Of a stretch of 46,242 nt of DNA, positions 1-46,242 are shown one piece after another. This DNA is from a virus. The stretch covers positions 1-46,242 of the IMG/VR virus record IMGVR_UViG_3300030060_008146; one strand, given 5' to 3'. The position numbers and the translations under genes are program-made. The notes under the pieces are model-generated. The model did not search any database and had not been told where the DNA came from. It saw nothing but the letters and a program-made list of their open reading frames with translations. Within the stretch, counting starts at the first letter, position 1. Every line of letters starts with the position of its first letter.

Positions 1-774
1 CGCCGCCTTGGTGCACGTTGGTCCGTCGAGCTTGAGCAAGACCTTAAGAACATGAACGGTATCGATATTGATGCTGAAATCACGAACGCTATGTCGTACG
101 AGATTCAAGCTGAGATCGACCGTGAAATGCTCATGAGAATGATCCAGGCTTCTCTTAATGCTGGAGCTAACAGAGGATTCTCCTTCTGGTCACCTGCTTC
201 TGCAGACGGCCGTTGGATGGTTGAGCGTAATAGGGACTTCTATCAGCGTATCATCATTGAAGCTAACCGCATTGCTGTGCGTAACAGGCGTGGGGCTGCA
301 AACTTTATTGTTTGTACTCCTCGTGTTGCCGCCATTCTTGAAATGCTCCCTGAATTCCAGTGGGTACCCGTTCAAGGTGACGTAAATACACAACCTGTTG
401 GTATTGCTAAGGTTGGTTCACTTGGTGGAAGATTCAACGTTTACCGTGATACTCGTACAGAGGTTCAGAACTCTAACATCTATGATGAGCAAACTTACAC
501 AACGAATGGTGCTACACGTACCGACGCTATTGAGTATGCTCTTCTCGGATACAAAGGTCCTGAATTCTACGATACTGGTATCATTTACTGTCCTTACATT
601 CCTGTCATGGTTCAGAGAACTATTGGTCCTAACGACTTCGCACCACGTGTTGGCTTGCTTACTCGTTATGGTGTTGTTGACAACATCTTCGGAGCAAATC
701 TCTACTATCATGTCATTCTTGTTCAGGGACTCGGTACTGCGTTCACTCCAGCTTCTCAGTCAGTGTACTTCTAA
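1..774 (+). CDS. gp23: Major capsid protein, T4 gp23-like (5' end missing)
   Basis: The reading frame is open from base 1, so the gene starts before the window; the ATG at 52 is internal. The first codons read RRLGARWSVELEQDLKN, matching the conserved gp23 stretch ahead of the 'hG(I/L)DaEaEl' region. About 257 C-terminal residues are present, including the HK97-fold core (NRGAANFIVCTPRVAAIL-like segment, GRFNVYRD, YALLGYKGPEFYDTG) and the conserved C-terminus (NDFAPRVGLLTRYG, ending SQSVYF). In T4-like phages gp23 forms the hexameric capsomers after prohead cleavage. A strong terminator follows, consistent with a highly expressed late gene. Codon use is richer in C/G than in the neighbouring genes, as expected for an abundant protein. 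Identification is secure; only the N-terminus is unseen. Confidence 0.95.
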   Translation, partial: RRLGARWSVELEQDLKNMNGIDIDAEITNAMSYEIQAEIDREMLMRMIQASLNAGANRGFSFWSPASADGRWMVERNRDFYQRIIIEANRIAVRNRRGAANFIVCTPRVAAILEMLPEFQWVPVQGDVNTQPVGIAKVGSLGGRFNVYRDTRTEVQNSNIYDEQTYTTNGATRTDAIEYALLGYKGPEFYDTGIIYCPYIPVMVQRTIGPNDFAPRVGLLTRYGVVDNIFGANLYYHVILVQGLGTAFTPASQSVYF

Positions 775-821
775 TATTAGAACGTCGCTGATTAAGCAGC
801 AGTCGAGAGACATAATCACAA

Positions 822-853
822 AACAGCAGAGCGAAAGCTCTGCTGTTTTTTTT
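822..853 (+). terminator. Rho-independent terminator after the capsid gene
   Basis: An 11-bp perfect stem (822-832 with 837-847) closes on a GAAA tetraloop (833-836) and runs into eight T residues (846-853). It lies 48 bases after the capsid stop codon and ends the capsid transcript before the next late promoter. Confidence 0.95.
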
Positions 854-885
854 GTTTATTCCTCTTAACTATTTTACAAGCAGAC

Positions 886-891
886 TAAATA
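886..891 (+). promoter_or_regulatory. Late promoter (TAAATA-N5-ATG)
   Basis: ACTAAATA is followed by exactly five bases and then ATG at 897. This fits a T4-type late promoter -10 element with transcription starting at the start codon. Confidence 0.7.
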
Positions 892-896
892 TTAAT

Positions 897-1382
897 ATGT
901 CATCAATGAATTTTTTTAACCTTTCATCGTTTACACACGGTCTTTATAACTTAAGTGGGGGCGAATTTAGCAACACAGGAATACAACTTCCACACTATTT
1001 AAATAACTCGCCACTGGCAAATGGTCGAGGTGGAGACTTTGGATTAAGTGCGTTAGATAATTCAGTTCAATTATTAAATACAGGAAGAATTGGAGATTCA
1101 CCAGTAATTGGACTTTTATTTAACTATAAAGGAGGCGATGGTAGTTCACCAAATAGCGCTCCTGTTACTGCTAGAACAATGAGATCACCAGATCATGCTA
1201 CACATAATACACACATTAGAGTAGATTCAGATTACCATAATAATACCTTTGCATTAGTCGCACTTAATGGAATGACCGTTACCTATACTGCTAAAGCCGG
1301 TACCATGCTACCAGTTGCTTCAGGTTTTAATCTAGTAGTTGGTCCAGATATGCGAAGAAAAGTACAAATGGGATACATTTAA
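897..1382 (+). CDS. Structural-looking protein, paralogue A (161 aa)
   Basis: No family recognised. The start at ATG 897 (MSSMNFFNLSSF) is chosen because it sits exactly five bases after TAAATA; an upstream ATG at 852 would place the terminator T-run and promoter inside the gene. The protein is a clear paralogue of the next one: both carry 'NNSPxADGRGGxFxLSALxNSxxLL' near residues 35-60, a TVTYxxxA segment, and a C-terminus of the form 'GxNLxVGPxxRRKVxxGY'. It is rich in Gly, Asn and Ser and has no signal peptide or membrane segment. Its place just after the capsid gene and its late promoter suggest a virion or assembly protein such as a decoration or tail component, which is inference only. 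Confidence 0.8.
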   Translation: MSSMNFFNLSSFTHGLYNLSGGEFSNTGIQLPHYLNNSPLANGRGGDFGLSALDNSVQLLNTGRIGDSPVIGLLFNYKGGDGSSPNSAPVTARTMRSPDHATHNTHIRVDSDYHNNTFALVALNGMTVTYTAKAGTMLPVASGFNLVVGPDMRRKVQMGYI

Positions 1383-1385
1383 GAC

Positions 1386-1391
1386 TAAATA
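1386..1391 (+). promoter_or_regulatory. Late promoter (TAAATA-N5-ATG)
   Basis: ACTAAATA lies three bases after the preceding stop codon and is followed by five bases and ATG 1397. It is nearly identical to the promoter at 886, so promoter and gene were probably duplicated together. Confidence 0.7.
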
Positions 1392-1396
1392 TTTAT

Positions 1397-1891
1397 ATGG
1401 CAGATTACGAATACACATATGATACAGGTTTATACTTTACCGCAGATTTAGGTGGTGATACCGGTCCGGACCCTATAAATAATTCACCACGAGCAGATGG
1501 ACGTGGAGGAATGTTTAGTTTAAGTGCTTTAAACAATTCATTTGTTTTGCTTTCTGGTGGAGCCATTACCGTTGATGGGGTTGATAGAGAAGTAGCTGGA
1601 GTGCTATTTACTTACCTGCCAGAAGCTTCAGCTGCACCACTACAATTAGACTACCATTGTACAAATCCAGAAGACGGTGAGTTTACTTCTTGTAGATTTA
1701 GAGCTGCATGGTCGTTATTTAATCTTAATAAAGGCTACGATGGTCACACTATTGCTCTCGTTTGTGAAGATAACTTTACTGTTACATATCAAATTGCTCA
1801 CGCCTCGCGTACAGTAACTCCTGTTCTCTGTGGGTATAATCTCGCAGTAGGACCTAACTTACGTCGTAAAGTAGCACTAGGTTACGCTTAA
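1397..1891 (+). CDS. Structural-looking protein, paralogue B (164 aa)
   Basis: Tandem paralogue of the preceding gene. It shares the DGRGGMFSLSALNNS block (about residues 33-47) and the C-terminal NLAVGPNLRRKVALGY block. The middle has diverged and contains extra Cys residues (YHCTNPEDGEFTSCRF). No membrane segment, signal peptide or known catalytic motif is seen. It has its own copy of the late promoter. The function is unknown; a head or tail accessory protein is plausible from position. What follows it is the end of a long operon on the opposite strand. Confidence 0.82.
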   Translation: MADYEYTYDTGLYFTADLGGDTGPDPINNSPRADGRGGMFSLSALNNSFVLLSGGAITVDGVDREVAGVLFTYLPEASAAPLQLDYHCTNPEDGEFTSCRFRAAWSLFNLNKGYDGHTIALVCEDNFTVTYQIAHASRTVTPVLCGYNLAVGPNLRRKVALGYA

Positions 1892-1946
1892 TTGAATACT
1901 AACGTGTTCTCCCTTAATCTCACGGGGTTATAGTATATATTTATAG

Positions 1947-2189
1947 CTATATACCATCATCAACTTCTTCTTCTTGTATCTCGTTATATAAGATATAATG
2001 ATCTTGCTTATTACTATCCCAATATGCTGAAGCTGTAGCATAATCACTAAAATAATGCTCTTCTAAAAAGTTATCTGAGACTCTAAACCCGTTATTATCT
2101 ATTGTATATTCTACAAGATCTACGTAGTAACCACTAAGAGGAGGTCTAAGAGGGTCACACCTTGTTATATTCCAATCGTATTCTTTCAT
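1947..2189 (-). CDS. Small hypothetical protein at the end of the fibre operon (80 aa)
   Basis: The start codon overlaps the stop of the upstream gene by one base (TAATG-type junction), so it is translationally coupled to the last fibre-block gene. The product is acidic and aromatic-rich, with an EEHYFSDYATASAYWDSN segment and an acidic tail (EIQEEEVDDG). No membrane segment or recognised domain is seen. It could be a small fibre-assembly or fibre-tip accessory protein by position. Phage fibre genes are often followed by a chaperone, but nothing in the sequence proves that here. Confidence 0.7.
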   Translation of the reverse strand: MKEYDWNITRCDPLRPPLSGYYVDLVEYTIDNNGFRVSDNFLEEHYFSDYATASAYWDSNKQDHYILYNEIQEEEVDDGI

Positions 2190-3058
2190 TAGCTTATATT
2201 ATAATAGTCCATTATATTTTTTTCTATAGCAGTTCGTAGAGAACTGCAGTCACCATCAAAAACTAGACATTCAGTAATTCGCCCATCAAGAGCATATGTT
2301 GTAGCGTTGTTTAACCCACCGAGACCGTATGAACCTGAACTGTTTTTTTCAACACGAGTAAAGCTACCTAAAGACGTACCATCAATAAAGGGCTGATAAT
2401 TACCTTGTACTGACCCAGCAATGGCAGTGAATAAATGAGGATCAGTATCACCGGTTTGCTGAACCCGATTCCATGTACCTGCGTAACCAAAGTTTAAGCC
2501 ATCATAGTATTGAGTTGGAGCATACCACCTAGCACCGTTAGTTGTTGTACCTAAGGAAAGCATAACCTCTTGTGGGTTAGGATCCACAGTATCAAACTCA
2601 CCAACAAGAAATGAACTACAATCACCTATTCTTATATTAGGAAGAGCTGTATCTAAACGTAAATAATCATTAGCACCATCAAAGTCTAATGCAGGTAACC
2701 CGTTTAAAGTGTTTATACTTCCACCATTAACAATAACCGGCATACTAAACCGTGAAGTTTGTGTCGCGTCATTTCCATTACCACTTTGATCGTAGAGTGT
2801 TTTTACCCTAACTCGACCGTTACTTGTATCACCTGCTGCAAATGTTGTTAAGGTACCATCTGCAATCTCATCTGGAGTAAAGCCTTGCGTAGCGCCGCTT
2901 GAATCTAAATACCCCAAAAATACATCACCATTATAGTTTCTGTTCAAATATCTAAAGCTATACATTCCATAAGCTGCAAATTCATAATCTGTAATATTAG
3001 GATGTATATCCATTAATAACTGCCTTGTAGATGAAATTATACCAGATTTATTTCTCAT
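2189..3058 (-). CDS. Lectin-like (concanavalin A-fold) tail adhesin, 289 aa
   Basis: The middle of the protein (about residues 85-145) has the pattern 'VKTLYDQSGNGNDATQ...MPVIVNGG...NGLPALDFDGANDYL'. That pattern is common to phage and bacterial LamG or arabinofuranosidase-B-like beta-sandwich domains that bind carbohydrate. The C-terminal half (AIAGSVQGNYQPFIDGTSLG, LDGRITECLVFDGD) continues this jelly-roll pattern. Its start lies three bases after the stop of the 1548-residue fibre gene, in the same operon. It probably decorates the fibre or recognises a host glycan. The family is fairly certain; the ligand cannot be told from sequence. Confidence 0.78.
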   Translation of the reverse strand: MRNKSGIISSTRQLLMDIHPNITDYEFAAYGMYSFRYLNRNYNGDVFLGYLDSSGATQGFTPDEIADGTLTTFAAGDTSNGRVRVKTLYDQSGNGNDATQTSRFSMPVIVNGGSINTLNGLPALDFDGANDYLRLDTALPNIRIGDCSSFLVGEFDTVDPNPQEVMLSLGTTTNGARWYAPTQYYDGLNFGYAGTWNRVQQTGDTDPHLFTAIAGSVQGNYQPFIDGTSLGSFTRVEKNSSGSYGLGGLNNATTYALDGRITECLVFDGDCSSLRTAIEKNIMDYYNIS

Positions 3059-3061
3059 AAT

Positions 3062-6000
3062 TTATGCTGTTAAGTCACCAGCAACTAACCAAGTGTCTGT
3101 TGCAATTTTAGTTAATACAGCTGAACTGTATTGGACACGAGTTTTTAGTTCATTATCAGCTGCATACAACGTTACTCCTGAACCTGCAGCTATAGTAACT
3201 TGTCCTGCTCCTTTCTGTACAATTGTAACCTCAGCACCAATAGGAAAAGCTACTGAGCTGTTTGGCGGTACAGTTAAAGTAATAGCACTTCCATTATCAA
3301 GAGTAAGTAACCTACCATGGTCTCCTATTACTAAAGTTTTAGCTGTAGCTGTATTTATAGCTAATTGAGTATTTTGCCTCACCATTCCATTAATATCGAA
3401 AACTGAGTTTGCAAAATCCATTGTAGCGAAAGTTGCCTTACCTGACCCCCCATTACCGCAAAATATAGTACAGCAATATGTGGCACCGCTTTCAATTTTT
3501 ATATGACCATTTCCGGTTTGAATCAATGACAAGTCTCCGGATTGCACTAAACATGAACAATCACTAAATTTTAAACCATAACCTGAACCTTGGTTTAATT
3601 GAATACTACCGCCACATATATGTAATTTATCATCTGCTGTAGAAGAACCAATTGCAACATTACCCCCATCTTTAATAAAGATACCATTACTTGCATCATC
3701 AGTCACATAAAGACCACCGCTATCTATTGCTCTTATTTGATCTGTATATACAGACTTGCCTTGACCGAGATATACATTACCTAATGCGCTTATGTTTCCT
3801 GCAACAGTTAATTTTTCACCCGGGTCATCTTCACCAATACCAAGATTACAACAAATATAATTATCACCATTAGCATGCAGCTGTACTTGGGCAGTCTGAC
3901 CATCTTTGTACATAACCATAACACCAGAATCGTTACTATCAACGTATAAATTATGTGTTATTGAATCATCACTATCTTCTCTAATAAAAATACCATTAGT
4001 ATTAGTACCGGTGTGTATATCTAATGTTGCACCAGGAGATGTTGTACCTATACCAATATTACCTCCGGATGCAACATGCATTCTTGTTGCACCGCCTACA
4101 CATAATTGTACATCACAGAAACCATTACCTACTGTCCCACCATCACTTGGACCTAAAACCAAATCTTCATTATAAGCCATTACCACTCCAGTGTCGACTA
4201 CTAGACATTTATTAAAATAAATTTTAGCTCTATCAGTTTGAATATGCGCATACGACCCATTTGCAGCACCAATTTCAAGATATCCGTTATCACTCTGTGA
4301 ACGTAATAAGGTTTGACTAGTTATTGTAAGACAATTACCAGGATTAGGTCCTATCTTTAAGCAATTATTAGAGCTTATTTCACCAGAAACAGTAAGCTCT
4401 ACCGGTGGTGGCGTCGAATTCATAGTCCCAATACCAACTTTACCTTTTAAGTAAGTACCGGCAACATCATCATTACCAAGCACAACACTATTATTACCAC
4501 AACCACAAGCGCAGAAACCAATTACAGTTTCGTTTACTGGAGTACCAGCTAATGATCTTGTACAAGCTCCTAAATATGTACTGTTATCAGGTGATGTTAC
4601 TGCACTAGAACCGTTATTTTCAAATCTTCCAGCTGCATAACCTACAGCTGCGTTACAGTCTCCATCAGTATTATTACAGAGAGAATATAAACCAATAGAT
4701 GTATTATAATGACCGGTTGTATTGGATCTTGAAGAATTAAAACCTACTGCAGTATTATTATTACCGGTAGTATTCGAATACAGCGCATGAGTTCCTATTC
4801 CAACATTTTGATAACCGCATGTATTTGTTCTAAGCGCTTGGTAACCTAAAGCTTCATTATATACACCAGCTGTTGTACAGCGTAAAGCATCAAGACCAAC
4901 AGCTGTATTAGCATTCGAATTAGCTGCTAACAACGCTCTAAAACCTACAGCTGTATTACTTGCTGCAGATATTGCACCCTTTAATGTTTCATATCCAACA
5001 GCTGTATTATAACCCCGGCAAAGAACGTTTGTAAGCGCGCAGGTTCCAATAGCAACATTACATCCACCGGTAATAACACTCTTAAGGGATGAGGGTCCAA
5101 TAGCTATATTATGTGTTCCTGTCGTATTAGAATGTAGAGTATTAGATCCAATGGCTATATTACAACATCCTGTTGTATTGTTTGTTAGTCCAAGATAACC
5201 TAAACTAACATTATCCCTTCCAATTGTATTATCCATTAGATTTCTATAACCAGCACTAAAGTTATAGTCACCTGATGTACTATAGTACATACTTTGCCAA
5301 CCTATACTAGTATTATGTGAACCACATATGTTTGTATACAATGCGTTGTAACCTAGAGCAACGTTACAATTTCCATTTCGATTATAAAACATTGCCTGAT
5401 ATCCAATAGCAACATTACTGCTCCCGCTGTTGCTATAAGGATGACCGCCGGAGTGAGCCATGGCTCCTATAGCAACATTATTTAACCCGGTTGCATTATA
5501 AAGTAGGGCACTGGGACCTATACCAACATTATAATTTCCGGTTGTATTATTTTCGAGAGATTTAAATGCTATCGCGACGTTACAACAACCAGTTGTATTA
5601 TCATGTAGTGAACACCCACCAATACCGATATTATTACTAGCAGTAGTATTTTTGCATAAAGGTCTATATCCTATAGCTATATTATTTGTACCGTGGGTAT
5701 TTGCTTTAAGAGGTTCACGTCCTATCCCAATATTATAAAATCCTCCAGTATTATTGTAGAGAGCATGATAGCCGATAGCTTCATTATGATAACCGGTTGA
5801 ATTATAATACAAAGTGCATGCTCCAATCGCATTATTAAATACACCAGTAGTATTAGTATATAGAGCATTTGTACCAACACCTACGTTCTGACAAGCAGTA
5901 CCGGTGTTGTTGTTTAATACAAAGTGACCTATACCAACATTACACCCGGCTTCTGTATTTTTCCATAAAGTTTGACGTCCTAATGCTATATTACCCCCAC

Positions 6001-7708
6001 CGGTAGTATTATCATCTAAAGCTTGTCGACCTATAGCTATATTATAATCACCCGAAGTATTACCAAATAAAGTTCTATAACCTATAGCGGTATTATAAGT
6101 ACCCGCTATATTACTACATAAAGCTTCAGTACCAAAAGCATTATTTTTATCTCCTGTTGTATTACTACATAAAGCATACTGTCCAACAGCGGTGTTATTA
6201 ACAGCGCATGTATTACTTACTAAGGCACAAGATCCTACAGCTACGTTACACGCTCCTCCCAAATTTGCATACAAGGCTTTAGATCCTACAGCTACATTAT
6301 AGTTACTAGTTTGATTAGATTTTAAAGCTTCACAACCAATAGCAACGTTGCAATCACCTGTTGTATTACCATATGCAGCTCCGCAACCAACTGCAACATT
6401 ACGTAATCCTGATGTGTTGCTAAATAATGCGCCTTCTCCAACAGCGGTGTTTTGATAACCTTCAGCGTTTGAAAACATAGACTGTAATCCAATTGCTGTG
6501 TTTTGAGAACCATCTCCTGTATTAGTATGTAAAGCTTGCAACCCAACAGCTGTGTTTGAACCTGTTGTATTATTTTGAAGTGCACCAGCTCCAACAGCAA
6601 CGTTATTATCTCCTGTAGAGTTTGTTAACAACGCCCTATAACCTATAGCTGTATTACATAATGCTCCGCTACCCATAAGTAACATAGCCTTGGTACCCAT
6701 GACTGTATTACCGGTAACAGTACTACAATAACCACTTAAAGCACTAACACTACCTGCTATTGTAAGTTCAGCAGATAGCGGATTAGTTGTCATTATACCA
6801 ACTTTACCATGATTCGTAGCTGTTATTCTTGTAGCAGCTCCAGCACCTAAAAGTAATTTGTTTGAATCGTGGTTATATATAACATACCCTCTATATACTT
6901 CATCTCCTGATGTACCATCAGCAAAATATAAATTACCAGTATTAGCATTATCAGAATATATAGTAATGCCATGACATCCGGTTCCACTACCAACTACTAA
7001 TGTATTAGCTGAATCACTCAAGCTACTCTGATCCTGAGTACGAATACCAACTTTATCGCTAGTATCTATAAACAACGATGTGGTAGTACCATTATCAGTA
7101 CTAAACTCCATGTCAACACCATTAGCATAAAAATTTAAATCACCCCCTGTTCGACTAATAGAAGAATTTTCACCGCCTATACAAATTGCTGCTTCACCTG
7201 AACCCCTTGATTCTAAACATATATGAGCACCAGAAGCACCATCATCTACAACTAAGCTAGTTGTAGCATCAGTACCTTTAATACAGACAATATCAGAGCA
7301 AAATTTTGCATCTCCTATTACCTCTAGTTTAGAGGTAGGTGTACCAGTACCAATGCCGACGTTACCTGCGGAAGTAACCAGGGTATTTGTACCGTATGTA
7401 CCTATAGTAACTACGTCTGTTACACAAGAATTTACATTTATTATCGGAAGTCCAGATGCATCATTAACAGAAAAAATATCTCCTGTAAGACTATCTGTTA
7501 CACCTAATAATTGGCCACCGTCACCTACAACAGAAAAACGAGAAGCACCAGTTAAACCACCATAATGACTTTCAATTTCTAACCCGGATTTATCTATTTG
7601 GGAAAACTGTATACCGCCACTTGAAATTTTAGGCACAGTTGACCCACCAGCTGTCTCTTCATTGAAGTAGATTGCCCCTGATGCTGGAGTTATAAGTACG
7701 TTTGCCAT
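3062..7708 (-). CDS. Large tail-fibre protein with a long beta-roll repeat array (1548 aa)
   Basis: Order of parts: N-terminal residues 1-110 typical of fibre shafts (GLTGASRFSVVGDGGQLLGV); a first 'NVGIGT..PTSKLEVIGDAKF' module near residue 115; a long array of 17-residue repeats of the form N-T-T-G-x-x-N-x-A-I-G-x-x-A-L-x-x (about residues 330-1025); further 'VGIGT...VELTVSGEI' modules; and a C-terminal beta-sandwich (LTLDNGSAITLTVPPNSS to the end) that resembles terminal domains of phage fibres. The repeats resemble the head beta-roll of YadA-like trimeric adhesins, so a trimeric fibre is likely. Many repeats carry Cys at variable positions, which is unusual. It has its own late promoter and is followed by an adhesin gene. 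Confidence 0.9.
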   Translation of the reverse strand: MANVLITPASGAIYFNEETAGGSTVPKISSGGIQFSQIDKSGLEIESHYGGLTGASRFSVVGDGGQLLGVTDSLTGDIFSVNDASGLPIINVNSCVTDVVTIGTYGTNTLVTSAGNVGIGTGTPTSKLEVIGDAKFCSDIVCIKGTDATTSLVVDDGASGAHICLESRGSGEAAICIGGENSSISRTGGDLNFYANGVDMEFSTDNGTTTSLFIDTSDKVGIRTQDQSSLSDSANTLVVGSGTGCHGITIYSDNANTGNLYFADGTSGDEVYRGYVIYNHDSNKLLLGAGAATRITATNHGKVGIMTTNPLSAELTIAGSVSALSGYCSTVTGNTVMGTKAMLLMGSGALCNTAIGYRALLTNSTGDNNVAVGAGALQNNTTGSNTAVGLQALHTNTGDGSQNTAIGLQSMFSNAEGYQNTAVGEGALFSNTSGLRNVAVGCGAAYGNTTGDCNVAIGCEALKSNQTSNYNVAVGSKALYANLGGACNVAVGSCALVSNTCAVNNTAVGQYALCSNTTGDKNNAFGTEALCSNIAGTYNTAIGYRTLFGNTSGDYNIAIGRQALDDNTTGGGNIALGRQTLWKNTEAGCNVGIGHFVLNNNTGTACQNVGVGTNALYTNTTGVFNNAIGACTLYYNSTGYHNEAIGYHALYNNTGGFYNIGIGREPLKANTHGTNNIAIGYRPLCKNTTASNNIGIGGCSLHDNTTGCCNVAIAFKSLENNTTGNYNVGIGPSALLYNATGLNNVAIGAMAHSGGHPYSNSGSSNVAIGYQAMFYNRNGNCNVALGYNALYTNICGSHNTSIGWQSMYYSTSGDYNFSAGYRNLMDNTIGRDNVSLGYLGLTNNTTGCCNIAIGSNTLHSNTTGTHNIAIGPSSLKSVITGGCNVAIGTCALTNVLCRGYNTAVGYETLKGAISAASNTAVGFRALLAANSNANTAVGLDALRCTTAGVYNEALGYQALRTNTCGYQNVGIGTHALYSNTTGNNNTAVGFNSSRSNTTGHYNTSIGLYSLCNNTDGDCNAAVGYAAGRFENNGSSAVTSPDNSTYLGACTRSLAGTPVNETVIGFCACGCGNNSVVLGNDDVAGTYLKGKVGIGTMNSTPPPVELTVSGEISSNNCLKIGPNPGNCLTITSQTLLRSQSDNGYLEIGAANGSYAHIQTDRAKIYFNKCLVVDTGVVMAYNEDLVLGPSDGGTVGNGFCDVQLCVGGATRMHVASGGNIGIGTTSPGATLDIHTGTNTNGIFIREDSDDSITHNLYVDSNDSGVMVMYKDGQTAQVQLHANGDNYICCNLGIGEDDPGEKLTVAGNISALGNVYLGQGKSVYTDQIRAIDSGGLYVTDDASNGIFIKDGGNVAIGSSTADDKLHICGGSIQLNQGSGYGLKFSDCSCLVQSGDLSLIQTGNGHIKIESGATYCCTIFCGNGGSGKATFATMDFANSVFDINGMVRQNTQLAINTATAKTLVIGDHGRLLTLDNGSAITLTVPPNSSVAFPIGAEVTIVQKGAGQVTIAAGSGVTLYAADNELKTRVQYSSAVLTKIATDTWLVAGDLTA
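4630..6710 (-). repeat. Array of about 40 coding repeats, 51 bp (17 aa) each
   Basis: Within the 1548-residue fibre, units such as NTTGDCNVAIGCEALKS follow each other with a 17-residue period, occasionally varied by insertions or deletions (for example at an AHSGGHPYS stretch). Glycine at repeat position 11 and the 'N-x-A-(I/V)-G' core are the most constant. The repeats are degenerate at DNA level, so this is a protein beta-roll and not a CRISPR array. Confidence 0.9.
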
Positions 7709-7715
7709 CTATATA

Positions 7716-7723
7716 TATTTATA
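7716..7723 (-). promoter_or_regulatory. Late promoter (TATAAATA) for the 1548-aa fibre
   Basis: A full T4-consensus TATAAATA on the minus strand ends seven bases before ATG 7708. It lies in the 25-base gap after the preceding adhesin gene and would start a second transcript within the fibre block. Confidence 0.7.
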
Positions 7724-7733
7724 CGTTAAATTT

Positions 7734-8540
7734 TTATCCAATATTTTGGTTTGTTCCAAATCTATCCTTAGTTGCGTTATAATTTTGTAAAATCTCTTCT
7801 GCTGTTAATGTCCTTTCATAGTACATATAACAATTAGCTCTCATTGTAGGAGGACCGTATCCACCGCTCCAGCTTCCCCAGGTTGCCATATCATTACCAG
7901 ATGGAGCAGCAAAAGATGCACTAGCAGTAGATTCACCATCAAATAACCCATTAAAATATAATTTAGTTTTATAGGTACCTCCAGGTATATCCTCATCTGT
8001 TGTAGCCATACAAAGCCACTGCTGTGGATCGTTGAATTCTGTTGTCACACGGGAATAAGAACCAGTAGTACCAGAATTAGGATATCTTAAAAACCCTCTC
8101 GCACTACTTGTCCCCCCGGGGGATAAATAAAAAGAAGTTTTAGATTGAAAACCTCCACCGTAAATGTTGTCTGTTCGTTGGCTACTGTTACCATACGGAA
8201 AATTAAACCAGCAGAAGAATGTATAATTATTTACATTAGTTCTTGTATAGGCTTCGTTAGATAACCAACCCGGGTCTTCATTTGTATCTGTAACACCATC
8301 TTGATTATATAACCATAATCCCGTTTGCTCATGTCTTGTAAAAGACATTTCCGGGGTAGCATCTGTGTCATATACTCTTAAATAATCATCTGCATGATCA
8401 CCCTCTGTCGCTAAGTTATATAACTTAGTATTTTCATCAATAGCAACAGTTGGGTTTGGGAGGCATCTGGGATTATTTACATCATAATACCATACTAACC
8501 CTTCTGTTACTATTCTAGCTGTATTATGTGAAACACTCAT
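7734..8540 (-). CDS. LamG/concanavalin-like tail adhesin (268 aa)
   Basis: The N-terminus reads 'VTEGLVWYYDVNNPRCLPN', the usual opening of phage LamG-type proteins ('DGLVxxxDxxNPxxY.G'). The rest fits a jelly roll (NNYTFFCWFNFPYG, KTKLYFNGLFDGES, MRANCYMYYERTLTAEEILQNYNATKDRFG); the last segment is the standard C-terminal LamG strand and helix. The start overlaps the previous stop by four bases, so the two are coupled. It is a sister of the gene before it, sharing the GLV...NPRC opening. It probably binds carbohydrate at the fibre or baseplate. Confidence 0.8.
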   Translation of the reverse strand: MSVSHNTARIVTEGLVWYYDVNNPRCLPNPTVAIDENTKLYNLATEGDHADDYLRVYDTDATPEMSFTRHEQTGLWLYNQDGVTDTNEDPGWLSNEAYTRTNVNNYTFFCWFNFPYGNSSQRTDNIYGGGFQSKTSFYLSPGGTSSARGFLRYPNSGTTGSYSRVTTEFNDPQQWLCMATTDEDIPGGTYKTKLYFNGLFDGESTASASFAAPSGNDMATWGSWSGGYGPPTMRANCYMYYERTLTAEEILQNYNATKDRFGTNQNIG

Positions 8541-9268
8541 CCTGTTGTAAAACTAGCCCCTCTAGAGGTTCGTCCTTTGTATATGTTATATGTATATCTA
8601 ACTTCATCGTCTGTCAACTTTCTATCATAAACTGCTATAGCTTCGTTATAAGCATGTCTATAATCTGAACCACCAGGGGGAATAAAAGTAGTCATATGAC
8701 TTAAAGAAGAACCAGAACTTGTTTGACCTAAATTACCTGTTAAATTAACAGCACTTCCTGCCTTAGTATCGTTTACCCATAGTTGTGAAGCTCCTGGAGC
8801 TGCACATTGTAAAGTTAATAAATATGTCCCTCCAGGGCTTAATATTGCGGTATTTGTAATATTAGTCCACCCACTTGCATCTCCTGCAGTTTGATTACCA
8901 TACCATCTAAATTTTAACTGAGAACCGTTTCCAAGATAGTTTCCAAAATGGTATAATATAAAACTAGCATTATTAGCATATGAACTATTCCATTTACTTA
9001 CAGGATGTTCAGCATAACCGGTATGTGAGCGTAATACATGTATCAATGTAAAGAAAGTAATTTCAGATATATCATTAGCCCATGAAGATATATTAGCGTT
9101 AGACCATGTATCTTCAGCATTTAAGCTAGATTGCTGTGATATGGTACCGGTTACAGAGGGATCTGCTAAATTTATACTAGTAGATCCTTGATAGCATCTT
9201 GGATTTTTAAAATCCTCAACAAATACTAAACCGTCACGTATTAAATGACCTTTTATTTCAGACGCCAT
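8537..9268 (-). CDS. LamG/concanavalin-like tail adhesin (243 aa)
   Basis: It opens with IRDGLVFVEDFKNPRCYQGS and ends with a 'YNEAIAVYDRKLTDDEVRYTYNIYKGR' helix-strand typical of LamG domains in phage tail proteins. The middle has alternating beta-strand pattern (ASFILYHFGNYLG, TYLLTLQCAAPGASQLWVND). It overlaps the end of the giant fibre gene by 11 bases and the next adhesin by four, so all three form one translationally coupled unit. No catalytic residues can be assigned. Two related LamG proteins side by side point to duplication and divergence of receptor-binding tips. Confidence 0.8.
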   Translation of the reverse strand: MASEIKGHLIRDGLVFVEDFKNPRCYQGSTSINLADPSVTGTISQQSSLNAEDTWSNANISSWANDISEITFFTLIHVLRSHTGYAEHPVSKWNSSYANNASFILYHFGNYLGNGSQLKFRWYGNQTAGDASGWTNITNTAILSPGGTYLLTLQCAAPGASQLWVNDTKAGSAVNLTGNLGQTSSGSSLSHMTTFIPPGGSDYRHAYNEAIAVYDRKLTDDEVRYTYNIYKGRTSRGASFTTG

Positions 9269-12200
9269 CTACTTCTACCTCCATTCTATCGATATCTTTA
9301 CGTTCACCATATACTACGTAGTTATAGCAATCAGAAACTCCACCTATACAAATATGTTCATTGCTCTGACACTTAACATATAAACACTGATAACTACCCA
9401 CTGGTGTTAATATTACTGAAACAGAGTCATCTCTAACTAATCCTTTCCAATATTCTGGTAAAGTAATACAACTTTTATCAGTTTTACCTCTAAATTGTAC
9501 ACCCCATTCTGGAGCCTCTACAGCACCGTGTTTTAGTTTATAACCAGGCTTTGTTGGGTGATCAATTAAGAATGCTTTTGTACAAGCACTAAAGTGATTA
9601 ACACCGGTTAGATCACCATCTATAATAACAGCTCCTGTAGATCCAGCAATACACCCGGTAACACATACTCCAGTATTTGTTGTCTCAAACTTCTTAGAAC
9701 CGTTGTAATATAAATCAACAGAGCCATCTTTGGTAAATTTAGCCTGAGCTTCACCACCTGTTGTTTGAATGTTAGTAGATGCATCAGCTAATAAGAAAAG
9801 AGCACCAGTACCGCTATCTTTAATAACACTATTACTTCCATCATGGTATATTTGTAAATCCTTATGATTACCTGCTGTTATTTTACCATCATCAGGAACA
9901 GCAACTTCAGATGTTGCACTAAGACCTGCAACACAAATGCCAGTAGATGTCGTCTCAAACTTTTTACTGTTGTCATGATAAAGCTCTACTGCTCCGTCAT
10001 CCAAAAATTTAGCTTGCGTTTCACCTCCATCTCCAGACCTTATACATGTATTATTACCATCTAGATATAAAATCCCATTAGTAGCAGCTACTCTTGTATA
10101 TCCAGTCGTACCTTCAATTTTATTGTTTCCGTCGTGATATAATTGTAAATCAGCACTACAGCCTAACCCTATCTTGTAGCCATCCGGTAAGTTTAACGCC
10201 TCATTTAAAGTATCAGTACCAATACCAACTCTCGGAGCAGAAGCATTAGCAGATAACGTCATGGCAAATCCCTGTGATGTACCTATTCTTACAGAACCTG
10301 ACTTACCACTAGTAAGACATAATTCTGCTGCGTTGCTAACATATTGTGCATCAAGTTTTGTTCCAGCAAAACAACTACTTGCGTTAATTACTTTACCTAG
10401 TATGGTACCACAAGTAGTTTTAATATCACATCTACCGCTTATAGTACCAAATACGGTAAGTTTTTCATTAGGTGTAGTAGTACCTATACCCACGTTACCA
10501 GCAGAAACAGGTAAACCAGTACCTATTAATATTTGTTCTTCACCACCATCTAACCGCAAGTAATCAACTTCATTACCATAGCCGTCGTCAGCTTTAAATA
10601 AAATATCAGCATCAGATGCTTGATTGCAAAAAGTTATATTTCCTTTGGTACCAATTAATAACGCGTTAGTATCATTATGACTTATTGTAAAATCTTCATT
10701 AGTTCCAAATCCAGCTGTTACATTATCAGCAAATCGGAAGTTTTGCTTAACACAAGTATTATTTGCACTACTATCAATCCTTATATACTCAGCAGCAGTA
10801 CCACTGGAGTTTTCAGCGCAAAATACGATATCATTACCATGATCATAGTTATAGAAAATTATATCACCACTATGACTTTCAACAAAATTTGTTGAACCAT
10901 CGTGATAAAATCTAAAGTTACCACCTGTACCAAATCGAAGGCTGCAATTATTTACTAAGTTGAGAGAACCAGAAGGTGAGTTTGTACCTATACCAATATT
11001 ACCAGCAAAATAGTTAGGACTAGGACCAGCAGCACTCAGACTTCCACTAGCGCTTATGTTACCATGTACAGTTAATTTTTCAGCTGGTGCTACTGTACCT
11101 ATACCAACATCACCCCCATTTTCAATAGCAACAGAAACAGATCCAGTATTATTTTTAATGTATTGTATACCAGAAGAACTGGCTGTCCAATCATTAGTAT
11201 AAAGAGCATTCCCTACAACCAAATTACTGCTAAATTCACCGTCTCCACATACATAAAGTATACGCGATGATATTGTCGGTGTACCAATATTAACCTTACT
11301 AGCAAAATAGTTAGGACTAGTACCACCAGCACTAAGACTACCACTGGCGCTTATATCACCAAGTACAGTTAATTTTTCTGCCGGAGCTGGTGTTCCTATA
11401 CCGACATTACCCCCCTCGAGAATCGTCAATCTTTCGGTAAGGCCGCCACCGCCATTGACTCTTGTTGATAGAGCCAAGCCCGCTCCGTAATCCCCGCCAG
11501 TAGCATTCGTTTTCTTTGCTTCTATGCTTCCGAATACTGTTCTGGTCGTGCCTGAATATGCTCCATAAAAATCAATCTCTCCACCAACACCCGCTGCCGC
11601 AGAAGTTGTATCAGCAACAATTACAACCCCATCAGAACCTTTTGCTCCAGCGACCTCAAGCTTTGTTCCTGGATTAGTTGCACCTATACCTACGTTATTG
11701 GTTGATCTATGAATCGTTAATGCATCAGCACCTAATGAACCATTATAAATACGAAACATATTTGTTGTTGCACCACCAACATATTGGTTCTCAAGGCCCC
11801 AAGTAATATCACCATTAATTAAATTTACCTTTGAAGACGCTGTCGATGTTCCGCTTACGGTAACGGTAGGTGTAGCTCCAGTAATATCAAGTAAAGATTG
11901 CGGTGTTATTGTTCCTATACCAATATTACCAGCAAAATAGTTAGGACCAGGACCAGCAGCACTTAAACTACCACTAGCACTTATGTTACCAAGTACAGTT
12001 AATTTTTCAGCTGGTGCTACTGTACCTATACCTACGTTACCACCTTCCTCAAGACGCATTAATTCATCAGAACCATTGACATCAAATATGATATCACTGT
12101 TTGCACTTACTTTTGTATCATCGTTAAACTTTATGTAAGAGCTTGCATAAGTTGTTCCTTTAAATTTTTTATCATCACCTAATGCTACATTACCAGAAGA

Positions 12201-15200
12201 ATCAATGGTCATCATTGTCGAAGTTCCAGTTACATCAATCTTTAGATTACCATCACCGATTAAGAGGTTGTCTGAACCATCCATCTTAGCAACACCTATC
12301 ACCCCACCTCCAGCAGTCTCTGCCAAATACTGTTGATTGTTATCTATCCTTATGTTACCTGAAGAAACATGTAATTTAGACTGTGGACTATAAATGCCAA
12401 TTCCAACTGCACCGTCATCATCGATTACTACATCATCACCATTTCTATCAACAAAATGTGCAATAGGTTCCGAACCTTCTTGAGCTACAAATAATGCAGG
12501 TCCTGTACCACTATTAACAACTGACAGTGCTGAAGTAACGGTAACACTTGTATCTATGTAAATCATATCACCACAGACGCTTAAGTTACCCATTACTGTA
12601 GTATTACTACCAATATACGCTTCCCCGGTAGTACATAGCTTACCAGTAACACAGACACCATCATCCGTTGTCTCAAACTTCTTATTATCGTTGAAACGCA
12701 ATTCAGCTCGACCGCCACAAACAGAAAGAAAAGATTTTTCAGCACCATGCGCGAGTACAAGAGAGCTTGAAGAATCATCAGTTCTTATAAAGAAATCACC
12801 GGAGTGTTGGTTTCGTATATAGGAATTAGCTCCATTGTGATATATTAGTAAATCTTTATGATTTCCTGCTGTTATACAGACACTATTAGGTACATGTACT
12901 CCTTTTGCTGCACTTAATGTACCTACTGCGCTTATGTTACCTGCTACAGTAAGCTTTTCGTTTGGTGCTGTAGTTCCTATACCGAAATTACCCGCAGGTG
13001 TGATTGAAGTGCGATATGTCGTATTTGTATCATCATATATACCAAAATTACCATCATTGTTAATAATTGAAAAATCAGAATCGTTATTTGTATCTTGTAA
13101 AAATATTCTAGGATATGTACTTGTTAATTTTAAATTACCAGCAACGGTGAGTTCTTGATCAGGGCTATTAGTACCAATACCAACTTTACCTTCAAAGTAA
13201 TTATTATCTGGACCAGCGGCGCTAAGACTACCACTAGCGCTAATGTTACCATGTACAGTTAGTTTTTCTCTTGGAGCTGCTGTACCTACACCGAGTTGAC
13301 CGGTTGCTGATAACCTCATAGTTTCAACTTTTGAACCTGCATCTGTACAAAATATTACATCTTTTAGAGCATCATCGTTTTCAATTATAAAATCACCAAT
13401 ATTGTTATATATTCTAAAGTTGTTATAAATGTGAGTGAGACACGCGCATGTGTCTATCTTATAACTATATCCTGAATCTATCTTTACAGTACCAGCGCAA
13501 ACTTTAAGCTTTTCTTCAGCCGCATTAGTTCCGATACCAACATTAGCTCCTCCGGTACCTATTGCTATTTTAGAAGACGCGCTCGAAGTATCTATCGTAA
13601 ATACATCATCGCTGTCCACCCATCTCAAGAAAGCATCTGTATTAAAATATAGTTGTGTTCTTTTAGCAGCAGGAGCTAATATAGAAATACCAGCATGATC
13701 AGATCCTTCAATTATTAATTCATCAGCACCAGTAGTACAGGTTTGACTACTTGCCCCGGTACTAACATGAAGTTTGCCTTCAGGTGCATCTGTACCAATA
13801 CCTACGTTACCAGCAGACTGAATAACCATTCTCGTTGAATTACCAGTAGTAAAGCATAACCCCCCATAAGCTGTTCCACATTTACCTATTCTTGGATCAC
13901 GTGTTGTTGCCAAGGTGCCTGTTCCAGCTCCCCAATCTCCAAATCGTATTCCAGAACTTGCATCAAAATATAGTTTTTTACCTCCGCCCCATTCCCAAAA
14001 CTGACAATTGTCTTGAAATTTCCATGCTGCATTGTACGTTGAACCGCTGGTATCGGTCATGTATATGAAAGGATTATTATGTCTTACATACATATTACCA
14101 TCAGCACTTATGTTACCAGCAACAGTAAGTTTAGCAGCACTTGCATCTGTTGTACCTATACCAACGTTACCAGCAAAGTAATTAGGACTAGGTCCAGCAG
14201 CACTTAGACTACCACTAGCACTTATGTTACCTAATACAGTAAGTTTTTCAGCAGGCGCTGCAGTACCAATTCCTATACGCGCTGTACTAGTATCAGAATA
14301 AAGTATAGGGGTACCTGAATTATTAGAAACATAAAAATCATTACCTGCTGCAGCAGGTTTAATTTCATAACTGTTTCCATACGTGCCAGATGAACCATGT
14401 GAACCTATTCTCCAAGTTTCCGAACCACCTGGCATGAATCGTAAATGAGTATTAATATCATAACTACCATGCACACTTTCAATAAAGGGTAATGCAGCTC
14501 CACCATCATAATCTATTCCTAAACTTACAGGATTAGATGCATGATATAGTTCTAACGCAATAGTATTTGCAGTTGTTCTAGAACCTATTCTTAAATCACT
14601 ACCACCGTTCAACGCACCACCACCGCTCTTTCCTATATAATAACCTTCACCAGATCCGGGTAATTTAATATTTAGAGCACTAAGACCGCCATTAGCGCTT
14701 ATGCCTCCTGCTACAGTAAGTTGTTCACTAGGGCTATTAGTACCAATACCAATCTTACCAGCAAAATAGTTTACATCACCAGAAGCGCTAAGACCGCCAA
14801 ATGCACTAATACCGCTACTATGTGATCGCAATATACTGTTGCATATGCATGCAGAAGTATACCACATTGGTATATAATTAGCTGTACCAGCACCTTGAAC
14901 CCCTACATTATCGGTAGTACAAAATATATGAGCTAAATCGCGACCAGCTGAAACAAAACCTCTCGTTGTATCACTAACTGATACGCTCGAACCACTTAAC
15001 GGCCCCCCCGTGCTTATACTTTGCGATGCAGTAATACCACCTGTAATATCAACTCCAGTATTTTTTGTAGTTAATTTGATGGCGCTATTATACATCAAAA
15101 AGTTACTGCCGCCGTCAGTAAACTGCGCCATGGCGTTACCATCTGTGTCTTGCAAATATATAGCAGGTCCGTTTGTTTGTATATGAAGACCGCCCGTTCC

Positions 15201-18200
15201 AACATCTCTTACATAACTAAGACTACCATTGTGGTATAGTTCTAAATCTTTATTATTACCTGCTGTTATTTTACTGTTATCCGGAACGCTTACTCCTCCT
15301 GTTGCGCTTAATGCACCTAAAGCGCTTATGTTACCTGCTACTGTTAGTTTTTCAGCTGGTGCTGTTGTACCAATGCCCACATCACCACCGTCAAGGATGG
15401 TAAACACCTCCGTGGTATTATCAAGTACGTTAAGAAGATCTGCTGTGCCGGTGCCTTTAATGAGTGCTACTGGATTTGAACCATTATCACTAACAATTTC
15501 TAAGTCAGCAGACGACCCTCCTAAAGTTCTATATCGCCCAGAAGAAGTATATGATCTTATACTACCGGTAACATCAAGCTTTTCATCTGGTGATGTTGTT
15601 CCTATACCTACATTATCTCCATTAGAAGCATTAAGAAGTGTATCACCATCAGCCTTTAAAGTAATTTCAGCACCCCCAGTACCTTGGTATGTAATAAAAA
15701 AATCAGAATCATTACCACCATCAGCGTGATAAAAATTAACATTATCACTACCACCGCTTCCATTATCAATACGCAACCCCCCTGTACTTCCATGACCTCG
15801 TATGTGAAATTTTGCACCCGGGGTACATGTACCTATACCAACATCACCCCCGCTAAGCCAGCTATCACCATTAGAGTTTAATCTAATATTTTCAAAAGCA
15901 TTATTATAAATTTGTAATTTACCTGCAGTACTTTGTCCATTAGCTATAGCAACACAACCCATATTTGGTTTAATATGAAAGTGACCTCCACCTTGTTGCA
16001 AACATGTACATCTGCCATTAGTACTTGAAAGCATAGCAACAGCTTCAGAACCACCTATAGTAAGCAATTGATCTGGATCGGGTGTTCCAATACCAACTTT
16101 ACCAGCTACATTAACATAACATGCTTCTATCTCACCATCGCCTTTAAATAATACATTTTCACCACCAGATACATGAAATTTTATACAGTTATCATTACCA
16201 AATTTAATAGAGTTATCAGTATCGCGTCCTATATTTAAACTGGTATTTAAAATACTGGTTATGTTTGTCTGAGCAGCATCGACATTTAATGTTACGCACC
16301 CGACTGTGCCTCCTCCATTTAATCCTGTACCAGCTTCAACTTCTGTTATATCTCCATCTGTTGTAGAAAATATATCTGCTAAATCACGACCAGCGGAAAC
16401 AAAACCATAAGTTGTTGCTGAAGCACTTAATCCTCCAACTACACATACACCAGAGTCGGTAGTACTAAAGCGAGATATGTTATTGTGGTACAAATTAACA
16501 GCCCCATCCTCAAAGGCTGTCATCATAGTCTCGCCATTGTTTGCTGATTTTAATCTATACGCATTTGTACTAACTATTATATCACCTGTTCCGCTTTCGT
16601 CTCGAATGTAAGAATTAGAACCATCGTGGTATATTTGTAAATCCTTATGATTTCCTACTGTTATACAGGCACTATCAGGTACATGTACTCCTCCTGTTGC
16701 ACTTAATGATCCTAATGCGCTTATATTACCTGCTACAGTTAGAGTTTCATTAGGAACCTCAGTACCGATGCCAAGCTTACCATCAGCTTGAAGGTTTAAA
16801 ACTGTGCCTGCTGAATTCTTAGCTTTTAAAATGTCTCGACTATCTGAAGCTGTACCTGTTTCCAAAAGCAAAACACTTCCGGAAGATATAGTTTTTAATC
16901 TAGCGAGTGCGCCAACACCGCTGTTAGCGCCTTGAATATATAAATGTTGTTGATCTAAGGCAGAGCAAATCTCGAGATTTGCCTCTGGTCTATTTGTACC
17001 AATACCAACTTTACCAGTAAAATAGTTTACATCACCAGAAGCGCTAAGACCACCGAATGCACTAATACCACCACTGTGTGATCGTAATATACTATTACAT
17101 ATACATGAAGAAGTATACCACATTGGTATATAATTAGCTGTACCGGTACCCATAACCCCTTCACGATCTGTAGTACAAAATATATTAGCTAAATCGCGAC
17201 CAGCTGAGACAAAACCATTAGTTGTAGCTGCAGTACAAATACTATTAGCAGCGCTTAAAGAACCAAAAATATCAACACCGGTATTTGTTGTCCCAAACTT
17301 CTTGGAGTTGTTGTAGTAAAGACTTACTGCACCAGCTCCACCTGCAGTAATCATATCTTGACCATCTTTATCTTCTATCTGTACAGTGTTACCTGATCCA
17401 GGTCTTATATATAAACTACCAGCTCCTCCTTCTGCTGTTACAAAATTATGCGTACCGTTATGATATATTTGTAAATCTTTATGATTACCTGCTGTTATTT
17501 TACCGCTATCAGGTACGTGTACTCCTCCTGTTGCGCTTAATGCTCCTAATGCGCTTATGTTACCTGCTACAGTAAGTTTTTCGTTTGGTGCTGTTGTACC
17601 AATACCTATATCCTCTGCGTTGACCGTTAACTGTGGATTGTTGTTTATATTTAAAGTTAAAATTTGACCCGTTTTAGAGTTTAATCCTGTTGCTCCATTT
17701 GCATTTTGTTTAACAGCATAATTTGCTGAAGTACCATTATCAAAATGTGAAAAATAGGCATTATCACCCACGTAATTACCAATTCTTGACTGACCTATGA
17801 CAGCGTTTGTTGGGTTATCAGCATTTATACAAAGATTAGATCCAGCGTAAAGTGTATTACGAGCACTAACACTGCCTTGCAAATAAGTAGTAGTTACATC
17901 TGCATTACCAATAGATACTGTATTACTTCCACACCCTAATGCAGCATTACCTATAACCGTTTCATTTTGAACACCGTTACAAGTAGCTCTAGTATTAAAT
18001 CCAATATAAGTATTACTACACCCGTTATGCCATGTAGCACCAGACCTGGTATATCTACCTGCATTAGAACCAACTAAAACATTCTGACCCATTGTAGTGC
18101 CTGATAAATTCATTCCAGCAGTATATCCTATAGCTGTGTTGTTACTACCGGTTAATGAGCATTGTAAAGCATAACCACCTACAGCTACATTATTTGCTCC

Positions 18201-21200
18201 AATTGTATTACAAAGTAAAGAATCAATACCAACTGCAACATGAACATTACCTGATGTGTTACTATGTAGAGCACGATGACCAACCGCAGTTTGATTATTT
18301 GTTACATTAGCGCTTAATGCACAATTTCCAACTGCAACGTTATTACTTAGAGTATTGCAAAATAGCGCTTTGCTTCCAACTGCAACGTTATTGTTACCTG
18401 TTGAATTTGTTTTATTAGATTGGCAACCTATAGAGACATTACGATCACCTGTCGTGTTACAAGCTGCAGCGCCACATCCAACAGCTACGTTACGTAGTCC
18501 TTCTGTATTATTTGTTAATGCACCTTCACCTACGGCAACGTTTTGATAACCTGTGGTATTGGCTAACATAGCCTGTAAACCAATTGCAGTGTTTTGTCCT
18601 CCTGAAGAACTGTTTAAAGCTTGTGTACCAAATCTTGTATTAGCCGTACCAGCATCACTACAATAACCACTTAACGAGCTTACACTTCCGCCTACAGTTA
18701 ATTTATCTGTAGATATGGTTAACTTAGCAACCCCGGTATGTATTTCAGGACCATCAGCTATTACAAAACTATCTGCAGATTGGTCCACCCCTGCCGCCCA
18801 GCATTTTGTATCTTGATTATATCTTATTTGAGGGTCAGCATTACTACCTAATATACTAACACATAAACCAGATGTACCTATATCTCTTTCGAAAGTACCA
18901 AGAAGTGCAGACCCTTGTACGCATATACCACCTAAAGCATCGTCATCATCAACATGTAGTAGAGTGCCCGGCTTAATGGTGTTAATACCAACCCTGCCGG
19001 CAAAATAATTAGGACTAGGTCCAGCAGCACTTAAACTTCCACTAGCGCTTATGTTACCGAGTACAGTTAATTTTTCTGCTGGTGCTGTTGTCCCTATACC
19101 AACCTTACATTGAGATATATAACTATCCGCGTCACTATGTATAACAGTTCTCGTATTGCCCCCGCTGTCGTTAATACAAATCACCCCGTCGTCTGACGCA
19201 TTCCCTACTACAACTGATTGTATTCCTGCTGAATTGGTTGTTGCAACTTCACCCCTGACTGTTAATTCTTGACTTGGTTTATTAGTACCAATACCAACGT
19301 TACCTTCAAAATAGTTATTAGCACCTGAAGCACTAAGACCACCAAATGCACTAATACCACCACTGTGTGATCGTAATATACTGTTGCATATACATGCAGA
19401 AGTATACCACATTGGTATATAATTAGCTGTACCAGCACCTTTAACCCCTTGACAATCTGTAGTACAAAATATATGAGCTAAATCGCGACCAGCTGAAACA
19501 AAACCTCTCGTTGTAGCTGCAGCACAAATACTATTAGCACTAAGACCATTTTGCGCACTTATACCACCAGCTACAGTAAGTTTTTCTGCTGGTGCTGTTG
19601 TACCAATACCTACATCACCAGAATTAGTAATGGTAAATAACTCTGTTCCTCCATCACTATTTAAGAGACGAGTTCTATTAGAGCCACCTCTAAATTCTAA
19701 TTGGTCACTAAGTGCTGATGCTCTAAATAAATCTGCGCGAACAGTTGATGAGTCGAAGTTAACAATATCTGAATTAGTAACCTTTATAGCCTCTGAACCG
19801 TTACCTTTAATAGTCAAACGACCATCCTCCAAATGAAGTTTTGTGTCAGGTCTACATGTACCTATACCAACCCTACCAGCAAAATAGTTTACATCACCTG
19901 AAGCACTTAACCCACCAAATGCACTCAAACCACCACTATGTTCTCTTAATATACTATTGGTTATTCCCGTAGTACTACACCACCTTGGTATATAATTTGT
20001 TGTACCAGATCCTCCTATAGTACCTCCTCCGGTTGAAAATATATTAGCTAAATCACGACCAGCAGAAACAAACCCATTAGTTGTAGCTGCAGCACAAATA
20101 CTATTAGCACTAAGACCATTTTGTGCACTGATACCACCAGCTACAGTTAGTTCCTCTGCAGGAGCTGATGTGCCGATACCAACGTTGCCGGAAGTCCTAG
20201 GAATTGTTATAACTGGGTTATCATCTGATACTGTTGTATTATTAACATCATGAACTCCAAGTATAAAATTGTTATCAGCACCATCGTATTGAACATAACC
20301 ACCTAACCAATTTGCACTTCCTTCAATAAGACGAAGTTTTGATCCCTCATCATCATTTCCATTGCTCTGAATAGCTAATGTTGCTGCACCAGATTGACAT
20401 ATATGAAGTGGATACTGAGGAGAAGTTTCACCAATACCTACATTACCATCCTGTTTTATTGTCAGAACCTCAGTAGCATTATTATCATTATTAATACTAA
20501 ACCTTCCATCAGTTTGGACTTTTAAACTAAAATCTTTATTATTCCCAGTTTCTTTAAGTACAAACCGTGGAGCAGTCGCTTGAAGTTGACCATCTCCCAC
20601 CACATCCAACTTGACCATTGGGTTAATAGTACCAATACCTACATTACCAGCAAAATAATTATCGCTACTTCCTGTTGCGCTTAATGAACCTAAAGCGCTT
20701 ATATTTCCGCTTACTGTTAATCTTTCTTGGGGTGTTGCTCCACCACCAGCTAGGGTAGCTATTGGTATACCTAACCCTACATAACCGTTGTCTGAAAATA
20801 CTATATCATCACCGTTAGCATCTACGAAATGAGCTATAGGTTCACTACCTTTTTGTTGTACATATAATGCAGGACCGGTACCAGAATTAATTACTGAAAG
20901 AGCAGAAGTAACTGTAACGTTAGTATCTATATAGTGCATATCTCCTTGCACACTAAGATTACCTAAAATTGTAGCATTATTACCAACATTTAAATTATTT
21001 GTCGCGCTTAAACTACCACCTATAATAGCTGTACATCCAGAGGTTCGTATTATACTATCACCTATACAACAACCTGAAGTAAATTTTGCTATAACATTTG
21101 TCGTACCACAGCCACCTATACCTCCAGCAGATCCTCCAGGACCAAAAACATCTAATAGATCAACTCCAGCTGATACTATAGATCTAGATGCATATATGTT

Positions 21201-21599
21201 TTTTCCACTAATGTCGCCAGTAATAGATAGATTATCACCTATAAGGTTAGAGTTACTGACTTCAGCCCAGCTTACTGTACCATCACCGTTTGATTTAAGA
21301 AATAAATTACCAGGTATATTTGTTGATTTTATTTCAACACCTTGAACACTTACATATTCACCAGAAATAGGTCCCCCGTTCCATGTTCCGAGATAATTAT
21401 TAGAGAATATATAATTATTCGACGCGATTCCTTCACATACATATAATGCGCCATAAGCGCTCATGTTACCGGCAACGGTTAAACCAGAAGGAGTTCCAGT
21501 ATCAACCGGAGGTACACCGATACCTACGTTACCTAGGAATAAATTATTTCTTCCTTCACTTACTTTAAGTAAAGATGGTGCTGGACTTTGTTTCCCCAT
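9258..21599 (-). CDS. Giant modular tail-fibre protein (4113 aa)
   Basis: The gene is 12.3 kb. The protein is a long string of modules, each with 'xxYFAGNVGIGTxxPxEKLTVxGNISAxGxLSA' followed by a variable beta-rich insert of 60-120 residues. A block of 17-residue NTAVG-type repeats lies near residues 985-1160. The C-terminal ~110 residues (FLIDHPTKPGYKLKHG, EAPEWGVQFRGK, ITLPEYW, YVVYGERKD) match the terminal domain found in fibres of T4-like marine phages. Cys residues are unusually frequent for a virion protein. Nearly identical blocks (GRDLAxIFCTTD...ANYIPMWYTS...CNSILRSHS) recur four or five times. It heads the fibre operon behind a late promoter and is probably the main long-tail-fibre subunit. 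Confidence 0.9.
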   Translation of the reverse strand: MGKQSPAPSLLKVSEGRNNLFLGNVGIGVPPVDTGTPSGLTVAGNMSAYGALYVCEGIASNNYIFSNNYLGTWNGGPISGEYVSVQGVEIKSTNIPGNLFLKSNGDGTVSWAEVSNSNLIGDNLSITGDISGKNIYASRSIVSAGVDLLDVFGPGGSAGGIGGCGTTNVIAKFTSGCCIGDSIIRTSGCTAIIGGSLSATNNLNVGNNATILGNLSVQGDMHYIDTNVTVTSALSVINSGTGPALYVQQKGSEPIAHFVDANGDDIVFSDNGYVGLGIPIATLAGGGATPQERLTVSGNISALGSLSATGSSDNYFAGNVGIGTINPMVKLDVVGDGQLQATAPRFVLKETGNNKDFSLKVQTDGRFSINNDNNATEVLTIKQDGNVGIGETSPQYPLHICQSGAATLAIQSNGNDDEGSKLRLIEGSANWLGGYVQYDGADNNFILGVHDVNNTTVSDDNPVITIPRTSGNVGIGTSAPAEELTVAGGISAQNGLSANSICAAATTNGFVSAGRDLANIFSTGGGTIGGSGTTNYIPRWCSTTGITNSILREHSGGLSAFGGLSASGDVNYFAGRVGIGTCRPDTKLHLEDGRLTIKGNGSEAIKVTNSDIVNFDSSTVRADLFRASALSDQLEFRGGSNRTRLLNSDGGTELFTITNSGDVGIGTTAPAEKLTVAGGISAQNGLSANSICAAATTRGFVSAGRDLAHIFCTTDCQGVKGAGTANYIPMWYTSACICNSILRSHSGGISAFGGLSASGANNYFEGNVGIGTNKPSQELTVRGEVATTNSAGIQSVVVGNASDDGVICINDSGGNTRTVIHSDADSYISQCKVGIGTTAPAEKLTVLGNISASGSLSAAGPSPNYFAGRVGINTIKPGTLLHVDDDDALGGICVQGSALLGTFERDIGTSGLCVSILGSNADPQIRYNQDTKCWAAGVDQSADSFVIADGPEIHTGVAKLTISTDKLTVGGSVSSLSGYCSDAGTANTRFGTQALNSSSGGQNTAIGLQAMLANTTGYQNVAVGEGALTNNTEGLRNVAVGCGAAACNTTGDRNVSIGCQSNKTNSTGNNNVAVGSKALFCNTLSNNVAVGNCALSANVTNNQTAVGHRALHSNTSGNVHVAVGIDSLLCNTIGANNVAVGGYALQCSLTGSNNTAIGYTAGMNLSGTTMGQNVLVGSNAGRYTRSGATWHNGCSNTYIGFNTRATCNGVQNETVIGNAALGCGSNTVSIGNADVTTTYLQGSVSARNTLYAGSNLCINADNPTNAVIGQSRIGNYVGDNAYFSHFDNGTSANYAVKQNANGATGLNSKTGQILTLNINNNPQLTVNAEDIGIGTTAPNEKLTVAGNISALGALSATGGVHVPDSGKITAGNHKDLQIYHNGTHNFVTAEGGAGSLYIRPGSGNTVQIEDKDGQDMITAGGAGAVSLYYNNSKKFGTTNTGVDIFGSLSAANSICTAATTNGFVSAGRDLANIFCTTDREGVMGTGTANYIPMWYTSSCICNSILRSHSGGISAFGGLSASGDVNYFTGKVGIGTNRPEANLEICSALDQQHLYIQGANSGVGALARLKTISSGSVLLLETGTASDSRDILKAKNSAGTVLNLQADGKLGIGTEVPNETLTVAGNISALGSLSATGGVHVPDSACITVGNHKDLQIYHDGSNSYIRDESGTGDIIVSTNAYRLKSANNGETMMTAFEDGAVNLYHNNISRFSTTDSGVCVVGGLSASATTYGFVSAGRDLADIFSTTDGDITEVEAGTGLNGGGTVGCVTLNVDAAQTNITSILNTSLNIGRDTDNSIKFGNDNCIKFHVSGGENVLFKGDGEIEACYVNVAGKVGIGTPDPDQLLTIGGSEAVAMLSSTNGRCTCLQQGGGHFHIKPNMGCVAIANGQSTAGKLQIYNNAFENIRLNSNGDSWLSGGDVGIGTCTPGAKFHIRGHGSTGGLRIDNGSGGSDNVNFYHADGGNDSDFFITYQGTGGAEITLKADGDTLLNASNGDNVGIGTTSPDEKLDVTGSIRSYTSSGRYRTLGGSSADLEIVSDNGSNPVALIKGTGTADLLNVLDNTTEVFTILDGGDVGIGTTAPAEKLTVAGNISALGALSATGGVSVPDNSKITAGNNKDLELYHNGSLSYVRDVGTGGLHIQTNGPAIYLQDTDGNAMAQFTDGGSNFLMYNSAIKLTTKNTGVDITGGITASQSISTGGPLSGSSVSVSDTTRGFVSAGRDLAHIFCTTDNVGVQGAGTANYIPMWYTSACICNSILRSHSSGISAFGGLSASGDVNYFAGKIGIGTNSPSEQLTVAGGISANGGLSALNIKLPGSGEGYYIGKSGGGALNGGSDLRIGSRTTANTIALELYHASNPVSLGIDYDGGAALPFIESVHGSYDINTHLRFMPGGSETWRIGSHGSSGTYGNSYEIKPAAAGNDFYVSNNSGTPILYSDTSTARIGIGTAAPAEKLTVLGNISASGSLSAAGPSPNYFAGNVGIGTTDASAAKLTVAGNISADGNMYVRHNNPFIYMTDTSGSTYNAAWKFQDNCQFWEWGGGKKLYFDASSGIRFGDWGAGTGTLATTRDPRIGKCGTAYGGLCFTTGNSTRMVIQSAGNVGIGTDAPEGKLHVSTGASSQTCTTGADELIIEGSDHAGISILAPAAKRTQLYFNTDAFLRWVDSDDVFTIDTSSASSKIAIGTGGANVGIGTNAAEEKLKVCAGTVKIDSGYSYKIDTCACLTHIYNNFRIYNNIGDFIIENDDALKDVIFCTDAGSKVETMRLSATGQLGVGTAAPREKLTVHGNISASGSLSAAGPDNNYFEGKVGIGTNSPDQELTVAGNLKLTSTYPRIFLQDTNNDSDFSIINNDGNFGIYDDTNTTYRTSITPAGNFGIGTTAPNEKLTVAGNISAVGTLSAAKGVHVPNSVCITAGNHKDLLIYHNGANSYIRNQHSGDFFIRTDDSSSSLVLAHGAEKSFLSVCGGRAELRFNDNKKFETTDDGVCVTGKLCTTGEAYIGSNTTVMGNLSVCGDMIYIDTSVTVTSALSVVNSGTGPALFVAQEGSEPIAHFVDRNGDDVVIDDDGAVGIGIYSPQSKLHVSSGNIRIDNNQQYLAETAGGGVIGVAKMDGSDNLLIGDGNLKIDVTGTSTMMTIDSSGNVALGDDKKFKGTTYASSYIKFNDDTKVSANSDIIFDVNGSDELMRLEEGGNVGIGTVAPAEKLTVLGNISASGSLSAAGPGPNYFAGNIGIGTITPQSLLDITGATPTVTVSGTSTASSKVNLINGDITWGLENQYVGGATTNMFRIYNGSLGADALTIHRSTNNVGIGATNPGTKLEVAGAKGSDGVVIVADTTSAAAGVGGEIDFYGAYSGTTRTVFGSIEAKKTNATGGDYGAGLALSTRVNGGGGLTERLTILEGGNVGIGTPAPAEKLTVLGDISASGSLSAGGTSPNYFASKVNIGTPTISSRILYVCGDGEFSSNLVVGNALYTNDWTASSSGIQYIKNNTGSVSVAIENGGDVGIGTVAPAEKLTVHGNISASGSLSAAGPSPNYFAGNIGIGTNSPSGSLNLVNNCSLRFGTGGNFRFYHDGSTNFVESHSGDIIFYNYDHGNDIVFCAENSSGTAAEYIRIDSSANNTCVKQNFRFADNVTAGFGTNEDFTISHNDTNALLIGTKGNITFCNQASDADILFKADDGYGNEVDYLRLDGGEEQILIGTGLPVSAGNVGIGTTTPNEKLTVFGTISGRCDIKTTCGTILGKVINASSCFAGTKLDAQYVSNAAELCLTSGKSGSVRIGTSQGFAMTLSANASAPRVGIGTDTLNEALNLPDGYKIGLGCSADLQLYHDGNNKIEGTTGYTRVAATNGILYLDGNNTCIRSGDGGETQAKFLDDGAVELYHDNSKKFETTSTGICVAGLSATSEVAVPDDGKITAGNHKDLQIYHDGSNSVIKDSGTGALFLLADASTNIQTTGGEAQAKFTKDGSVDLYYNGSKKFETTNTGVCVTGCIAGSTGAVIIDGDLTGVNHFSACTKAFLIDHPTKPGYKLKHGAVEAPEWGVQFRGKTDKSCITLPEYWKGLVRDDSVSVILTPVGSYQCLYVKCQSNEHICIGGVSDCYNYVVYGERKDIDRMEVEVDGV
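14755..20095 (-). repeat. Dispersed near-identical coding repeats in the giant fibre gene
   Basis: A block of about 200 bp recurs at roughly 14755-14960, 17010-17230, 19300-19525 and, more diverged, 19870-20095. It encodes 'YFxGxVGIGT' upstream and then 'FGGLSASG', 'CNSILRSHS', 'NYIPMWYTS' and 'FVSAGRDLA' pieces. The first three copies differ at only a few positions over long stretches. Such copies are ready substrates for homologous recombination, module loss or module shuffling. Confidence 0.85.
18120..18645 (-). repeat. Second 17-aa repeat block, homologous to the array in the 1548-aa fibre
   Basis: About ten units encode NTAIGLQAM, NVAVGEGAL, NVAVGCGAA, NVSIGC and NVAVGSKAL in the same order as the units NTAIGLQSM, NTAVGEGAL, NVAVGCGAA, NVAIGC and NVAVGSKAL of the other fibre gene. 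Conserved unit order implies that a whole segment was copied between the two genes. Confidence 0.85.
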
Positions 21600-21605
21600 T
21601 ATACA

Positions 21606-21611
21606 TATTTA
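21606..21611 (-). promoter_or_regulatory. Late promoter of the giant fibre operon
   Basis: TTAAATA on the minus strand lies six bases before ATG 21599, in the 43-base gap after queF. The likely transcription start is within a base or two of the start codon. Confidence 0.65.
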
Positions 21612-21642
21612 ATGGGGAAAAAAATTACGCAAGCACTATGTA

Positions 21643-22578
21643 CTATTGCTTAGGAGTTTTTATGTGAGGTACATCTACTTGACTTAAAGTACAATGTAGA
21701 AGCCTTTCATGTGATACTCGCTCAGGATTAATATCAATACCACCTCGTCGAGCATATAAACAACGAACAGCTAGCTCATCAGGACCAATAGCATCCATTA
21801 GTCTTTTATAGATAGCTTCGCAAATTTCTTCATGAAAATGACATTCATCTCTAAAAGATACAATATATTGTAGAAGGGAAATAGGATCTACAGTATTTTT
21901 ACCTTTCATATAGATATAAACATCACCCCAATCAGGTTGTGATGTTACCCTACAATTAGATTTTAGAAGAGCACTATGATAATATACTTCTTCAGAAGGT
22001 GCATCTTCAATCTCCTTTAGCAGATCCGGATCTTCAGCATATACAGTAAACTCTGTCTCTTCAATAGGATATTCATCTTCGAGAGTTATATAACTCGGGG
22101 TACAATCCTCACCATGCATCCATTCTTTCTTAGCAGTAAAAAGATTGGTATCAGATAAAACATAAGCATTAGTATGCACTTTAACTTCAACTTTAGTTTC
22201 AAGCAACTTACTCAAATCTTGCGAAGCAATATCGCCAATATTTTTAAGAACTTCTTCAGTAGTTTCACCTAAACGAGTCATATTAAACGAGTTAAAATAC
22301 AACTTAATAGATTTAGATTCAACAATATATTTACTACTGCAAGGATAAACAACTTTAGCTACCCCTACAACAGGAAGCCCGTTAACAGTTAAAGCGGAAA
22401 TTTCATATGCATTCCAAGTATCATAACCTATAAAAGGTAGGTTATCATCATTAATATTTAAATGAGTTCTATTGGACTGACGAGGCTCTCTAACTAAAAG
22501 AGAGGCATCATACTTCGATTTATACTTAGATGTTTGCCCAAGATGCTTACTAATATTGCTGTTATCAAGTTTTACCAT
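21643..22578 (-). CDS. queF: NADPH-dependent 7-cyano-7-deazaguanine (preQ0) reductase, QueF
   Basis: QueF reduces the nitrile of preQ0 to the aminomethyl of preQ1. Visible family motifs: TWNAYEISALTVNGLPV (residues 54-70), the substrate/NADPH motif ESKSIKLYFNSFN (87-99), the catalytic Cys209 in LKSNCRVTSQPDWG with the proton-donor Asp216, the FHE motif (248-250), and LYARRGGIDINPER near the end. At 311 residues it matches the long two-domain (E. coli-type) form. It has its own TTGAAT-N16-TAAAAT promoter inside the end of the kinase gene. No preQ0-synthesis genes (folE, queD, queE, queC) are in the window. Together with the DpdA-like gene at 30084 it suggests preQ1-type DNA modification and not only tRNA queuosine. 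Confidence 0.93.
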   Translation of the reverse strand: MVKLDNSNISKHLGQTSKYKSKYDASLLVREPRQSNRTHLNINDDNLPFIGYDTWNAYEISALTVNGLPVVGVAKVVYPCSSKYIVESKSIKLYFNSFNMTRLGETTEEVLKNIGDIASQDLSKLLETKVEVKVHTNAYVLSDTNLFTAKKEWMHGEDCTPSYITLEDEYPIEETEFTVYAEDPDLLKEIEDAPSEEVYYHSALLKSNCRVTSQPDWGDVYIYMKGKNTVDPISLLQYIVSFRDECHFHEEICEAIYKRLMDAIGPDELAVRCLYARRGGIDINPERVSHERLLHCTLSQVDVPHIKTPKQ

Positions 22579-22579
22579 A

Positions 22580-23173
22580 TTAAATTTTAATATCTATGTT
22601 ATAAGATTCAAGAGTTTCTTTAATAGTCTGTAATCTTTCTTCAACAGTACCTTCTAAAAGCACTATACGAGGACCATCTTCAATGATATTATATTGCATA
22701 TACATATCAAAGAGACCAATAATATCTTCACGAAAGATTTTATCAACACTTCTTTCACCATCATCTACTAACTCTACATCCTCATGACTAGTATAAAAAA
22801 TAACATCATATTTGTTTATAAGCTTTTTATAGATAAGATCACAAGCATCATAAGTAGCTCTATTAATTTTACCTTTATCTAAAAGATAATGACTATAAAC
22901 TATACCATCTAATGCACATCGATCAAGTATTTGATGAACACCTCTTACAATATAATCAGCTCGATCTCTAAATATATTTCTAACATGCTCAGTCATAATG
23001 AGCATTTGAGTTAAATCATCCCCACTTTCATTAATAGGCATGTTAAATTCTCTCTTAATTAACCTAGTCACTTCAGGAATAAACAAAAATGGGTAGTCGC
23101 CATTTTCTTTATATAAATGCTTAAGTAGAGTAGTTTTACCCGTACACTGAGCTCCAGTAAACGAAAAGATCAT
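22580..23173 (-). CDS. P-loop nucleotide/nucleoside kinase (AAA_28 / NadR-like), 197 aa
   Basis: A Walker A motif GAQCTGKTT lies at residues 7-15 of a protein opening MIFSFTGAQCTGKTTLLKHL. Later features fit the NadR/AAA_28-type small kinases: IPEVTRLIKREF (about 33-44), a QMLIMTEHVRN helix, an ILDRCALDGIVYSHYLL segment (the 'DR...D' of such kinases) and KYDVIFYTSHEDVELVDDGERS. The likely role is phosphorylation of a nucleoside or nucleotide cofactor precursor; the substrate cannot be read from sequence. It overlaps the formyltransferase gene by four bases upstream and lies one base before queF. A TATAAT ends five bases before its ATG, but the -35 is poor. Confidence 0.78.
   Translation of the reverse strand: MIFSFTGAQCTGKTTLLKHLYKENGDYPFLFIPEVTRLIKREFNMPINESGDDLTQMLIMTEHVRNIFRDRADYIVRGVHQILDRCALDGIVYSHYLLDKGKINRATYDACDLIYKKLINKYDVIFYTSHEDVELVDDGERSVDKIFREDIIGLFDMYMQYNIIEDGPRIVLLEGTVEERLQTIKETLESYNIDIKI
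22584..22611 (-). promoter_or_regulatory. Sigma70-like promoter of queF
   Basis: TTGAAT (22606-22611) and TAAAAT (22584-22589) are 16 bases apart, and the -10 ends five bases before ATG 22578. The geometry matches the other early-type promoters at 30875, 37674 and 38132. Confidence 0.6.
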
Positions 23174-23718
23174 ACCTTATTATATAAATGTTCCTTTAAA
23201 AATCTATACCAGGCATTAAATGATGTAGTACGTAAAGATTGGTATGTATTAGTTAAATTTAAGATATGTTTTGTAGATATATCTTCTTGACACATAATTT
23301 TACCACCGTCAACTTCTTCAACAACTTCGTGAACAACACTACCTATTTTAGAATATGAAGATATATTTTCCCATGCACGTATTTGCGGATCTTTGCCCTT
23401 TAGTTCTGGGTGCTTAGTAATAAGTCCGGGATGACCGTTGTATATATTATATTTTAAACATTTATCTGGCGGCACAATTCTCAACCAACCATTTAAAGTT
23501 ATAAGGGTATTATTAATATCAAACTCTAAATTCTCTAAAATATCTAACGTTTTTGCTTCTTCTTTATTGAGTCTAAAATCAACATCTACTCTTGAATCAA
23601 TTTTATCTGATTTAGAGTTAGTTATAACATAATCTGGTACCTTATCTAGTGCAGAAGATAGATCAGCTATTTCAGAACCTGTTTGCGAAAACAGAGCAAT
23701 CCATGTTGAGAACTTCAT
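23170..23718 (-). CDS. Formyltransferase-like protein (PurN/Fmt N-terminal fold), 182 aa
   Basis: The segment 'YNIYNGHPGLITKHPELKGKDPQIRAWEN' followed by 'SKIGSVVHEVVEEVDGGKIM' matches the catalytic region of formyl-tetrahydrofolate-dependent transferases: the Asn and His of 'N.HP', the substrate loop 'GxDPQxxA', and a 'GxxxHxVxxxxDxGxI' motif. The N-terminus (ALFSQTGSEIADL) resembles the PurN nucleotide-binding start. At 182 residues it covers one Rossmann-type domain without the Fmt C-terminal domain. Substrates could be GAR, an aminosugar nucleotide or a modified base; none can be assigned. It overlaps the kinase and the DUF3307 gene, so these form one operon. Confidence 0.75.
   Translation of the reverse strand: MKFSTWIALFSQTGSEIADLSSALDKVPDYVITNSKSDKIDSRVDVDFRLNKEEAKTLDILENLEFDINNTLITLNGWLRIVPPDKCLKYNIYNGHPGLITKHPELKGKDPQIRAWENISSYSKIGSVVHEVVEEVDGGKIMCQEDISTKHILNLTNTYQSLRTTSFNAWYRFLKEHLYNKV
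23179..23184 (-). promoter_or_regulatory. Possible early -10 element before the kinase gene
   Basis: TATAATAAGGTATG repeats exactly the -10/start junction of the dpdA-like gene (30867-30880). The -35 at the expected N16 spacing is only TAGATT, so promoter activity is uncertain; the AAGG could instead act as a close ribosome-binding site. Confidence 0.35.
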
Positions 23719-24098
23719 TATAGATATGTTAATGACGCCCAGTTAATAAGCAAGTGAATAGTATTATCACAAGCTACTAAAAGCCATAATGACAGCCATT
23801 GTGGTACATCTTTATGATAACCGGTTTCTTTACAGTCCTCCCATTTATGCCAATATTTTTTTGGCGCTAACCTACTTTTAGCAAACACCACATACCGCGC
23901 TAATCTAAATCTATCAATGAAAAAATGAGTAATACAAATTACAGCAAATGCTTCTAAAGAAGGACTTAATATCAAGAAAGGTAAAGAATAGGTGATAGCA
24001 TGTGCTGCAGCTGCTTTACTACACTTCGTTTTATTAAGTGCCATCCAATCGCTTTGAAGAAGATAGTCACCAATCAGATGGAGTATTAACTGGAGCAT
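23718..24098 (-). CDS. DUF3307 family membrane protein (126 aa)
   Basis: The protein opens LILHLIGDYLLQSDWMA, a hallmark of DUF3307 proteins ('hl.gDy.LQ..w.a'). Further hydrophobic stretches follow (AAAHAITYSLPFLIL, AFAVICITHFFIDRF, WLSLWLLVACDNTIHLLINWA) with His residues inside them, suggesting three or four membrane helices. The function of the family is not established. It heads the minus-strand operon leading to queF; its stop overlaps the next start by one base. TAAATA directly abuts its ATG, so the usual five-base spacing is absent and expression timing is unclear. Confidence 0.75.
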   Translation of the reverse strand: MLQLILHLIGDYLLQSDWMALNKTKCSKAAAAHAITYSLPFLILSPSLEAFAVICITHFFIDRFRLARYVVFAKSRLAPKKYWHKWEDCKETGYHKDVPQWLSLWLLVACDNTIHLLINWASLTYL

Positions 24099-24150
24099 TA
24101 TTTACTATTATTATTTTATTGTAGTGACCCCGTTTATCAAGGTGTATTAT

Positions 24151-24156
24151 TAAATA
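24151..24156 (+). promoter_or_regulatory. Late promoter (TAAATA-N5-GTG)
   Basis: ATTAAATA is followed by exactly five bases and the GTG start at 24162. This supports a non-ATG start for the downstream gene. Confidence 0.68.
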
Positions 24157-24161
24157 ATTTA

Positions 24162-24443
24162 GTGGAAGATTTTTTAAAACTCGTTACAGATGTTGGATTT
24201 CCGATAGCTGGTGCTATTGTATGCGGAAGTTTTGTATTCATAATTCTAAAGTTTATACTCAGTGAAATAACTGGAGCAGTAAAAAGTTTAGGAGGAATGA
24301 TTAAATCGTTAGAAAATAGAGTTCAAACTATGAATAATGATATTGTAAAAATTGATACGCTGGTATCCTATGCATTTAATAAGCATCCAAATTTAGATAG
24401 ACTAGCAGCTAACGAAGGTAAAGAGGATGCAAGAAAAGATTAA
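24162..24443 (+). CDS. Small membrane protein with coiled coil, paralogue 1 (93 aa)
   Basis: GTG start fixed by the late promoter. A single hydrophobic helix (about residues 12-33, GFPIAGAIVCGSFVFIILKF) is followed by a heptad-like amphipathic stretch (GGMIKSLENRVQTMNNDIVKIDTLV). The next gene has the same layout ('GFPxxxAxxxGxFVxxxxxxxxxEI...' then 'IDRIRMLDNDMIRLNTKI'), so they are tandem paralogues. The topology resembles small phage holin-like or i-spanin-like proteins, but a separate lysis cassette exists at 39-40 kb, so a role in envelope remodelling, superinfection exclusion or the curli operon downstream is equally possible. Confidence 0.75.
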   Translation: MEDFLKLVTDVGFPIAGAIVCGSFVFIILKFILSEITGAVKSLGGMIKSLENRVQTMNNDIVKIDTLVSYAFNKHPNLDRLAANEGKEDARKD

Positions 24444-24745
24444 TGAACGGAGATACTTTAGTACAGGCAATTAATGATTTCGGCTTTCCAGTTATTGCTG
24501 CTGCTGGTTTAGGTTACTTTGTTTATTATACATGGAATTGGGTAGTTAAGGAAATCAAGCCTGTATTAGATGAATCGACAGGTACTCTGATAGGTTTAAT
24601 TGATAGAATAAGAATGCTAGATAATGATATGATAAGACTTAATACTAAGATTCAAATGATTCTTCAAGAGAAAGAGCAAAAAGAAGAAGAAGATATAAAA
24701 GAAAATAGAAAAAGAAATAGGCGTATTTTGGATACTAAGCTCTAG
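24443..24745 (+). CDS. Small membrane protein with coiled coil, paralogue 2 (100 aa)
   Basis: The ATG overlaps the stop of paralogue 1 by one base, so translation is coupled. One transmembrane helix (about residues 12-33, GFPVIAAAGLGYFVYYTWNW), a coiled-coil stretch with the DND core shared with paralogue 1, and a strongly charged C-terminal tail (EKEQKEEEDIKENRKRNRR). Two paralogues made in equal amounts suggest a hetero-oligomer. The function is unknown. It is followed after 33 bases by the curli-type operon. Confidence 0.75.
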   Translation: MNGDTLVQAINDFGFPVIAAAGLGYFVYYTWNWVVKEIKPVLDESTGTLIGLIDRIRMLDNDMIRLNTKIQMILQEKEQKEEEDIKENRKRNRRILDTKL

Positions 24746-24764
24746 CATTATATATTAATAGAGG

Positions 24765-24770
24765 TAAATA
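24765..24770 (+). promoter_or_regulatory. Late promoter of the curli-type operon
   Basis: TAAATA lies eight bases before the csgF-like ATG at 24779, slightly farther than the usual five. It would drive csgF and csgG together. Confidence 0.5.
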
Positions 24771-24778
24771 ATAGTGTT

Positions 24779-25243
24779 ATGAAGTGTTTATGTTTCTTAG
24801 TACTTTTATGTAGCAGCAGTCTAGCTAATGAATTAACATTTAGGTTTAAATCTCCTTCATTTAGTGGTATTGGGTATAGTGCGCATAAGATAAATCTAGA
24901 AAATATATCTGCGGCTAGAAAGAAAACAATTAGAGATGAATTAAAATCATTAGAAATTCAAGCTAATTTAGCTGCCCAAAGAACTCCTTTGAATGTATTT
25001 ATGACTAATTTACAGTCAAGGATTTATTCAGAGCTCTCTAAACAGGTTACAGAGCAACTATTCGCTGATACAGGTTCAGATTCAGGTTCTTTTAATCTTG
25101 ATGGTAATACTATATCATGGTATAGATTAGCTGACCAAATAAATCTGACAGTAACTGATACTGATGGTGATCTTACTAACATATTAATTCCTATTGGATC
25201 ACTTCTATTACCTGAGCCAACTAATGAAACAACTACTGAATAG
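24779..25243 (+). CDS. csgF: CsgF-like curli assembly factor (154 aa)
   Basis: A signal peptide (MKCLCFLVLLCSSSLA, cleavage near residue 16) is followed at once by 'ELTFRFKSPSFSG', which aligns with the mature N-terminus of E. coli CsgF (TMTFQFRNPNFGG). In E. coli this segment inserts into the CsgG pore. The C-terminal part, with predicted beta-strands (ISWYRLADQINLTVTDTDGDLTNILIPIGSLLLP), matches the CsgF end that contacts nascent curli. The gene overlaps csgG by 20 bases, as expected for partners. It acts in the periplasm and outer membrane. No csgE is visible. A csgF gene on a T4-like phage is unusual. Confidence 0.85.
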   Translation: MKCLCFLVLLCSSSLANELTFRFKSPSFSGIGYSAHKINLENISAARKKTIRDELKSLEIQANLAAQRTPLNVFMTNLQSRIYSELSKQVTEQLFADTGSDSGSFNLDGNTISWYRLADQINLTVTDTDGDLTNILIPIGSLLLPEPTNETTTE

Positions 25244-26108
25244 TCTTTTAAGTTTAACACTTTTAAGCGGTTGCGCAACTTTTAATGATAGTGAACTTAA
25301 TAAACCTCCTATCGTAGCTCCAACCCCTTTACAAAATAAATTAACTACTATACCAGAATTAGATGGTGAACCTATTTATATTGGAGTTAATAGCTTTAAA
25401 GACTTAACTGGAGCAAGAAAACAAGCTGATAATTATGCAAGTTTCTCTTCTGCAGTTACTCAAGGTGGTGAAGCATGGTTAATTGAATCTCTTTTAGAGT
25501 CAAATGGTTGGTTTAAAGTTTTAGAAAGAGGTCAATTAGATACAGTAATGAGAGAAAGAGCTTTAGTTCAACAAACTAGAGAAGACTTTACTGATGATGA
25601 TGAAACTGGATTAAAACCTTTATTATTCGCTGGATTGCTTATACATGGAGGAATTATAAGTTATGATACTAATATGATTTCTGGTGGTGTAGGAGCTGCC
25701 TACTTAGGTATAGGTGCTCATGAACAGTACAGGAAAGATGTGGTTACTGTATCATTAAGATTAGTAAGTACGTTAACGAGTGAGATTCTTCTATCTTCAA
25801 CTGTATCAAAAACTATATACTCAACCTCACTAGGATCAGATGTATTTAAATTTGTTAACCAAGCTTTAGATTCTCTTGAATTCGAAATAGGATATGCTAA
25901 AAATGAGCTAGTATCGGTAGCTACTAGAGCAGCTATAGATTTAGCTATTTTAGATTTAATTGAAAAAGGAGAAAAAAATAAAATGTGGAAATTTAAAAAA
26001 AGTACTGTAAAAAATTTACCTAAACTACCTGAAAAAGAACTAGTTAAAAAAGAACAATTAAGTAAAAATAAGAAATATAAGTCTTCGTTTAATAAAATAA
26101 AAAGATAG
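25224..26108 (+). CDS. csgG: CsgG-like curli secretion channel lipoprotein (294 aa)
   Basis: The start at ATG 25224 gives a classical lipoprotein signal with lipobox LLSGC (Cys17). The mature part follows E. coli CsgG closely: EPIYIGVNSFKDLTG, the constriction region DNYASFSSAV (E. coli YPASNFSTAV, so the pore Phe is kept), WFKVLERGQLDTVMRER, SYDTNMISGGVGAAYLGIGA, VVTVSLRLVSTLTSEILLS and the C-terminal helical part. CsgG forms a nonameric outer-membrane pore that secretes curlin subunits. The last ~35 residues are Lys-rich and unlike E. coli. Overlap with csgF and the curlin-like gene 20 bases downstream point to a complete secretion unit. Confidence 0.93.
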   Translation: MKQLLNSLLSLTLLSGCATFNDSELNKPPIVAPTPLQNKLTTIPELDGEPIYIGVNSFKDLTGARKQADNYASFSSAVTQGGEAWLIESLLESNGWFKVLERGQLDTVMRERALVQQTREDFTDDDETGLKPLLFAGLLIHGGIISYDTNMISGGVGAAYLGIGAHEQYRKDVVTVSLRLVSTLTSEILLSSTVSKTIYSTSLGSDVFKFVNQALDSLEFEIGYAKNELVSVATRAAIDLAILDLIEKGEKNKMWKFKKSTVKNLPKLPEKELVKKEQLSKNKKYKSSFNKIKR

Positions 26109-26116
26109 ATTTTTAA

Positions 26117-26122
26117 TAAATA
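26117..26122 (+). promoter_or_regulatory. Late promoter (TAAATA-N5-ATG) of the curlin-like gene
   Basis: AATAAATA in the eight-base region after csgG is followed by exactly five bases and ATG 26128, giving the presumed secreted substrate its own transcript. Confidence 0.65.
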
Positions 26123-26127
26123 ATTTT

Positions 26128-26958
26128 ATGAACATAAAATCTATTTTAACAGCTATTCTTTTATCAAGTGGTTTAGTATTCTCTTCAAATGAAATTTACT
26201 TAGACCAGATTGGTAGTGCTGGTATATTTAATATATCTCAAATTGGATCCAGTAACAAATTAGGAGAAGGTACTAATCGATCTAGAATTGAAGGAGAAGA
26301 AGTTATTTTTAATGTAGCAACTATAGGTAACGAAAATTTAATAGATATCGACTCTATTGGAAATGAAGAAGTAGTAAATCTTCAAGTAGAAGGTGATGCT
26401 AATGACTTTATTTTAGCTCTTGAAGGTGATCAAAACACTGTAAATGCTTTTGTAGCAGGAGATTCAAACAGCGTTTTAATTGCAGGAGACCAGGAAGATA
26501 CTCAAAAAGCTACTGTAAATAACGGATTAATAAATTTAAATGTGGAGGGTGCTTCAAATGATATAGAACTATTACTATTTGATACATCATATACTTTTAC
26601 AGATTATTTCATTGGTGGCTCTTTAAATACCATTAGCTCTTATCAAGAAGGTCACGGTGGATTAATCGGACATTCACAGCTAGTTGATGTTTTCGGTAGT
26701 AGTAATAATTTATTGATATCTCAAGTAGGTTCTGAAAGTCAATTTATTGAGCTCTCAGTTTTAGGAAATGAAAACACATATCAAATATATCAAACTGATG
26801 GAAGCTTTGAGCCATCATTCATGCCTGAGCAAATTGGTAACGGGGTTAACCCAGTTAACGATTTTACAAATCCTGATGGTATTCCAAAAGTTCCAACACT
26901 TGTTATCGAACCACGTCCATTATTACTCGAAGGTATTGTTCTCGAACAGGGTCAGTAA
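26128..26958 (+). CDS. Secreted curlin-like repeat protein (276 aa)
   Basis: A signal peptide (about residues 1-19, SILTAILLSSGLVFSS) precedes repeats that follow the curlin pattern x-Q-x-G-x-x-N-x-x-x-x-x-Q-x-G: LDQIGSAGIFNISQIGSSN, IGNENLIDIDSIGNEE, VEGDANDFILALEGDQN, and later VFGSSNNLLISQVGSESQ and VLGNENTYQIYQTDG. CsgA and CsgB use such repeats to form amyloid beta-helices. The Gln/Asn ladder is incomplete in the middle repeats. The C-terminal 45 residues (PEQIGNGVNPVNDF...VLEQGQ) are Pro-rich. It lies right behind csgG with its own late promoter, so it is probably the substrate of the CsgF/CsgG channel. Whether it forms amyloid is untested. Confidence 0.8.
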   Translation: MNIKSILTAILLSSGLVFSSNEIYLDQIGSAGIFNISQIGSSNKLGEGTNRSRIEGEEVIFNVATIGNENLIDIDSIGNEEVVNLQVEGDANDFILALEGDQNTVNAFVAGDSNSVLIAGDQEDTQKATVNNGLINLNVEGASNDIELLLFDTSYTFTDYFIGGSLNTISSYQEGHGGLIGHSQLVDVFGSSNNLLISQVGSESQFIELSVLGNENTYQIYQTDGSFEPSFMPEQIGNGVNPVNDFTNPDGIPKVPTLVIEPRPLLLEGIVLEQGQ

Positions 26959-27859
26959 TATAGTTCTTATAATAAGTTTTGTCTTATTACCTATACTTGC
27001 TTACGCTGACATAGGCAGTGTAACGTCTCAAACTAAAGCAGCTAGAATTACCCGCAAAGGTGATAAATTTCTTACTGAAGTTAATACTTCAGTTGAAATG
27101 AGAGATTTAATCGAAACCTTAAAAGGTAAAGCTAATATAAAATTTATAGATGATACTAAAGTGAGTGTTACGGAATATTCTAAACTTTTAATAGATGAAT
27201 TTGTTTATAACCCGGAAAAGAAAACAGGTAAGCTATCATTAAAAGCAGCATTAGGTACTATAAGATACTCTTCAGGTAAAATTGCTAAAAACTCTCGACA
27301 AAATGTAAAGATAAAATCTCCAACTGCTTCAGTTACTGTAAGGGGTACTGATTTTACTATGAATGTTCAAGAAGATGGAGCTAGTAGTTTTCTATTATTA
27401 CCATCAAAGGATGATGCCGGTAACTCGTTTGTTGGATCTATAGATGTTTCAACTCTTGGAGGTACTGTTACTTTAAATAAAGCGTATCAAGCAACTACTG
27501 TTACTTCAGCTATAGCAGCACCAACACCACCGCAAATTATACAGCAAGATGGTCCTCAAGTAAAGAAAGATAAAAATAAAAAAGAAAATATGGAAGAAGA
27601 TAGAAAGCCAGAAGATGATAAAAAACAACAAGATTTTGAAGATATTGAAATAAAAAGAAAAGAAAAGAAAGCCACTAATGCTTTTTTAAAAATGGATGAT
27701 GGGAGATATGTTTTCTTTTCTAAAGATAAAGATAACGTTATTTCTCTTATAGTAGAAGATGGTAGTAATGTTACTGTAAATTATGATAATAGAGGCAGTA
27801 TTATTAACGCTAAGATGAACTCAGGTAATAACGTACAATTTAATATAAAACAACAATGA
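26936..27859 (+). CDS. FecR-domain secreted protein (about 307 aa)
   Basis: The FecR core is clear: 'DIGSVTSQTKAARITRKGDKFLTEVNTSVEMRDLIETLKGKANIKFIDDTKVSVTEYSKLLIDEFVYNP', then 'GKLSLKAALGTIRYSSGKIAKNSRQNVKIKSPTASVTVRGTDFTM', typical of FecR beta-helical domains. The Lys/Glu-rich linker (about residues 205-245) is followed by a short C-terminal domain. The start is uncertain: TTG 26936 gives a signal peptide ending LLPILAYA and a 23-base overlap with the curlin gene. The in-frame ATGs at 26768 and 26876 lie far inside the curlin gene and add sequence that is not signal-like. It overlaps the cyclase gene by four bases. FecR and CHASE2-cyclase genes are often linked, suggesting a sensor pair. 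Confidence 0.8.
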   Translation: MFSNRVSNIVLIISFVLLPILAYADIGSVTSQTKAARITRKGDKFLTEVNTSVEMRDLIETLKGKANIKFIDDTKVSVTEYSKLLIDEFVYNPEKKTGKLSLKAALGTIRYSSGKIAKNSRQNVKIKSPTASVTVRGTDFTMNVQEDGASSFLLLPSKDDAGNSFVGSIDVSTLGGTVTLNKAYQATTVTSAIAAPTPPQIIQQDGPQVKKDKNKKENMEEDRKPEDDKKQQDFEDIEIKRKEKKATNAFLKMDDGRYVFFSKDKDNVISLIVEDGSNVTVNYDNRGSIINAKMNSGNNVQFNIKQQ

Positions 27860-29913
27860 AATTTTTTAATATTAAAAACTATCTTATATGTCTATTTATA
27901 ACTACACTTTTGGTAATATTAAGAATGATAGATCCATTCTTTGTAGAAACTTTAAGACTCAAAGGGATAGATTACTATCAAACTAAACAAGAAAAGGTAA
28001 AATCAGAAAATATAGCTATAGTTGAAATTGATGAAGCAAGTTTAGATCAAAATGGTCAGTGGCCTTGGAATAGAGAATTAATAGCTAATGGTGTAGAAAA
28101 AGCATTTGAAAGTGGAGCTCAACTAGTAGTTATACCTATTTTATTTGCAGAAAAAGATAGACTAGGTGGTGATGAAAAATTAATAAAAGTATTAAGTGAG
28201 TTACCGGTAATAATAGGTCAATCAGCAAGTACTAAAGGAAAAGGTTCACCCATACCTCGAGGGTTAGCTAGTATAGGAGAAAGCTTAGATGGGTGGTTAT
28301 ATGATTATCCAGAAGCGATAGGACCGGTTGAAAGTTTAGGACAATATGCCGCGGGGGTAGGTATGATAGTAACAGCTCCGGAGCTCGACGGGGTGGTGAG
28401 AAGGCTGCCATTGGTTATTCAGATTAAGGGAGAAGCGTATCCAACTATACCTTTAGAAGTTATACGTATGTTTGCCGGAGAACAGTCATACCAAGCTAAA
28501 GTTGATTTAGGTGGAGTTGAAGCTATAAGAGTTCCAGGATTTGACCCTATAAAGACTGATGCTAATTCAAGAGTATGGATAAATTATAAATACAAATTTG
28601 ATAAAGTTTCTTTTGCAAATGATGATTGGTCTGTAGTAAAAGATAAAATTGCAGTTATAGCTTTAACAGGAGAAGGTCTAAGCAATACCATTGCAACCTC
28701 TACTGGTATAAAGTATGGACATGAAGTAACTAGCTCAGCTTTACAGATGATAATAGATGAGTCAAGGTTGCAAAGACCAGCAGAAGCTACTATATATGAA
28801 GTTTTTATTACAGCTGCTTTTTGTTCTTTATTAATAATTGGTGCATTATGGTTATCTTATATAGCAAGTTTAGCTATTATAACAGCTGCATTAGCAGTAG
28901 GACCAATATTAGGAAGTCACCTCTATAATAGTAATGGGTGGCTTATAGATTATACATGGCCTATAACATGCATTTTTATTACTTGGTCAGTAGCAACATT
29001 TATAAGATTTATAAACGAAAATAAATCAAAACAGCAGATTAAGAAACAATTTGAACATTATTTAGCACCACCCATTGTTAAGTTGTTACAAAAAGATCCA
29101 ACCTTACTAAAACTAGGAGGTGATACTAGAGAGTTATCAATTCTCTTTAGTGACTTAAGAGGGTTCACAACTATTAGTGAACATTTTAAAACTAACCCTC
29201 AAGGTCTTACTGAACTAGTTAACAGATACTTAACACCTATGACTGGTTGTGTTATAGAATATAATGGTACAGTTGATAAATTTATTGGAGATGCATTAAT
29301 GGCTTTTTGGAATGCTCCTCTCGATGTTGAAGATCACAAAGTACAGTCAATTAATTGTGGGTTAAGAATGTTTGATCTCCTAGCTAAATTAAACAGAGAA
29401 GTAATGGCTGAAGGGGTGGATGAACTTAAAATAGGAGTAGGAATTAATACAGGTGATGTTGTCGTTGGTAATATGGGATCTGAACAGAGATTTGATTATA
29501 CTTGTTTAGGTGACGCTGTTAATTTATCATCTAGACTTGAAGGTCAAACTAAAGAATATAGAGTAGGTTTAATTATTGGTGAAGGTACTGTTAAAGATAT
29601 AGAGCATAGATTTAGCTTTGTAGAACTAGATAAAATAGCTGTTAAAGGTAAAAAAGAAGGGGTAAGAATATTTACTGTGTTAAATAATACTTCATTATGC
29701 TCTAACGGAGGTAATGTTGAACACCATAACACGTTTTTGTCTTTTTATAGAAAGCAGCATTGGAATAGAGCTATTAAAATGATTGATTTAAATCAAATTA
29801 CTTATCCGGAATTAAAAGACTATTATGAAATGATGCGGGAAAGAATAGAAAATCTTAAAAAGAATAGACCAGGAAAGGGTTGGGATACAATCTATAGAGC
29901 TACTTCAAAATAA
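27856..29913 (+). CDS. CHASE2-domain class III adenylate/guanylate cyclase (685 aa)
   Basis: Order: a membrane helix (about residues 9-23); a CHASE2 extracytoplasmic sensor domain (about 35-300), recognisable by 'IAIVEIDEASLDQNGQWPWNRELIA' and 'AAGVGMIVTAPELDGVVRRLPLV'; three membrane helices (about 310-385); and a class III cyclase domain (about 420-610). The cyclase shows metal-binding Asp in SILFSDLRGFTTISE and in FIGDALMAFWNAP, a substrate Lys in TVDKFIGDA, and DYTCLGDAVNLSSRLE. All are intact, so the enzyme should be active, more likely on ATP because of the Lys. ATGA overlap with the fecR-like gene. It would make a cyclic nucleotide in the infected cell's cytoplasm in response to an envelope signal. 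Rare in phages as far as I know. Confidence 0.93.
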   Translation: MKFFNIKNYLICLFITTLLVILRMIDPFFVETLRLKGIDYYQTKQEKVKSENIAIVEIDEASLDQNGQWPWNRELIANGVEKAFESGAQLVVIPILFAEKDRLGGDEKLIKVLSELPVIIGQSASTKGKGSPIPRGLASIGESLDGWLYDYPEAIGPVESLGQYAAGVGMIVTAPELDGVVRRLPLVIQIKGEAYPTIPLEVIRMFAGEQSYQAKVDLGGVEAIRVPGFDPIKTDANSRVWINYKYKFDKVSFANDDWSVVKDKIAVIALTGEGLSNTIATSTGIKYGHEVTSSALQMIIDESRLQRPAEATIYEVFITAAFCSLLIIGALWLSYIASLAIITAALAVGPILGSHLYNSNGWLIDYTWPITCIFITWSVATFIRFINENKSKQQIKKQFEHYLAPPIVKLLQKDPTLLKLGGDTRELSILFSDLRGFTTISEHFKTNPQGLTELVNRYLTPMTGCVIEYNGTVDKFIGDALMAFWNAPLDVEDHKVQSINCGLRMFDLLAKLNREVMAEGVDELKIGVGINTGDVVVGNMGSEQRFDYTCLGDAVNLSSRLEGQTKEYRVGLIIGEGTVKDIEHRFSFVELDKIAVKGKKEGVRIFTVLNNTSLCSNGGNVEHHNTFLSFYRKQHWNRAIKMIDLNQITYPELKDYYEMMRERIENLKKNRPGKGWDTIYRATSK

Positions 29914-30070
29914 AATAATTTACGACAGCCCAAGCCGGGCCTACTGTACAACCTATACCAACAACCCAAACTAAAGTATAAAGTAAGAATCTTAAAAAAG
30001 GTTTACTTACTAAAGGAAAAAATTCTTTATCGTTTGCTCGAACAATTATATCTTGATGATCTTTGTTCAC
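29900..30070 (-). CDS. Small membrane protein (56 aa)
   Basis: GTG 30070 is chosen because it follows TAAATA by exactly five bases and because the alternative ATG at 30142 would overlap the dpdA-like gene by almost 60 bases. The product begins MNKDHQDIIVRANDKEFF and has one strong hydrophobic helix (FLLYTLVWVVGIGCTVGPAWAVVNYF, split by Gly/Pro). It ends 14 bases inside the convergent cyclase gene. No family recognised; small single-helix proteins of this kind in phages often act at the host membrane, but nothing more can be said. Confidence 0.65.
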   Translation of the reverse strand: MNKDHQDIIVRANDKEFFPLVSKPFLRFLLYTLVWVVGIGCTVGPAWAVVNYFILK

Positions 30071-30075
30071 TAATT

Positions 30076-30081
30076 TATTTA
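30076..30081 (-). promoter_or_regulatory. Late promoter (TAAATA-N5-GTG)
   Basis: ACTAAATA on the minus strand lies just after the dpdA-like stop codon and five bases before GTG 30070. Confidence 0.65.
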
Positions 30082-30083
30082 GT

Positions 30084-30869
30084 CTAGAGTAGCTTTTTAA
30101 ACTCAGCAGTATTATATTCGATATCAGCGCGCATCTCAGCACTTACATCAACCTTAATTAAGTCAGCAAGTAATACAGAAGGTTTTTCTAACAAACCAAT
30201 ATTTTTATAATATCTCTTACCAACAATACCAGCTACTACAGGATTAGATGTATCTACAGACCTAATACTGCTAATAAATTTATAGTCTTTAAACTCTTGT
30301 GCTAAAGAACAACCTAGCAAATGATGCGGTTTACTATGATCCCATATACCATCATCAATAAGCATCTTAATAAGACGTCTTCTACCCTTCATTTGCTGTT
30401 CTAGTTTACAGCCTACATTAGAAAAAGTAATAGTTTCGTACCAAGAGTAATCAAAAGAAATAGCAATATAGTCAGCGTGATTAGCCATAAATCTATAACA
30501 CTCTACTAACTCTTGATATGTTTTACCTTGTACAACTCCTATCTTTAAGCCAGGTAGATCAGGGTAATTTAAAGTAAACTTATTAAATGAAGAGCAAGTT
30601 TGTTGACTATCTTCTAATACATCAGGTACAACATAATAGGTAGGTTCTAACTCAAGAACATACTCAGCAAACTTCTTAGCATCAAACGCGTGACCTAATT
30701 CAAAGATAGAATTATCTAGTAAAACTTCTCGACCTAGAGTTTTAGATACTTTAAAGAAATTATAATATTCAGGATATTTTTCAAATAGATGAACTAATGC
30801 ATAATCATAATCATTATAATTACGAGATTCATCTAACATCGAGATAGGCGATTCATGACTTACAAGCAT
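30084..30869 (-). CDS. dpdA: DpdA-like tRNA-guanine-transglycosylase-fold protein (261 aa)
   Basis: The motifs LLDNSIFELG (residues 51-59, Asp52), YYVVPDVLEDSQQT (78-91, Asp83 and Asp87), GVVQGKTYQELVECY (in the position of the base-binding loop), DYIAISFDYSW and 'HHLLGCSLAQEF' follow the pattern of phage and bacterial DpdA proteins. These are relatives of tRNA-guanine transglycosylase that insert 7-deazaguanines into DNA. At 261 residues it is the short phage form and lacks the zinc motif of tRNA Tgt as far as visible. QueF in the same window would supply preQ1. The product is therefore likely dPreQ1 in phage DNA, protecting against restriction. A strong sigma70-like promoter precedes it. 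A related archaeosine-type or tRNA enzyme is the alternative. Confidence 0.75.
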   Translation of the reverse strand: MLVSHESPISMLDESRNYNDYDYALVHLFEKYPEYYNFFKVSKTLGREVLLDNSIFELGHAFDAKKFAEYVLELEPTYYVVPDVLEDSQQTCSSFNKFTLNYPDLPGLKIGVVQGKTYQELVECYRFMANHADYIAISFDYSWYETITFSNVGCKLEQQMKGRRRLIKMLIDDGIWDHSKPHHLLGCSLAQEFKDYKFISSIRSVDTSNPVVAGIVGKRYYKNIGLLEKPSVLLADLIKVDVSAEMRADIEYNTAEFKKLL

Positions 30870-30874
30870 ACCTT

Positions 30875-30902
30875 ATTATAGGCTGTTGCGTTCTAATATC
30901 AA
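30875..30902 (-). promoter_or_regulatory. Sigma70-like promoter of the dpdA-like gene
   Basis: TTGATA (30897-30902), 16 bases, TATAAT (30875-30880), then AAGGT and ATG 30869. The -10 ends five bases before the start codon, so the mRNA would be leaderless or nearly so. Confidence 0.75.
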
Positions 30903-30906
30903 TGAT

Positions 30907-30912
30907 TAAATA
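30907..30912 (+). promoter_or_regulatory. Late promoter (TAAATA-N5-GTG) of the baseplate hub gene
   Basis: ATTAAATA is followed by five bases and GTG 30918. It sits back to back with the early-type promoter of the dpdA-like gene inside a 48-base gap. Confidence 0.7.
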
Positions 30913-30917
30913 TATTT

Positions 30918-32039
30918 GTGTACGTTAAAGGATCAAATAAAAATGTAGAATATAAAAAAGAAGATCATTCTTTTTATAGGGGCATTGTTATTAATAATGA
31001 AGATTTAAACAAACGAATGAGAGTTCAAGTTTTTATTCCTGAAGTATCTAATCAGCCTTATACTAGTTGGTTTTCTGATTATCAAAATGCTTCACAAGAA
31101 ATGAGATACCCAGGTTACGGTCCTCTAACAAAAGATATGGTATTAAAATTAAAGGATTTATTACCATGGGCAGAGCAATGTTCTCCGTTAATGGGTGAAT
31201 CAGGTACATCACATTACTATGCTCCAGACGGTGAACAACGATCGAAAGCAACATATGTTGAAACAGCTACTAAAGACACACCACCTAATGCGATAAAAGG
31301 AGGGAGTATGCCTCGTAGTACAATGACTAATAAAGATGCTGCTACTGTTACAGATGCATGGGCAGACGGTATGTATGGTAAAACGAATCCAACCGGTGGG
31401 GTTTATGCACCAAAAAACTCCGGTCCCGACGCGTCAGGTGTATACGGTATACCGCCAGTTGGATCTCACGTGTGGGTTTTTCATCACCGTGGTGATTTAA
31501 ACTTTCCAATTTATTTTGGTGTTTCTTCTAGTTATAGGGATTCTGGTCTTGTATGGGATAATGATGAACAAACCTACCCAAGTACATATGAATCTAGTGT
31601 TGGTGACACGCCACCGGAACCTGATCAAATAACTACAAGTTCAAGTTCTACAGTAGAACAATATCCCCCAGGTGCGTTAAACGCTTCGGGTTATAGAGCT
31701 ACAGCTTATGGTAATGTATATGAAGAAGGTACACCTAACAACCCAAGAGGTAATGGGCGTCTTTTAGATAGAACAACTCAAGCTGATATTGATAAAGGAG
31801 ATATTAAATGGGAGTGGCAGTGGAAAGGTAATAAAGGTAACGATCTAGTACCCGGTTATAGTGTTGCATCTAATAGATTTCCACATGGTACAAGGCTCTT
31901 AATAAACGGAAAAGAATACAGGGTAGATGATACCGGTGGTATGAGTGATAATGTTATTGATTTTTATGCAGGAGGTAACAGACAAATGTACAATCGGTTC
32001 GCTACTATGAACATTGAATCAATCGAGGTTATAAGATAA
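30918..32039 (+). CDS. gp5: Baseplate hub / gp5-like protein with C-terminal 3D lytic domain (373 aa)
   Basis: The N-terminal ~180 residues match the gp5 OB-fold: FYRGIVINNEDLNKRMRVQVFIPEVS, a LPWAEQCSPL segment and YGIPPVGSHVWVFHHRGDLNFPIYFG. After a Ser/Thr linker the C-terminal ~120 residues are a 3D domain (MltA/RlpA-like double-psi barrel): YRATAYGNVYEEGTPNN, ASNRFPHGTRLLINGKEYRVDDTGG and NVIDFYAGGNRQMYN, with the conserved Asp residues of 'DDTGG' and 'IDFY'. In T4 the lytic module of gp5 is a lysozyme, so a domain swap has occurred. It would locally open peptidoglycan during infection. The GTG start is fixed by the late promoter. The next gene begins at its stop. Confidence 0.85.
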   Translation: MYVKGSNKNVEYKKEDHSFYRGIVINNEDLNKRMRVQVFIPEVSNQPYTSWFSDYQNASQEMRYPGYGPLTKDMVLKLKDLLPWAEQCSPLMGESGTSHYYAPDGEQRSKATYVETATKDTPPNAIKGGSMPRSTMTNKDAATVTDAWADGMYGKTNPTGGVYAPKNSGPDASGVYGIPPVGSHVWVFHHRGDLNFPIYFGVSSSYRDSGLVWDNDEQTYPSTYESSVGDTPPEPDQITTSSSSTVEQYPPGALNASGYRATAYGNVYEEGTPNNPRGNGRLLDRTTQADIDKGDIKWEWQWKGNKGNDLVPGYSVASNRFPHGTRLLINGKEYRVDDTGGMSDNVIDFYAGGNRQMYNRFATMNIESIEVIR

Positions 32040-33775
32040 TGAATAAAAAAGCAGAACAGGCAGCAAAAGAACAATACAGAAATAAGTTTGTTTTTAACCA
32101 ACGAGGTGGTTCTATAGAAATAGATAACACTACAGGTCAAGAAAGTGTATATTTTACTCAGTATGATGGTAGTAATATAAAGCTTATGAAAAATGTTATT
32201 TCTGAATATGCTGCTAATAACAAGCAAACACTAGTAACTAATGATAGTTTTGAAACAGTTAGAAATGATAAGTGTGTTTTTGTAGGAGGTAATGTTATAT
32301 CCAGAGTTATAGGATCACATTCTGTACAGAGTGGCTATACGAGTGATGATCAGCTTGATGCATTAAAGGAATGGAAAGAAGCATATAGACCGGTCGCAGA
32401 AAGAAATTCGCAATTTGAAATACAACGTGGGGGTGTAAGTTTTCCGCACGGTGTTGAAACCCCCGAAGTTGGAGAGAGATCAGAGCACCCGTCGAAAAAT
32501 CAAGAAAAATATATTGTTGATGATGTGTACGGTACAATTCAACCATCTGTTGTTACTAGTAATAATAATGAAGTATCAAACTACAGCACGGTTAATATGC
32601 CCGGGCCAGTCTTTAGGGTAGTAAATCCTAATGTTGACGACTTTGGAGAAGATGTTAATCCGGCTACTGAAGCCGGAAGATATGAACCGACACCTGGTAG
32701 ACAACCGGAAGATTTTGCACGAGATATACCTAGATTACAAGAAGAAAAATTAACGGAACTAGAACAAAAATTTGGAGGCGGTGTTGCTAATGAAGGTGGA
32801 GATGATCAAGATTTTACTTTTAGAAATAAAGTTGTTATGGTTGGAGGGGAAGTAAATGATTACCCATCAATTAGAACAAGCCCGCAAGGCAAGGCAACTC
32901 CCAGTCGAGTTATTGTTGGACCACAAGCTGGTGCATTTGTTGAAATTGACTCCGTACCGCATGTTGAAGAAGTAAACAACAGTCATTTTCCTGTTGGTAA
33001 TTATTCCTTACATGCCGGTAATAAATTCAATATTAACGCAGGTTCTGGTGGTGTAGATATTAAAACAACAGGTCCGGTTGAAGTAGGTGGTACTACATAT
33101 AAACTAGCCGCTAATAAAATAGATATACAATCATCAGCAGGTGTTAATATTACTAGTGAAAATTTAGTAGAACTAACTTCTTTGAGAAATATTTCTTTAA
33201 GATCTAATAAACAAGTTTTAATTGAACCCGGTTTAGGTGTTAAGAATAATGTTATTATTGGAGGCTCAACATATACAGAAGGAGAGACATATCTACATCA
33301 TGTTACAGCTCCTACAGAAATTCAACAAACAGAAGAAACTGAAGTGTACGCTAAATCTGTATCTGGTAAGAAAATAGGTGAAGTAAAAGTTACATGGACG
33401 GATAAAGGAGGCTCGGCTACTTTTGATGTGTTAGGTACTGGAGCTGTTGAAGATTGTATTCGTTGTTATCCACATAGTCATCACTTTAAAAACCTACCAC
33501 TTAGATTAACTGATTCATCTAAAAGTGTTAGAACTATTGCTATTGGAGAAGATATAAACACAGATGGTTTTCAAACACCTGCTCAAAACATTGCTCATGA
33601 ATTAAAAGAACCTACTAATGAGCCAACACCACCCCGTGAATTAAGACCAACAGAAGATACACTATTACCACATGATAGAGAACGAGTTGAAGTAGATGGT
33701 GGAGCTATTCAACCAGAATTTCCACAAATAGAAAAACAAGGATCCTTTTCAGCAGATACCCCGACAGCCGGCTAG
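32039..33775 (+). CDS. Baseplate central spike-like protein (578 aa)
   Basis: ATG overlaps the hub stop codon (TAATG). The N-terminal part (FVFNQRGGSIEIDNTTGQESVYFTQYDGSNIKL) resembles VgrG/gp5 spike openings where a beta-prism starts. The middle (about 330-420) shows repetitive beta-helix pattern: HAGNKFNINAGSGGVDIKTTGPVEVGG, YKLAANKIDIQSSAGVNITSENLVELTSLRNISLRSNKQVLI. A CYPHSHHF motif near residue 480 recalls the histidine-rich metal site at the tip of phage spikes. The C-terminus is Pro/Glu-rich and looks disordered. It probably completes the membrane-piercing device begun by the hub gene, so the gp5 functions appear split over two genes. Family assignment is moderate. Confidence 0.7.
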   Translation: MNKKAEQAAKEQYRNKFVFNQRGGSIEIDNTTGQESVYFTQYDGSNIKLMKNVISEYAANNKQTLVTNDSFETVRNDKCVFVGGNVISRVIGSHSVQSGYTSDDQLDALKEWKEAYRPVAERNSQFEIQRGGVSFPHGVETPEVGERSEHPSKNQEKYIVDDVYGTIQPSVVTSNNNEVSNYSTVNMPGPVFRVVNPNVDDFGEDVNPATEAGRYEPTPGRQPEDFARDIPRLQEEKLTELEQKFGGGVANEGGDDQDFTFRNKVVMVGGEVNDYPSIRTSPQGKATPSRVIVGPQAGAFVEIDSVPHVEEVNNSHFPVGNYSLHAGNKFNINAGSGGVDIKTTGPVEVGGTTYKLAANKIDIQSSAGVNITSENLVELTSLRNISLRSNKQVLIEPGLGVKNNVIIGGSTYTEGETYLHHVTAPTEIQQTEETEVYAKSVSGKKIGEVKVTWTDKGGSATFDVLGTGAVEDCIRCYPHSHHFKNLPLRLTDSSKSVRTIAIGEDINTDGFQTPAQNIAHELKEPTNEPTPPRELRPTEDTLLPHDRERVEVDGGAIQPEFPQIEKQGSFSADTPTAG

Positions 33776-33794
33776 TGCAGGATCACCGTGAAGC

Positions 33795-34412
33795 TTAATT
33801 TATTTCATCAACTAGACCGTAATCTAAACACGTCTTACTATCAAACCAGAGATCATGTTGCAAGATTTCATCAAGTTTTTTCATAGGTATTGTAGTATGT
33901 TGTTTATAAATGTCTTTAATAGTTGACATTAGGTGTTTATTGTTTTCCATATCATCCTCGAGTTCATTATATTTTCCATAAAGACCGGAACTTAGTTGAT
34001 GAATTAACATTTTAGAATATTTACCAATAAACCGTTTTGTACACGCTACAGAGATTATAGTTGCTGCTGAAGCAGCCGCTCCTTCAACATAAGAGTGCAC
34101 TTCACTATTTAAATTTCTTATAACATCTACTGTTGCTAGCCCAGCAAATAATGACCCTCCGTATGAATTAATATGTAAATTAATAACAGGTCTAATATCT
34201 AAAAATACATTTGTAACAGAAAGTTTTTTATCTAACTCATGAAGCGTAGCATTTAGCTCTAATATATTAGATTCTGTTATATCACCATAAAAGTATAAAT
34301 TATTTTCAATAATTTTAGTTACAGCACCGCCTGATGAGGGTGAAGCATTAATAATATATTGAGGTGCATCCTTTTCTTCCTCTTCTTCTTTGTTTATGTA
34401 TCTCCACTTCAT
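33795..34412 (-). CDS. clpP: ClpP-like serine protease (205 aa)
   Basis: ATG 34412 (MKWRYINKEEEEE) is preferred over the ATG at 34439 because it lies after the nrdA stop and follows an AAGG ten bases upstream. The Clp protease fold is clear: LHINSYGGSLFAGLATVDVI (oxyanion-hole GG), EGAAASAATIISVA with the nucleophilic Ser, and KYSKMLIHQLSSGLYGK with the catalytic His, then a C-terminal 'LWFDSKTCLDYGLVDEI' as in ClpP. An Asp to complete the triad is expected further on but cannot be placed with certainty. Phages use such proteases for prohead maturation; alternatively it could join host ClpX/ClpA. It is the last gene of the nrdB-nrdA operon. Confidence 0.85.
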   Translation of the reverse strand: MKWRYINKEEEEEKDAPQYIINASPSSGGAVTKIIENNLYFYGDITESNILELNATLHELDKKLSVTNVFLDIRPVINLHINSYGGSLFAGLATVDVIRNLNSEVHSYVEGAAASAATIISVACTKRFIGKYSKMLIHQLSSGLYGKYNELEDDMENNKHLMSTIKDIYKQHTTIPMKKLDEILQHDLWFDSKTCLDYGLVDEIN

Positions 34413-34417
34413 AATTT

Positions 34418-36064
34418 TTAACCTTGACATGAAGCGCAATTAAGTATATTTCTTGCTAGCTCCTGCGCTGGGTTTGCGCTTCTTTGATAGTATAATGACT
34501 TTATTCCACTTTGCCAGGCGTAAATTAAAAGCTCATTTACTTCTCTTGGTTTTGTCTCAGGTGGTATCATTAGATTAAGTGACTGTCCTTGATCAATATA
34601 TTTTTGACGCATGCCTGCTTGAATAATAATTTCTTTCTGTGATATCTCACCAAAAGTTTTAAAGACGTCTTTCTCTTCTTCAGATAAAAATTTTAAATGC
34701 TGAACACTTCCTCCATGGTTTAAAATACTCTTCCATGTCGTTGCATTATCTTTATCTTTATCTTTTAACAACTTTACAAGATGTGGATTACGATAAGTAA
34801 ATTTACCCTTAGCTAAATCTTTTGTAAAATAATTCGAATTAAGGGGTTCTATAGAAGGTGAAACTTGACCTAATATAAATGAACTACTTGTTGTTGGTGC
34901 TATAGCCATCGTTGTAGCATTACGAATACCATATCCTTTGCAAAGCTCTGGCTCACCAAAAAGTTCAGCCAATTCTCTAGTAGCATTATCACACCTTTCT
35001 TTAATTAGTACAAACACTTCTTGATTAATGCCTTTCGCCATTAATGATTCAAATGCAATCATTTTAGATTGTAAATACGTATGCCACCCTAAAACTCCAA
35101 CCCCTAACGCTCTCTGTCTTACAGCAAAATTATGTGGTGCTTCCATATACTTTACACCCTCTGTCTTTTTAATAAAATCAGACATTACAGCATCTAAAAA
35201 ATAAACCAACGTTTCAATTGCATCAGTTTCTTTAATCTCGTCCCACATTGCTAGATTTAAAGAAGATAAATCACAAACAAATGACTCGTCTTCATCGTTA
35301 GATAGAAATATCTCTGTACAAAGATTACTTGCATTAATTGTTTTATTTTTATCTTTATAAACTTGTGGAGCATTATTATTTGCTGTATCTGTCCAAAAAA
35401 TGTAAGGGTAACCGGTTTCGTATCTCTTTTTAATTATTTTAGCCCAAAGTTTACGTTTTTCTTTATCACCATCTACTACTGACTGCATCCATTCATCTGT
35501 TATACAAACACCGAATGATAAATCTTGTATAGGATCTCCTTCAGATCTTATTCTCAAAAATTCATCAATATCAGAATGATCTACCGGTAGGTAAGCTGCA
35601 AAAGAACCTCTACGTACATTGCTTTGTGAAACATAATTTATGAGAGCGTCAAACACTGTTAACTGGTGATGTACTCCGGTGGCAGCTCCACCAGAAGAAA
35701 TAGGTGCACCTCGAGGTCTTACAGCTCCAAAGTAACCTGAAGTACCACCTCCTACCTTAGACATTGTACCTACTTCAGATAATTTAGTAAGAATTTTTTC
35801 CATATCATCTGGAATAAAACTACCAAAGCAAGAAATTGGTAAACCTCTCTCTTTACCAAAATTAGACCAAATAGGAGATGATAAAGAGTAGAATCCTTTA
35901 GACATATAGTCGGTAAATTTTTCTGCATATCCTTTTATTTTAAGATAACTCTCAGCAGTTTTTGCAATAGTTTCAATTCTTTCTTCAGGTGTTTCACCTT
36001 CTTCAAGATAGCCTCGCTTTAAAAACTTTTTAGAGTCTGCGTTTAACCAACTATAGTTTTTCAT
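34418..36064 (-). CDS. nrdA: Ribonucleoside-diphosphate reductase class I, large subunit (548 aa)
   Basis: Reduces ribonucleotides to deoxyribonucleotides for phage DNA synthesis. Catalytic residues are present: Cys79 in GLPISCFGSF, the NLCTEIF motif (Asn, Cys, Glu of the active site), CDLSSLNL with the partner Cys, the tyrosine pair in SLYYQRS for radical transfer, and the C-terminal redox pair NCASCQG. The protein starts directly at the catalytic barrel; the N-terminal ATP-cone of cellular NrdA is absent, so dATP feedback inhibition through that site is not expected. It starts two bases after nrdB stops, in the same operon. Phage-type short NrdA. Confidence 0.95.
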   Translation of the reverse strand: MKNYSWLNADSKKFLKRGYLEEGETPEERIETIAKTAESYLKIKGYAEKFTDYMSKGFYSLSSPIWSNFGKERGLPISCFGSFIPDDMEKILTKLSEVGTMSKVGGGTSGYFGAVRPRGAPISSGGAATGVHHQLTVFDALINYVSQSNVRRGSFAAYLPVDHSDIDEFLRIRSEGDPIQDLSFGVCITDEWMQSVVDGDKEKRKLWAKIIKKRYETGYPYIFWTDTANNNAPQVYKDKNKTINASNLCTEIFLSNDEDESFVCDLSSLNLAMWDEIKETDAIETLVYFLDAVMSDFIKKTEGVKYMEAPHNFAVRQRALGVGVLGWHTYLQSKMIAFESLMAKGINQEVFVLIKERCDNATRELAELFGEPELCKGYGIRNATTMAIAPTTSSSFILGQVSPSIEPLNSNYFTKDLAKGKFTYRNPHLVKLLKDKDKDNATTWKSILNHGGSVQHLKFLSEEEKDVFKTFGEISQKEIIIQAGMRQKYIDQGQSLNLMIPPETKPREVNELLIYAWQSGIKSLYYQRSANPAQELARNILNCASCQG

Positions 36065-36066
36065 AC

Positions 36067-37053
36067 TTAAAATAAATCTTCTTCATCAAATGACTGGTTT
36101 TTCTTAGAATATTCTGTAGGTCTAGTATGGAAGAAATCTGCCATATTGTTTCCCATTAATTCTTCTTCAAACCACATTGTAGCCTCGAGAGAATCATTAT
36201 CAACTTCAAACGGTGAGTTAAAACCTATTTGTTCTAAAGAAGAAATAATTCTATTTTTAATAAAACCTTTTAATAAATCAGCATTTAAACCATCTTCTTT
36301 ATAACCATTAACCATCCAATCAACAATTTTACTCTCTGCTGTTAAAGCTTCTTCTGCTTCGTGAAGTATTCTTTTTTCTAATTCTTCGTCAAATAATTCT
36401 GGATGCTCTTCTCTAATAGTATTAATGATCTTAATACCAACTAAAGCATGAATATTTTCTTCATTCCTTGTATATTTTACTTGTTGATCTGTATCTTTAA
36501 GAACATTTTTATTTCTTGCAAACCAATTAACAATATAAAATTGTGAAAATAATGAAACATTTTCAACAAAAAGTGTAAAGAGTATTAAAGCATATAAATA
36601 TTGCTTTTTACTATCTTTATAAAACTTATGTGTATATTTACGTAAATACTTTACACGTCCCTGAATCCATTGCAGTTTTAAATTTTCTTCAAAGACATCT
36701 TCCAGCCCTAAAATTTGTAATAACCTTTCATACGCGTTGTTATGTATAACCTCAACATTAGCCATTACATAACCTAAATCACATAATGATGGGTGAGGTA
36801 AATTTTCACCTAACTTAGCCCAAAATGTCTTAACAGCAACTTCAATTTGCCCAATAGCTGAAAGTGTACGTACAACAATCTCTCTCTCTTGATCAGTTAG
36901 TTCAACTTTAAATTGTTGAATATCTGACTTAAATGAAAACTCCTTATCAGTCCAGAACCCATTATGCATCGCTTCAATGAACTGATCCGTCCATGGATAC
37001 AAATTAGGTTTTCTAGATAGCTGCTCTGTAAATATAGTAATCCCGTCTCCCAT
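36067..37053 (-). CDS. nrdB: Ribonucleoside-diphosphate reductase class I, small subunit (328 aa)
   Basis: Generates the radical for NrdA. Visible di-iron ligands: Glu71 in GQIEVAVKTFW, Glu101 and His104 in VEVIHNNAYERLL, Glu in LFVENVSLFSQF, and Glu/His in RNEENIHALVGIKI. The radical tyrosine Tyr108 is four residues after the first ligand His, as in E. coli NrdB. The C-terminal tail ends QSFDEEDLF, the acidic-aromatic peptide that docks on NrdA. The start ATG 37053 has TAAATA three bases upstream and AAGG about 11 bases upstream, so an SD-driven start on a leadered mRNA is plausible here. It leads the nrdB-nrdA-clpP operon. Confidence 0.95.
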   Translation of the reverse strand: MGDGITIFTEQLSRKPNLYPWTDQFIEAMHNGFWTDKEFSFKSDIQQFKVELTDQEREIVVRTLSAIGQIEVAVKTFWAKLGENLPHPSLCDLGYVMANVEVIHNNAYERLLQILGLEDVFEENLKLQWIQGRVKYLRKYTHKFYKDSKKQYLYALILFTLFVENVSLFSQFYIVNWFARNKNVLKDTDQQVKYTRNEENIHALVGIKIINTIREEHPELFDEELEKRILHEAEEALTAESKIVDWMVNGYKEDGLNADLLKGFIKNRIISSLEQIGFNSPFEVDNDSLEATMWFEEELMGNNMADFFHTRPTEYSKKNQSFDEEDLF

Positions 37054-37075
37054 CTTTATTTACCTTGTATAAGGA

Positions 37076-37312
37076 TTAAACAGGTACGGTGGTTTGCAAG
37101 CTACCATGTGGTAAAGAAAACGTTTTTACATGTTTCTTTCCACCGGAAGTTTCAGTTGTAACGGTTAGTGTATGTCCTGCAACATACGGTTGGGATACAA
37201 TACTACCGCCTACCGTTATTACTTTATATAGTTGTCCTGTACTCGCTTCGAATATCTTTACAGTAGAATTCGAGCCCTGCTGTGCGATAAATTGTTTAGT
37301 GTCGTTGTTCAT
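37076..37312 (-). CDS. Small hypothetical protein (78 aa)
   Basis: Start ATG 37312 lies 12 bases after TATAAATA and just inside the end of the upstream gene. The product is Thr/Ser/Val/Gly-rich with alternating strands (STVKIFEASTGQLYKVITVGGSIV, HTLTVTTETSGGKKHVKTFSLPHG) and no Cys, signal or membrane helix. It looks like a small beta-rich virion accessory protein, but no family is recognised. It lies upstream of nrdB on the same strand. Confidence 0.72.
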   Translation of the reverse strand: MNNDTKQFIAQQGSNSTVKIFEASTGQLYKVITVGGSIVSQPYVAGHTLTVTTETSGGKKHVKTFSLPHGSLQTTVPV

Positions 37313-37667
37313 AGTCTCTGATATTATTTATAAAATGGGTTACCTCTGGGTCGGATTTATGTGTAGCAAAATTCAAAGTATTTGATATTTTTTTTGCAGT
37401 TTGCGATGCTTGAATCTTATGGAACTCAATGAGTTCTACAACTTGTTCAGAATCCGCAGCTGGTAAGCTCTCTTCATTAACATTTAATATGTTTCTTATC
37501 TCTTGTATTGAATAACCTTTATTGAGATATGTTTTCGCTTTTTGTGTAATAAAGTATTTTTTAAGATTAGCTTCATCAATATAATCAGTTACTTTTTTAT
37601 TATAGTAATCCTGACTATACGTATAGCTTTTTCCAGTAATCAAACACGTAATTCTTCTACTCGCCAT
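37296..37667 (-). CDS. Hypothetical protein (123 aa)
   Basis: Basic N-terminus with ITCLITGKSYTYSQDYYNKKVTDYID and a helix-rich middle (KKYFITQKAKTYLNKGYSIQEIRNILNV) that could be a small helix-turn-helix-like unit. The rest is amphipathic helix (QVVELIEFHKIQASQTAKKISNTLNF). No family recognised. The early-type promoter directly before its ATG and its place between the phosphoribosyltransferase and the RNR operon suggest early expression. It overlaps the next gene by 17 bases. Confidence 0.7.
   Translation of the reverse strand: MASRRITCLITGKSYTYSQDYYNKKVTDYIDEANLKKYFITQKAKTYLNKGYSIQEIRNILNVNEESLPAADSEQVVELIEFHKIQASQTAKKISNTLNFATHKSDPEVTHFINNIRDYEQRH
37325..37332 (-). promoter_or_regulatory. 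Late promoter (TATAAATA), leadered
   Basis: Full TATAAATA on the minus strand, 12 bases before ATG 37312, within the 3' end of the upstream gene. This is the only late promoter seen with a longer gap, and AGAG lies in that gap as a possible ribosome-binding site. Confidence 0.55.
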
Positions 37668-37673
37668 GGTATT

Positions 37674-37701
37674 ATTTTAATCTACTCCCAAGGAAATACA
37701 A
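37674..37701 (-). promoter_or_regulatory. Sigma70-like promoter before the 123-aa gene
   Basis: TTGTAT (37696-37701), 16 bases, TAAAAT (37674-37679), six bases, ATG 37667. It lies partly inside the end of the phosphoribosyltransferase gene. Confidence 0.5.
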
Positions 37702-38125
37702 TCCACATATTGTCTGAAATTACAATACCATAATGATCTAATAATTCTTTATGTTTTTCTTTAGTAAAGATACATGCCGTTTTATGCTTTACTCCGCCTA
37801 ATGTTAAATTATTTGTAATATATTTTATTGTCTCTCCAGAGTCGCAAATATCATCTACTACTAATACATGCGCGTTATTTTCTTTAAGTGTAGCTATATT
37901 TAGAGGTTGATAAGTAGATAATGATTTTGTTTTCTTGTTGTCTTTATATGAACTAATACCGGTAACTATTAAAGGTTTATCTAACATATAGCTCATTATT
38001 GTAGCAGGAAATAATCCACCCCTTGCTAATCCAATAACATGTGTAATTTCTACTTCTTTGAGCCTGTCTGCTATAGTTCTAGCGTAAAACCTTATTTCAT
38101 CAAAAGACACATTTGTGTTATCCAT
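37682..38125 (-). CDS. Phosphoribosyltransferase (147 aa)
   Basis: The PRPP-binding signature HVLVVDDICDSGETIK (about residues 86-101) and an N-terminal GLARGGLFPATIMSYML (the PRTase 'RGG' loop) identify a type I phosphoribosyltransferase; the C-terminus ends NMWIVFPWE, as in xanthine/hypoxanthine-type and Gpt-like enzymes. It probably salvages a purine or related base into its nucleotide. Since the phage may handle 7-deazaguanine bases, a modified-base substrate is possible but speculative. It has the best sigma70-like promoter of the window and no obvious SD. Confidence 0.87.
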   Translation of the reverse strand: MDNTNVSFDEIRFYARTIADRLKEVEITHVIGLARGGLFPATIMSYMLDKPLIVTGISSYKDNKKTKSLSTYQPLNIATLKENNAHVLVVDDICDSGETIKYITNNLTLGGVKHKTACIFTKEKHKELLDHYGIVISDNMWIVFPWE

Positions 38126-38131
38126 AAAACA

Positions 38132-38159
38132 ATTATAACATTAACCTTTTATTTTTCAA
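38132..38159 (-). promoter_or_regulatory. Sigma70-like promoter of the phosphoribosyltransferase gene
   Basis: TTGAAA (38154-38159), 16 bases, TATAAT (38132-38137), six bases, ATG 38125. With a normal 6-7 base spacing from the -10 the transcript starts on the start codon. Confidence 0.78.
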
Positions 38160-38169
38160 TCATTAGTAA

Positions 38170-38175
38170 TAAATA
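38170..38175 (+). promoter_or_regulatory. Late promoter (TAAATA-N5-GTG)
   Basis: AATAAATA, five bases, GTG 38181; divergent from the early promoter of the phosphoribosyltransferase ten bases away. Confidence 0.68.
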
Positions 38176-38180
38176 TATAT

Positions 38181-38522
38181 GTGAATGATTTTGTAGAGTT
38201 ACAGAAGATATATGAAGACTACCCGGGACCTTATGATCCTATAAAACCGTCTAATTATTATCCTGCAAAAGTAGATCAAGGACCATACTCAAGACCTGTT
38301 CCAGGTACTCCGGAGTCTTCTGGCTATAGCGCTTATAATCAAAATATAGTCGGTAATATTGCGCAAGTTATTGATGAAGAAATACCAGCAGCAGAAATTA
38401 TTAACTTAGATGTACTAGAAAAGGTAGATGAACTCTCTACAGAAGCTGAAGAAGACGGAATGCAATATGCTGTTTTACAGTTGTCTAGATTAAAAGAGCA
38501 TATCATTTCTCTTTCTCAATAG
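38181..38522 (+). CDS. Hypothetical late protein (113 aa)
   Basis: GTG start fixed by the promoter. The first half is Pro/Tyr-rich and probably extended (YEDYPGPYDPIKPSNYYPAK, YSRPVPGTPESSGYS). The second half is acidic and helical (IDEEIPAAEIINLDVLEKV, EAEEDGMQYAVLQLSRLKEH). No Cys, signal or membrane helix. It looks like a small virion or assembly protein. It converges with the next minus-strand gene and overlaps it by 20 bases. Confidence 0.75.
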   Translation: MNDFVELQKIYEDYPGPYDPIKPSNYYPAKVDQGPYSRPVPGTPESSGYSAYNQNIVGNIAQVIDEEIPAAEIINLDVLEKVDELSTEAEEDGMQYAVLQLSRLKEHIISLSQ

Positions 38523-38793
38523 GGTATACTTTGTTGAGTAGTATGCTATTAACTAGATAGATAAGATAGCAACTGCTACTGCTATACAAAGCAAAAAGAA
38601 TATTATTGTAACTGCTAGCATAAGTTCCTATGATAAGACCAGTCCAGAAACCTGTGCAAAGAGAGCAGTTTAACAAATCCTTAAAGAATTTAATTTTAGT
38701 AATTTTGTCTCTAACAAAATTAAAAATTTTTGCCTCCATTAAAATATAACAGAGTCCATAAGAAGTAAAGGTATAAAATAATAAATCAGCCAC
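38503..38793 (-). CDS. Small membrane protein, DUF1360-like (96 aa)
   Basis: GTG 38793 (start VADLLFYTF) is preferred, overlapping the upstream stop by eight bases; an ATG at 38811 is the alternative. The segment LLNCSLCTGFWTGLIIG, with two Cys in 'CxxC.gfW.G', is the signature of DUF1360 membrane proteins. Two or three hydrophobic helices are present (LLFYTFTSYGLCYILM, GFWTGLIIGTYA, ILFALYSSSSCYLIYLVNSILL). Function unknown; membrane location is likely. Confidence 0.7.
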   Translation of the reverse strand: MADLLFYTFTSYGLCYILMEAKIFNFVRDKITKIKFFKDLLNCSLCTGFWTGLIIGTYASSYNNILFALYSSSSCYLIYLVNSILLNKVYPIEKEK

Positions 38794-38986
38794 AAAGCAA
38801 CTCTTCGTCACCGTCGATAGTATTTACTGCATCGCCCATAAGCTTAAGCTCTTCTTTCTTCACAATAATTGTATTACCGTCATCATCAGTAACTTTATAG
38901 TGATCGTCATCAATTTTTTCGACGACAGGACAACCAGCTTTCCCACAACATATCCTAACACTACTTTCTGTGAGTCTTTTAATCAT
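38786..38986 (-). CDS. Small hypothetical protein (66 aa)
   Basis: The start is fixed by TAAATA-N5-ATG. The product has an N-terminal Cys-rich stretch (VRICCGKAGCPVVEKID), then an acidic beta-rich part (HYKVTDDDGNTIIVKKEELKLM). The three Cys could bind a metal. No family recognised. It is coupled to the DUF1360-like gene downstream and transcribed from a promoter embedded in the end of the endolysin gene. Confidence 0.75.
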   Translation of the reverse strand: MIKRLTESSVRICCGKAGCPVVEKIDDDHYKVTDDDGNTIIVKKEELKLMGDAVNTIDGDEELLCG

Positions 38987-38990
38987 ATAA

Positions 38991-39731
38991 TTATTTATTA
39001 AAAGCAGCCTCTAATGCACTCTTTATTTTGTCTTCTGCACGAGAATCCGGATCATCTTTTCTCCCTGGTGAGATCTCTCTATGTGTTGTTACTGTTGAAA
39101 GATCTTTTGGCCACCCCCACTTTTCGAATCTAGGGACTAGCCATTCAACTGCAGAAGCTACTTCATCATCAGTTAACTCTCTTGTATGCGTATTACCACT
39201 AAAAGATAAACCTAATAAAAAGCCATTACAGTTTGTGCGGCCATTAAAACTTGATTTACCTGCATGCCAGCACCGACGATCATCATCAGCAAAAACTGTT
39301 CTTTCACCATTAGTATCTATAAGACAGTGATATGATACCTGCGACTTTGATTGACATATCCAACTTACTGAACCTGCATATGAACCCGACGAGTGGTGAA
39401 GTACTACCCCTTCAGGTCTAATTTTTGAAGAAGATATGTTTGGTGATGGTTTACTAATTTCTGGATATGTTCCGTCGACGGCACTTGATGCGACCTGAAC
39501 CACTGCGGGTTCTTTACTTAAGCCTAACGCTTCTGAAATAGTTTTTGCTGTGTTAGGTCCATAAGCACCATCTGGAAGAGAATCAGTTTTTTTCTGAATA
39601 ATTTTAGTAAGTTCTTCTTTAGTAAATCCTAGCTTACTTATAATTTTTAACGCAGTATTCTTACCGTAAATACCATCTGCTGTAGCTCCTACAGCCTCTT
39701 GAATTTTTTTTGTTGTATCTTTAAGTGCCAT
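38991..39731 (-). CDS. Endolysin: N-acetylmuramoyl-L-alanine amidase with two peptidoglycan-binding repeats (246 aa)
   Basis: Cleaves the amide bond between muramic acid and the stem peptide. Two short PG-binding-type repeats at the N-terminus (about 9-35, AVGATADGIYGKNTALKIIS; about 45-70, DSLPDGAYGPNTAKTISEAL) precede an amidase_2/PGRP domain (about 105-245). Zinc ligands are visible: the His112/His113 pair in GVVLHHSSG, His217 in VTTHREISPGRKDD and Asp226/227 in the position of the third ligand. No signal peptide, so a holin is needed for release. It is divergent from the holin-like gene, and both share a perfect 15-base inverted repeat over their starts. Confidence 0.92.
   Translation of the reverse strand: MALKDTTKKIQEAVGATADGIYGKNTALKIISKLGFTKEELTKIIQKKTDSLPDGAYGPNTAKTISEALGLSKEPAVVQVASSAVDGTYPEISKPSPNISSSKIRPEGVVLHHSSGSYAGSVSWICQSKSQVSYHCLIDTNGERTVFADDDRRCWHAGKSSFNGRTNCNGFLLGLSFSGNTHTRELTDDEVASAVEWLVPRFEKWGWPKDLSTVTTHREISPGRKDDPDSRAEDKIKSALEAAFNK
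38992..38997 (-). promoter_or_regulatory. Late promoter (TAAATA-N5-ATG) embedded in the endolysin 3' end
   Basis: The motif overlaps the last sense codons and stop of the endolysin gene (AAT AAA TAA) and lies five bases before ATG 38986. Confidence 0.65.
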
Positions 39732-39736
39732 AAAAG

Positions 39737-39742
39737 TATTTA
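39737..39742 (-). promoter_or_regulatory. Late promoter of the endolysin
   Basis: AATAAATA, five bases (CTTTT), ATG 39731 on the minus strand. Confidence 0.72.
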
Positions 39743-39773
39743 TTAAAAAAGTTGTAAAATGTAATAGCTTAGA

Positions 39774-39779
39774 TAAATA
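39774..39779 (+). promoter_or_regulatory. Late promoter of the holin/spanin cassette
   Basis: GATAAATA, five bases (CTTTT), ATG 39785 on the plus strand. Confidence 0.72.
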
Positions 39780-39784
39780 CTTTT

Positions 39785-40042
39785 ATGGATATGATACTTG
39801 AGTTTATTAGTGACAAACCATGGTTTGGCTTAATCGCAGCTATTATTGCTGCAGCTGCTGCTTTTTGTGCTGCAACCCCAACTCCTAAAGAAGGAAGCTG
39901 GGTATCTAAGATCTACAAAGTTGTAGAGTTTTTAGCACTTAACATCGGCAAGGCTAAAGCAAAAGCTGTAGTTGAAGAAAAAGTTGAAGAGACTGTAAAA
40001 GATGCAGTTTCTAATGTTGTTAAAAAAGCTACTAAAAAATAA
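39785..40042 (+). CDS. Holin-like small membrane protein (85 aa)
   Basis: One strong N-terminal hydrophobic segment rich in Ala/Ile (WFGLIAAIIAAAAAFCAAT, about residues 13-31) is followed by a basic/acidic amphipathic helix (KIYKVVEFLALNIGKAKAKAVVEEKVEETVKDAVSN) and a Lys-rich tail. Small size, one membrane helix, charged tail and position between endolysin and spanins fit a holin (class III-like topology or pinholin). Sequence alone cannot prove it. Confidence 0.65.
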   Translation: MDMILEFISDKPWFGLIAAIIAAAAAFCAATPTPKEGSWVSKIYKVVEFLALNIGKAKAKAVVEEKVEETVKDAVSNVVKKATKK

Positions 40043-40048
40043 TTAACC

Positions 40049-40321
40049 GTGGCTGGTGGTTTGATAAAAGGCGTATTACGAGCCTTAGTTGCTTACTTGG
40101 AGCTAAGGAATAAGACGCATTATCACCGCGTAGTTACTGAGTCTAGAGATAAACAGAAAAAATTAATAAATGAAATTGAAACATTACGCACTGCTGGCGA
40201 TGTCGATTCTAATGATCGGGCTGACATCTTGCGGGACGAGCTCCTCGACGAAAAGCGGCACCTTGAACATCTATCAGCCTTCTACCTTAAATCTGTCGAA
40301 GGGAGTACCGATTCAAAGTAA
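40049..40321 (+). CDS. i-spanin-like protein (Rz-like), 90 aa
   Basis: GTG start six bases after the holin-like stop. A short N-terminal apolar segment (GLIKGVLRALVAYLEL) is followed by a long charged helix (KTHYHRVVTESRDKQKKLINEIETLR, ADILRDELLDEKRHLEHLSAFYLKS) as in the periplasmic coiled coil of i-spanins. The N-terminal segment is shorter and more polar than a normal membrane anchor, which is the weak point. The o-spanin-like gene starts inside it in another frame, the classical Rz/Rz1 arrangement. The GC content is raised over the overlap, as expected for doubly coding DNA. Confidence 0.68.
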   Translation: MAGGLIKGVLRALVAYLELRNKTHYHRVVTESRDKQKKLINEIETLRTAGDVDSNDRADILRDELLDEKRHLEHLSAFYLKSVEGSTDSK

Positions 40322-40424
40322 AGAGGGAGTATATACTCCACAAACTGATGAAGTTTGGCATTCTGATGCGCGCTTTAGAAAACTTGAAAGGCAGCTTTAC
40401 TTTAAGCCTACATCTAGCAAATAG
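40170..40424 (+). CDS. o-spanin lipoprotein (Rz1-like), 84 aa
   Basis: Begins in a different frame 121 bases into the i-spanin-like gene and runs past its end. A lipoprotein signal (MKLKHYALLAMSILMIGLTSCG) with lipobox LTSC puts the mature protein in the outer membrane. The mature part is Ser/Thr-rich at the start, then has polar and charged residues (DEVWHSDARFRKLERQLYF). With the i-spanin it would bridge and fuse the two membranes in the last step of lysis, which implies a Gram-negative-type host envelope. Confidence 0.82.
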   Translation: MKLKHYALLAMSILMIGLTSCGTSSSTKSGTLNIYQPSTLNLSKGVPIQSKEGVYTPQTDEVWHSDARFRKLERQLYFKPTSSK

Positions 40425-40442
40425 CATAATATAGGTTATAAT
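40415..40442 (+). promoter_or_regulatory. Probable sigma70-like promoter before the 72-aa gene
   Basis: TAGCAA (40415-40420), 16 bases, TATAAT (40437-40442), eight bases, ATG 40451. The -35 is imperfect. Confidence 0.45.
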
Positions 40443-40450
40443 ATAAGCCT

Positions 40451-40669
40451 ATGAGTAAGGGAGACAAACCACGACCTCTTTCTGTATCCTATAAACAGTA
40501 TAGTGATAACTACGAAGCTATTTTTGGTTCAAAAGATGAATATGAGGATAAAATTATCTACGATGACTTAACAGAAGAAGAGATAGCAGAAGCAGAAAAG
40601 CGTATCGATATTATTGGGCAAAATGGTAATGATGGTCTTCATTATGATGAAGTAGATGGAGAATCTTGA
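40451..40669 (+). CDS. Small conserved phage-type protein (72 aa)
   Basis: It opens MSKGDKPRPLSVSYKQYSDNYEAIFG. Short proteins beginning 'MSKGDKPRP...Y...fd.IFG' occur in many T4-like and other phages, with unknown role. The rest is acidic (EDKIIYDDLTEEEIAEAEKRID). No membrane helix. It overlaps the next gene by 14 bases in another frame. Likely early or middle by its promoter type. Confidence 0.75.
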   Translation: MSKGDKPRPLSVSYKQYSDNYEAIFGSKDEYEDKIIYDDLTEEEIAEAEKRIDIIGQNGNDGLHYDEVDGES

Positions 40670-40856
40670 ATACATCTTTCCACAAGATCTTAAAATGTGG
40701 GCAAAGAGCGCAGGTCGTAAATTTTTAGAAGCTCAAGAAAAAGTTAACGCGTTATCTACTAAAAATATCTCAGCAAGCGCGTATTGGGATGAAAATGGTG
40801 ATGTTGCAATAATAACAGAAGAAGGTAAAATATATACATATGGCAAAACAAAATAA
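40656..40856 (+). CDS. Small hypothetical protein (66 aa)
   Basis: The ATG lies inside the end of the preceding gene, so it is probably translationally coupled. Sequence features: an amphipathic helix (DLKMWAKSAGRKFLEAQEKVNALS) and a short beta part (SAYWDENGDVAIITEEGKIYTYG). No recognised family. It overlaps the following basic peptide gene by 17 bases. Confidence 0.7.
   Translation: MENLEYIFPQDLKMWAKSAGRKFLEAQEKVNALSTKNISASAYWDENGDVAIITEEGKIYTYGKTK
40804..40831 (+). promoter_or_regulatory. Possible sigma70-like promoter before the basic peptide gene
   Basis: TTGCAA (40804-40809), 16 bases, TAAAAT (40826-40831), eight bases, ATG 40840. It lies inside the coding sequence of the 66-aa gene. 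Confidence 0.4.
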
Positions 40857-40980
40857 TACACCATCGTGGAAGATAAGTGATAGAAAACCTAAGAAAACTA
40901 GACAAGGAATTTCTAGAAATTCTAAAGGTCATAAAAAATATAGAGGACAGGGCGGTCCTTGTAAACGAAGAAAGAAGTAG
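40840..40980 (+). CDS. Very basic 46-aa peptide
   Basis: A short gene in frame with ATG 40840 and stop at 40978-40980. The product has about 15 Lys/Arg residues and ends HKKYRGQGGPCKRRKK. A C-terminal 'KKYRGQG' with basic flanks recurs in small proteins of T4-like marine phages as I recall. It could bind nucleic acid or ribosomes. Tight packing with neighbours on both sides supports that it is real. Confidence 0.65.
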   Translation: MAKQNNTPSWKISDRKPKKTRQGISRNSKGHKKYRGQGGPCKRRKK

Positions 40981-41000
40981 GTTTCTACGTTAAAGACGTA

Positions 41001-41006
41001 TAAATA
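41001..41006 (+). promoter_or_regulatory. Late promoter (TATAAATA-N5-ATG) of the DUF1549/DUF1501 pair
   Basis: GTATAAATA gives the full T4 consensus; TTGTT follows, then ATG 41012. Confidence 0.78.
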
Positions 41007-41011
41007 TTGTT

Positions 41012-42754
41012 ATGGTGAAAGCTATAACAATATTTTTATGTCTACTTTGCTCTAATATTCAAGCAAATCAAACGATAGATCATAGTAAAGAAATAGATAA
41101 AATTATTGCTAATGATCTTAAAAATAAAAGGATTGAGTTGCCTATAGTAGTTAACCCCTTCATATTTGTAAGGAGGGCATATATAGATATTGCTGGAAGG
41201 GTACCTACATACGAAGAATGGAAAACGTTTATAAAGAGACCCGACAGAAAGAAATTAATTGAAGATCTTCAAAACTCTAAAGGTTATACAGAAAGTATGT
41301 TTAACTTTTATGCTGATCTTCTTAGAATAAAGAGACGTCTTTCTAACAATATTGATGGTGATACATATATAACTTGGGTTAAACAAGAAATAGAAAACAA
41401 TACACCATATGATGAGTTTATAAAAAAGATATTAACTGCGGAAGGTAACATATGGGAGAATCCAGAAGTGGGTTATTTCTTAAGAGATGAAGGAATGCTT
41501 CTCGATAATGTTAGTAATACATTTCAAGCTTTTGCTGGAATGAATATAAGTTGTGCACAATGTCATGATCATCCATTTGATGATTGGACGCAGATGGATT
41601 ATTATAATATGACAGCATTCTTCACTCAGTTAAATACTAGAGGTAAAAAAGAAGATAGAAAGGAGTTTCAACGATTAAGAAAAGAAGCTGAAGAGTTAGA
41701 TAAGTCCGGGAAACAAAAAGGTTCTACTAATAGAATAGGACAATTTTATAGACATGGATATCAGCATACTATAGTACAGGATCAAGATAAGAAATTAAAG
41801 CTTCCAGATGATTATAAGTATAGAGATGCTGAACCCGGTGAAGTGGTAAAAGCTGAAACGGCAGTAGGAGACAGAGTTAAAGAGAAGCGTAAGAGAGAAG
41901 GGTTAAGAGAGAATTTTGCCAACTGGTTAGCTAATGATACACATCCAACATTTGCTGCTAATATAGTAAATCGGTTATGGGATAGATCGTTTGGCTTTCC
42001 ATTAATAGATAATTTAAATGAAGTAGCTTTATTTGATGAAGTAAAAGATGGTCGTAATACTCGATTAATAGAATACTTAGTTAAAGTGATGAAAGAGGTT
42101 GATTATGATTTAAAGAAGTTTAATAATATTTTATATAATACAAAGTTCTATCAAGCTAAAATTGACCCAGATAACGAATTTAAAGGGCCTGTTTTAAGAA
42201 GAATGACTAGTGCACAACTATGGGACTCTATAGTGACTTTATATCAAGGTGACCCGGACAAGTGGCAACCTAAGGACAGGAAGCAGGATTACATAGATCT
42301 CTTTACAGGTCTACAATCTATGCCTGTTAATGATGCTTTAAAAAAATGGGACCAGTATACTAAAATAAGAGGCAGTTATTATGAAGGTGCACCTAAAATA
42401 AAAGGTAATTTAGTAATAAGATCTTCACATATATTCGAAGGACGTAACGCTAATTTTTTAAGAGAGTTTGGTAGATCGGATAGAGAGCTTATTGAAACAG
42501 GTAACGAACAGCCAAACATAACCCAAATATTAAATTTAATGAATGGAGGTGTAACACAAGCACTTCAAGATAATAACGGGTACGTAGCTAGCCAAGCTAA
42601 AGATATGAAACGTGAATTAGGAATGAATATAATTTTTATATCTTATATAGGAAGAGCTCCTAATGATAAAGAGAGAGAATTATTAAAAGACGCAAGTTAT
42701 GAAGATATAGTATGGATACTAATTAACTCGCATGAATTTAAACTAATAAGCTAA
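41012..42754 (+). CDS. Secreted DUF1549/DUF1553 protein (PSCyt2-type), 580 aa
   Basis: A signal peptide (MVKAITIFLCLLCSNIQA) precedes a DUF1549 domain: PFIFVRRAYIDIAGRVPTYEEW, then FQAFAGMNISCAQCHDHPFDDWTQMDYYNMTAFF. The motif CAQCH (residues 181-185) is a c-type heme-binding signature conserved in this family. The C-terminal DUF1553 part is seen at 'NIVNRLWDRSFGFPLID', 'RRMTSAQLWDSIVTL' and 'DIVWILINSHEFKL'. Function is unknown; these proteins are abundant in Planctomycetes and Verrucomicrobia, paired with DUF1501 proteins and thought to act on polysaccharides or related substrates in the periplasm. At 580 residues it is shorter than most bacterial members. It lies behind a late phage promoter. 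Confidence 0.88.
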   Translation: MVKAITIFLCLLCSNIQANQTIDHSKEIDKIIANDLKNKRIELPIVVNPFIFVRRAYIDIAGRVPTYEEWKTFIKRPDRKKLIEDLQNSKGYTESMFNFYADLLRIKRRLSNNIDGDTYITWVKQEIENNTPYDEFIKKILTAEGNIWENPEVGYFLRDEGMLLDNVSNTFQAFAGMNISCAQCHDHPFDDWTQMDYYNMTAFFTQLNTRGKKEDRKEFQRLRKEAEELDKSGKQKGSTNRIGQFYRHGYQHTIVQDQDKKLKLPDDYKYRDAEPGEVVKAETAVGDRVKEKRKREGLRENFANWLANDTHPTFAANIVNRLWDRSFGFPLIDNLNEVALFDEVKDGRNTRLIEYLVKVMKEVDYDLKKFNNILYNTKFYQAKIDPDNEFKGPVLRRMTSAQLWDSIVTLYQGDPDKWQPKDRKQDYIDLFTGLQSMPVNDALKKWDQYTKIRGSYYEGAPKIKGNLVIRSSHIFEGRNANFLREFGRSDRELIETGNEQPNITQILNLMNGGVTQALQDNNGYVASQAKDMKRELGMNIIFISYIGRAPNDKERELLKDASYEDIVWILINSHEFKLIS

Positions 42755-42755
42755 T

Positions 42756-43958
42756 ATGAACAGACGACTATTTATACAAACCCTAGCAGCATCTACTTAC
42801 GGTCTAAAGACATTAGATGCTAAAGATGTACCTATAGCTTCAAAAGCTAAAAATGTTATTTACATTTGCTTAGACGGGGGTATGAGCCATATAGATTCTT
42901 TTGATCCTAAAGATAATAAAGATGTAATGGGAGATACAACAAAGATAAGCACAAATGTAAGTGGAATAGAATTAGGTAATAGGTTACCAAAATTAGCAGA
43001 AGTAGTAGATAAAATGTCTATTATAAGATCAACACATTCTAAAACAGGAGCACATGAACAAGCTCAATATCTTAATAGAACATCTTATAGGCAAATAGGT
43101 AGTATAGTACATCCAAGCTTGGGTTCTTGGGTAGCTCATATTCAAGATAGAGAAAAAGATATTCCTGATTATGTTTTAATTTCTGGTTCTTCTGCTCATC
43201 CTAATTCTGGATTCTTACCTAAGGTTAAATCTCCTCTACCTATTATAGATCCTAATGGAGGGTTAAAAAATTCTAAAGTAGATAGTAAACTTGAAGAAAG
43301 AATGCATATATTACGAGAGATCAATAGTAAGTTTAAAGCACCTCTAGCTACAGAGTATAATGAGTTCTATGATAATACAGTAAGATTTTTAAAATCTAAA
43401 GATTTAGAATTATTTGACTTAACTAAAGAGAGACCAGAATCTAGATCTAGATATGGTAATACTAAATTAGGCCAAGGTTGTCTTTTAGCTAAACGTTTAA
43501 TTAAAGGTGATATTAAATTTATAGAAATTAATAACGGTGGTTGGGATACCCATGTAGATAACTTTACTAAGTTAGATAATAAACTTAAAGAAGTAGATGA
43601 TGCTTTAAGTGCATTAGTATTGGATTTAGATAGCGAAGGTCTTTTAGATACTACACTTATAGCTCTTGTGACTGAGTTTGGTAGAACGCCAAAGATAAAT
43701 GTTAATGATGGTCGTGATCATCATCCATCTTGTTATTCAACAGTTCTTATCGGTGCAGGGGTTAAAGGCGGCTACGTGGCTGGGGAGACTAATAAGACGG
43801 CATCTAAAGTAATTAAAAACCCATATACAATATCTGATGTTAACGCTACAATAGGGAGAGCGTTAGGTCTCCCAGTAGAACAAGAGTTTCTCTCACCAAC
43901 TGGTAGACCATTTTATATAGCTGCAAAAGGTACACCTATTAAAGAAGTCTTAGCCTGA
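42756..43958 (+). CDS. DUF1501 protein, alkaline-phosphatase/sulfatase-like fold (400 aa)
   Basis: Starts one base after the previous stop. A twin-arginine-type start (NRRLFIQTLAAS) suggests export. Family motifs: KNVIYICLDGGMSHIDSFDPK (metal site region), RSTHSKTGAHEQAQYL, VLISGSSAHPNSGFLPK, NNGGWDTHVDNF, and ALVTEFGRTPKINVNDGRDHHPSCYSTVLIGAGVKGG. These cover the Asp and His residues that bind metal in related hydrolases, so the enzyme looks intact and full length. Its partner is always a DUF1549/DUF1553 protein. The substrate is not known. Carriage on a phage suggests modification of a host surface polymer or exported substrate late in infection. Confidence 0.9.
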   Translation: MNRRLFIQTLAASTYGLKTLDAKDVPIASKAKNVIYICLDGGMSHIDSFDPKDNKDVMGDTTKISTNVSGIELGNRLPKLAEVVDKMSIIRSTHSKTGAHEQAQYLNRTSYRQIGSIVHPSLGSWVAHIQDREKDIPDYVLISGSSAHPNSGFLPKVKSPLPIIDPNGGLKNSKVDSKLEERMHILREINSKFKAPLATEYNEFYDNTVRFLKSKDLELFDLTKERPESRSRYGNTKLGQGCLLAKRLIKGDIKFIEINNGGWDTHVDNFTKLDNKLKEVDDALSALVLDLDSEGLLDTTLIALVTEFGRTPKINVNDGRDHHPSCYSTVLIGAGVKGGYVAGETNKTASKVIKNPYTISDVNATIGRALGLPVEQEFLSPTGRPFYIAAKGTPIKEVLA

Positions 43959-44123
43959 TAGCCAATCTAAAAGAGACGAATACCAAGGGTATTTAACCAA
44001 GTATTCAATTTCAATCCACGTATGGTCGCCTGAACTCTCTAATATCATATACACGTGTGTACTATCGGATTTTTTTATACGCCATATTATATTGTCTTTA
44101 TCTGGAGGTGTTATAAAATCCAT
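43950..44123 (-). CDS. Small hypothetical protein downstream of a terminator (57 aa)
   Basis: Found by reading the 210-base gap. ATG 44123 to stop at 43950-43952 encodes a product opening MDFITPPDKDNIIWRIKKSD, aromatic-rich at the end (YLVKYPWYSSLLDWLSG). It ends nine bases inside the convergent DUF1501 gene. Its ATG directly follows the U-tract of the terminator at 44123-44152, so it can only be expressed by read-through or from an unseen promoter. Codon use and composition look like a real protein. No family recognised. Confidence 0.5.
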   Translation of the reverse strand: MDFITPPDKDNIIWRIKKSDSTHVYMILESSGDHTWIEIEYLVKYPWYSSLLDWLSG

Positions 44124-44152
44124 AAAAAAAGCGCTCCCGAAGGAGCGCTTTT
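44123..44152 (-). terminator. Strong hairpin terminator of the outer-membrane protein gene
   Basis: GCGCTCC (44131-44137) pairs with GGAGCGC (44142-44148) around a CGAA loop, extended by A/T pairs on both sides. A run of eight A on the left is the U-tract for minus-strand transcripts. The short T-run on the right could also stop plus-strand transcripts weakly. Confidence 0.93.
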
Positions 44153-44168
44153 AAGGGTTATAGTTAAA

Positions 44169-44642
44169 TTAAAACTCGAATGAAAGACCAAGTCTAAGCT
44201 CGGTATCATCATCTTCAGCGTCAAAATCGTAACCTAAGGTATAAGTAGCAAATACTGCTTTACCATCACCGATCTCATACGATACACCAGCACCAGCACG
44301 AATGTCAAATCCAATATCGTCTGTATCAACCCAATTAAGGCCAACACCACCAATAGCAGAAACAGTACATCCATAAACTTCAGTCACATCATAAGATGCA
44401 CCAAGGTCGAAATTAAGATCACCGCTACCAAATTCAACAGCGGGCTTAATATCTACCTCAAGCCCTGCAAGGGCGATTGGAGCAGTAGTACCAACAACAA
44501 GACTATAGTCACCATCAGTTTTTGAAACTCCAATGCTATAATCAGTTAATTCAACACCTGCTACAGTTGCAGCTGCAGCGGGTCCAACAAGGGCCACAGA
44601 AGCAAAGGCTAATGCAGCGAGTAATGTAGTTACTTTTTTCAT
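44169..44642 (-). CDS. Outer-membrane beta-barrel protein with signal peptide (157 aa)
   Basis: A clear signal peptide (MKKVTTLLAALAFASVALVGPAAA, cleavage near residue 24) is followed by alternating amphipathic strands (YSLVVGTTAPIALAGLEVDIKPAVEFG, LNFDLGASYDVTEVYG, AVFATYTLGYDFDAED, LRLGLSFEF) with a C-terminal Phe, the Bam insertion signal. Size suggests an eight-strand barrel such as OmpA/OmpX/OmpW type. No SD, but TAAATA is seven bases upstream. It has its own terminator, so it is a single-gene transcript made late. A phage-encoded barrel could block re-infection or help secretion or lysis. Confidence 0.8.
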   Translation of the reverse strand: MKKVTTLLAALAFASVALVGPAAAATVAGVELTDYSIGVSKTDGDYSLVVGTTAPIALAGLEVDIKPAVEFGSGDLNFDLGASYDVTEVYGCTVSAIGGVGLNWVDTDDIGFDIRAGAGVSYEIGDGKAVFATYTLGYDFDAEDDDTELRLGLSFEF

Positions 44643-44649
44643 ATATCAA

Positions 44650-44655
44650 TATTTA
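44650..44655 (-). promoter_or_regulatory. Late promoter of the beta-barrel gene
   Basis: AATAAATA on the minus strand, seven bases before ATG 44642, in a 59-base AT-rich gap. Confidence 0.58.
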
Positions 44656-44701
44656 TTATAATATTTAAATTTTAAATAGCAATACCTTTTTTATTCTTTA
44701 T

Positions 44702-45025
44702 TTATGAAGGTATAACATAATTCTTATCAGGCGTTGGATTATCTGGGGGACTTGTAATTACCGATGCTACCTGTGACGCAAAAATTGCATTCCAATGACC
44801 TGATAAACCATTTAACATTGTATTTAAATTTGCACGTGTCCAAGCTGATTCTCTCTTCGGTATAAAATCACCATTATCAGCTTCCAAAGTTGTTGAAAAT
44901 TCTGAAACATAATAATCTGCTGCGCCAGAGGTACTATTAGTAAACGTCATTCCTAGCTCCCACTCTACAACTTTATTACTGCTTATATAAGGTACCGCTG
45001 TGGAAAATTCTATTGTTACCGCCAT
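44702..45025 (-). CDS. Hypothetical late protein (107 aa)
   Basis: Start fixed by TAAATA-N5-ATG. The product begins MAVTIEFSTAVPYISSNK, contains beta-rich stretches (VVEWELGMTFTNSTSGAADYYVSEF) and a helix-like part (ESAWTRANLNTMLNGLSGHWNAIFASQVASVI), and ends in a Pro-rich tail. No signal or membrane helix. It resembles small virion-associated proteins, but no family is recognised. Confidence 0.75.
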   Translation of the reverse strand: MAVTIEFSTAVPYISSNKVVEWELGMTFTNSTSGAADYYVSEFSTTLEADNGDFIPKRESAWTRANLNTMLNGLSGHWNAIFASQVASVITSPPDNPTPDKNYVIPS

Positions 45026-45030
45026 ATCTT

Positions 45031-45036
45031 TATTTA
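45031..45036 (-). promoter_or_regulatory. Late promoter (TAAATA-N5-ATG) overlapping the lysozyme stop codon
   Basis: The TAA stop of the lysozyme gene is the first half of TAAATA; AAGAT and ATG 45025 follow. Confidence 0.68.
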
Positions 45037-45858
45037 AGTTTTATCTGCAAGTATACCAGCATTTCTCTCCATTCTCTTAACTACTCCATCTCTCCCTTTA
45101 CTCTTACGTCTTTTGTACTCTTTGTGATCAAGATATTCATTTGCAGCTTCTATATTTTTACCTTGTTGTAATAATTTAACCCAATTCATACCTGGTAATA
45201 AATCACCTCTATAACTAATATCAAGTAAAACAGCAGCTTGCTCATCATTTAAATCATTAAACGTCAAACCAAAAATACCTTTTACTCTCTCTAAATGATA
45301 GTTTAATCTCTTATTAAATAATTGTTCGGCAAATTGTGGTGAAATAGAGTTTCCGTATTTTTGTACCCATTTGTTTTTTGCTGCTCTAGAACCATCTCCA
45401 ATCTTATGACCTATTCCTATAGTATATATACCTACATCATCAGTATATGGTCTTAAAAACTTTTTATTTCTTGGGTCGTTAATATCGTCACCATAAATTT
45501 CTACCGGTTTAATTAAATTTCCAGCTAAATTAAGTACCTCAGAATCTGATTTATCTGGTGGAAAATCTTCTACAGCTGTAATTGATTTCGTAGCTTTTCT
45601 TGTATCAGGTAGCTCAGGAGGAGTATAGCCGTTCTTATCACGTGTTTCATATTGTTTCAAATACTCTTCTGCCGCTCTATGAAAGTTTGTTGAAGGCATA
45701 ATATCTTCAACTGTATCGATTGCATCAATTTTTTGTTCTATAGGCTCTGGTCGTTTATCCAGAAAATCTTGTATCTTATCTGCTGAAAAGGGTGCAGAAC
45801 CTATAGCTAATAAACCTAAAACTATTTCTTTCATACCTTCGTCAAATTGCTGAGTCAC
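45034..45858 (-). CDS. GH24 (T4-type) lysozyme with N-terminal extension (274 aa)
   Basis: The start is GTG 45858, five bases after TAAATA; the ATG at 45921 would lie inside the tmRNA and is excluded, while ATG 45834 is the alternative. Residues 111-274 are a T4-lysozyme-type domain: Glu120 in NLIKPVEIYGD, Asp140 or Asp141 in PYTDDVG and Thr146 in YTIGIGH correspond to the catalytic Glu, Asp and Thr. Downstream conserved helices and 'ISYRGDLLPG' follow. Residues 11-25 (EIVLGLLAIGSAPFSA) are hydrophobic, perhaps a signal or anchor; residues 30-110 are an acidic linker. With an amidase endolysin elsewhere, this enzyme could be a virion lysin or a second, exported lysin. Confidence 0.87.
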   Translation of the reverse strand: MTQQFDEGMKEIVLGLLAIGSAPFSADKIQDFLDKRPEPIEQKIDAIDTVEDIMPSTNFHRAAEEYLKQYETRDKNGYTPPELPDTRKATKSITAVEDFPPDKSDSEVLNLAGNLIKPVEIYGDDINDPRNKKFLRPYTDDVGIYTIGIGHKIGDGSRAAKNKWVQKYGNSISPQFAEQLFNKRLNYHLERVKGIFGLTFNDLNDEQAAVLLDISYRGDLLPGMNWVKLLQQGKNIEAANEYLDHKEYKRRKSKGRDGVVKRMERNAGILADKT

Positions 45859-45863
45859 GTATA

Positions 45864-45869
45864 TATTTA
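45864..45869 (-). promoter_or_regulatory. Late promoter (TAAATA-N5-GTG) of the GH24 lysozyme
   Basis: AATAAATA on the minus strand, five bases (TATAC), GTG 45858. It lies directly behind the tmRNA 3' end. Confidence 0.7.
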
Positions 45870-45887
45870 TTATAAAGAGGTTCCTAT

Positions 45888-46242
45888 TGGTGGAGGTGAG
45901 GGGGATCGAACCCCTGTCCATTAAGTTGTCAAAACAACCGTCTACATACTTAGATATATTCTATTTTAAGGATATATGGCTATATCAACCGTCCTACATT
46001 TCTTTTAATTATGTTATGTTCTAATCTAGCTGCTTATTACGCTAATCGCTATATTAACAACTCATTGCGTTACCCAAACACATTAATGAGAATCCATGTT
46101 TGTTTTCTACGCTGCTAAAAGCGCTTCTTCTTGAACCAAGAATGCATCTGGGTTGTTGAAGATGGCTTCTGCTTGCGCAAGAAGGTCTGCTTCTTCTTGT
46201 TCTGCAGTTATGTAATTAATCGGCTTTTAACGTGGCCAACCG
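45888..46242 (-). ncRNA. ssrA: tmRNA (ssrA), 5' end beyond the window
   Basis: The 3' end on the minus strand reads GGGGTTCGATCCCCCTCACC followed by TCCACCA, a tRNA-Ala-like T arm and acceptor with encoded CCA. Upstream lies a CTAAGTATGTAGACGG stretch typical of the tmRNA 3' domain. At the other end, CGGTTGGCCACGTTAAAAGCCG aligns with E. coli tmRNA just before its resume codon (CGGTTGGCCTCGTAAAAAGCCG). About 355 bases are present; roughly 50 bases with the 5' acceptor strand should lie past the edge. It is a normal one-piece tmRNA. It rescues stalled ribosomes by trans-translation. Phage-borne tmRNAs are uncommon. Confidence 0.93.
46107..46205 (-). other. tmRNA tag reading frame (32 residues)
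   Basis: The resume codon GCA is at 46205-46203, placed by alignment with E. coli tmRNA, and the stop TAG at 46109-46107. The encoded tag begins AEQEEADLLAQAEAIF and ends FLVQEEALLAA. The end matches the ClpX/ClpP-recognised LAA-type terminus, but the tag is about three times the usual 8-15 residues. Confidence 0.85.

Follow-up and report, generated by a model that had tools for sequence, protein, structure and literature searches.

A 46,242-nucleotide virus record (IMGVR_UViG_3300030060_008146, analysed over its full length and hereafter called the window), from a marine T4-like phage, carries curli-type secretion genes followed directly by genes for a FecR-domain protein and a CHASE2 adenylate cyclase. 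We tentatively read this set as a type VIII (curli) secretion system that the phage expresses late and that contains its own reporter, in which FecR would tether the exported amyloid and the cyclase would signal export state as cAMP; our confidence in this reading falls a little short of even. Curli genes in phages have posed a puzzle since 2020, in part because the fibre genes were believed missing and because the accompanying FecR, 'HK' and cyclase genes were seen as odd regulators. The puzzle can now be put to the test, given a substrate that is always encoded, a conserved CsgG–CsgF interface, a curlin-type tail on FecR, and FecR and cyclase genes that already stand beside curli genes in one bacterial lineage. 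The module supplies concrete proteins for studying the way in which a lytic marine phage remodels the surface of its host.

Locus organization and late-type motifs

Seven forward-strand genes, flanked by a GTP cyclohydrolase-like/thymidylate kinase-like cluster and by baseplate genes, belong to one module, comprising the csgF-to-cyclase set (24779-29913) and two small genes, S1 and S2 (24162-24745):

24145..24161, + strand: late-promoter-type motif TTAAATA, upstream of S1, the motif 11 nt ahead of the gene
24162..24443, + strand: S1, small coiled-coil protein of 93 aa with a single TM, opening the module (phrog_18771, 2.1e-28)
24443..24745, + strand: S2, 100-aa paralogue of S1 (phrog_18771, 1.2e-30)
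24764..24778, + strand: late-promoter-type motif GTAAATA, upstream of csgF
24779..25243, + strand: CsgF homologue (PF10614, 7.4e-18), N-terminal CsgG-binding peptide kept
25224..26108, + strand: CsgG outer-membrane export channel (PF03783, 4.3e-50), lipobox LLSGC identified by eye
26114..26127, + strand: late-promoter-type motif AATAAATA, upstream of the curlin-like gene
26128..26958, + strand: curlin-like repeat protein, signal peptide present, presumably the export substrate (family HMM, 3.7e-51)
26936..27859, + strand: FecR-domain protein, TTG start (PF04773, 2.3e-9); signal peptide, FecR domain, disordered linker and curlin-type C-terminal tail
27856..29913, + strand: CHASE2 sensor (PF05226, 4.6e-35) and class III adenylate cyclase (Guanylate_cyc PF00211, 1.4e-20), catalytic residues intact

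By ORF coordinates, csgF and csgG overlap by 20 bp, a 19-bp gap separates csgG from the curlin-like gene, the latter overlaps the FecR gene by 23 bp, and the FecR and cyclase genes share a 4-bp ATGA overlap. An earlier reading made from the sequence alone had these genes, their order and their spacing exactly right, as judged from ORFs and Pfam; its phrase 'fused by overlap' describes compact, overlapping genes with no gene fusion, and its gene list overlooked the small genes at 24162-24443 and 24443-24745.

That reading had also placed late promoters before csgF and the curlin-like gene. The exact motif TATAAATA occurs 13 times against 11.1 by chance, showing no enrichment, and was dropped as late-promoter evidence in favour of a positional test. 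The looser core TAAATA lies 9-18 nt upstream of the start codons of 11 of 30 genes, as against 0.95 in shuffles (shuffle maximum 6). This core stands at both places, and also before the gene at 24162. Late-type motifs also precede the endolysin-like gene at 38991-39731.

Contig integrity, selection and linkage

Two other IMG/VR contigs align to the region across 7.6 and 16.6 kb with 99.3-99.7% identity, ruling out a chimeric contig and with it the concern that the region might be absent from phage genomes of the same lineage. Values of dN/dS between 0.01 and 0.23 across all seven genes indicate purifying selection. Among phage loci with enough flanking sequence, csgF, csgG, curlin, FecR and cyclase genes were all present at 36 of 36 loci fetched with csgG, 31 of 31 fetched with the cyclase (AC) and 22 of 22 fetched with FecR, so that the genes are linked in every relative that could be assessed, contrary to the possibility that they might prove unlinked. 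The sequence-only reading is supported as regards a late-expressed system that exports a fibre or amyloid and is coupled to a membrane cyclase, the genes being intact and conserved.

Export channel and presumed substrate

The CsgG profile matches E. coli CsgG structures at 3e-61. The CsgF peptide F..P.F.G, the Phe contacts of which with CsgG are known (PMC7304575), conserves its F, P, F and G at 93-99% across 148 non-redundant phage CsgFs. Pfam gives no direct match for the curlin-like protein; its relatives reach PF07012, an HMM built from 97 distant phage curlins finds it at 3.7e-51 (0 matches in 200 shuffles), and the family profile matches a solved curlin-repeat chain (8c50) at 2.3e-12. 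Its structural model is a string of short beta strands spanning residues 26-223 (mean pLDDT 80) and gave no significant fold match in the PDB. CsgE was found in 0 of 11 phage records by a search that detected the E. coli positive control, and it is also missing from published alphaproteobacterial and pelagiphage systems (PMC9599517); CsgB, CsgC and CsgD were not seen within the module. Judged from sequence, the module has the CsgG channel, the CsgF with binding peptide and the curlin-repeat substrate of a type VIII (curli) system.

FecR tail and CHASE2 cyclase

The FecR AlphaFold model, built on an alignment of IMG/VR and genome-contig loci and the window only, comprises a beta domain (residues 27-199, pLDDT about 95), a disordered stretch (206-245) and six strands (248-306, C-terminal part pLDDT about 80). 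The C-terminal motif [aliphatic]x[aliphatic]xQ occurs in 87 of 90 phage FecR proteins versus 0 of 14 ordinary ones; it is also found in 64 of 102 first curlins and 45 of 60 second curlins, and among controls in 0/89 CsgG, 3/93 CsgF and 1/82 cyclases. A one-repeat curlin HMM gave just three feeble matches on FecR, all within the C-terminal 65 residues. By fold the model matches two PDB entries, the FecR-family protein PupR (6ovk, E 1.5e-3) and the cell-surface anchoring domain of MpAFP (5ix9, E 8.9e-3, 1.2 A over 62 residues); the latter is also the best PDB match of the sequence profile, although a weak one (E 0.14), and NCBIfam retention_LapA is matched by 3 of 41 FecR members. A cytoplasmic anti-sigma domain of the FecIRA type is absent, as a signal-peptide-type helix directly precedes the FecR domain and no other Pfam domain is found. 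The fibre-like tail suggests that FecR anchors the fibre to the cell and signals to the sensor.

The cyclase retains its key residues DKDTNR (two metal Asp, substrate Lys and Thr/Asp, transition-state Asn and Arg), bearing out the earlier remark that key residues look intact, and all 82 of the 82 non-redundant relatives keep the metal Asp pair, Lys and Arg. A search for a cAMP receptor found none in 18 of 19 phage records, so any cAMP effect would run through the host. At 22 of 93 alphaproteobacterial CHASE2 places a FecR gene is no more than 5 kb away, versus about 0.65 expected, and CHASE2 cyclases also cluster with FecR-domain genes in Campylobacterota (PMC9239204). In Sinorhizobium meliloti, deleting CHASE2 from CyaD1 gives constitutive cAMP production; the FecR-domain protein SMc02177, whose locus tag places it next to the CHASE2 cyclase, is dispensable for signal perception, which counts against a FecR-sensor model (both PMC5498481).

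Proposed mechanism and alternatives

We propose that Sec would export all secreted parts, that CsgG and CsgF would form an outer-membrane channel, and that the curlin-like repeat protein would cross it and then assemble at the surface. FecR would act as tether and nucleator, its FecR domain remaining periplasmic, its disordered linker of ~40 residues threading the channel and the curlin-type strands at its C terminus joining the fibre; in this role it would replace CsgB, and perhaps also the CsgE plug, the latter being absent from these phages. The inner-membrane CHASE2 cyclase, possibly through contact with FecR, would sense the state of FecR or of export on its periplasmic side and produce cAMP in the cytoplasm. 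The benefit is probably a changed surface of the infected cell, leading it to aggregate or to keep other phages out; this is the weakest step. The lack of clumping of Melnitz-infected cells (PMC9004378) counts against the model, as do the feeble curlin-HMM matches of the FecR tail. The module may also have the sensing and ecological roles named by the sequence-only reading. A bolder version, which we consider doubtful, makes FecR a new kind of curli part, with a retention-type domain in the periplasm, a curlin-type tail through CsgG into the fibre and a CHASE2 cyclase whose cAMP output would follow the state of the fibre or of export; phages and a few alphaproteobacteria would then carry an outside-in amyloid sensor.

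Curli export could instead be real while FecR and the cyclase constitute a separate sensor, of envelope stress or cell contact, that travels along, the FecR tail being a curlin-type export signal by which FecR leaves the cell as a minor fibre subunit. This reading, possible but on the unlikely side, draws on FecR-CHASE2 pairs that occur without curli genes and on the tail motif common to FecR and the presumed export substrates, whereas in phages FecR and cyclase are never apart from csgFG where flanks permit a check.

The two small proteins bear on a less probable proposal. S1 is homologous to S2 (hhalign 98%, E 2e-14) and has a dN/dS of 0.01-0.07. S1/S2 alone fetched 145 viral loci, 134 with other module genes and the remaining 11 with S1/S2 at or near a contig end; across the phage collection and IMG/VR they are found solely alongside the module, and one clade carries the module without them. 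A general phage holin is therefore not supported, and histidine kinases are ruled out by the lack of any domain match (no kinase domain, and no HATPase_c above cut-off in 19 phage records); we infer from position that S1/S2 correspond to the published 'HK' genes. The twin proteins constitute a phage-side, curli-linked family. Their holin-like size as small single-TM proteins, and the late-type motifs common to the module and the endolysin-like gene, fit the suggestion, put forward for Melnitz (PMC9004378), that the CsgG pore is a pinholin-like or secretin-like lysis or leakage device with a diverged CsgF and no fibre. We judge this improbable: the curlin gene is always present in phage loci with enough flank, so the premise of no encoded substrate is wrong; the CsgF peptide that docks in CsgG is conserved; the chromosomal bacterial version has no lysis context; and CsgG's site is the outer membrane, without proton-motive force. 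Least probable of all is a nutrient-uptake pore in which CsgG admits siderophores or cofactors and FecR senses iron (suggested in PMC7029224 and PMC9599517), which leaves the constant curlin and CsgF unexplained and sits poorly with a FecR that has a signal peptide, a curlin-type tail and no Pfam-detectable anti-sigma domain.

Comparison with known systems

The FecR model has a fold match to the LapA/MpAFP adhesin retention module (5ix9, E 8.9e-3), the sequence match being insignificant (E 0.14); LapA/MpAFP adhesins, however, leave the cell by a type I system rather than CsgG. Campylobacterota and alphaproteobacterial clusters share a FecR-domain protein adjoining a CHASE2 cyclase but have no curli genes and an ordinary FecR without the tail (PMC9239204). 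E. coli curli (csgBAC/csgDEFG) has homologous CsgG and CsgF and a curlin-type substrate, whereas the phage module has no CsgE (11 relatives), CsgB, CsgC or CsgD and adds FecR and cyclase. Closer is a chromosomal operon in Caulobacteraceae contigs (L384, L385) with the order csgF-csgG-curlin-curlin-FecR-CHASE2 cyclase and a FecR tail of similar type; it differs in its two curlins ahead of FecR, its lack of S1/S2 and its bacterial chromosome context, and in a midpoint-rooted tree its CsgG groups with that of phage L149, adjoining other bacterial CsgG.

Closest are pelagiphages. The sequence-only reading had mentioned curli-type genes in some marine T4-like phages 'but not this combination'; HTVC008M and Melnitz carry it, with the window's gene order in their annotated genomes, and Wittmers et al. 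2022 (PMC9599517) described a csgF-csgG-csgA/B-FecR-(csgA/B)-AC module, with one or two small genes ahead, in podo- and myophages. Literature on pelagiphage transcriptomes yielded nothing on module genes. The HTVC008M and Melnitz modules share the small gene(s), csgF, csgG, curlin, FecR and cyclase with the window, the proteins being 39-48% identical (tblastn), but their flanks (ssb/2OG oxygenase and tape measure) are unlike the window's, and the histidine kinase placed ahead of the module by Wittmers et al. is absent from the window's module. The window's set is thus a fresh member of an already published module, from a CsgG clade separate in the tree from the HTVC008M/Melnitz type and with no second curlin gene separating FecR from cyclase. 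Added here to that module are the FecR/cyclase linkage counts, the curlin-type tail of FecR, the Caulobacteraceae operon and the finding that S1/S2 are not histidine kinases.

Genomic setting and integrity of the module

The window, a 46-kb contig (35.7% GC) of a T4-like myophage in IMG/VR, carries the following features.

52-774, major head protein
3062-7708, minus strand, second very large repeat-rich fibre-type gene (1548 aa)
9258-21599, minus strand, giant fibre-like gene (4113 aa, repeat-rich)
24162-29913, plus strand, seven compact genes: S1, S2, csgF, csgG, curlin-like, FecR-domain and CHASE2 cyclase
30918-32039, phage baseplate-type gene
34418-37053, ribonucleotide reductase
38991-39731, endolysin-like gene

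Coordinates, overlaps and gap given for the csgF-to-cyclase genes in a sequence-only reading proved exact. A chimeric contig, which that reading had named as its possible undoing, is contradicted by two further contigs that match the window (99.3% over 7.6 kb and 99.7% over 16.6 kb) and span both module edges. Compared with relatives whose proteins are about 75-98% identical, all seven genes have dN/dS of 0.01-0.23 (one S1 comparison, with saturated dS, yielded no ratio), and neighbouring genes are similar. Of 30 genes, 11 have a TAAATA core 9-18 nt 5' of the start codon, where 0.95 would be expected and 2000 shuffles gave at most 6; marked genes include S1, csgF, the curlin gene, the endolysin-like gene and tail genes, bearing out the late-promoter-type motif noticed earlier ahead of csgF and the curlin-like gene. 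Placement of the core before S1, csgF and the curlin gene suggests that the module would be expressed late, as three transcription units. Compared with window positions 24779-27859, a second phage locus (L009, IMGVR_UViG_3300029319_009044) is nearly identical from csgF to FecR (dS 0.07-0.16), with S1, S2, the cyclase and flanking genes much more diverged (dS 0.42-1.34), so this block is a putative recent recombinational swap.

A published module, constant in phages

We surveyed 379 IMG/VR loci with HMMs from the window and the annotated marine phages HTVC008M and Melnitz, and counted module genes in those loci whose flanks reach 4 kb or more ahead of csgG and 7 kb or more beyond it. Rather than being unlinked in relatives, csgF, curlin, FecR and cyclase genes accompanied csgG in 36/36 csgG-fetched, 31/31 cyclase-fetched and 22/22 FecR-fetched loci, counts that are of loci, not independent lineages, with some contigs shared among sets. 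S1/S2 were present in 28, 29 and 20 of these, respectively. Because csgF and csgG were described in pelagimyophages (Zaragoza-Solas 2020, PMC7029224) and Melnitz (Buchholz 2022, PMC9004378), and the full module including FecR and cyclase by Wittmers 2022 (PMC9599517), the window is a further member of a published module.

Ten to 14 loci per fetched set carry a second curlin gene; the window has none. In HTVC008M, gp18 (locus L002, 6639-7964) joins a PA14 domain to curlin repeats, and second curlins of other phages begin with different heads at the N-terminus, an arrangement that would suit display of binding domains on the fibre. One 6.8-kb contig (L383, NZAX01000026.1) is catalogued as bacterial ('Flavobacteriaceae' MAG) but has the phage-form module including S1/S2 and is probably phage sequence in a bacterial bin.

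Secretion genes and S1/S2

CsgG shows family-level similarity to E. coli CsgG over its whole length. It has been proposed that CsgG and CsgF no longer pair in Melnitz (PMC9004378), but the CsgF N-terminal F..P.F.G peptide is 93-99% kept across 148 non-redundant phage sequences, and the matching E. coli region lines the CsgG lumen, with Phe24, Phe26 and Phe31 touching CsgG (PMC7304575); this conservation speaks against lost pairing. The curlin-like protein matches the phage-curlin family HMM (3.7e-51) and, by profile, 8c50 (2.3e-12); its AlphaFold model, a succession of short strands, had no significant match in a PDB fold search. Fibres, cAMP production and a benefit to the phage are predictions here. 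Clumping was not seen in Melnitz-infected cells (PMC9004378).

S1 and S2 are homologous to each other, and each has a single hydrophobic segment ahead of a probable coiled coil. With S1/S2 as the sole query, 145 loci were fetched: 134 have other module genes, and in the other 11 the contig ends at or close to S1/S2. Some phages have the module without them, including a 297-kb contig (G392, behind locus L016). By position, we infer that they are the genes that Wittmers et al. name HK (PMC9599517). We reject the histidine kinase assignment: S1/S2 gave no kinase match, and none of 19 phage records, among which are HTVC008M and Melnitz, has an HATPase_c domain that reaches its cut-off.

A curlin-type tail on FecR

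Pfam found no domain besides FecR in the phage FecR. In the AlphaFold model of the window protein, residues 27-199 form a beta domain, 206-245 are disordered and 248-306 make up six strands. An [aliphatic]x[aliphatic]xQ motif ends within 5 residues of the C-terminus in 87/90 non-redundant phage FecRs, a descriptive count, the motif having been spotted by eye beforehand and the sequences sharing ancestry. It also ends 64/102 first and 45/60 second curlins, but 0/14 other bacterial FecRs, 0/89 CsgG, 3/93 CsgF and 1/82 cyclases. A stricter motif occurred in 49/90 tails; 9/990 body windows had it, and shuffling the tails gave 2.7. The phage FecR thus differs from ordinary FecR in its curlin-type tail.

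Fold matches of the structured part are to PupR, an expected result for FecR, and to 5ix9, an adhesin anchoring domain, to which sequence similarity is weak (E 0.14, over the mature N-terminus); retention as in adhesins is a lead, with homology putative. Because of the tail, the domain-linker-strand model and the 5ix9 match, we model FecR as a tether, its domain periplasmic, its linker passing through CsgG and its tail joining the fibre. A simple co-receptor role appears less probable, because the S. meliloti FecR neighbouring a CHASE2 cyclase is dispensable for the cyclase's signal perception (PMC5498481).

CHASE2 cyclase

Both metal Asp residues, the substrate Lys and the Arg are kept in 82/82 non-redundant relatives, with T, S or D at the second substrate position. 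Class III cyclases with Lys and Thr at the substrate positions use ATP and produce cAMP, and these residues point to ATP as substrate, with cAMP the predicted product. In 19/82, Melnitz included, Ser replaces the transition-state Asn, coupled with Asp at the substrate position, marking a subclade with a predicted altered catalytic site. One of 19 module-bearing phage records, G392, encodes a cNMP-binding domain (97202-97444); none was found in the other 18.

Bacterial relatives

FecR lies within 5 kb of CHASE2 at 22/93 CHASE2 places among the matches listed, versus about 0.65 expected under uniform placement; this adjacency is wider than the curli module, and the pairing is published for Campylobacterota (PMC9239204). 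Among 385 sampled genomes, five alphaproteobacterial csgG loci besides those of the Caulobacteraceae described below have csgF, csgG and curlin-like genes, with no module-type FecR or cyclase in their 18-kb stretches. In the open-access journal literature searched, we found no earlier report of the FecR tail, a bacterial operon with FecR and cyclase, a reassessment of the HK genes or the PA14-curlin composite of HTVC008M gp18.

Curli genes with FecR and cyclase do occur in at least one lineage of bacteria, since the order csgF-csgG-curlin-curlin-FecR-CHASE2 cyclase is found on two contigs, of 32 and 82 kb, from Caulobacteraceae MAGs. In the one examined in full (L385), bacterial metabolic genes surround the operon, and FecR has a C-terminal tail of the phage type. 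Transfer from phage to bacterium or the reverse would fit the tree. Relative to the window, the Caulobacteraceae operon has two curlins before FecR and lacks S1/S2, but gene order is otherwise alike.

Follow-up and report, generated by a model that had tools for sequence, protein, structure and literature searches.

Genes of the PSCyt type have been described from carbohydrate-metabolism gene neighbourhoods, from which a role in sugar use was proposed (PMC5615132). Among phages, the T4-like pelagimyophage HTVC008M and methylophage Melnitz carry a cassette of csgF/csgG and a CHASE2-cyclase gene, and have a late promoter box with a 5-nt gap (PMC9004378). The literature searched holds no report of the PSCyt2-PSD1 plus DUF1501 gene pair in phages and assigns no function to the pair. 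The sole paper found that reports DUF1501 in a phage (PMC5418858) concerns a weak CDD match in a 61-aa ORF and was set aside. The locus presented here is almost certainly a two-gene moron from a Verrucomicrobiota-type bacterium, taken up by a T4-like phage lineage and placed under a phage late promoter. There is equally little doubt that it consists of an exported PSCyt2-PSD1 protein and a constant DUF1501 partner.

The window analysed is a whole IMG/VR record (46,242 bp, 35.7% GC) and is itself a fragment of a phage genome. It is colinear with a 171-kb T4-like contig, G001, at 120.9-164.6 kb. T4-type terminase and virion genes are found in its relatives: they are present in G001, G006, G034, G035 and G036, and weak in G050. 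The two ORFs of the pair are both intact and one base apart. The likely terminator lies between gene 2 and the oppositely oriented outer-membrane protein gene, which has its own late box in the form AATAAATA-N7-ATG.

Table 1 Features of the gene pair and its surroundings (window coordinates).
Feature	Coordinates	Strand	Basis or remark
Amidase endolysin, neighbour of the pair	38991..39731	-	Amidase_2, E 1.3e-19; late box present
T4-type late promoter box TATAAATA	40999..41006	+	five bases ahead of gene 1 ATG at 41012
Gene 1, exported DUF1549+DUF1553 (PSCyt2-PSD1) protein, 580 aa	41012..42754	+	Pfam, AlphaFold
Sec-type leader of gene 1 (MVKAITIFLCLLCSNIQANQTID)	41012..41080	+	by inspection
CAQCH haem-c motif of gene 1 (residues 181-185; sole CxxCH)	41552..41566	+	sequence
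Gene 2, DUF1501 protein, 400 aa, alkaline-phosphatase/sulfatase-like fold	42756..43958	+	Pfam, AlphaFold
Twin-arginine (Tat-type) leader of gene 2 (MNRRLFIQTLAASTYGLKTLDAK)	42756..42824	+	by inspection
Likely terminator, G+C-rich inverted repeat AGCGCTCCCGAAGGAGCGCT	44126..44152		flanked by A and T runs; by inspection
Small exported outer-membrane beta-barrel-like protein, neighbour	44169..44642	-	weak OMP_b-brl, E 1.8e-4, under Pfam cut-off

Other features of the genome were observed along the way. Positions 24779-29913 hold csgF and csgG, the gene of a curlin-repeat-like exported protein and that of a CHASE2-cyclase, arranged as in pelagiphage HTVC008M. The contig end truncates a tmRNA gene (Rfam RF00023, 77.4 bits), whose 3' part occupies 45888-46242 on the minus strand; in relatives where this gene is complete, the encoded tag is acidic and unusually long (AEQEEADLLAEAEAIFNNPDAFLVQEEALLAA in L043). 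The ORF listed for the lysozyme (45034-45921) overlaps the tmRNA gene, and the lysozyme probably starts in fact at a GTG that follows AATAAATA-N5 some 60 nt inside the ORF. Near the pair, relatives carry a gene for an EF-hand exported protein (L043 4736-5110 and L156 13461-13931, both on the minus strand), which has a late box in G001.

Gene 1 contains DUF1549 (PF07583; E 1.3e-38, 133.4 bits against a cut-off of 29.8, profile positions 1-208 of 209) followed by DUF1553 (PF07587; E 4e-18, 66.2 bits against 28.5, positions 2-242 of 244), in this order and each above its curated Pfam cut-off. The N-terminus is hydrophobic in all viral homologues. The CAQCH motif, in its longer form CAQCHDHP, is invariant across 75 viral and cellular homologues, and a CxxCH on a predicted exported protein marks gene 1 as a candidate c-type cytochrome. 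The AlphaFold model is confident (pLDDT 91.5). Comparison with PDB folds returned no match beyond insignificant ones, some of them to phycobilisome linkers, and comparison with the viral folds of BFVD returned none. Since the fold has no known match, a redox role for gene 1 depends on the one motif. A sequence search of solved structures yielded chance matches to designed repeat proteins, which were discarded.

The first-pass annotation had described the haem protein as short beside bacterial ones. This holds only relative to cellular N-termini; truncation does not apply, since both Pfam domains are complete. Full-length viral gene 1 proteins range from 577 to 808 aa (median 594), against about 720 aa for the cellular relatives if the first Met of each ORF is taken as the start, which gives an upper estimate (minimum 583). 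The gap is mostly N-terminal sequence, and the protein in the window stands at the short end of the size range without being truncated. An 833-aa version with an extra N-terminal CxxCH stretch, accompanied by DUF1501, is found at 5489-9278 of a 171-kb virus contig, L200. This contig belongs to a separate phage lineage and probably represents another independent capture.

Gene 2 matches DUF1501 over the full profile (PF07394; E 7.8e-94, 315.4 bits against a cut-off of 27, positions 1-390 of 390), so that the two genes form the complete pair already read from the sequence. The protein starts MNRRLFIQTLA, and R3, R4 and F6 are invariant among the aligned viral homologues. Export signals had been proposed for both proteins, and inspection agrees: the leader is Sec-type in gene 1 and twin-arginine in gene 2. 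The AlphaFold model of gene 2 is confident (pLDDT 90.6) and gives 211 PDB matches at E <=0.001; nearly all of those among the matches listed are sulfatases or LtaS-type enzymes. The predicted fold is of the alkaline-phosphatase superfamily type. By inspection, D264, H266, H322 and E307 are conserved; of the sulfatase metal site, residue 40 varies and E-F-G stands in place of the usual D-H-G.

Over the final ~35 DUF1501 residues and in the DNA downstream (43854-44120), the window diverges sharply from close relatives. The C-terminal stretch is closer to the cellular consensus (ALGLP...GRPF), and a local recombination is therefore probable. Further DUF1501 genes occur elsewhere. A second, distantly related one (473 aa, with a canonical twin-arginine leader) is present in G005 (4248-5669, minus strand, directly after the pair), G015 (4802-6223, plus strand), L197 and L199. 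In another phage branch, many members have one more DUF1501 gene at a distance of a few kb from the pair (L154 5602-6873, L155 1109-2380, L157, L189 and others).

Gene 1 is preceded by TATAAATA-N5-ATG, spanning 40999-41014. The window has 13 copies of the octamer, and base composition predicts 10.8; because this count is near expectation, the octamer alone is uninformative and its placement is what informs. In G001, NATAAATA stands before 35 of the 159 ATG ORFs, against 0.7 expected from its density, mostly with a gap of 5-6 nt, and the ORFs concerned include virion, amidase, curlin-like and EF-hand genes. The window has such boxes before the genes at 3062 (-), 26128 (+), 38786 (-), 38991 (-), 39785 (+), 41012 (+) and 44169 (-). 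Ahead of gene 1, the box and its 5-nt spacing are kept in L002-L019 and L022, and the other upstream sequence differs; L003, L004 and L007 read CATAAATA. Similar boxes precede gene 1 in L146, L156 and L196; at that place the box is absent in the more distant L020, L021, L023 and L024. A box at a fixed distance before late genes, above chance, marks a predicted T4-type late promoter, and the earlier view of a full promoter that integrates the pair into the late programme is supported by this placement. The late box with a short gap is a general trait of the lineage and nothing special to the pair.

The T4 late box lies at -13 to -6 from the transcription start. Applied to gene 1, this geometry would put the start at the A of the ATG and predicts a leaderless late mRNA. 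In HTVC008M, the gap is 5 nt for 7 of 9 late boxes. Shine-Dalgarno motifs are not enriched over background in G001. This pattern suggests that late mRNAs are leaderless across the whole phage lineage and in HTVC008M. The transcript of the pair is probably leaderless, and translation of gene 2 is probably coupled to that of gene 1.

The borders of the unit can be read from close relatives. Among 13 contigs with the neighbouring amidase, 10 carry the pair (that of L218 is in L006 of the same contig); L223, L224 and L225 have none within the stretch read. The L223 alignment jumps from window position 40980 to 44167 across 149 bp, and that of L225 from 40789 to 43959 across 156 bp. Filled and empty sites indicate a mobile unit of roughly the promoter and the two genes. 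With its own promoter, and present or absent as a unit among close relatives, the pair is a moron. Because some close relatives live without the cassette, it is dispensable. The same spot in G001 also holds sugar-nucleotide genes, which marks it as a variable site.

The first-pass annotation had named a contig chimera at 41.0 or 44.0 kb as a way in which its reading could fail. The genes are otherwise bacterial and have no match in 50,697 GenBank phage records, as a chimera or a functionless, neutral bacterial cargo might predict. Against this, the G001 synteny and the empty sites rule out a chimera at either position, the junctions are identical in many independent contigs, and the phage late box is in place. 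Selection on the pair is purifying: close relatives give dN/dS values of 0.025-0.10 (gene 1) and 0.056-0.09 (gene 2), distant comparisons being near saturation. With dN/dS at or below about 0.10 and the pair unbroken in 68 loci, synteny and selection together refute both chimera and neutral cargo, whose probability is practically nil.

Other phages with the pair had been thought worth seeking, and an IMG/VR profile search returned 73 viral loci with gene 1. DUF1501 is directly downstream in 68/68 of the loci with enough sequence, a few of which share a contig. The contigs include T4-like genomes with terminase, and a second pair-bearing phage group (L250, L251) whose terminase matches other PHROG terminases. 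Neither gene belongs to a PHROG family, and tblastn against the GenBank phage records found neither. In L154, the pair lies inside the head-gene cluster, beside the prohead protease. This position, like a late promoter common to virion genes, would suit virion-associated proteins that are brought into the next host. Such a role is very improbable, as both proteins have export leaders and close relatives lack the pair.

The pair had been called a hallmark of Planctomycetes and Verrucomicrobia. In the cellular set, which comprises the best 80 loci among the matches listed, so that closer cellular kin may exist, 77 loci are planctomycete, verrucomicrobial or lentisphaeral and the other 3 are from Acidobacteria; this agrees with the earlier attribution. 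Nearly all cellular loci have the gene order of the phage pair. The window belongs to a clade of 35 viral representatives in the gene 1 tree (support 99), and this clade sits within a set otherwise made up of Verrucomicrobiota and one planctomycete. Twelve other viral sequences group with Opitutia, and L023 and L200 stand apart; about five changes of virus label are needed. A single clade of all sampled viral sequences was rejected (AU test, p 0.0036), as was a topology holding the two main viral groups together (p 0.0003). The tree indicates that phages captured the pair several times. The gene 2 tree is ambiguous on origin.

Possible evidence on the host comes from G015, which shares 7.9 kb with the window at 99.5% identity. 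At L044 2887-4017, this phage contig carries a host-like sigma-70 factor. The best match of this factor is from Verrucomicrobiota (60% identity, 325 bits), and the best planctomycete match scores lower (52%, 269 bits). The likely host phylum is Verrucomicrobiota, on which the gene 1 tree and the sigma factor agree, and the initial PVC link is thereby sharpened. The concern had been raised that the closest relatives might all be viral and distant from PVC bacteria. The closest are viral without exception, but the cellular branches next to them are PVC. Of the checks that had been suggested, the phylogeny of gene 1 pointed to Verrucomicrobiota. As a host marker, tmRNA does not discriminate, and the CRISPR-type short matches fell mostly on the tmRNA 3' end or on stretches recurring in many genomes, with no clear spacer.

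The initial observation is thus confirmed and its interpretation supported in part; that the pair alters a surface polymer at the end of infection is one candidate role. What the pair does can be addressed through its timing and surroundings. We tentatively favour envelope remodelling, a reading that is possible but short of probable. Late in infection, both proteins would cross the inner membrane, gene 1 via Sec and gene 2 via Tat, and haem would be attached to gene 1 on the outside by the host cytochrome-c maturation system. The two could then work jointly as a redox-plus-hydrolase pair, located in the periplasm or envelope and directed at a capsular or envelope polymer of the host. The surface might thus be remodelled during virion assembly, in step with the late-box amidase, the small outer-membrane protein and the adjacent lysozyme. 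Late timing, two export leaders and the adjacent amidase, lysozyme and outer-membrane barrel favour this reading over its rivals. Against it stand the sulfatase metal site, only partly recognisable in DUF1501, and the respiratory-type genes near the cellular relatives. Taken as a whole, our best explanation is slightly more doubtful than credible.

Those cellular neighbourhoods would also suit an auxiliary metabolic pair. Such a pair would boost the degradation or oxidation, in the host periplasm, of (sulfated) saccharides or of other organics and feed the electrons into the respiratory chain of the host, so that a long late phase is supplied with energy. In two Opitutia MAGs, which have one or two DUF1501 genes, the next gene after the pair encodes a membrane protein that has a PSCyt1 cytochrome domain, which suggests electron transfer, and sucC/sucD-type genes lie upstream. 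The carbohydrate neighbourhoods of PSCyt genes (PMC5615132) fit too. However, the late promoter sets expression at virion assembly, lysis genes adjoin the pair, and one more copy would be of little gain to hosts with many. We consider metabolic support somewhat unlikely and rank it below envelope remodelling.

Superinfection exclusion, or receptor masking, comes lower still and is quite improbable: the exported pair would change a surface structure bound by related phages. The pair is exported, accessory and in a variable site, where a relative has its sugar-nucleotide genes. Exclusion genes, however, are usually early and the pair is late, and a surface-changing enzyme pair bearing a haem motif would be unusual.

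That phages have captured the two genes repeatedly and keep them strictly paired shows them to be one selectable unit, and several captures make its function worth testing. The phage pair offers a compact version for study (580 + 400 aa), with a use tied to the end of infection, and is a metagenome marker of probable Verrucomicrobiota phages. More speculatively, and in our view unlikely, it could be a recurrently captured phage tool for a PVC-specific envelope polymer, used by phages of these bacteria for efficient release or spread. If true, phages would carry one of the largest uncharacterised Verrucomicrobiota/Planctomycetes protein families in its minimal, single-function form, which would open a route to its function.

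Compared with known systems, the locus resembles phage morons and auxiliary genes, which likewise have their own promoter, are present or absent as units and are host-derived. Its late box is identical in octamer, TATAAATA, to T4-type late promoters, and these also stand ahead of virion and lysis genes; unlike in T4, the gap to the ATG is only 5-6 nt and the mRNA probably leaderless. HTVC008M and Melnitz have other hosts (SAR11 and OM43, respectively), and the GenBank records of both lack the pair. DUF1501 resembles sulfatases and LtaS at the level of the fold (Foldseek E 2.8e-8), and differs in a TM of ~0.4, an identity of ~10% and, by inspection, usual metal ligands that are partly recognisable. 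The closest counterpart is the 'planctomycete-specific' PSCyt2-PSD1 plus DUF1501 pair of PVC bacteria, with the same domains, gene order, CxxCH motif and export leaders. The phage pair differs from it in its phage genomes, late promoter and shorter N-terminus, and forms a distinct clade with ~35-40% identity to the cellular kin. We read it as a variant, carried by phages, of a pair known from bacteria, and captured several times.
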